From: Treponema sp.
GTDB lineage: Bacteria; Spirochaetota; Spirochaetia; Treponematales; Breznakiellaceae
Reading direction: 5' to 3'
NCBI GenBank assembly: GCA_031266255.1
Contig: JAISBK010000115.1
Coordinates: 1-32,252 of the forward strand
DNA length: 32,252 bases
Part shown: in pieces, positions 1 to 32,252 of the stretch
Position numbering within the stretch: the first letter of the stretch is position 1
Layout of the letters: the number at the start of each line of letters is the position of its first letter
Position numbers and translations under genes: made by a program
The notes under the pieces: model-generated
Databases searched by the model: none
Seen by the model: only the letters and a program-made list of their open reading frames with translations
Told to the model about the DNA's origin: nothing

Positions 1-1
1 T

Positions 2-328
2 ACCGTATCAGGGGGCAGGGTACCGTTAAGACTTACTGATGAGGAATTAACGGAAGCCATAAAAGCGGCAATGGGATGGTGTATAGGGCATAACCTATTA
101 AAAGAATTTTTTGAGAGGAATGGGTCGGAGGTAATGAACATGTTATTTGCAGAATTTAACCTGGAAGCTGAACTTGCGGCTGAACGGGAAGCGGGCCAGG
201 AAATAGGCTGGGAAAAACGGAACATAGCGATAGCCAGAAACGCCCTGGCCGAAGGGCTCTCCCCTGAGTTGGTGCAGAAGATCACCGGCCTTGATCTTGA
301 GACGCTTATGCAGCTTTCCTCACCATAA
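2..328 (+). CDS. C-terminal part of Rpn family (PD-(D/E)XK) recombination-promoting nuclease/putative transposase, truncated at window start
   Basis: Frame is open from base 2 through the listed 71..328 ORF to TAA. C-terminal pattern (AEFNLEAELAAEREAGQEIGWEKRNIAIARNALAEGLSPELVQKITGLDLETLMQL) is typical of Rpn/PDDEXK transposase-like proteins. Confidence 0.65.
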   Translation, partial: TVSGGRVPLRLTDEELTEAIKAAMGWCIGHNLLKEFFERNGSEVMNMLFAEFNLEAELAAEREAGQEIGWEKRNIAIARNALAEGLSPELVQKITGLDLETLMQLSSP

Positions 329-376
329 GCAAAAAGCCCCTTTTTCTTTTATCCTAAAATTAATTATTACTATAAC

Positions 377-1345
377 ATGGCTGTATCTTTTTTACTAGCT
401 CCTATGGCCGAATTAAGTCATAGAGCGCTTCGGGAATTAATCGAAACCTTCGGCGCTTGTGATGAATATTTCACCGAAATGATAAGCGCCAAAGCCCTTA
501 TCAACCGCGGCCCCTTTGAAGCCTGGTATACCGATCCAGGGCCTTGTCCTCAGCGTCTGGTATATCAGGTGGTAGGATCTGATCCTGAACAAATCGCCGC
601 AGCAGTCAGCCTGCTGGATACCCAAGCATGTGCGGGGATTGACCTTAATATGGGCTGTGCTGCCCCCGCCATAGTTAGAACCGGTGCAGGGATCCGCTGG
701 ATGAGCTCCCCAGACCGCGCCGGGGCATTGATTAATCGGGTACGGAAACAGACCAAACAGCGTTTAAGCGTTAAATTGCGGATCGGCATGGAAGATGATT
801 TTGAATACCTGGTGGCTTTCTGTAAGAGGCTTGAAGCCGAAGGGGTGGAGCGTATCACCCTCCACCCCCGAACAGCCCGGGAAAAGTTCAAACGTCGTCC
901 CCGCTGGGAATACGTGAGCCGCCTTCGCTCGGCCTTACATATCCCGGTGGCGGGAAACGGGGATATCGCTGATGCCCAAGAACTGGTTCACCGGGCGACA
1001 GAAGGCTGTGATGCGGTCATGGTAGGCCGCCTGGCAATCCGAGCTCCCTGGGTTTTTGCCCTGGCCCGGCATCTGGAAAACCCTGAAGAAGGGCCTCCGC
1101 TTCCAGAACGCATCGATCTGGAAGAACTTGGTCTCCGGTTTCTAGAACTCTTGGCCCAATATCAGCCCCGGGAATTCCATCAAAGCAGGGCCTATCGGTT
1201 TTTTACCTATTTCTGCGATAATTTCACCTGGGCTACCTACCTTAAAACCCGCCTGGCCCGGGAAACCGGACTTTCAGCCATGGCCCGCGTCTTGTCTGCT
1301 TATTGCCAGGAACATCCTGAAGAACGAACCGTGGATCTTAGCTAA
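377..1345 (+). CDS. tRNA-dihydrouridine synthase family protein (Dus) with atypical active-site motif
   Basis: TIM-barrel Dus features: LAPM, YQVVGSDPE, DLNMGC, KLRIG, HPRT, GNGDI, VMVGRLAIRAPWVF. Confidence 0.85.
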   Translation: MAVSFLLAPMAELSHRALRELIETFGACDEYFTEMISAKALINRGPFEAWYTDPGPCPQRLVYQVVGSDPEQIAAAVSLLDTQACAGIDLNMGCAAPAIVRTGAGIRWMSSPDRAGALINRVRKQTKQRLSVKLRIGMEDDFEYLVAFCKRLEAEGVERITLHPRTAREKFKRRPRWEYVSRLRSALHIPVAGNGDIADAQELVHRATEGCDAVMVGRLAIRAPWVFALARHLENPEEGPPLPERIDLEELGLRFLELLAQYQPREFHQSRAYRFFTYFCDNFTWATYLKTRLARETGLSAMARVLSAYCQEHPEERTVDLS

Positions 1346-1970
1346 TCCCCAGGGCGTTCTTGAAATTGACCACTACCGTGTCAACCAAACCCTGGGCGTC
1401 AATATCTACTAAAAGCCCCTGGTTCCGGTAATACTCAATGAGCGGCAGGGTTTGTTCCCGGTAAACCTCAAGCCGTTTTCGGATGGCTCCTTCCTTATCA
1501 TCTTCCCGGATAAACAGTTCACCGCCACAAGTATCACAGATCTGCTCCTGTTTCGGTTTATGGAAGGTGATATGAAAGTTCATCCCGCATTTCCGGCAAA
1601 CCCGACGGCCTGAAAGCCGTTCCAGCACTGCAGCATCAGGAATATCGAAGTTCACCACCTTATCCACGGCAGAAAAATCTGCCAAGGCTTCAGCCTGGAA
1701 AATAGTCCGGGGAAAACCATCCAGAATATACCCCGCTTGCGTATCCTGCTGGGCAAGCCGTTCCTTGACGAGCAGGATGGTGGTTTCATCATCCACCAGT
1801 TTCCCCTCCTCAATAATAGCCTTGACCTTGCAACCCAGGGGACTTAAGGTAGCTATGGCTGAACGAAAAATGGCTCCTGTACTGATGTGGGGCACATTAC
1901 AGATTTCCACCCCTCGGGCAGCTAAGGTACCTTTACCTGCTCCAGGGGGACCCAGGAAGATTAGTTTCAT
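1338..1970 (-). CDS. adk: Adenylate kinase
   Basis: MKLIFLGPPGAGKGT P-loop, PHISTG, DGFPRT, zinc-finger LID (CRKCGMNFHITFHKPKQEQICDTCGG). Start placed at the internal Met (ATG at 1970) of the listed ORF. Confidence 0.93.
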   Translation of the reverse strand: MKLIFLGPPGAGKGTLAARGVEICNVPHISTGAIFRSAIATLSPLGCKVKAIIEEGKLVDDETTILLVKERLAQQDTQAGYILDGFPRTIFQAEALADFSAVDKVVNFDIPDAAVLERLSGRRVCRKCGMNFHITFHKPKQEQICDTCGGELFIREDDKEGAIRKRLEVYREQTLPLIEYYRNQGLLVDIDAQGLVDTVVVNFKNALGIS

Positions 1971-2062
1971 AGTATACTCCTTACGTATTACTGCTTGACT
2001 TAAGGTAAGTATAAGACGTACCGAGGTATACAATAAAGTCCAGAAAATACCGATTGTTCCTC

Positions 2063-2090
2063 TTGATGAAGGATCCGTGATATCCTACAA
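2063..2090 (+). promoter_or_regulatory. Putative sigma-70 promoter upstream of the first PLP enzyme gene
   Basis: TTGATG (2063-2068), N16, TACAAT (2085-2090), about 34 bp upstream of the ATG. Confidence 0.4.
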
Positions 2091-2103
2091 TTTAGGTAGG
2101 ATA
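2081..2103. promoter_or_regulatory. Perfect inverted repeat TATCCTAC-N7-GTAGGATA overlapping the putative -10; candidate operator
   Basis: 8-bp arms are exact reverse complements; located 20 bp upstream of the ATG at 2124. Confidence 0.5.
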
Positions 2104-2123
2104 AATACTACGGGAGCTACCCT

Positions 2124-3257
2124 ATGAACCGAGGAACCTTACTCATACACAATGGTCACGAAACAGAGCCTTTAAGCGGAGCCCTGGGAGTGCCCATCAT
2201 ACAGACTTCTACCTTTAATCAGGGAGATCTGTCCGGTCATCAAGAATACGATTATGCCCGGTCAGGTAACCCTACCCGAAAAGCTCTGGAGGAGATCATC
2301 GCAAGCCTGGAAAACGGGGCCAAGGGCTATGCCTTTGGAAGCGGGATTGCAGCTATTTCATCGGTCTTGGGGATTTTTTCTACCGGAGACCACCTCATCG
2401 CGGCAGAGGATATCTACGGTGGAAGTTGGCGGATCCTGCATACTTTTTATAAGCGCTGGGGCTTGGAGACGAGCCTTGTGGATGCCACGGATCCGGATCA
2501 GATCCGGCGGGCCATCAAGCCCAATACCAAAGGGCTTTTTCTTGAAACCCCCTCAAATCCCCTGCTCAAGATTACCAATCTCCCGGTGTGCCTGGGGATT
2601 GCCCAGGAAGCAGGGCTTATTTCCATTGTGGATAACACCTTTATGACCCCTTACCTCCAGCGGCCCCTGGAACTGGGAGCAGATATAGTGGTTCATTCAG
2701 CCACGAAGTTTCTGGGGGGACACAGCGACGTCATATCCGGTTTAGCGGTAACCAAAACCGAAGCGCTGGGGAAGCAGGTATACGCCGTGCAAAACGGTTT
2801 TGGCGCGGTACCCGGGCCCTGGGATATCTGGCTGGTGATCCGGGGCATCAAAACCCTCAAGGTACGCATGGATGCCCAGCAAGCCACTGCTCGGCAATTA
2901 GCGGTATGGCTCAAAGCCCACGAGAAGGTGAGTGGGGTGTTTTATCCAGGATTGGACGGACATCCAGGCAGGGAAATCAACCAAGCCCAAGCAGCAGGAC
3001 CTGGAGCCGTGTTCTCTTTCAAGACTAAAACCACAGAACAGGCTCTTCGCTTCTTGGCTCAGGTGAAACTGGCAGCCACTGCGGTGAGTCTAGGCGGAGT
3101 GGAGACTATAGCTTCCTACCCGGTAAAGATGAGCCATGCCTCCATACCTCCCGCGGAACGGGAGCACTTGGGCATTACAGACACCTTGATCCGGATTTCC
3201 GTGGGATTGGAAGATCCAGCGGATCTTATCGCTGATTTTGCACAGGCTTTATCATGA
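2124..3257 (+). CDS. Cys/Met metabolism PLP-dependent enzyme (cystathionine gamma-synthase/lyase family)
   Basis: Motifs YARSGNPTRKALE, ETPSNPLLKITNL, DNTFMTPYLQRPLELGADIVVHSATKFLGGHSDVISG (PLP lysine). Confidence 0.9.
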   Translation: MNRGTLLIHNGHETEPLSGALGVPIIQTSTFNQGDLSGHQEYDYARSGNPTRKALEEIIASLENGAKGYAFGSGIAAISSVLGIFSTGDHLIAAEDIYGGSWRILHTFYKRWGLETSLVDATDPDQIRRAIKPNTKGLFLETPSNPLLKITNLPVCLGIAQEAGLISIVDNTFMTPYLQRPLELGADIVVHSATKFLGGHSDVISGLAVTKTEALGKQVYAVQNGFGAVPGPWDIWLVIRGIKTLKVRMDAQQATARQLAVWLKAHEKVSGVFYPGLDGHPGREINQAQAAGPGAVFSFKTKTTEQALRFLAQVKLAATAVSLGGVETIASYPVKMSHASIPPAEREHLGITDTLIRISVGLEDPADLIADFAQALS

Positions 3258-3312
3258 AATGAGGGCCTTTAACCGTAAAACGTTTAGTTTTGCATTGTCT
3301 TTGTATTGGAAG

Positions 3313-3328
3313 TACCGTGATAACGGTA
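3313..3328. promoter_or_regulatory. Perfect inverted repeat TACCGT-gata-ACGGTA in the intergenic region before the second PLP gene; candidate operator
   Basis: 6-bp arms exact reverse complements, about 143 bp upstream of the ATG at 3471. Confidence 0.4.
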
Positions 3329-3470
3329 GCTAGAATAGGTATTATGTATTATTGTTATAGAATATATCGAACATATTTTGAAAAATATACAAAACCACGG
3401 TGTTCCTACAAGTATGGGCAGGTTTTAGTCTGCAAGGAATCCACTACATTTATCAGGACAGGAGATATGC

Positions 3471-4694
3471 ATGGAAGAAACCCACGGTATCCACACACCC
3501 CATGAGGGTGCGCAAAAAAAACATTCAGGCAGCGACCGTTCATTGGACACCATCGCGGTACGGGGGGCCAACCTTTTTGAACCTCATACCGGAGCGGTCA
3601 GCACACCCATCTATCAGAGTTCAACTTTCAGGCATCCAGGACTCTTTGAATCCACGGGCTTTGATTATTCCCGGAGGATCAATCCCACCAGAACCGAGCT
3701 TGAACGTACCCTGGCCTTACTTGAACGAGGACGCTTTTGCCTTGCCTTTTCAAGCGGTATGGGGGCAATTTCTGGGATCATCAAGCTCTACCGGCCTGGG
3801 GATCACCTGATCGTTTCTGAGGATCTCTACGGCGGTACCTACCGGCTTTTCACCGAGTATTATGCCCGCTATGGTTTTTCCTTTTCTTGGGTGGATACTA
3901 GCGATTTTACTCGTGTGGAAGAAGCGCTTCGGCCTGAAACAAAGGCCATTTTCATTGAGACTCCCTCGAATCCCATGATGAAAGTTACGGACATCCGGCG
4001 TTGTGCAGCATTAATGCATCGCCAAGGGGGACATCTTATCGTTGATAATACCTTTCTTTCTCCTTATTTCCAGAATCCCCTGAACCTCGGTGCGGATATG
4101 GTTATCCATAGTGGTACCAAATACTTAAGCGGCCATAACGATACCCTGTCAGGGTTCATTGTGCTTTCCGATATTCCCCTAGAACAATCCCTCCGGGAGA
4201 TTCAGAAAAGCGAAGGAGCCAGCCTTTCGCCCTTTGACGCATGGCTGACCCTGCGGGGTATCAAAACCTTGGCCCTCAGAATGAAAACCTGTGAGCAGAA
4301 CGCCTTTCGCATTGCCCGGTGGTTGCGGGAGCACCCCCGGGTGGATCAGGTTTTCTTCACCGGCTTTGAGGATCATCCCCAGTATGCCTTGTCCTGTTCC
4401 CAGGCCCGGGGTTTTGGAGGGATGATTTCCTTTTATGTGAAAGATCCCGCGGATGTGCCTATCTTGCTTAAACGGGTTTCTCTGATCCTCTTTGCAGAAA
4501 GTCTAGGCGGAGTTGAATCTCTCATCACCTATCCCTTGGTACAGACCCACAGTGCTATCCCTGAAGCCATGCGTAAGGCCGCGGGAGTCAACGACCGGCT
4601 TCTGCGCTTATCCATCGGTATTGAAGATGCAGATGAGCTTATCGCCGATCTGGAGACTGCCTTTACCTACTGCGGCAAAGAAGGATATGTATGA
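3471..4694 (+). CDS. Second Cys/Met metabolism PLP-dependent enzyme (cystathionine gamma-synthase/lyase family)
   Basis: YSRRINPTRTELERTLALLE, ETPSNPMMKVTDI, DNTFLSPYFQNPLNLGADMVIHSGTKYLSGHNDTLSG. Confidence 0.88.
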   Translation: MEETHGIHTPHEGAQKKHSGSDRSLDTIAVRGANLFEPHTGAVSTPIYQSSTFRHPGLFESTGFDYSRRINPTRTELERTLALLERGRFCLAFSSGMGAISGIIKLYRPGDHLIVSEDLYGGTYRLFTEYYARYGFSFSWVDTSDFTRVEEALRPETKAIFIETPSNPMMKVTDIRRCAALMHRQGGHLIVDNTFLSPYFQNPLNLGADMVIHSGTKYLSGHNDTLSGFIVLSDIPLEQSLREIQKSEGASLSPFDAWLTLRGIKTLALRMKTCEQNAFRIARWLREHPRVDQVFFTGFEDHPQYALSCSQARGFGGMISFYVKDPADVPILLKRVSLILFAESLGGVESLITYPLVQTHSAIPEAMRKAAGVNDRLLRLSIGIEDADELIADLETAFTYCGKEGYV

Positions 4695-5122
4695 GAATTT
4701 CTACTAAAGGCCGGTATTCCTTGGAAGCGCTGTTGTATATGGTCCTGCTTCCCCAAGGAGAATATGCCTGTACCAGAACCATTGCGGAAAACACCGGTCT
4801 TTCCGATGGTTACTTGGAACAGCTCTTCATCCCCCTGCGAAAAGCGGGTATTGTCCGGGGTATCCGGGGCCCCCAAGGGGGTTACATTACCGGCAAACCA
4901 ATAAACCAGATCACTGTAGGAGATGTACTCCGAGCCGTGGAAGGTTCCCTGGAACTCGTCGATTGTGTAAGCTCCAAGACCTGTCCTAGCCAGAAAGATT
5001 GTATTTCCCGGCATACATGGAGTGAACTCTACCAGGAAATAACCAACTGTATAAACACCATTACTTTGCATGACCTGGTTGAGGCCTACCATGCTCTGGA
5101 CATCGTGGAGTACGCAATATGA
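4691..5122 (+). CDS. Rrf2 family transcriptional regulator with IscR-like Cys triad
   Basis: MRISTKGRYSLEALLYM, winged-helix motifs (YLEQLFIPLRKAGIVRGIRGPQGGY), C92/C98/C104. ATGA overlap with the upstream gene. Confidence 0.9.
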   Translation: MRISTKGRYSLEALLYMVLLPQGEYACTRTIAENTGLSDGYLEQLFIPLRKAGIVRGIRGPQGGYITGKPINQITVGDVLRAVEGSLELVDCVSSKTCPSQKDCISRHTWSELYQEITNCINTITLHDLVEAYHALDIVEYAI

Positions 5123-5553
5123 AAATTTCAACCCGAGGCCGTTACGGTATACGGCTTCTTATCGATCTGGCAGAACATACCAATGAATCCCATGTGTCCT
5201 TGGCGAGTGTAGCGGAACGCCAACGTATTTCCATCCGTTATTTAGAGCAGGTCGCGGTGATCCTGCGCCGGGGTGGGTTTATTCGGTCAGTTAAAGGAGC
5301 CTCTGGCGGGTATACCTTAGCCCGGCTTCCCCAGGACATTTTCATCGGTGAAGTTCTGCGGGAACTTGAAGGGGATATGCTGGTAGTGGATCCCCCGCTT
5401 CCCAAAGTAAAAGAAACCAAAATCCAACGGTGCATCAGACTTACGGTCTTTGAGCGGCTCAACGAACGGATTGCTACAGTAATCGACCGGAAGACCCTCG
5501 CATCAGTAGTGGGCACCATTGATCCGGACGAATCCTATATGTATTTCATCTGA
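5119..5553 (+). CDS. Rrf2 family transcriptional regulator lacking the Cys triad
   Basis: MKISTRGRYGIRLLIDLAEH, ISIRYLEQVAVILRRGGFIRSVKGASGGYTLAR. ATGA overlap with the preceding rrf2. Confidence 0.9.
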   Translation: MKISTRGRYGIRLLIDLAEHTNESHVSLASVAERQRISIRYLEQVAVILRRGGFIRSVKGASGGYTLARLPQDIFIGEVLRELEGDMLVVDPPLPKVKETKIQRCIRLTVFERLNERIATVIDRKTLASVVGTIDPDESYMYFI

Positions 5554-5582
5554 CACCTGCGGTGGGCAACGTGGGGGGCCTT

Positions 5583-5650
5583 GGACGTTGGGAATGGGGG
5601 CGTACGTCCCTTCGGTCCTGTTTCTTGCGCTAAGTTTTTACGACGCAAGA
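5583..5650. other. Two consecutive inverted repeats between the Rrf2 gene and the CBS gene
   Basis: GGACGT(5583-5588)/ACGTCC(5604-5609) and TCTTGCG(5623-5629)/CGCAAGA(5644-5650) are exact reverse complements. Confidence 0.4.
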
Positions 5651-5714
5651 TGCCTTGAACCCTGCCTAAGAAAAAGATATGGTAGAATTTACCCAATACT
5701 ATGGAGGCTCCTCT

Positions 5715-6362
5715 ATGATAATTAGTCGTGTTATGAGCAAAAATCCGGTTTTTGTGCACCCCGATATTTCGGTACACGATGCCCGCTCCCTCATGGATAA
5801 GGAAAAAATAGGCCGGCTGCCTGTGCTGGATAAGAATCAGCGGTTGGTGGGCATCGTAACCCGGAAGGATCTGCTGAGGGCTGGTCCTTCCCTGGCCACG
5901 AGCCTTGATATATATGAAATAAGTTATCTGCTTTCTAAGCTCAAGGTTGAAAAGATTATGGTAAAGCAGGTTATCACCGTAACAGAAAACGAGGTGGTGG
6001 AGGAAGCCGCGCGGATCATGGCGGATAAGGACATAAGCTGCCTTCCGGTGATGCGAGGATCCCTCCTTGTGGGCATTATCACCGGAACCGATCTCCTCCA
6101 GGTGTTTATCCATGCCTTTGGCGGCCGCCACCCAGGAGTGCGGATTACCCTATCCATGAGCGAACGACCAGGTCAGTTGGCAAAATTAGCCGGGACCATC
6201 GCAGAAGGGGGAGGTAACATCGTGTCTTTTGTTTCGTCTGAAGGGGATGACCTCTCACGCCGGAGAGGAACTTGTAAAATCTCCGGCATGAGCCGAGCAG
6301 CGGTTGAAGCCATTGTCAAAACGATTCCTGAAGCGGAATTGGAAGATATCAGGGAAACATGA
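5715..6362 (+). CDS. CBS-domain pair protein (AcuB-like, with C-terminal ACT-like region)
   Basis: MIISRVMSKNPVFVHPDISVHDARSLMDKEKIGRLPVLDKNQRLVGIVTRKDLL repeated as a second CBS; C-term RITLSMSERPGQLAKLAGTIAEGGGNIVSF. SD ggagg upstream of ATG 5715. Confidence 0.85.
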   Translation: MIISRVMSKNPVFVHPDISVHDARSLMDKEKIGRLPVLDKNQRLVGIVTRKDLLRAGPSLATSLDIYEISYLLSKLKVEKIMVKQVITVTENEVVEEAARIMADKDISCLPVMRGSLLVGIITGTDLLQVFIHAFGGRHPGVRITLSMSERPGQLAKLAGTIAEGGGNIVSFVSSEGDDLSRRRGTCKISGMSRAAVEAIVKTIPEAELEDIRET

Positions 6363-6392
6363 GCTCCTCTAGGGTGTTGTCTACATACTATC

Positions 6393-6419
6393 TAAAGAAA
6401 TGTTTTTTTTAACCGATTA
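6393..6419 (+). promoter_or_regulatory. Putative sigma-28 (FliA) promoter for the flagellar operon
   Basis: TAAAGAAA-N11-ACCGATTA versus consensus TAAAGTTT-N11-GCCGATAA; about 24 bp upstream of the flbB GTG. Confidence 0.5.
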
Positions 6420-6442
6420 GATAATAAGATAAGGAGATTGAG

Positions 6443-7075
6443 GTGGCCCCACTCGGAAAATCACGGGTTCTTGGCAAGATAATTGTACTCGTATTGCTCA
6501 TCATAGTGCTTGTAGGTGGAGGACTTGTGTGGTTCGATTATCTCAATGTTGTAGATGCTAAGACCCTTTTAGCCCCCCTCTACCGTTTCATGGGCCGAGA
6601 AGGCCGGAGTACCAATACGCTTGAGGATGATGCATTGCTTTCTCTGGATGCGGAACGGCTTGCCATACGGCTGGAAGCCTTGGAACTGCGTAGTCTTGAG
6701 TTGGAAAAACAGGAACAGGATCTTCAGAGCCGGCGGGGTGAAATAGAACAAATGGCCCAGGCATTGGAAGAGCGGCAGAAATCCTTGGATGAACGGGAGA
6801 ATTCTTTCAACGCGCTTGTGCAAGCCGCTGAAACGAAAAGTAACAATGTCGAACAGGTTGCCCGGTACTTGACCGGTATGCCTCCCCAGCAAGCAGTGGG
6901 TATCATTGTCGAGATGGAAGATCAGGATACTATTGATGTATTCAGGAAGGCTGAAGAGCTGGCCCAGGCAGAAGGAACCGCCTCTATTGTCTCTTATTGG
7001 ATGTCCCTCCTTCCTGCGGAACGAGCAGCGGAGTTACAACGAAAGATGGTGGGAAGACCTGCTACGCTTAACTAA
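6443..7075 (+). CDS. flbB: Periplasmic-flagellar protein FlbB (MotE-like coiled coil)
   Basis: N-terminal TM, coiled coil (LEALELRSLELEKQEQDLQSRRGEIEQMAQALEERQ), then VARYLTGMPPQQAVGIIVEMEDQDTIDVFRKAEELAQAEGTASIVSYWMSLLP. GTG start with AAGGAG SD. First gene of the cluster. Confidence 0.8.
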   Translation: MAPLGKSRVLGKIIVLVLLIIVLVGGGLVWFDYLNVVDAKTLLAPLYRFMGREGRSTNTLEDDALLSLDAERLAIRLEALELRSLELEKQEQDLQSRRGEIEQMAQALEERQKSLDERENSFNALVQAAETKSNNVEQVARYLTGMPPQQAVGIIVEMEDQDTIDVFRKAEELAQAEGTASIVSYWMSLLPAERAAELQRKMVGRPATLN

Positions 7076-7170
7076 TAGTACCAGGCCTTTGGCGGGACAT
7101 TACATGATGTGGCAGCAATACAAAAATAGTCGAAGTTTGATAAGCTTCAGGCATATATTAAGGAGGCGGG

Positions 7171-8640
7171 GTGATGATGCAGGTATCTCCCCAGATGGAT
7201 AGTTCGAGTAGTTCTGTTAAGGGTATGAACGAAATGGAGCAACGTGGAGAATCCCAATCAGTTAACTCCACCAACTCCATGCAGGTTCAGGGAAAGTCCC
7301 TTAAACAGGGCAAACTTGGGGTCTTTGGCCGGATCCTTGAGGGATTGGTTCGGAATACACAAGGAGGAACTGGTTCTAAACCGGCTGTTTTGGGGAAAGT
7401 CGATGGGCAGATCTCAGAAGAAATACTCACCGATGAAGTGTTGAGGAATTCCGGTAAGAAAAATCAGAAAAAAAAGGTCAGCCTCTCCAGTGGAATAACC
7501 CAGGAAGAGGGTAAACCCCATTCTGGCGGCTTACAGGATCGCAACCGGCCAAGGGCTGATAAAACAGATCGGGGAGCGTTATTGGCGGTTCAGGGAGAAC
7601 AGGGTCGTGAACCGCTGGTTCCTCAGATACCGTTGCAGAAAAAAGACCACCTTCCGGTAAACAAGACCCATCTTGTCTTGGCCCCAGGTTCCCGGAAAGA
7701 AACCGGTTCCCCGGCTGTGCTTGTACAGACTAAGGCCACGATGCAGGAACCAGGTTCCACAAAGGATATGGCTAAGCTCAAGGCCGATAGTCGGGAAACC
7801 CTGGATCGTGCCGGTTCTGAAAAAGCAGACGCTCGCAGGATCTCTCGAATAAGTCAGCCGATACGCACAGAGGACCAGCTTAGGGTTGCTCCGGTTCTTC
7901 GGCAGCAGGCAGGGGTCAATGAAGAAGTTACCCAGAAGGGCCTCAAGGCTTTGGATTCCAAGACCCGGGATAAACGCCGGGATCGGATTGAGCTTCGGGA
8001 TATTCATTTCAGGGAAGGGGCTGCTTCGGGGTCTCTGACTTCTGGGGATGCAAAATCAGGGGTAGAAACCAAGACCCTCGAACTTACCGTTGAACTTCGT
8101 GCCGATACCCAAGATCAAAAAACGGTACTCAATGCACGAGAGCCCTCTGTCACCAGCAGTTTCGAGGATCTCCTTGCCAGGGAACTCTCCCAAAATCTCA
8201 ACGAAGCTATTGTCCGGCAAGCCCAGGTCCTGTTGCGGGACGGGGGCGAAGGAACAATACGACTTTCTCTCAGACCGGAATCTTTGGGAAATGTAAAGGT
8301 ACATCTTGAATTGGCCGACAAGAAGATAATAGGGCATATCATCGTAGAAAGTAATGAGGCGCTCCGGGCATTTGAACGGGAAATTCATTCTTTAGAACAG
8401 GCATTTAAAGATTCGGGTTTTGGTGAGACCAGTCTTGACACGGCCTTGGCATCGGGAAGTGATGCAGACCCCGGAGATTCCCAAAGAAGGGAAGCTGAAA
8501 CAGGGCCTTTCTTTTCAGAACGCTTTGCCGCTTCTACCTACGATGCAGGTTCGGAGCAGATCGGGGAATCAGGGATAAGGATGCTGGCAGCCGGAAATGG
8601 TGCTTCCCCAGAACATATCCCGATCAATATGCTGGTATAA
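7171..8640 (+). CDS. fliK: Flagellar hook-length control protein FliK
   Basis: Long polar N-terminus; C-terminal Flg_hook signature (LRDGGEGTIRLSLRPESLGNVKVHLELADKKIIGHIIVESNEALRAFEREIHSLEQAFKDSGF); directly upstream of flgD/flgE. Confidence 0.85.
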   Translation: MMMQVSPQMDSSSSSVKGMNEMEQRGESQSVNSTNSMQVQGKSLKQGKLGVFGRILEGLVRNTQGGTGSKPAVLGKVDGQISEEILTDEVLRNSGKKNQKKKVSLSSGITQEEGKPHSGGLQDRNRPRADKTDRGALLAVQGEQGREPLVPQIPLQKKDHLPVNKTHLVLAPGSRKETGSPAVLVQTKATMQEPGSTKDMAKLKADSRETLDRAGSEKADARRISRISQPIRTEDQLRVAPVLRQQAGVNEEVTQKGLKALDSKTRDKRRDRIELRDIHFREGAASGSLTSGDAKSGVETKTLELTVELRADTQDQKTVLNAREPSVTSSFEDLLARELSQNLNEAIVRQAQVLLRDGGEGTIRLSLRPESLGNVKVHLELADKKIIGHIIVESNEALRAFEREIHSLEQAFKDSGFGETSLDTALASGSDADPGDSQRREAETGPFFSERFAASTYDAGSEQIGESGIRMLAAGNGASPEHIPINMLV

Positions 8641-8655
8641 AGGGAGGAGCATTAG

Positions 8656-9093
8656 ATGGAGCTTCAAGCGACGCTTAGTTCACAAGAGCAGGTAGAGATT
8701 GCCCAAGCGGTGAAGGAATACAACAGCCGGATCAATCAAGGGAAGAATCCCCAGCAAAATTTGGGGAAAGACGATTTTCTCAAGATTCTTATTGCCCAGC
8801 TCTCCTATCAGGATCCTACGGCTCCTATGGAAGATAAGGAATTTATCGCTCAGATGGCCCAGTTTTCTACTTTGGATCAGATGACCAGTATGGCCACTGA
8901 TTTTTCCCGGCTTGCGGCAATCGTTTCAGGGTCCGAAGCAACCGGCGCCTTGGGAAAATCTGTAGAAGTGGCGGTAGGGGATCAGGTTGTCCTGGGTACG
9001 GTTAAGGCAGTAACCCGGGAAACGGTTCCTGAAATTTTGGTAAATGGTTCCTATTATCCGTGGGATCAGGTAATTAAGGTATTTGAGGAATAG
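8656..9093 (+). CDS. flgD: Flagellar hook assembly (capping) protein FlgD
   Basis: [41 protein letters not shown]. Confidence 0.95.
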
Positions 9094-9130
9094 TGCAAAC
9101 TAACCTTTAGGCTATGGAGTATAGTGCGAT

Positions 9131-10531
9131 ATGATGCGATCATTGTTTGCCGGCGTATCGGGCCTGCAGAATCATCAAACTCGAATGGATGTGATTGGGA
9201 ATAACATTGCCAATATTAATACGGTGGGGTTCAAGAAGGGACGGGTTAATTTTCAAGACCTGTTTTCTCAGCAGCTTCAAGGGGCGTCCCGGCCTACCGA
9301 GGACCTGGGTGGGGTAAATCCTAAAGAGGTGGGACTTGGTATGTCTGTCGCCTCTATTGATACGGTCCATACAGGGGGTTCCTTTCAAACAACAGGAGTA
9401 GGGACCGATCTGGCGATCCAAGGTACGGGTTTTTTTGTATTAAAAGAAGGGGCTAATTCCTATTATACCAGGGCAGGGGCCTTCAATACGGATGAACTAG
9501 GAACCTTGGTGAATCCTGCTAATGGGATGAAGGTGCAGGGTTGGATGGCTCAAGACATCCAGGGAGTGCAGACCCTGGATGTTTCTCGGGATGTGGAAAA
9601 CCTGATAATTCCGGTTGGGTCTAAGGATCCGGCCCGGGCTACCACTATGGTAAACTTTGCCTGTAACCTGGATAAACGGATCCCTGAAATTCCCGAAGGG
9701 GCTACTGCCTTGGATATTCAGCGGGGAACCTGGAATACGAGCATCAAGATCTACGATACTTTTGGAGAGGAGCATATCCTCCAGGTGGAGTTTACCCGGG
9801 TTCCGGGAACCGCTAACAGTTGGAATGCCACGGTGGCAGTAGATCCTCAGGCTGAGGTAAACACCAATACCGCTATAGGGATTGGGGAAGATGCTCCTGC
9901 AGCAGGGGAGGGCGCGGCCTTTACGGTGAATTTCTCCAATAACGGCACCCTCCTCAGTGCAGTAGACGGAGCCGGGAACGAATCAGGCGCGGCAGGGAAT
10001 GTGATCATGAACGTAGCCTTTGATGTGCAGAACACGGACCCTGATGCAGATGGTGCACAGGTGCGTCAAGAATTTGCCCTGAACCTCGGTACGGTGGGAG
10101 GGTTGGTCAATTCTATTACCCAATATGCGGAAGCCAGTTCCTCTAAGGCGGTGATGCAGGATGGGTACACAATGGGCTATCTGGATAATTTCAAGATCGA
10201 TGCCAGCGGGATCATCACCGGGGTCTATTCTAACGGATCTAACCGGACCATTGGTCAGATTGCCATTGCCAGTTTCACCAACCAGGGAGGTTTGGAAAAA
10301 GCCGGGGAGAACGCCTATGTGGTTTCTACCAATTCAGGTGCGGCCAACATTGGGCCTTCGGGAATTGCGGGAAAGGGCAAGATCGTTGCCGGGGCATTGG
10401 AGATGTCCAACGTGGATATGGCTGAACAGTTTACCGACATGATCGTAACCCAACGGGGGTTTCAAGCCAACTCCAGGACTATCCAGACTGCGGATCAGCT
10501 TTTGCAAGAACTGCTGAGCCTCAAGCGATAA
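9131..10531 (+). CDS. flgE: Flagellar hook protein FlgE
   Basis: [48 protein letters not shown]-term [44 protein letters not shown]. Confidence 0.97.
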
Positions 10532-10544
10532 CGAGTGCATCTAT

Positions 10545-10742
10545 ATGATTAAAGTAACCCGACTTGACGGAACAGAGTACTATATTAACCCGCACCAGAT
10601 CGAATCCATGGAACTTAGACCGGATACGACGATTTTAATGTTATCCGGGAAGTATTTAGTGGTGCGGGAGACAGCAGTGGCAGTTATAGAGCGCATTATT
10701 GCATACCGTCGGCAGATAGGCGCCTTCAAAAACGAGGAGTAA
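10545..10742 (+). CDS. flbD: Flagellar protein FlbD
   Basis: MIKVTRLDGTEYYINPHQIESMELRPDTTILMLSGKYLVVRETAVAVIERI. Confidence 0.92.
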   Translation: MIKVTRLDGTEYYINPHQIESMELRPDTTILMLSGKYLVVRETAVAVIERIIAYRRQIGAFKNEE

Positions 10743-10750
10743 ATACCTTT

Positions 10751-11533
10751 ATGAATCTTTCGACCATAATTGGAATAGTCGGTTGTTTTGCTATGGTTGT
10801 TATGGCTATTTTCACCTCCGGCGGTTCCATCATATTATACCTTGATTTTCCTTCGTTCTTGATGACCGTGGTTGGTTCGTATCTGGCCCTTTTTATCTTT
10901 TGCTCTGTTCAGGAAACCATCGGGCTTTTTGCCACCATAGGGCTCAGTATGAAGCAGGCGGCGTTTAACGAGGAGGGGGTCATCACCAAGCTTCTTGCCT
11001 TTTCCGACAAGGCGAGGCGGGAAGGACTCTTGGCTTTGGAAGAAGAATTAGAAGACCTGGACGATGAGTTTATGAAGAAGGGGATGCGCCTGGTGGTAGA
11101 CGGTACTGATGGGGCAATCATTCGGGAACTGATGGAGAATGAGTTGAGTCAAATCCAGGAACGGCATATGAATAAAATCTCCGTGGTCAATATGTGGGGT
11201 ACGGTGGCTCCAGGACTTGGGATGATAGGAACCGTAGTTGGTCTCATCGCCATGTTAAAAAACTTGGAAGACAAAAGCGCCTTGGGGCCTAATATGGCAG
11301 TTGCCCTGTTGACCACCCTCTACGGGGCTTTGATTGCCAACATAGTGGCGATCCCCCTGGCGGGAAAACTAAAAGCCCGAGATGCTCTGGAAGTCAAAGT
11401 CAAGGAAATGGAAATTGAGGGGATTCTATCGATTCAAGCCGGGGAAAATACCCGGGTTTTGGCTACGAAGCTCCTTTCTTATCTTAACCCAATCCTTCGG
11501 AAGAAAGTGGAACAAGAAGTGCTGAGGGATTAG
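10751..11533 (+). CDS. motA: Flagellar motor stator protein MotA
   Basis: WGTVAPGLGMIGTVVGLIAMLKNLEDKSALGPNMAVALLTTLYGALIANIVAIPLAGKL. Confidence 0.96.
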   Translation: MNLSTIIGIVGCFAMVVMAIFTSGGSIILYLDFPSFLMTVVGSYLALFIFCSVQETIGLFATIGLSMKQAAFNEEGVITKLLAFSDKARREGLLALEEELEDLDDEFMKKGMRLVVDGTDGAIIRELMENELSQIQERHMNKISVVNMWGTVAPGLGMIGTVVGLIAMLKNLEDKSALGPNMAVALLTTLYGALIANIVAIPLAGKLKARDALEVKVKEMEIEGILSIQAGENTRVLATKLLSYLNPILRKKVEQEVLRD

Positions 11534-11592
11534 TGTGGTTTGTTTCTGTTTCTCGATGGTTATAGGGATGATAAAGGGTAAAGAAGGATAAT

Positions 11593-12321
11593 ATGGCACG
11601 GAAAAAAAAAGAAGCGGAAGCCGCAAAAGGGGACTGGATCGTAACCTATTCTGACATGGTTACCTTGTTGCTCTGTTTCTTTGTCGCTCTTTTTGATGCA
11701 AGTGAAGTAGATCCCGGGCAAATGTCCGCGTTGCTTTCTGCACTCTCTAATATAGGGATGGGGTCTTCCACCGGAGGAGAGACCTTATCCGCGGGTAAAA
11801 GTGTGGAGTTGGGGAATACCATTAATTCCTTGCCCTCTATGGATAGAGGGCGGTTTTTAGGTCAGGCCCTGCGACGGGCGATGAGTCTTTTTAGTCCAGA
11901 AGTAAAATCGAATAAGATCCGGATCACCCATGATGAACGGGGACTGGTCATTAATCTTGCATCGGATGCTTTTTTTGCGCCTGCCAGTGCCAGAATAAAC
12001 ATAGAAGAAACCCGGGATATACTGGTTCGGTTGGCAGGACTTTTTAATTCCGAGGAAGTCCAGGGTAGAAAATTCAGGATTGAAGGGCATACTGATGCGG
12101 TTCCGGTAGATCCGGAGGGTCCTTGGGAATCGAACTGGGAACTTTCCACTGCCCGGTCTATCGCGGTGTTGCATTATCTAACGGATTTAGGGGTCGAAGA
12201 AAAACGTTTTCAGGTGGCAGGCTTTGCCGATACTATGCCGATAAGTAAAAATGACACGCCGGAAGGCCGGGCCTATAATCGGCGGGTAGATATCATTATA
12301 TTGGATGATGGGCACTTATAA
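11593..12321 (+). CDS. motB: Flagellar motor stator protein MotB
   Basis: GDWIVTYSDMVTLLLCFFVALF (TM with Asp) and OmpA-like domain IEGHTDAVPV...NWELSTARSIAVLHYL...NRRVDIII. Confidence 0.95.
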   Translation: MARKKKEAEAAKGDWIVTYSDMVTLLLCFFVALFDASEVDPGQMSALLSALSNIGMGSSTGGETLSAGKSVELGNTINSLPSMDRGRFLGQALRRAMSLFSPEVKSNKIRITHDERGLVINLASDAFFAPASARINIEETRDILVRLAGLFNSEEVQGRKFRIEGHTDAVPVDPEGPWESNWELSTARSIAVLHYLTDLGVEEKRFQVAGFADTMPISKNDTPEGRAYNRRVDIIILDDGHL

Positions 12322-12384
12322 CCAAGTTTGTATAAAATAGTATTTTGGTATAAAGTAAAGATATTGAAATGGAGGTAACAGGGC

Positions 12385-12942
12385 ATGGCTGAGGAACAAG
12401 CAACTGAGAATCTGGAAGAGGGTTCTCCAGAGGAAGGGGGAGCTGCTAAGAAAAAATCTTCCCGCTTAATCGCTTTTTTGCCTCATGTGCTTAAATTTGT
12501 AGCGATAGGACTGGGAGCACTGATACTTATCGTAACGGTAGTGGTGATTACCTTTAGCATTCTCAATAAAGGAGGAAGATCTCAGACCGTAGTTCCTGAG
12601 AATTCCCCGTATATTGGGACCAGGCCCCAATATTCTATGTTTAGCGCCATTGGTTTGATCCGGACACGTACCAAGGATCCGACTCCTTATGGGGTGGTGG
12701 TAGAAATGATTATTGGGTATGATTTAAATAATGCTCAGGCTGCTACAGAATTAACCGGACGGTTATATGAATTGCGGGACTTTGTGCGCAGTTATTTCAG
12801 CAGTAAATATGCAGAGGAACTGTTGCCTGAAAATGAGGCCAGGTTAAAACAGGAGATCATAGAACTCCTCAATACCCGGGTGCTTAATACCGCAAAGGTA
12901 CGAACGATCTTGTTTAATCAGCTTGACGCCATGGAGATGTAG
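12385..12942 (+). CDS. fliL: Flagellar basal body-associated protein FliL
   Basis: Single TM followed by FliL-like domain (RDFVRSYFSSKYAEELLPENEARLKQEIIELLNTRVLNTAKVRTILFNQLDAMEM); located between motB and fliM; SD GGAGG. Confidence 0.88.
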   Translation: MAEEQATENLEEGSPEEGGAAKKKSSRLIAFLPHVLKFVAIGLGALILIVTVVVITFSILNKGGRSQTVVPENSPYIGTRPQYSMFSAIGLIRTRTKDPTPYGVVVEMIIGYDLNNAQAATELTGRLYELRDFVRSYFSSKYAEELLPENEARLKQEIIELLNTRVLNTAKVRTILFNQLDAMEM

Positions 12943-12947
12943 GGCAC

Positions 12948-13064
12948 ATGGATTGCTGGGGGGCTTTGAAAGCGTCTAATGGGTTATTGGTGTATAGAGA
13001 GGTAACCCGTCAAACGTTTGAGGTTGGTTTACTGTTTTACCGGGTTGTAAAGGAAAGAGACTGA
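12948..13064 (+). CDS. Possible small ORF (38 aa) between fliL and fliM
   Basis: ATG 6 nt after the fliL stop; MDCWGALKASNGLLVYREVTRQTFEVGLLFYRVVKERD*. No strong SD; function and translation unproven. Confidence 0.25.
   Translation: MDCWGALKASNGLLVYREVTRQTFEVGLLFYRVVKERD
13010..13021. repeat. Perfect 12-bp palindrome TCAAACGTTTGA
   Basis: Read directly in the fliL-fliM gap. Confidence 0.5.
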
Positions 13065-13092
13065 GCCGAACACGCGGTACGGGTGTTCGGCT
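13064..13092 (+). other. Stem-loop in the fliL-fliM intergenic region (10-bp perfect stem, 9-nt loop)
   Basis: AGCCGAACAC-gcggtacgg-GTGTTCGGCT; no downstream T-tract, so not a classical intrinsic terminator. Confidence 0.6.
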
Positions 13093-13102
13093 GAATTGAG
13101 GT

Positions 13103-13136
13103 AATCGAATCGGGGTAACCTAGATACCATTCGATT
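13103..13136 (+). other. Second stem-loop upstream of fliM
   Basis: AATCGAAT-cgg-GGTA-acctaga-TACC-ATTCGATT: 8-bp plus 4-bp paired arms with a 3-nt bulge. Confidence 0.5.
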
Positions 13137-13169
13137 GAATTTTCATAAGAGGTGGTTTAGAATACGGAT

Positions 13170-14201
13170 ATGACTGAAGTTCTTTCTCAAAATGAAATAG
13201 ATCAGTTACTAAGTGCTATCAATGCTGGAGATACCGAAACTGAGGATTTCAAGCCCGCGGCAGATATCCGTAAAATAAAGATATATGATTTTAAGCGGCC
13301 TGATAAATTCTCTAAAGAGCAGATCCGAACGGTTTCAATCATGCATGAGACCTTTGCCCGGCTCACCACGACGGCCCTTTCCGCAAATCTGCGGAGTATG
13401 GTCCATGTCCATGTGGCATCGGTGGATCAGCTCACCTATGAGGAATTTATTCGCTCTATTCCGACCCCCACTACCCTGGCAATTATCAATATGGATCCTT
13501 TAAAGGGGAATGCTATTCTTGAAATTGATCCGGCCATAACCTTTTCTATTATTGACCGTCTCTTTGGTGGGACCGGGGTAGGTACCAAGGCCCAGCATGA
13601 ACTTACGGATATTGAGACATCGGTTATGGAAGGAATTATTGTGAGGATATTGGGGAATATGCGGGAGGCATGGACCACGGTAATAGACCTGCGGCCCAGG
13701 CTTGGTCAGATCGATACCAATCCTCAATTTGCCCAGATCGTACCTCCTACGGAAATGGTGGTGCTTGTTACTTTGGAGACTAAGGTAGGCGAGGTGGAGG
13801 GTATGATGAATTTCTGTATACCCTACCTGACTATTGAGCCGATAATCGGTAAACTTTCGGCCCAGTTCTGGTATTCCGCGGTCACGCGAAGGGGAACCAC
13901 AGAGAATCTGAATATCCTCAAGGAAAAGTTGGCAAGCGTCGATGTTAATGTAGTAGCTGAAATAGGGACGATTCAAGTACCGATACGGGATGTATTGAAT
14001 CTTCAAGCAGGGGATGTGATCTGTTTATACGATACCAAGGTGGGAGATCCTTATTCCCTCAATATTGGTAACAAAAAAAAGTTTCTGTGTCGGCCAGGGA
14101 TTATTGGAAAAAAAATGGCGGTACAGGTTATTAAAAAGGTAGCGGAGATCAAACAAGAAGATTTTATAGAGTTTGCGTCTGAAGGGGAGGAAACGATATG
14201 A
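13170..14201 (+). CDS. fliM: Flagellar motor switch protein FliM
   Basis: VLSQNEIDQLLSAI, YDFKRPDKFSKEQIRTVSIMHETFARLTTTALSANLRSMVHVHVASVDQLTYEEFIRSIP. Confidence 0.97.
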   Translation: MTEVLSQNEIDQLLSAINAGDTETEDFKPAADIRKIKIYDFKRPDKFSKEQIRTVSIMHETFARLTTTALSANLRSMVHVHVASVDQLTYEEFIRSIPTPTTLAIINMDPLKGNAILEIDPAITFSIIDRLFGGTGVGTKAQHELTDIETSVMEGIIVRILGNMREAWTTVIDLRPRLGQIDTNPQFAQIVPPTEMVVLVTLETKVGEVEGMMNFCIPYLTIEPIIGKLSAQFWYSAVTRRGTTENLNILKEKLASVDVNVVAEIGTIQVPIRDVLNLQAGDVICLYDTKVGDPYSLNIGNKKKFLCRPGIIGKKMAVQVIKKVAEIKQEDFIEFASEGEETI

Positions 14202-15247
14202 GTGATGGCACACTTTCGCAGGCTGAACTTGATGCATTATTGGCCGGGGGAGGTGAGAGTTCGGTAACGGTTGCAGGGGGTAACACCCACGAACTGCACG
14301 TGTTGCAAGATTTTCTTGTTTCTTCGGTGGATAGCCTGAGTACTAATTTTGCCCAATTGACTGCCACTGAAGTCTCCTTCAAAGGACCTGAGGTATCCTT
14401 CACCAACCAGGATACGTTACTTGAACAGCTTCCTGATATCGTTACGGTGGTTAAAGCGGATTTTAATGCGGGCTTCCCTGGTGAACACCTATTTATTATG
14501 GGGGAGAACACGGCTAAGGCCATTGCGGCACGTATGACTCAAGAAGAGGATATTCAGATGGACGCTATGGCCCTCTCGGTAATTGGAGAGTTGGTGTCTA
14601 ATCTGGTGGGAACCCAAATTACGGCGTTAACTAAACAGACCGGTAACAAGTCAATTGCATCGGTTTCTCCTGAGGCAAGTAATGTACCTAAAGCGGTAGC
14701 TGCCTTACCGCGAGGTGATTTTTTAAGCGCACTCTATCAGCTTGATCTAGGAGATGGAACTACACACCAATTATGGGAAATATATGGTTCTCGTGTATCA
14801 GAAAGTATTGCCCGTTCATTGAGCGAGATTAACGCCCCACCTGCTGTATCTCCGCCACATCAAGAGAACAGGGCTATGTCTGGTAGAGGAGGGGGGATGT
14901 CAGGAATGGGTAATAGTGGAATGATAGGGCAGCCGACGCAGGTACAATCAGTACAGTTTCCCGGCCTTACCCCGCACCAAACGGCTCAAGAGCAAGGAAA
15001 CATCGGTCTTATCATGGATGTTTTCATGGAGATGACCGTAGAGTTGGGGCGTACCAAGAAACTTATCAAGGAAATTTTGGGAATGGGTGAAGGTACAATC
15101 ATTGAGTTGGATAAACTTGCCGGTGAACCGGTGGATATTTTAGTAAATCATAAACTTATTGCTAAAGGTGAAGTGGTAGTTATTGATGAAAATTTCGGTG
15201 TTCGGGTCACAGAAATTGTTTCTTCGGTAGAACGTATACATGAGTGA
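14198..15247 (+). CDS. fliY: Flagellar motor switch protein FliN/FliY
   Basis: N-term LSQAELDALLAGG; CheC-like middle; Gly/Met-rich linker; C-term SpoA/FliN domain (MDVFMEMTVELGRTKKLIKEILGMGEGTIIELDKLAGEPVDILVNHKLIAKGEVVVIDENFGVRVTEI). ATGA overlap with fliM. Confidence 0.93.
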   Translation: MSDGTLSQAELDALLAGGGESSVTVAGGNTHELHVLQDFLVSSVDSLSTNFAQLTATEVSFKGPEVSFTNQDTLLEQLPDIVTVVKADFNAGFPGEHLFIMGENTAKAIAARMTQEEDIQMDAMALSVIGELVSNLVGTQITALTKQTGNKSIASVSPEASNVPKAVAALPRGDFLSALYQLDLGDGTTHQLWEIYGSRVSESIARSLSEINAPPAVSPPHQENRAMSGRGGGMSGMGNSGMIGQPTQVQSVQFPGLTPHQTAQEQGNIGLIMDVFMEMTVELGRTKKLIKEILGMGEGTIIELDKLAGEPVDILVNHKLIAKGEVVVIDENFGVRVTEIVSSVERIHE

Positions 15248-15406
15248 TCTGGTTTGAACCGTGGCAGTGCATCGTTTCGTAAGCGATGATTGTCAGCATG
15301 TATTTATGCAAAAGGAAGCACTTTTCTCCATCTAGGATAGGCTTGGTGTTGGTTTTTGTAGTTCATTGGGGAGGGGGAAAAACTGGGATACGTTCGTATA
15401 ATTACA

Positions 15407-16018
15407 GTGATTATGGTACTTATGGGTAGCCTTTTGCCAGGTAGTAGTGGATTATTTGCACAAACTTCAGAGGCTGAGTCTGGAGGGATGAAATTTACCG
15501 ACCCTCCGATAGCTTCGGTTCGTTCTGAAGAGCAGGCGATCCCCCTGGGACCAGGGTCCACGGCTGATCTCCTTTCTGGTCAAGGGGCGGTTTCTTTTTT
15601 TACAATCCTTCGGATGATCCTGGTTCTTGCTTTGGCAGCAGGGGCTATTTATGGGATTGTGTTTTTTTTAAAACGGATTTCCCGTCCCCAAGAACAGAAA
15701 GATCCTCATCTGCAGGTATTGGCAGGGGTGCATCTCGGTTCCAATCGGTTTGCCCATGTAGTATCCCTTGGTGCTCAGGCTTGGCTTTTAGGATCCGCTG
15801 AGGGGGGGGTTTCCCTTATAGCAGAGATAACGGATAGAGAAACCATAGACGCCATGCTCTTGGATACATCTCGGAAGCATGCTGAAACAGGAAGGGGTAA
15901 ATTGCTTGACTTTTCACAGGTGCTTCGTCGTTTAGCAGGAGAAGGAGGGCCAGATCCTCAAGCCGGACTCAAAGCAGAAAATGTCCGTAAGCGACGAGAA
16001 CACTTAAAGGGGCTCTAA
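15407..16018 (+). CDS. fliO: Flagellar biosynthesis protein FliO/FliZ (true start may be an upstream in-frame CTG at 15383)
   Basis: Signal-peptide-like N-terminus, one TM (ILRMILVLALAAGAIYGIVFFLKRI), VLAGVHLGSNRFAHVVSLGAQAWLLGSAEGGVSLIAEI; located immediately before fliP. Confidence 0.8.
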   Translation: MIMVLMGSLLPGSSGLFAQTSEAESGGMKFTDPPIASVRSEEQAIPLGPGSTADLLSGQGAVSFFTILRMILVLALAAGAIYGIVFFLKRISRPQEQKDPHLQVLAGVHLGSNRFAHVVSLGAQAWLLGSAEGGVSLIAEITDRETIDAMLLDTSRKHAETGRGKLLDFSQVLRRLAGEGGPDPQAGLKAENVRKRREHLKGL

Positions 16019-16019
16019 G

Positions 16020-16844
16020 GTGTATCAACGGGTTACGTTCTTACGGGTAGTTTTTTTGGGGATCTGGTGTATTCTGGGAATAGGTAACATGATTCATGCT
16101 CAAACCTTTCCCGATATAGGAACCTCCGGAACCATGGCTATCCCGGCTCCTCCAGCAAGTCCCGTAATCCCGTTTATTGATCTTTCGATCCGGAACCCTG
16201 AAACCGGGCAAGAAGTGGCTTTTTCCCTCCAGCTTCTCCTGCTCGTTACGGTTCTTTCCTTAGCTCCCAGTATCATCATCCTGATGACCAGTTTTTTGCG
16301 GATTTCCATTGTCTTGGATTTCATCAAGCGGGCCTTATCACTGCAACAGGTTCCTCCGAATCAGGTAATCTTGGGGATATCGCTGTTTTTGACGATCTTC
16401 ATCATGTGGCCCACCTTTGAAACGATTTACGAAGATTCTGTACAGCCTTTGGCTGCAGGAACTATTTCCGTGGAGGAAGCCTATCGAGGGGCTGAAGGGC
16501 CCTTGCGGATGTTTATGTATCGTCAAATGCAGAATCATCCGGATAATATCAGGCTGTTTATGGCTATGCGGGGATTGGAACGGCCAGAGACCTTGGCGGA
16601 TGTGCCTACCTATGTGTTGATTCCGGCTTTCATCTTGAATGAATTAACCGTAGCTTTCAAGATAGGGATACTCCTCTTTATTCCCTTTATTGTGATCGAT
16701 ATGGTGGTAGCCAGCGCGCTCATGTCTATGGGGATGATCATGCTGCCTCCGGTGATGATTTCTATGCCCTTTAAGCTCATCTTGTTCATTCTTGTTGATG
16801 GGTGGGGACTTTTGACGGATCAGCTGATCCGCTCTTTTATATAG
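16020..16844 (+). CDS. fliP: Flagellar export apparatus protein FliP
   Basis: LLLVTVLSLAPSIIILMTSFLRISIVLDFIKRALSLQQVPPNQVILGISLFLTIFIMWP; GTG start; signal peptide. Confidence 0.97.
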   Translation: MYQRVTFLRVVFLGIWCILGIGNMIHAQTFPDIGTSGTMAIPAPPASPVIPFIDLSIRNPETGQEVAFSLQLLLLVTVLSLAPSIIILMTSFLRISIVLDFIKRALSLQQVPPNQVILGISLFLTIFIMWPTFETIYEDSVQPLAAGTISVEEAYRGAEGPLRMFMYRQMQNHPDNIRLFMAMRGLERPETLADVPTYVLIPAFILNELTVAFKIGILLFIPFIVIDMVVASALMSMGMIMLPPVMISMPFKLILFILVDGWGLLTDQLIRSFI

Positions 16845-16853
16845 GAGGCAGGG

Positions 16854-17123
16854 ATGAGTATCGGCACCATAACCGCCCTCTTGCGAGGCGGCATCCTGCA
16901 AGTTCTGTTGCTGGCGGCTCCCCTGCTTTTTTCAGCCCTGGTGGTTGGCCTGGTAGTAGCGATACTCCAAGCTACTACCTCGATCCAAGAACAGACCCTT
17001 ACCTTTGTTCCTAAAATTATTGCTATCCTGGTGGTGTTGGCATTTTTGGGAGGATGGATGTTTTCCTCTTTGGGGGATTATACGATCCAGTTATTCCGGA
17101 TGATTCCGGCCATGGCACGGTAG
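16854..17123 (+). CDS. fliQ: Flagellar export apparatus protein FliQ
   Basis: 89 aa, two TMs, LVVAILQATTSIQEQTLTFVPKIIAILVV. Confidence 0.96.
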   Translation: MSIGTITALLRGGILQVLLLAAPLLFSALVVGLVVAILQATTSIQEQTLTFVPKIIAILVVLAFLGGWMFSSLGDYTIQLFRMIPAMAR

Positions 17124-17153
17124 CAGAGCCATGTGAAAAAAGTATGAAAAAAT

Positions 17154-17978
17154 ATGCTTGAAGATCTGCTGATCCATGCTCCGGTTTTTATCCTGATAGC
17201 GAGCAGGGCCTTAGTCATGATTGAAACTGCTCCGCTTCTGTCCTCTGGGGCGATTCCCCAGGTGGCCAAGATTGCCTTAGCCGGCTTTGTTGCATATACG
17301 GCCTTCCCTTTAGCAGAGCATACCCTCGGGGCCGTGATGATAGAAGGAGGGCTCTATAGCCTGAATTTTTTGCTTATGGTGATAGGAGAAGGTATTATCG
17401 GCCTCATTATAGGTTTTTTTCTTACTATTATCTTTTCAGCCTTTGCTACGGCAGGGCAATTTTTCTCCCTCCAGATGGGTTTTGGGGCTTCAGAAACCTT
17501 TGATCCCCTCGCTCAGACAGAAAATCCCCTTATGGGCCAATACCTGAACCTGGTAGCCATGTTGGTTTTTCTTTCTATAGGGGGTTTACGAATGCTCTTT
17601 CTTGAAGGTTTTTGGCGTTCCCTGGAATCCATCAGTATCATACACCTCATCGAAGGCCGGGATGCGGTGGTAGGCATGATTCTTTCAGGGCTCTCCCGGT
17701 TGTTTCTGGATGCTATTGTTATTTCCCTGCCGATTTTAGGTACCCTCTTTTTGACGTCCCTTTCGACCGGGCTTATTTCCAAGGCAGCCCCGCAGATCAA
17801 TATTCTCTCGGAAGGTTTTCCCATATCCATCACCGTGGCTTTTGTGCTGATCTTTGCTACCATGCCGTTCATGGTGGAAGCCTTTAGCCGGGTGGTGGAT
17901 GCGGGCTTCCAGACCCTGGAGACCCTCTATAGCCGGATAGGGCTTCAAATCAGTACTTCTGGGGGAGGTTCGGTATGA
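17154..17978 (+). CDS. fliR: Flagellar export apparatus protein FliR
   Basis: RALVMIETAPLLSSGAIPQVAKIALAGFVAY, GEGIIGLIIGFFLTIIFSAFATAGQFFSLQMGFG. Confidence 0.95.
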   Translation: MLEDLLIHAPVFILIASRALVMIETAPLLSSGAIPQVAKIALAGFVAYTAFPLAEHTLGAVMIEGGLYSLNFLLMVIGEGIIGLIIGFFLTIIFSAFATAGQFFSLQMGFGASETFDPLAQTENPLMGQYLNLVAMLVFLSIGGLRMLFLEGFWRSLESISIIHLIEGRDAVVGMILSGLSRLFLDAIVISLPILGTLFLTSLSTGLISKAAPQINILSEGFPISITVAFVLIFATMPFMVEAFSRVVDAGFQTLETLYSRIGLQISTSGGGSV

Positions 17979-19123
17979 AGCGGTTTTATGATACCCAATC
18001 GGCCCTGAAAACCGCTTTGACCATGGATCTCCAATGGTTTGCTGCGGAAGATGAGGGCCGCACTGAAGAGCCTTCGGAATATAAGATCCGTAGAACCCGG
18101 GAAGAGGAGGGCAGAGTTGCCAAGAGTCAGGAACTCATCGGCGCCTTGGTGCTCCTCTTACCCGCGTTGGGTATCCTCTTTTTAGCTCCTTTTATGCTGC
18201 GGACTTGTGTAGAAATGGTGCGGTTTTTTCTGCTCCGGCTGACTGCCTTGGATCCTGCCAAAGATAGGATCATCTCAGGGCTCGTGTTTTCTTATTATGT
18301 ACGGTTGAGCCTCCCTATCCTGGCCATAGCTCTGGTGGCGGCCCTCTTTTCAAACCTCGTGCAGACCGGCTTACTGTTTACCACCAAGCCCTTAGTGCCC
18401 AAATTTTCCAAGATCGTCCCCCATTTTGGGCGTTATTTTCAGAAAACCCTTTTTTCTGCAGAAGGGCTATTTAACTTTTTTAAGTCAATTGTTAAAATGA
18501 TGATTATCGGGGGCGTAGCTTTCTTCCTTATCCGGTCCCGGATAGCAGAGCTGGCAAACCTGCAAACCGCGAGTTTATGGTTGGGGATACAAACCGTGGC
18601 TTCCTTGGCCATACGGATACTTATCATCTCGGCTTTGCTCTTGTTATTGCTTGCTATTCCGGATTATATGTTCCAGCGTTGGCAGTATCGGGAGTCCCTC
18701 AAGATGACCAAACAGGAGGTTAAGGAAGAGCACAAGATGTATGAGGGGGACCCTTTGATCAAGTCCCGGCTCCGAAGCCGTATGCGGGAGATCTTGAGCC
18801 AGAATATGGCTATCAATGTGCCTAAAGCGGATGTGGTTATCACCAATCCTACCCATCTGGCGGTTGCCTTGGAATATAACCGGACCAATATGGCAGCTCC
18901 CCAAGTTACTGCTCGGGGAGAAGATGAAATGGCCTTTAGGATCCGCCGTATTGCCCAGGATCATGGGGTGCCCATTGTGGAGAATAAACCTCTGGCCCGG
19001 GCGCTTTATGCGGAGACCAAAGTCGGTGATATGGTCCCAGAAGCCTACTGGGAAATTGTGGCAATGGTATTGAGTAAGGTGATGAAAATTAACGAAGAAC
19101 GCCGGCGAGCCCAGCGTATATAA
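17975..19123 (+). CDS. flhB: Flagellar export switch protein FlhB
   Basis: EEPSEYKIRRTREEEGRVAKSQEL, autocleavage motif NPTH (VVITNPTHLAVALEY), GVPIVENKPLARALY. ATGA overlap with fliR. Confidence 0.97.
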   Translation: MKRFYDTQSALKTALTMDLQWFAAEDEGRTEEPSEYKIRRTREEEGRVAKSQELIGALVLLLPALGILFLAPFMLRTCVEMVRFFLLRLTALDPAKDRIISGLVFSYYVRLSLPILAIALVAALFSNLVQTGLLFTTKPLVPKFSKIVPHFGRYFQKTLFSAEGLFNFFKSIVKMMIIGGVAFFLIRSRIAELANLQTASLWLGIQTVASLAIRILIISALLLLLLAIPDYMFQRWQYRESLKMTKQEVKEEHKMYEGDPLIKSRLRSRMREILSQNMAINVPKADVVITNPTHLAVALEYNRTNMAAPQVTARGEDEMAFRIRRIAQDHGVPIVENKPLARALYAETKVGDMVPEAYWEIVAMVLSKVMKINEERRRAQRI

Positions 19124-19189
19124 GCCGGTCACTCCTCTTGAGGGAAGGAGGACTCGGTCGATGAATGGAAGAGGAGAGCTAAGTACAGT

Positions 19190-21307
19190 ATGGCTAATGG
19201 GGTACAAGGGAATAATACAAGTAAACCGAGTAATTTCATAGGAGATTCCCGAGATTTCTTCATTGCCGTTGGCGCGGTGATGGTGGTGATCATGATCATT
19301 ATACCGTTGCCCACGGTCTTGCTGGATACCTTCATGGCCCTGAACCTGGTGCTCTCCCTGCTCATTCTCCTCATCGTGCTCTACACGAAAAAGGCCACGG
19401 ATTTCAATGTTTTTCCTACGGTTTTATTGGTTGTTACGGTTTTTGGCTTAGCTTTAAATATCTCTTCCACTCGGCTCATCCTCACCAAGGGGGCGCAGTT
19501 TGACGGACGGATGATCCGGGCCTTTTCTACTTTTGTGGTTGGTTCCGGAGGGACCGAAGGCCTTGTGGTAGGATTCATCATTTTTATTGCTATTATCGCG
19601 GTCCAGGTAGTGGTCATCACCAAGGGGGCTACACGAATTTGTGAAGTGGCGGCTCGGTTTGCCCTGGATGCCCTGCCGGGCAAGCAAATGGCCATTGATG
19701 GACTTTACAGCTCGGGCGCCATCACGGAAGAGGAATCTCGAATCCGAAAACAGGAGCTTCAGAAAGAAGTGGATTTCTATGGCGCGATGGATGGTTCGAG
19801 TAAATTTGTTTCTGGTAATGTTAAGATAGGGATATTCATAACCGCCATTAATATTCTTGGGGGGATCATCATTGGTACGGCTCTCCATGGAGAACCGATT
19901 AGCGCAGCCATAGGTACGTATATTGCCTTTTCTGTAGGGGACGGCTTGCTCTCCCAGTTTCCCGCGCTTTTGGTATCCACTGCTACGGGTATTGCAGTTA
20001 CCCGTTCCGCTTCCAACGGCACGTTCGGGGAAGATATTTCGATCCAGTTTTCCCGGGATGCCCGGATCTATTGGATAGGCGCTTTTATACTGCTTGTGTT
20101 TGCCTTACTTCCGGGCTTTCCCTGGTATGTGCTCATTCCCATGGCTTTTGCGTTAGGGTTCTTCGCCTTTAAATTGGGACAGTCTCAGCAGCGAAAGGCG
20201 AATTTTAATGCTATGATGCACAAGACTGCGGATCCCAAGAAACCTCAGCCAGGAGATACCGGGGAACTCTCTCCTGTAGTACCGTTAGATACCTTATCCC
20301 TTGAATTAGGGTATGGACTCATCCCTTTGGTGGATAAGGATAAGGGAGCCGAACTGTTAGAGCGGGTTCAGGGGATCCGCAAACAATCTGCCTTGGAGTT
20401 GGGGCTGGTCATACCCAAGATTCGGATCATTGATAATATGTTGCTTGAACCCTCGGAATATTGTTTCAAAATCCGGGGAGTTGATACGGGCCGGGGTAAG
20501 ATCCGGATTGGCTATTATCTCTGTATGAATCCCGGGAACATACGGGAAGAGATAGTCGGTGAAAAAACCCGGGAACCGGTTTTTGGCCTTCCCGCCTTAT
20601 GGGTAAGCGAAGATAAGCGGGATGAAGCTGAACGGGCTGGGTACACCGTGGTAGATCCCCCCTCAATGATCGCCACCCATTTGACTGAGATCATCCGGCG
20701 TCATGCTTCGGAAATCTTGGGTCGTCAGGAAACCCAGGCCATTCTGGATACCCTGCGGCGGGAATACCCCGCGCTGGTAGAGGAGGCTCAGAGCCAGAAA
20801 GCATTGAATGTCGGTGAAATCCAAAAAGTGCTCCAGGGGCTGCTCAAAGAACAGATCTCCATTCGTAACATGGTAACTATTTTGGAAGCCTTGGCGGATT
20901 TTGCTCCGGTTACCCGGGACACCCGGTTCCTAACGGAAAAGGCCCGACAGGCCCTCGGCAGGCAGATCTGTCATCGCTATGCGGATGATCGCTTAGTACT
21001 CCATGTACTCACCCTGGATCCTGGATTGGAACAGCAGATCATCGACAGCCGTGTGGAAACCAGTTCTGGGCTTGTGTCGGCCTTGGATCCTGCGGTTCAA
21101 AATGCTTGGATAAAGGCTCTTACCCGGTCAGTTGCAGCGGTCCAAGAACATGGGTGGTACCCGATTATTGTCTGTTCAGAGTCTGCTCGGTACTTGGTCA
21201 AGTCTTCTACCGACCGAGATCTCCCGGAGTTGGTCGTGCTCTCAGTACCAGAGATCGTAGGGGATGTTACCTTAGAATCGGTAGGGGTCATAAGGCTGGA
21301 CCATTAA
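19190..21307 (+). CDS. flhA: Flagellar export gate protein FlhA
   Basis: 705 aa; IIPLPTVLLDTFMALNLVLSLLILLIVLYTKKATDFNVFPTVLLVVTVFGLALNISSTRLIL. Confidence 0.97.
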   Translation: MANGVQGNNTSKPSNFIGDSRDFFIAVGAVMVVIMIIIPLPTVLLDTFMALNLVLSLLILLIVLYTKKATDFNVFPTVLLVVTVFGLALNISSTRLILTKGAQFDGRMIRAFSTFVVGSGGTEGLVVGFIIFIAIIAVQVVVITKGATRICEVAARFALDALPGKQMAIDGLYSSGAITEEESRIRKQELQKEVDFYGAMDGSSKFVSGNVKIGIFITAINILGGIIIGTALHGEPISAAIGTYIAFSVGDGLLSQFPALLVSTATGIAVTRSASNGTFGEDISIQFSRDARIYWIGAFILLVFALLPGFPWYVLIPMAFALGFFAFKLGQSQQRKANFNAMMHKTADPKKPQPGDTGELSPVVPLDTLSLELGYGLIPLVDKDKGAELLERVQGIRKQSALELGLVIPKIRIIDNMLLEPSEYCFKIRGVDTGRGKIRIGYYLCMNPGNIREEIVGEKTREPVFGLPALWVSEDKRDEAERAGYTVVDPPSMIATHLTEIIRRHASEILGRQETQAILDTLRREYPALVEEAQSQKALNVGEIQKVLQGLLKEQISIRNMVTILEALADFAPVTRDTRFLTEKARQALGRQICHRYADDRLVLHVLTLDPGLEQQIIDSRVETSSGLVSALDPAVQNAWIKALTRSVAAVQEHGWYPIIVCSESARYLVKSSTDRDLPELVVLSVPEIVGDVTLESVGVIRLDH

Positions 21308-21325
21308 GGAGCAAACAGAAAAGCA

Positions 21326-22600
21326 ATGGAATATTTTACTGAACAAGCCTTGACCTATACTGAATGTCTCAATAAGATTCGGATGAAGTATGGAGAGCGT
21401 TTTTCGATACTGAACCATAAAAGTATTCGCATGGGAGGATTTTTAGGGTTTTTCGCTAAAGATGGGGTAGAAATCAGTGGGTTTACTTCAAACAACGTGG
21501 TAAAGAACATCAATCTGGGCAGTATGGAGCCTGCTGCTGCTCGTCCAAGTTCAGGGCCGGATCCCGTAGGACCGGTTCGGAAATCGCCCCTGGATTTTGA
21601 TGAGGAGAAACGCAAGGTCCTGGATGCAGCAAATACGGCGAATAAAGGGGAAAGCGGCTGGCAGATGGTCTTAAAAGAGGTACAAACTCTCAAGGAACGG
21701 ATCGATACAAGTACCGGTTCCCAAGTCCCGGAAGAACATCCTACCCTGAGCCGTATTGGGGATGTGCTGGGACACAATGATTTTTCCCTCCGCTTTAGCC
21801 ATATTATTCTGGAGCGTATTAAAAAGGAATTTTCTCTGGATGCGCTCAATGATTATAAGGCGGTGCAGGACAAGGTTATTGAATGGATTGGAGAGAGTAT
21901 CAGTATTTATAAAGAGGAAAAGTTTCAGCGCTTGCCTCGTATCATGGTTCTGGTGGGACCAACCGGAGTGGGTAAGACCACGACCATCGCAAAGTTAGCC
22001 GCGATTTTTGGGATTGGGAATGCCGATAGACGTCCCCTTTCGGTGCGGATGATCACCATCGACGCCTTTAGAATTGGCGCTAAAGAACAGATCGAAAAGT
22101 ACGGTAATATTATGGATCTTCCGGTTTCTTATGTGGAAGACTATGATGATCTCAAGAAGACTATCGCTCAATACTCGGAAGGAGTGGATCTCATCCTGGT
22201 GGATACCATTGGGAAGAGTCCCCGAGATTCCGCCCAGTTGGGAAAGATGAAGCAGCTTCTGGATGCTTGCGGAACCCAAGCAGAGTTATATCTGGCCGTG
22301 GCAGCGACCACAAAATCCAGTGATCTCAAGGAAATCCTCAGGCAGTTTGAGCCGTTCAATTATCAGTCGGTGATTATCACGAAACTGGATGAAACCATAC
22401 GGGTCGGTAATGTGATCAGTGTGCTTACGGATATGGGAAAATCCGTTTCCTATATTACCGATGGTCAGAAGGTGCCCAGCAATATACAGAAAGCTACGGT
22501 GGTTCGGTTTCTTATCAATCTTGAGGGTTTCCAGGTTAATAGAGCAAAAATCGAACGGCTTTTTCCTATTGACGAATCTGAACAAATTCAATGGAGGTAG
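21326..22600 (+). CDS. flhF: SRP-like GTPase FlhF
   Basis: MVLVGPTGVGKTTTIAKLAA, TIDAFRIGAKEQIEKYG, LILVDTIGKSPRD, TKLDETIRVGNVISV. Confidence 0.95.
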   Translation: MEYFTEQALTYTECLNKIRMKYGERFSILNHKSIRMGGFLGFFAKDGVEISGFTSNNVVKNINLGSMEPAAARPSSGPDPVGPVRKSPLDFDEEKRKVLDAANTANKGESGWQMVLKEVQTLKERIDTSTGSQVPEEHPTLSRIGDVLGHNDFSLRFSHIILERIKKEFSLDALNDYKAVQDKVIEWIGESISIYKEEKFQRLPRIMVLVGPTGVGKTTTIAKLAAIFGIGNADRRPLSVRMITIDAFRIGAKEQIEKYGNIMDLPVSYVEDYDDLKKTIAQYSEGVDLILVDTIGKSPRDSAQLGKMKQLLDACGTQAELYLAVAATTKSSDLKEILRQFEPFNYQSVIITKLDETIRVGNVISVLTDMGKSVSYITDGQKVPSNIQKATVVRFLINLEGFQVNRAKIERLFPIDESEQIQWR

Positions 22601-22602
22601 CT

Positions 22603-23496
22603 ATGGAAGATCAGGCAGAGAAACTACGGGAAATCATGCGTAAAAAAAATGACTTCCAGGAGAAACCCAAATTGGTGCAGCCCAAGGAAGTCAAGAAAAC
22701 CCGGATCATCACGATTACCAGTGGTAAGGGAGGAGTGGGAAAAACCAGTATATCCGTTAATATGGCCTTAGCCTATGCCCGAATGGGGAAGAAAGTGGTG
22801 GTCATGGATGCAGATTTGGGGCTTGCCAATGTTAATGTCATGCTCAACACGATCCCGAAGTTTAACTTGTACCATGTGATGCGTAAGCAAAAGACCATGA
22901 AGGAGATCCTCTGGGAAACTGATTACGGTATTTCTATTGTTGCCGGTGCTTCAGGGCTTTCCAAGATTGCTAATCTTACCGAAGATGAACGGCAGTATTT
23001 CATCTCTGAACTGGATTCCCTGTCCGAGGCGGATATTATTATTATTGATACCAGTGCAGGGGTTTCCAGTAATGTGCTTGATTTTATCGCTGCCGCGGAT
23101 GACGCGGTGATCATCGCTACTCCGGAGCCTACTGCCATTACCGATGCCTATGGGATCACCAAGATAATCGCCACTGAATATGAAAGCCTTACGATGGGGC
23201 TTAAGCTCGTGGTGAACCGGGTAAAAAGCGTGGTTGAGGCAAAGAAGGTAGCTGATCGGATGACCCATATTGCCGGCCAATTTTTAAACATTCGGATTGA
23301 TTATTTGGGGTTTATCTACGATGATACGATGGTTTCCCATGCGGTGCTGCGGCAGAAGCCGTTCATGGTGCTTGATGCTAAGTGTAAGGCTTCGCTCTGT
23401 ATTCAGCATATCGCAGAACGTATGGAAAAGCATGAAGTCCGGGGAGAGAACGAAGGTTTTGCCGCCATGATTCGACGTCTTTTTGGGCGGGCATAA
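22603..23496 (+). CDS. flhG: MinD/ParA-family ATPase FlhG
   Basis: ITITSGKGGVGKTSISVNMALAYARMGKKVVVMDADLGLANVNVML. ATG 22603 preceded by GGAGG. Confidence 0.93.
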   Translation: MEDQAEKLREIMRKKNDFQEKPKLVQPKEVKKTRIITITSGKGGVGKTSISVNMALAYARMGKKVVVMDADLGLANVNVMLNTIPKFNLYHVMRKQKTMKEILWETDYGISIVAGASGLSKIANLTEDERQYFISELDSLSEADIIIIDTSAGVSSNVLDFIAAADDAVIIATPEPTAITDAYGITKIIATEYESLTMGLKLVVNRVKSVVEAKKVADRMTHIAGQFLNIRIDYLGFIYDDTMVSHAVLRQKPFMVLDAKCKASLCIQHIAERMEKHEVRGENEGFAAMIRRLFGRA

Positions 23497-23548
23497 GCGT
23501 AGGGGGAATATATGTCCCGGAATTGCAAGAGAAAGGTGGATTACCAAG

Positions 23549-24175
23549 ATGCTTTTGGAAAAAACGATAAAAGTAAATAGTATTGCTGGAGGGATCGGGT
23601 TCATACTATCCCTTATCGTCGGGATCATCAGCGGCGGTAGTTTTCTTATGGTGCTTATCCGGGCGCTTAGCTTTGGAGTGATCTTTTTTGTCTTTATGGA
23701 GATTTTCCAGCGGCTTATCGGTACTTTTTTACCGGAGTTGCTTAACCCCAGTGCATCATCGGAAGCCAAGGACGCCCCTGGTTCACGAGTAGATATTTCT
23801 GTAGAAGATGGGGAAAAAACTGATTTATTCCAAGTCTCTGAACCCTCTGCACAGGAATACCCGGCACATCCAACCGGTTCGTTTGCAGATGATGTGGGAA
23901 CGCTGGATCAGCTTCATGAAAAAGACTATACTCAGAGGGAAGGGGTTGAAGGAGCTCCCTCTGGCTTTGTGCCAGAGGCGCCCCTGTCAAAGGCTGTTAC
24001 TCAAGGGACAGACGGAGGAGCGGATCCTTTTTTCTCGACCGATACTTCTATTCCGGGCAATGTCCTGGCAAAACCTTCAAGCAGCGCGCAGGATACGAAT
24101 CGGTCGTATAGTAAAAAAAATCTTGATCCGCTAAAAATGGCATCTGCTATACAGACCATATTAAAACAAGAATAA
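23549..24175 (+). CDS. Membrane protein of unknown function in flagellar operon (two N-terminal TMs, acidic cytoplasmic tail)
   Basis: MLLEKTIKVNSIAGGIGFILSLIVGIISGGSFLMVLIRALSFGVIFFVFMEIFQRLIG; sits between flhG and fliA. Confidence 0.75.
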   Translation: MLLEKTIKVNSIAGGIGFILSLIVGIISGGSFLMVLIRALSFGVIFFVFMEIFQRLIGTFLPELLNPSASSEAKDAPGSRVDISVEDGEKTDLFQVSEPSAQEYPAHPTGSFADDVGTLDQLHEKDYTQREGVEGAPSGFVPEAPLSKAVTQGTDGGADPFFSTDTSIPGNVLAKPSSSAQDTNRSYSKKNLDPLKMASAIQTILKQE

Positions 24176-24186
24176 GGGGATAGGCT

Positions 24187-24975
24187 ATGGGGAATGTCCC
24201 CCTGGAACAGAGAAAAGAAAATGAACTTTGGGTGGAATACCGCCGAGATCGGGATTCAAAGATTCGGGAACATTTTATTAAACAATACGCCCCTTTGGTG
24301 AAGTATGTAGCTGGTAAAGTCGCGATTGGTATGCCGCATAATGTGGAGTTTGATGACCTGGTAGGTTATGGAACATTTGGACTTTTGGATGCTATTGATA
24401 AATTTGATCCTGATAAGGGGGTTAAATTTAAAACCTATGCGGTAACCCGCATTCGAGGAGCCATCTTTGATGAACTCCGTTCCATTGATTGGGTTCCCCG
24501 GTCGGTACGGCAGAAGACCCGGGAAGTTGAGGAAGCCATAGGATCCCTTGAAGCCCAGCTTGGCAGAACCGCCACTGATCATGAGATTGCCGGCTCCTTG
24601 GGGATGGACGAAGGTGAATATCTTAAAACCATGATGAAGATATCCGGTACTTCGGTTCTTTCCCTTAATGATGTGTGGTTTTCAGGGGATGAAAACGATA
24701 AAGTTTCTATTGGGGATAGTATTGAGGCTCCGGTCAGTCTCAATCCTGATGTGATTGTAGAGAAAGATGAGATCCGCCGGGTCATTGTAGAGCATATCAA
24801 TGAATTGCCGGATAAAGAAAAGAAAATTTTAGTTTTGTATTACTATGAGGATCTGACCCTCAAAGAGATAGGTCAGGTACTGGAAGTAACCGAATCCCGG
24901 GTATCTCAATTGCATACCAAGGCAATACTCAGGCTTCGGTCAAAATTAACGAATATTCGTAAGGGGATTGTATAA
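24187..24975 (+). CDS. fliA: RNA polymerase sigma factor FliA/WhiG (sigma-28)
   Basis: [97 protein letters not shown]. Confidence 0.97.
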
Positions 24976-24996
24976 CCGGGAGGGAAAGGAGAAAAT

Positions 24997-26961
24997 ATGG
25001 TTGATTTTGTCCAGCTTCAAGCGTTTATGAAACGTCGTTTGGATCAGGATAGGGCCATACGTACGGTTGATACCGAAGGGTCTACCCTAGAAGTAGCGCT
25101 TACCGAAGCAGCTACTTTACTTAATCTTCCGATTAAACGGATTGAATATGAAATTACCGAAAAAGGGGGTTCTGGTTTTTTAGGGGTTGGAAAAAAAGAT
25201 TGGAAAATTCGAGCCTACCAACGGTCGCTTACAGAACAACAGGTGACGGTGACCTCAGTTTTAGCAAACACCGATACAGAGACTGCCACTCCAGTGATTG
25301 TGGATAAAAATGGAGATGTTTTTGTGCACCTGGACGACGATGGGGCCAATCTCAAGGTGGTAGCTCCGGTGATGAAGGGGAAACGGGTAACTAAAGGAGA
25401 GGCTATGAGGGCGCTCACTGCCAAGGGAGTCATAGAAATTGATGAGAACTTGGTTGGTACCGTGGTCAATGAGGCAAAGGGAGTATATGTACGGGTCGGT
25501 AGTTTCGTTCGTAAATACACCAACGATAGTATGGTTTCGGTCAGCGTTACCGATCAAGACATGAAGGCATTGATTACCCTGATGCCCCCTGGACCGGGAG
25601 GAATTGATCTTGCTTTTGAGACGATCCTCAATGTTTTGAAGGATAACCGGGTGGTATACGGCATCAAGGAAGATTTCTTGCAGAATTTCCTGGACCGTCC
25701 GAGCTATCGAGTGCCTGTGGTAGCGGCTGAGGGTATTCCTGCAGTAAACGGCCGGGACGCATACATAGAATACCTTTTTAAGACTACCCAGAAGCGTGCA
25801 CCGGTCCATGAAGGAGCTGATGGAAGGGTTGATTTCAGGGAAATTAACTCGATTCAGAATGTGGTTAAGGACCAGCCCTTAGCAAAAAAAATCCCCCCTG
25901 AAGAAGGGACCGTGGGCAGGACCGTGATAGGAGGGTACCTTCCCGCTAAACCGGGCAATGATATTGAGATTCCTCTGGGGATCAATGTCCATCTCGGTGA
26001 AGATAGGTCCACCGTTATTTCAGATATCAATGGTCAAGTTATACTGGCATCAGGGCTTATCAGTGTGGAACCGGTATACACGGTTCAGGGTAATGTGAAT
26101 CTTAAAACGGGGAATATTATTTTCCTGGGTACGGTGATTATAACCGGTAATGTCGAAGATGGCTTTTCAGTCAAAGCCCAGGGAAATATCGAAGTTAAAG
26201 GGTCCGTTGAAATGGCGGATCTGGAAGCGGAAGGGGATATTATCGTCCAAAAGGGTATTACCAGTCGAAATACCGGTACCGTGAAGGCCGGGAAGTCTGT
26301 CTATGCACGGTTTATTGAGAATGCGGCGATTGAGGCAGGGAATATGGTGATTGTGTCTGATGGTATTATCAATTCCCGGGTGGATGCGTTTAAACGGATA
26401 GTCTGTAAAGGTAAACGGGCCACCATCGTCGGAGGACACCTGCGGGCTGCAGAGGAGATTAATGCCAAAGTTATTGGCAGCGCGGTTAGTGGTACAGAAA
26501 CCATCTGTGAAGTTGGTGTTGATCCCAAGAGTAAAAAAGAACTCGATACCCTTATTGCGCATAAAGGAACCATAGAAAAAGAAATTGATGCAATTAAACT
26601 TGATTTTCAAACCTTGAACAATATTTTACAACAACGTAAATCCCTTCCTGAGGACAAAGAGATTCAGATGCAGGAACTTATGGAACGGCATAGGGCCTTG
26701 TTGGCTGAAATGAAGGAAATAGACGAAAAGATCGGTACGATACAAGAACTGATTAATGGGGTCAAGATCCGGGGACGGGTCTCTGCATCGGATAAGATCC
26801 TTCCGGGGGTTAAAGTCATCATCCGGGATGTGGTTGAAAATGTAAAAAATGAATATAGGGCTACTACGTTTATTCTTGAAAATGATCTCATACGGGTGAC
26901 TAAATATGAAGAACCCGACGAAGAGGCAAAGCGAGGTCCTGATGGCTATACAACCAATTGA
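24997..26961 (+). CDS. FapA (DUF342) family protein with N-terminal Jag_N-like domain
   Basis: N-term ALTEAATLLNLPIKRIEYEITEKGGSGFLGVGKKDWKIRAY resembles Jag_N; middle beta-solenoid (GNVNLKTGNIIFLGTVIITGNVEDGFSVKAQGNIEVKGSVEMADLEAEGDIIVQKGI) typical of FapA/DUF342. Confidence 0.85.
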   Translation: MVDFVQLQAFMKRRLDQDRAIRTVDTEGSTLEVALTEAATLLNLPIKRIEYEITEKGGSGFLGVGKKDWKIRAYQRSLTEQQVTVTSVLANTDTETATPVIVDKNGDVFVHLDDDGANLKVVAPVMKGKRVTKGEAMRALTAKGVIEIDENLVGTVVNEAKGVYVRVGSFVRKYTNDSMVSVSVTDQDMKALITLMPPGPGGIDLAFETILNVLKDNRVVYGIKEDFLQNFLDRPSYRVPVVAAEGIPAVNGRDAYIEYLFKTTQKRAPVHEGADGRVDFREINSIQNVVKDQPLAKKIPPEEGTVGRTVIGGYLPAKPGNDIEIPLGINVHLGEDRSTVISDINGQVILASGLISVEPVYTVQGNVNLKTGNIIFLGTVIITGNVEDGFSVKAQGNIEVKGSVEMADLEAEGDIIVQKGITSRNTGTVKAGKSVYARFIENAAIEAGNMVIVSDGIINSRVDAFKRIVCKGKRATIVGGHLRAAEEINAKVIGSAVSGTETICEVGVDPKSKKELDTLIAHKGTIEKEIDAIKLDFQTLNNILQQRKSLPEDKEIQMQELMERHRALLAEMKEIDEKIGTIQELINGVKIRGRVSASDKILPGVKVIIRDVVENVKNEYRATTFILENDLIRVTKYEEPDEEAKRGPDGYTTN

Positions 26962-27277
26962 TCTTCAGACTATGTTCAGTCAACTTGATAAAGTTGGTAA
27001 AATTCAGGCATCACAACGAGAAGGTTTCGCTATCCAACAAGCTTTGCAGGGTGTTCAAATCCAAAAAAAAGTGGAAGCACAAATCCAATCGGTAAATGAA
27101 ACCCAGAATACGGGAGAAGGTACTGCAGGGGTGCAAGATCGTAATGCCCGTAACCAATCCGAAGAAGATGGGGCCCGTAAGGAGGAAGCCGGAGAAAATA
27201 CAGAGAATGCGGTAGACACCGTTGTTTCCATCATACGCGATCCGGCTTTAGGAAAAAACATCGATATAAATGGGTAG
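26942..27277 (+). CDS. Small uncharacterised protein downstream of FapA
   Basis: MAIQPIDLQTMFSQLDKVGKIQASQREGFAIQQALQGVQIQKKVEAQIQSV; start overlaps the 3' end of the fapA-like gene by 20 bp. Confidence 0.65.
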   Translation: MAIQPIDLQTMFSQLDKVGKIQASQREGFAIQQALQGVQIQKKVEAQIQSVNETQNTGEGTAGVQDRNARNQSEEDGARKEEAGENTENAVDTVVSIIRDPALGKNIDING

Positions 27278-27310
27278 GCTCCTTCTTGTGGTGAGGGCCA
27301 AGGTGGTTGT

Positions 27311-27982
27311 ATGAATGTGTCCATTATGTTTTCCGCAGCGAGTTTTATAGCCTGCGTTTTCTTTTTTGTATATTGTAGGGCCTATCTGAAGCGTCGAACA
27401 GGACCGGAGCGAATTTTGGCTGAATTCCGGGAAGAGGTGTATAAACTGATTGCTGAAATTGACGCAGCCACTGATAAGGACGCGCTTTTGGTGGAAGAGC
27501 GGATAAAAACCCTTCGTGCCCTTTTAGAAGATGTGGATAAGCGTATTAGTGTCCACATCAGGGAAGTGGACCGGCGGCAATTCCAAGAAGAAGTCTATGC
27601 TGAATTAGGGAGAAAGCGCGGCATCACCAACCCTTTTTCTGCAGTTATTCAGCCTTTTCCCAAGGCCTATGATCTTTTTTCCGGTACGCCCAAGACCGGC
27701 GCAGAAGCAGATTCTCCAAAACATGAGGCTTTAGAAAAGGAAATCCCTGCTGTGGTGGGCTTCACCACTCCCGTGGATAGTACGCCTATCCCCCTTAAAC
27801 GGGACCCTACAGGGCCCCGTATCGTGCGGGCTCCACGGGAAATAGCGCCAAAGCCCCTTCCCTTTGCGGAGCAGGTGGCGGAATTATCCAAGGCCGGTCT
27901 TTCCTCCAGTTTGATTGCCGCCCGGCTTGGAGTCAGCATATCCGAAGTAGAGCTGGCCATCGCGATTACCGAACGATCATAG
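27311..27982 (+). CDS. Uncharacterised protein: N-terminal TM, coiled coil, C-terminal HTH-like segment
   Basis: TM MFSAASFIACVFFFVYCRAYL; coiled coil; C-term VAELSKAGLSSSLIAARLGVSISEVELAIAI. Confidence 0.65.
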   Translation: MNVSIMFSAASFIACVFFFVYCRAYLKRRTGPERILAEFREEVYKLIAEIDAATDKDALLVEERIKTLRALLEDVDKRISVHIREVDRRQFQEEVYAELGRKRGITNPFSAVIQPFPKAYDLFSGTPKTGAEADSPKHEALEKEIPAVVGFTTPVDSTPIPLKRDPTGPRIVRAPREIAPKPLPFAEQVAELSKAGLSSSLIAARLGVSISEVELAIAITERS

Positions 27983-28666
27983 GGGGCCTATGGTGGTACC
28001 GATAAAGGGTTCCCCTTGCAGGATCTTTTGTAAATTTTCCAGGTTACGCCCTGAGGCGCAAAGCACTGCAAGGCCGATTTGGGCTGCATGTCGACTTGCA
28101 ATAGGGTCAAAGGGAACATGCTTTCCCGGTACCCATTCATCCCCCACCAGAGCGCAAAATTCCGCCCAGCTTATGGTGTTTATTGGTTTTGCGCCGGTAT
28201 TGGTACGAGGATCATCGGTATAGACCTGTTCAATATTGGATAAATTGATCACCCTATCGGCCTTAAACCGCTCTGCCAAGAGTACTGCATCATAATCAGA
28301 AGAAAATCCTGGTTTCCATCCTGCGGCTACCAGTACCCGTCCCTCAAATACCCCTTGCGTTGGATCCGTGACCACTGCTTGGGTACACAAGGCCCCCAGG
28401 ATCCCCCGGATAAGTTCCGCATTGAGCCGGGTCGCCATGATGCCTATCCAATCTGCCTGCTCAGGGGAAACGGCGGTTCCTGCTATGTTCTGGTAGGCCT
28501 GCTGCCATATCCGGGCAGGTCCACCACCGCCGACTACCAAAATAAAGCGGCGCTGGGGATCCGCTTCTAAAAGGGTGCTGATGAGGGAGACCAGGTCCTT
28601 TAAAAAGGGTTCATCCACCTTATCAGGGGCTACAATAGAACCACCCAAAGAAATAACCGTAATCAT
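27977..28666 (-). CDS. UMP kinase (archaeal-like amino acid kinase family)
   Basis: MITVISLGGSIVAPDKVD, FILVVGGGGPARIWQQA, GWKPGFSSDYDAVLLAERFKADRVINLSNIEQVYTDDPRTN. Ends convergent with the flagellar operon. Confidence 0.75.
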   Translation of the reverse strand: MITVISLGGSIVAPDKVDEPFLKDLVSLISTLLEADPQRRFILVVGGGGPARIWQQAYQNIAGTAVSPEQADWIGIMATRLNAELIRGILGALCTQAVVTDPTQGVFEGRVLVAAGWKPGFSSDYDAVLLAERFKADRVINLSNIEQVYTDDPRTNTGAKPINTISWAEFCALVGDEWVPGKHVPFDPIASRHAAQIGLAVLCASGRNLENLQKILQGEPFIGTTIGPL

Positions 28667-28706
28667 AATACGCTCCTTTTACTTGAACACTCGACAATAT
28701 GCTTTC

Positions 28707-30362
28707 TTATTGTACGTACATACCCGTGATGGTAATGTCGCTCCATAGAGAAGAATAAGACTCAATGCCTCCAATTGCTTCTTCCCAGAGGTTTTGCATG
28801 GCATAATCCCGATTACGCACCGTGATCCTGCCCCGGGGATCCATTTGAGAAAGGTCCCCCTGCCCCCGGGAGAAGGTGATCCGTTGATTATCCAGATTGC
28901 CGAAATAATAACCCTCCGGATCGTGACGGAGATTGAAGTCCGCCGGAACAGCCCCTGCCCCAAGGCAGGGATCCACAGATATCCAGCCGAATCCTTCAAT
29001 CCAGAATTCCGCCCAGTAATGACGGCTAGACAGCCGAGCACGATTTATAAGGACCCCTGAAACGGGAATCGCCGGTATAGCCACTGCTCTGGCCAGGGCG
29101 CAGAACAGGAGTGCCCCAGAATAAGCATCGGCCTGTTTCTGTGCGAGAGCTTCCAGAGCGCTGTTACGCAGTGGTGTCCACTGAATACCTCCTTCATGTA
29201 TAAGCCATTCGTATAGTTTCCGGGCTTTTTCGTATGGATTCCGTTCTCGTCCAATGATGCCATTCGCTGCCGCGGCCAAGTCAGGGTTATCCGAAGGTAT
29301 GAGCGCGGAAGGTAAGGTATATACCGCAGGAATCGGAGAATCTCCGGTTTGCCGAATAGCTTGACTCCGTAGGGTAGTTTCCAGGGTATACACATCAACC
29401 AGGTATGACAGACTCATCCGAGTGCTGGTATGAGCAGGGAGATCGGTTAATTGAAAAAGGGTAGTTCCCTGGTAATGTTCCGCAAAGGGTTCTTTGTTAC
29501 GGGACAACAGGGTAACATTCCGCTGGGAAGCAGAACTAACCGGGTGGGGAATCCAGAGGTACAGGGTATTTGGATCCTTTGCCTCTTGTACCTGGATATC
29601 TACGGTATAGGCAATGGTATAGCTTCGTTTTTCTTTGAAGGTCTTAGTTCCCGGATTGCCGGTAATTGTAAAGAGAACCGGCTTTGAACTACCGCTAGGG
29701 GTACGCACCAGGATATTCCCGCTTACCGCTCCATCAGGAATCCGCAGGCGGATTTCCCGTTCACTCCAAAGCTCATAGCCAAATTCTATTTCAAAGACCT
29801 CTACCCTTTCCGGCTCTTGAGTCAGCTCAGGTGCAGCAGGGGATGGTTCCGCGTTCCAAGCGAAAAACACCCCGCTTCTTTCCCGAGAAGCACCGAAACC
29901 GCTTCCTTGGATGCTTATGAGAGCACCAATGGCGCCTGATTCAGGTTTTATCGAGCTGATTTGGGGAGCCAGGCCGAAATTCCTGTTCTGTACCAGCTCA
30001 GGCATGGCTACCCGGTTTGAAAAGAGTAGAGGATTACTTTTTTTGCCATCCTTATGCACATACACCAGGCCGGATTCTCCCAATGCGGGTATTCTCAACG
30101 TAATACGGTCATCCTGCCATGAAAGGTATGAGGACCCGGTAGGGGATATGCCCGCAATGGTGATGTAGGATTCAAGCTGTTCAGCCCCAAATCTGCTCCC
30201 TTCAATGGTAAGGATATCCCCGCTCATACCGATCCGGGGATACATCGAAACAACAAGGGGAACCTCTTCTTTACAGGCATATAAACACCCGCAGAGGCAG
30301 GGAAAAAAAAGCACATACCAGGTCCGCTTCAAAGCAAAGGATCCTCCCTCCGGGCGTTTCAT
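28707..30362 (-). CDS. Lipoprotein with IPT/TIG domains and transglutaminase-like domain
   Basis: Lipobox CLYAC; two IPT/TIG-like segments (MYPRIGMSGDILTIEGSRFG; IKPESGAIGALISIQGSGFG); ALARAVAIPAIPVSGV...RHYWAEFWIEGFGWISVDP. Confidence 0.8.
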   Translation of the reverse strand: MKRPEGGSFALKRTWYVLFFPCLCGCLYACKEEVPLVVSMYPRIGMSGDILTIEGSRFGAEQLESYITIAGISPTGSSYLSWQDDRITLRIPALGESGLVYVHKDGKKSNPLLFSNRVAMPELVQNRNFGLAPQISSIKPESGAIGALISIQGSGFGASRERSGVFFAWNAEPSPAAPELTQEPERVEVFEIEFGYELWSEREIRLRIPDGAVSGNILVRTPSGSSKPVLFTITGNPGTKTFKEKRSYTIAYTVDIQVQEAKDPNTLYLWIPHPVSSASQRNVTLLSRNKEPFAEHYQGTTLFQLTDLPAHTSTRMSLSYLVDVYTLETTLRSQAIRQTGDSPIPAVYTLPSALIPSDNPDLAAAANGIIGRERNPYEKARKLYEWLIHEGGIQWTPLRNSALEALAQKQADAYSGALLFCALARAVAIPAIPVSGVLINRARLSSRHYWAEFWIEGFGWISVDPCLGAGAVPADFNLRHDPEGYYFGNLDNQRITFSRGQGDLSQMDPRGRITVRNRDYAMQNLWEEAIGGIESYSSLWSDITITGMYVQ

Positions 30363-30958
30363 GGGCTTATTGCAGGGCTTACCGGTTTTACCGGAACCGC
30401 CGTCCCCTCAGGGGAAGAAGCCGTATCCCCCTCCTGGGATAGCGGAACTTCCTGAACATCAAGAGGATCTTTAGGCTCTGTGTGATAAGGGTGTAATTCT
30501 AATTGTATTTCTATATGGGCCGTATCTTGGGAATCAACCGAACCAAGGGGGAAAAAATAGATCTGTTCCCCAAATTCCAGAGGAATAGTCTGTATGGTGG
30601 TCTGATACCGGATGCCTTGATTGGGGATATCTACCCATATTTGCCCCTGGGCTACTAAGAAATTGTTACCATTGTCCCGGAGATAGGGGGTAAATTGCAC
30701 GACTACGAGAATATTAGTCCCCACAAGCTTCAAGCTCACCGGCTTTCCAGGAATCGTAACTTTTGACTTAGAGGAATTCCAGACCTCCTGCTGATTTTTC
30801 TCTACTATTCGGGCAATAATATCAAAAACTACTGCCCGTTCTTTGAGACCAGGCAGTAGTTCTTCCAGAGAAGGTTCCTGGGCTGCCCCCCCCCCGGTAA
30901 CAAGAAACAACAGACTTCCAAAGAGCGTTATCCGCCGTAAAAGCGCCTGTGCTTTCAT
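30359..30958 (-). CDS. Exported protein of unknown function with poly-G tract in signal peptide region
   Basis: MKAQALLRRITLFGSLLFLVTGGGAAQEPS signal peptide; start and stop overlap neighbours by 4 bp. Confidence 0.75.
   Translation of the reverse strand: MKAQALLRRITLFGSLLFLVTGGGAAQEPSLEELLPGLKERAVVFDIIARIVEKNQQEVWNSSKSKVTIPGKPVSLKLVGTNILVVVQFTPYLRDNGNNFLVAQGQIWVDIPNQGIRYQTTIQTIPLEFGEQIYFFPLGSVDSQDTAHIEIQLELHPYHTEPKDPLDVQEVPLSQEGDTASSPEGTAVPVKPVSPAISP
30886..30895. repeat. C10 homopolymer on + strand (G10 in coding strand)
   Basis: Read directly: ctg|cccccccccc|ggtaa; encodes G-G-G-A in the N-terminus of the exported protein. Confidence 0.9.
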
Positions 30959-31554
30959 GGACTTCGGTTACTCCTGGAATAATCCGCAGCCCTCAGTATA
31001 GTGGGTTCCCCGGAGCTGAAGAAGCTGCTGGTTTCAGGAAGCCGTATGATCACCAGATCCGTCATATCCTCATTTCCCAAGTATTGCAGTATACTATTCA
31101 TATCCGATGCGGGTATAATGTCCTGCATATCCACCATCTCACTGGCTGCCATGGTATCCTGAGACGGCGGAATCCTGGTGGGCTGTTGGAACAAAGCCAG
31201 GGCAAAAAACATGATGAGCACGGCTGCAGCCGCGGCTGCCACAGGCAGAGGAATCGAAAGGGTACGGCGCCAGAAATTATGGCCCCTCGATCTCCAGCCC
31301 CAGTTTTCGGTTTCTAGAGACATCATACGCTGCCAAATCCGATCCTTTGCAGCTTCCATGGCTGAAATCTTCGGGGTAAGTCCCTCATCAGGCAACTTCC
31401 CCAGGGCTTCCGAATACCTCCTCATCCGTTCAAGCCGGGCGCTACATACCGGACATGAGCGCAGATGCAACTCCATTTTTTCTTTCCATGGAGAAGGCAG
31501 CTCCTCGTCAAGGTATACAGAAATTATTTGATAATCAGGACACATGTGAACCAT
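30955..31554 (-). CDS. Zinc-finger (zf-HC2) transmembrane anti-sigma factor
   Basis: CPDYQIISVYLDEELPSPWKEKMELHLRSCPVCSARLERM (H-x3-C-x2-C) and a TM (LSIPLPVAAAAAAVLIMFFALALF); adjacent to ECF sigma. Confidence 0.88.
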   Translation of the reverse strand: MVHMCPDYQIISVYLDEELPSPWKEKMELHLRSCPVCSARLERMRRYSEALGKLPDEGLTPKISAMEAAKDRIWQRMMSLETENWGWRSRGHNFWRRTLSIPLPVAAAAAAVLIMFFALALFQQPTRIPPSQDTMAASEMVDMQDIIPASDMNSILQYLGNEDMTDLVIIRLPETSSFFSSGEPTILRAADYSRSNRSP

Positions 31555-32071
31555 CCTTCGATAAAAACCCGGCCAAACGCTCCCGGGCTCTAAATACCCG
31601 AACTTTTACATTCCCTTCACTGATGCCCAAGGCACGTCCAATTTCTTTATAATTCAGCTCACCGTATTCTTTTAATATCAATACAATACGCAGATTTTCT
31701 GGTAATTTTTCCAGGGCTGCCTGCACCTCTTGCTGCGTTTCTTGGTTAATCAGTACTTGTTCTCCGGTCTTTTCAACCCTGGTGTCCTCGCGGAAGGCCT
31801 TTTGGTATGCCTTTCGTTCCCTATCTTTACGTTTAGCATAATTGAGGGCAGCGTTTTTGACTACCCGGATAAGCCAATATTTAGCTTCTTCTGCATTGGG
31901 AAAAACCATATTTTTTTCATATAATCGGAAAAAAGCCTCCTGGCACAGATCCTCTGCTGCTTCTTCACTATTAGCGATACGATAGGCCACTCGAAACAGT
32001 ATCGGGAATACGGTATCATACAGTCTACGGAATTCCGTCATGGGTACCCTATCGTCCATAGGTAAAAACAA
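31535..32071 (-). CDS. ECF-type RNA polymerase sigma factor
   Basis: FRVAYRIANSEEAAEDLCQEAFFRLYEK (region 2) and LPENLRIVLILKEYGELNYKEIGRALGISEGNVKVRVFRARERL (region 4). TTG start with AAGGA SD. Confidence 0.94.
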   Translation of the reverse strand: MFLPMDDRVPMTEFRRLYDTVFPILFRVAYRIANSEEAAEDLCQEAFFRLYEKNMVFPNAEEAKYWLIRVVKNAALNYAKRKDRERKAYQKAFREDTRVEKTGEQVLINQETQQEVQAALEKLPENLRIVLILKEYGELNYKEIGRALGISEGNVKVRVFRARERLAGFLSKDGSHVS

Positions 32072-32129
32072 GTTTTGTCCTTAATCGTTACACCCATCGG
32101 GGAATCTTCCTGAAAAACCGGGGATGAAC

Positions 32130-32252
32130 TTACCCACGGCGCCAGACTGTTTCAGTAGACCTATCTTCCAGAATAATACCCTGTTCTTTCAAGGTTTGCC
32201 GGATTTGGTCAGCCTTGGCAAAATCCCGGACTTTTTTTGCCATAGCCCGTTC
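32130..32252 (-). CDS. cysS: Cysteinyl-tRNA synthetase, C-terminal fragment (runs off window end)
   Basis: Reverse-strand translation ERAMAKKVRDFAKADQIRQTLKEQGIILEDRSTETVWRRG* matches the CysRS C-terminus (KDFAxADxIRxxLxxxGIxLEDtxxxtxWrR). Not in the supplied ORF track. Confidence 0.85.
   Translation of the reverse strand, partial: ERAMAKKVRDFAKADQIRQTLKEQGIILEDRSTETVWRRG

Follow-up and report, generated by a model that had tools for sequence, protein, structure and literature searches.

The site at 6393-6419 on the forward strand of the window, i.e. of the whole 32,252-nucleotide stretch of Treponema sp. DNA analysed here, is probably a sigma-28 promoter that starts an operon running from flbB to fliA and fapA, with FliA positively autoregulating its own gene. 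This reading of the sequence is based on the motif and its spacing, a sharply limited conserved block present throughout the genus, the constant position of fliA behind flbB, and promoters of the same type in front of other flagellar genes.

Promoter site upstream of flbB

The site is composed of a -35 element TAAAGAAA (6393..6400, + strand), a spacer TGTTTTTTTTA of exactly 11 nt (6401..6411, +) and a -10 element ACCGATTA (6412..6419, +). The original prediction of a Shine-Dalgarno sequence and a GTG start codon behind the motif was correct: AAGGAG (6431..6436, +), conserved in the genus as AAGGAGATTGAGGTG, lies 6 nt ahead of the flbB start codon, GTG 6443, and 23 nt separate the site from this codon. 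In comparison to the E. coli consensus TAAAGTTT/GCCGATAA, 11 of the 16 positions match, five of eight in the -35 and six of eight in the -10 element, including the complete CCGAT core. The motif and its N11 spacing thus stand as predicted, but with these numbers of matches to call the agreement close was somewhat generous. The -10 element also differs from the flagellin type, [GT]CCGATA, in having T and not A at position 7 and in ending with TTA.

The exact pattern TAAAGAAA-N11-ACCGATTA was found only once in the 2.29 Mb draft genome. The shorter pattern TAAAG-N14-16-CCGAT produced 20 genome matches against 14 for the reversed control (about one per 230 kb of strand), counts too close to the control to inform on their own. 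When the 120 bp preceding flbB were shuffled by dinucleotides, the p-value for the sigma-28 site was approximately 0.005. Sites with a score of at least 10 numbered four in the 64.5 kb of the two window strands, corresponding to about one per 16 kb of strand, and the flbB site was the only one of the four placed intergenically before a gene. With a matrix trained solely on the flagellin promoters of the genus the flbB site was borderline as a single sequence (p-value ~0.05-0.13), because of its CCGATT and the AA following TAAAG. As a lone copy the motif is moderate evidence for a sigma-28 promoter, and conservation was used as the deciding test because of this borderline matrix score.

Conservation of the site within the genus

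Absence of the motif from close relatives had originally been named as evidence that would speak against the promoter; it was present in all 11 congeneric genomes. The conserved block CTAAAGAAWTGTTTTTTTTAACCGATTA (CTAAAG...CCGATTA) has 26 invariant columns out of 28, while the alignment of the same genomes includes no invariant column among the 60 upstream or the 12 downstream of the block. CTAAAG of the -35 region, with the conserved C at 6392 preceding the element, is invariant in 11/11 genomes, the T-tract of the spacer is likewise conserved, and the elements are separated by 11 nt in every genome, within the sigma-28 class of 10-12 nt between the 8-mers. The limits of the footprint coincide with the limits of the promoter. 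Conservation is decisive for the reality of the site and excludes chance.

In one genome (G002) the block is intact and is separated from the ribosome-binding site by a palindromic insertion of about 60 bp; in at least one other (G005) the block has been kept although the upstream gene differs. The insertion in G002 (L012 / L168) shows an AAGTA duplication, and palindromes similar to it, GAGGCT...TTGCAAAAC, are found upstream of flbB also in L018, L024 and L029.

Operon downstream of the site and possible transcription from upstream

The first gene of the operon, flbB (6443..7075, +), encodes the periplasmic flagellar collar protein (NF047368, 256 bits). It is followed on the same strand by a tap1-type fliK (7171..8640; PF02120) and by the ORFs of flgD, flgE, flbD, motA, motB, fliL, fliM, fliY, fliO, fliP, fliQ, fliR, flhB, flhA, flhF and flhG (8656..23496), of which flhF and flhG were named by profile models and the others by sequence reading and synteny. 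The gene order of this part is identical in genomes G010, G008 and G034. The ORF at 23483..24175 (+), for which no Pfam or NCBIfam match was obtained, is probably flgV because of its position between flhG and fliA, as described in PMC11607428; it is poorly conserved, with 52-62% identity within the genus. The sigma-28 gene fliA / whiG (24187..24975, +; NF004935 421.6 bits, TIGR02479 291.6 bits, Pfam sigma-70 r2, r3 and r4) starts 11 nt after the preceding ORF, and the next gene of the operon is fapA (24997..26961, +; PF03961, PF20250). The matches of both FlbB (NF047368) and FliA (NF004935/TIGR02479) were well above cut-off.

As predicted, fliA is located downstream of flbB on the same strand, at a distance of 17.7 kb in the window. 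The distance is about 18 kb, on the same contig and strand, in all ten genomes having both genes on one contig; in G005 the two are on different contigs. The genes of the run are co-directional and the gaps mostly short. Promoter-like and terminator-like sites occurred in the 18-kb run at chance frequencies according to simple scans (23 against 23.8 and 22 against 21.0 expected, respectively), and internal promoters or terminators may exist within it. No conserved promoter block was seen in the gaps flgE-motA (which is the flbD gene), fliL-fliM, fliY-fliO or flgV-fliA. One sigma-70 candidate (12251-12279, ATGACA-17-TATAAT) was rejected as a chance match, as it lies inside the motB coding sequence and decays in the congeners as codon variation. 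In-frame stop codons were present within the flbB match in approximately 15 genomes of the family (g18, g26, g49, g50, g66 and others).

In the window (5679..6362, +; PF00571), as in most congeners, a gene encoding a CBS-domain protein lies upstream of the site, co-directional with flbB and ending ~40-85 nt before the block; in the window no terminator-like site separates it from flbB. Most transcription of the operon might accordingly be sigma-70 read-through, originating with the CBS gene or at an internal promoter of that gene, which would leave the sigma-28 site as a booster similar to PD3, the weaker of two promoters in B. subtilis (PMC3874003). A sigma-28 loop also needs basal sigma-28 for priming. 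However, G005 and G006 have the block but no evident CBS gene ahead of it, no sigma-70 consensus site was found in 5500-7300, and selection has preserved 26 of the 28 bases in the sigma-28 site but none of its surroundings. We regard read-through as an unlikely main source of the transcript; it is the principal rival of sigma-28 autoregulation, or else its complement.

Sigma factor class of the site

In the genus, the promoters of flaB_a and flaB_b have CTAAAG or CTTAAG, N15-16 and [CT]CGATA, that of flgM has TAAAC-N16-TCGATA and that of flgB TAACTTT...GCCGAT, and the -10 element of the flbB site shares its spacing class with all of these. FlgM is encoded in 10 of the 11 congeneric genomes. 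In T. denticola, the 5'RACE-mapped promoter of flaB2, with -10 CCGATAA and -35 TTAA, has been assigned to sigma-28 (PMC9481697). Since the flaB, flgM and flgB promoters share its architecture with some variation, and in view of the mapped T. denticola promoter, the flbB block is on sequence grounds of the sigma-28 class in spite of its -10 element ending with TTA. An internal contrast is provided by the third flagellin gene, the second of a tandem pair (L061-L068), which has its own conserved promoter of sigma-70 type, TTGACA-N17-TATATT. Two sigma factors thereby seem to serve the flagellins of the genus, a situation known also from T. denticola. Their 5' leaders (L050-L068) include conserved hairpins, GGCATGGATGCC or GCAAGGATGCC, with GGA in the loop, resembling CsrA-binding sites.

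The 28-bp block could instead be the binding site of another regulator and merely resemble a sigma-28 promoter. Conservation of the spacer T-tract, which sigma-28 recognition alone would not require, and the T at position 7 of the -10 element would both agree with this. On the other side, both element cores are at flagellin spacing in a conserved block fronting a flagellar operon, the same promoter class precedes flaB, flgM and flgB, and the short distance to the start codon suits a promoter, which makes another regulator very improbable. Chance resemblance, although sites of such score occur in the window at a rate of one per ~16 kb of strand, is already refuted by the sharp-edged footprint conserved in all 11 genomes and can be practically disregarded.

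Comparison with sister genera and the order

Promoter scoring covered 120 bp ahead of each gene and combined an a priori consensus score with dinucleotide shuffles. The score weights and the 11-12 nt spacers were taken from the E. coli consensus without fitting, but the scoring was not blind, as it was fixed after the flagellin promoters had been seen and the sequences upstream of flgB and flbB read by eye. Upstream of flbB, each of the 11 genomes of the genus had a sigma-28 p-value of at most 0.015 and a sigma-70 p-value of 0.67-1.0, and TTGAC was absent from this region in all of them. For the 49 other genera of the family the Fisher p-values were 2e-17 for sigma-70 and 0.027 for sigma-28, with independence overstated in both as the lineages are related. 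TTGAC was present upstream of flbB in 31 of these 49 genera, and the same place was enriched in TTGAC-N17/18-TATAAT. Also CCGATA was enriched there (12 of the 49 against 1.8 expected; L016, L182-L184, L191, L193, L224 and others), often overlapping TTGAC or situated just before TATAAT. Overlapping sigma-70 and sigma-28 promoters are possible in these genera and might offer a route for a switch.

In the FlbB tree, which did not resolve how the inner genera are related, the genus formed one clade (99/86) within the family, and the sigma-70-type lineages g15, g17, g22 and g45 branched outside the clade holding the genus. Given this branching, a derived replacement is the simplest explanation for the sigma-28 site at flbB, and judging from the promoter sequences the genus appears to have switched the promoter of its fliA operon from sigma-70 to sigma-28.

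Upstream of flgB, the 33 other lineages across the order gave a Fisher p-value of 1.6e-22 for sigma-28, independence again being overstated by the relatedness of the lineages, and no sigma-70 signal. A sigma-28-like TAAA-N15/16-GCCGAT[GA] precedes flgB across the whole order (e.g. L231, L240, L243, L245, L286 and L289), hinting that early flagellar genes may be under sigma-28 in most treponemes. The contrast originally drawn with the sigma-70-driven fla operons of other spirochaetes was accordingly upheld for the fliA-bearing half, against the sigma-70-like promoters of the sister genera and against Borrelia, which is without sigma-28. It does not extend to the flgB promoter, which is sigma-28-like widely in the order and in several families heads a superoperon reaching fliA; because of this, sigma-28 feedback onto early flagellar genes would not be unique to the genus.

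Superoperon split and proposed mechanism

In G038, flgB, flbB and fliA are on one strand within 25 kb, and the sigma-28-like site of flgB therefore heads a run including fliA. In families f2, f4 and f5, coding sequence seems to run directly up to flbB, and neither class of promoter is conspicuous before it. In the genome of the window, the flgB-fliJ half is found on a different contig, where it follows hslU and has fliJ as its last gene (names taken from the translations); the flbB-fliA half begins with the 6393-6419 site. The ancestral superoperon would have been split in the genus between fliJ and flbB, so that the first half kept the order-wide sigma-28 promoter and the second exchanged the sigma-70 type common in the sister genera for a sigma-28 promoter. 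In the host-associated treponemes (f3) the fla genes are rearranged and fliA is not downstream of flbB; some of their flbB promoters are sigma-28-like, but do not close the same loop because fliA is elsewhere.

With the transcript presumably starting at the sigma-28 site, FliA-RNA polymerase would transcribe fliA together with hook, stator and export genes, FliA thus transcribing its own gene because this is near the end of the operon. The anti-sigma factor FlgM, whose gene itself has a sigma-28-like promoter, would restrain the loop until the hook is done, and the first FliA would probably be primed by basal read-through from the CBS gene. The original proposal that sigma-28 drives its own operon gains support from the motif, its conservation and the promoters of other flagellar genes of the genus, while an unbroken transcript and its FliA dependence are presumed.

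In textbook hierarchies sigma-28 reads the late genes once the hook has been finished. If the sigma-28 promoter is the sole recognisable one for the hook, export and sigma-28 operon, this order of early and late genes would be gone and motility would become a self-sustaining switch. Motility in the genus is probably wired as such a self-reinforcing switch. More tentatively, the two operons that encode basal body, hook and export apparatus, fliA included, may be driven by sigma-28 only, forming a closed and possibly bistable or inherited loop that is primed by read-through and arose from a genus-level replacement of sigma-70 by sigma-28; we consider this full version possible but somewhat doubtful. 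The promoter swap in relation to the sister genera offers a natural comparison for how the regulation of a complex organelle is rewired.

Comparison with known systems

In enterics, export and hook genes belong to class 2. Enteric fliA is partly transcribed by sigma-28 and resembles the proposed operon in this share of sigma-28 in its own transcription; it differs in that FlhDC-dependent sigma-70 transcription dominates.

Borrelia burgdorferi has a superoperon of homologous gene order with flbB inside, and differs by its sigma-70 promoter and the loss of sigma-28. A passage of PMC11607428, citing Ge et al. 1997, reports a consensus sigma-70 promoter for the flgB superoperon, and the loss of sigma-28 from Borrelia is given in the same paper (PMC11607428). 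A Borrelia-type TTGACA-N17-TATAAT was not found upstream of flbB in the genus (0/11 for TTGAC). The order-wide sigma-28-like site of flgB suggests that Borrelia could have reached its all-sigma-70 scheme by loss, starting from a similar arrangement. T. denticola uses sigma-70 for the flaA and flaB1 operons (PMC9481697). Its mapped sigma-28 promoter of flaB2 is a likeness, the difference being that sigma-28 transcription has there been shown for flagellin genes and not for an operon bearing fliA.

A self-driven sigma operon has a known precedent in B. subtilis: sigD belongs to the fla/che operon, and the sigma-D promoter PD3 exerts feedback on this operon beside a dominant sigma-A promoter (PMC3874003). 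Both systems have a long flagellar operon with the sigma gene towards its end (penultimate in B. subtilis) and a promoter read by the same sigma factor. B. subtilis differs in its main sigma-A promoter PA and the control by SwrA and DegU, the genus being without a recognisable sigma-70 promoter, and furthermore the operon of the genus is split, so that the site precedes flbB and not flgB. The missing housekeeping promoter lowers the identity with the two-promoter design but not the likeness to its feedback branch. The flbB site would hence be a variant of a known feedback design, with added interest from the promoter swap within the family and the order-wide site of flgB.
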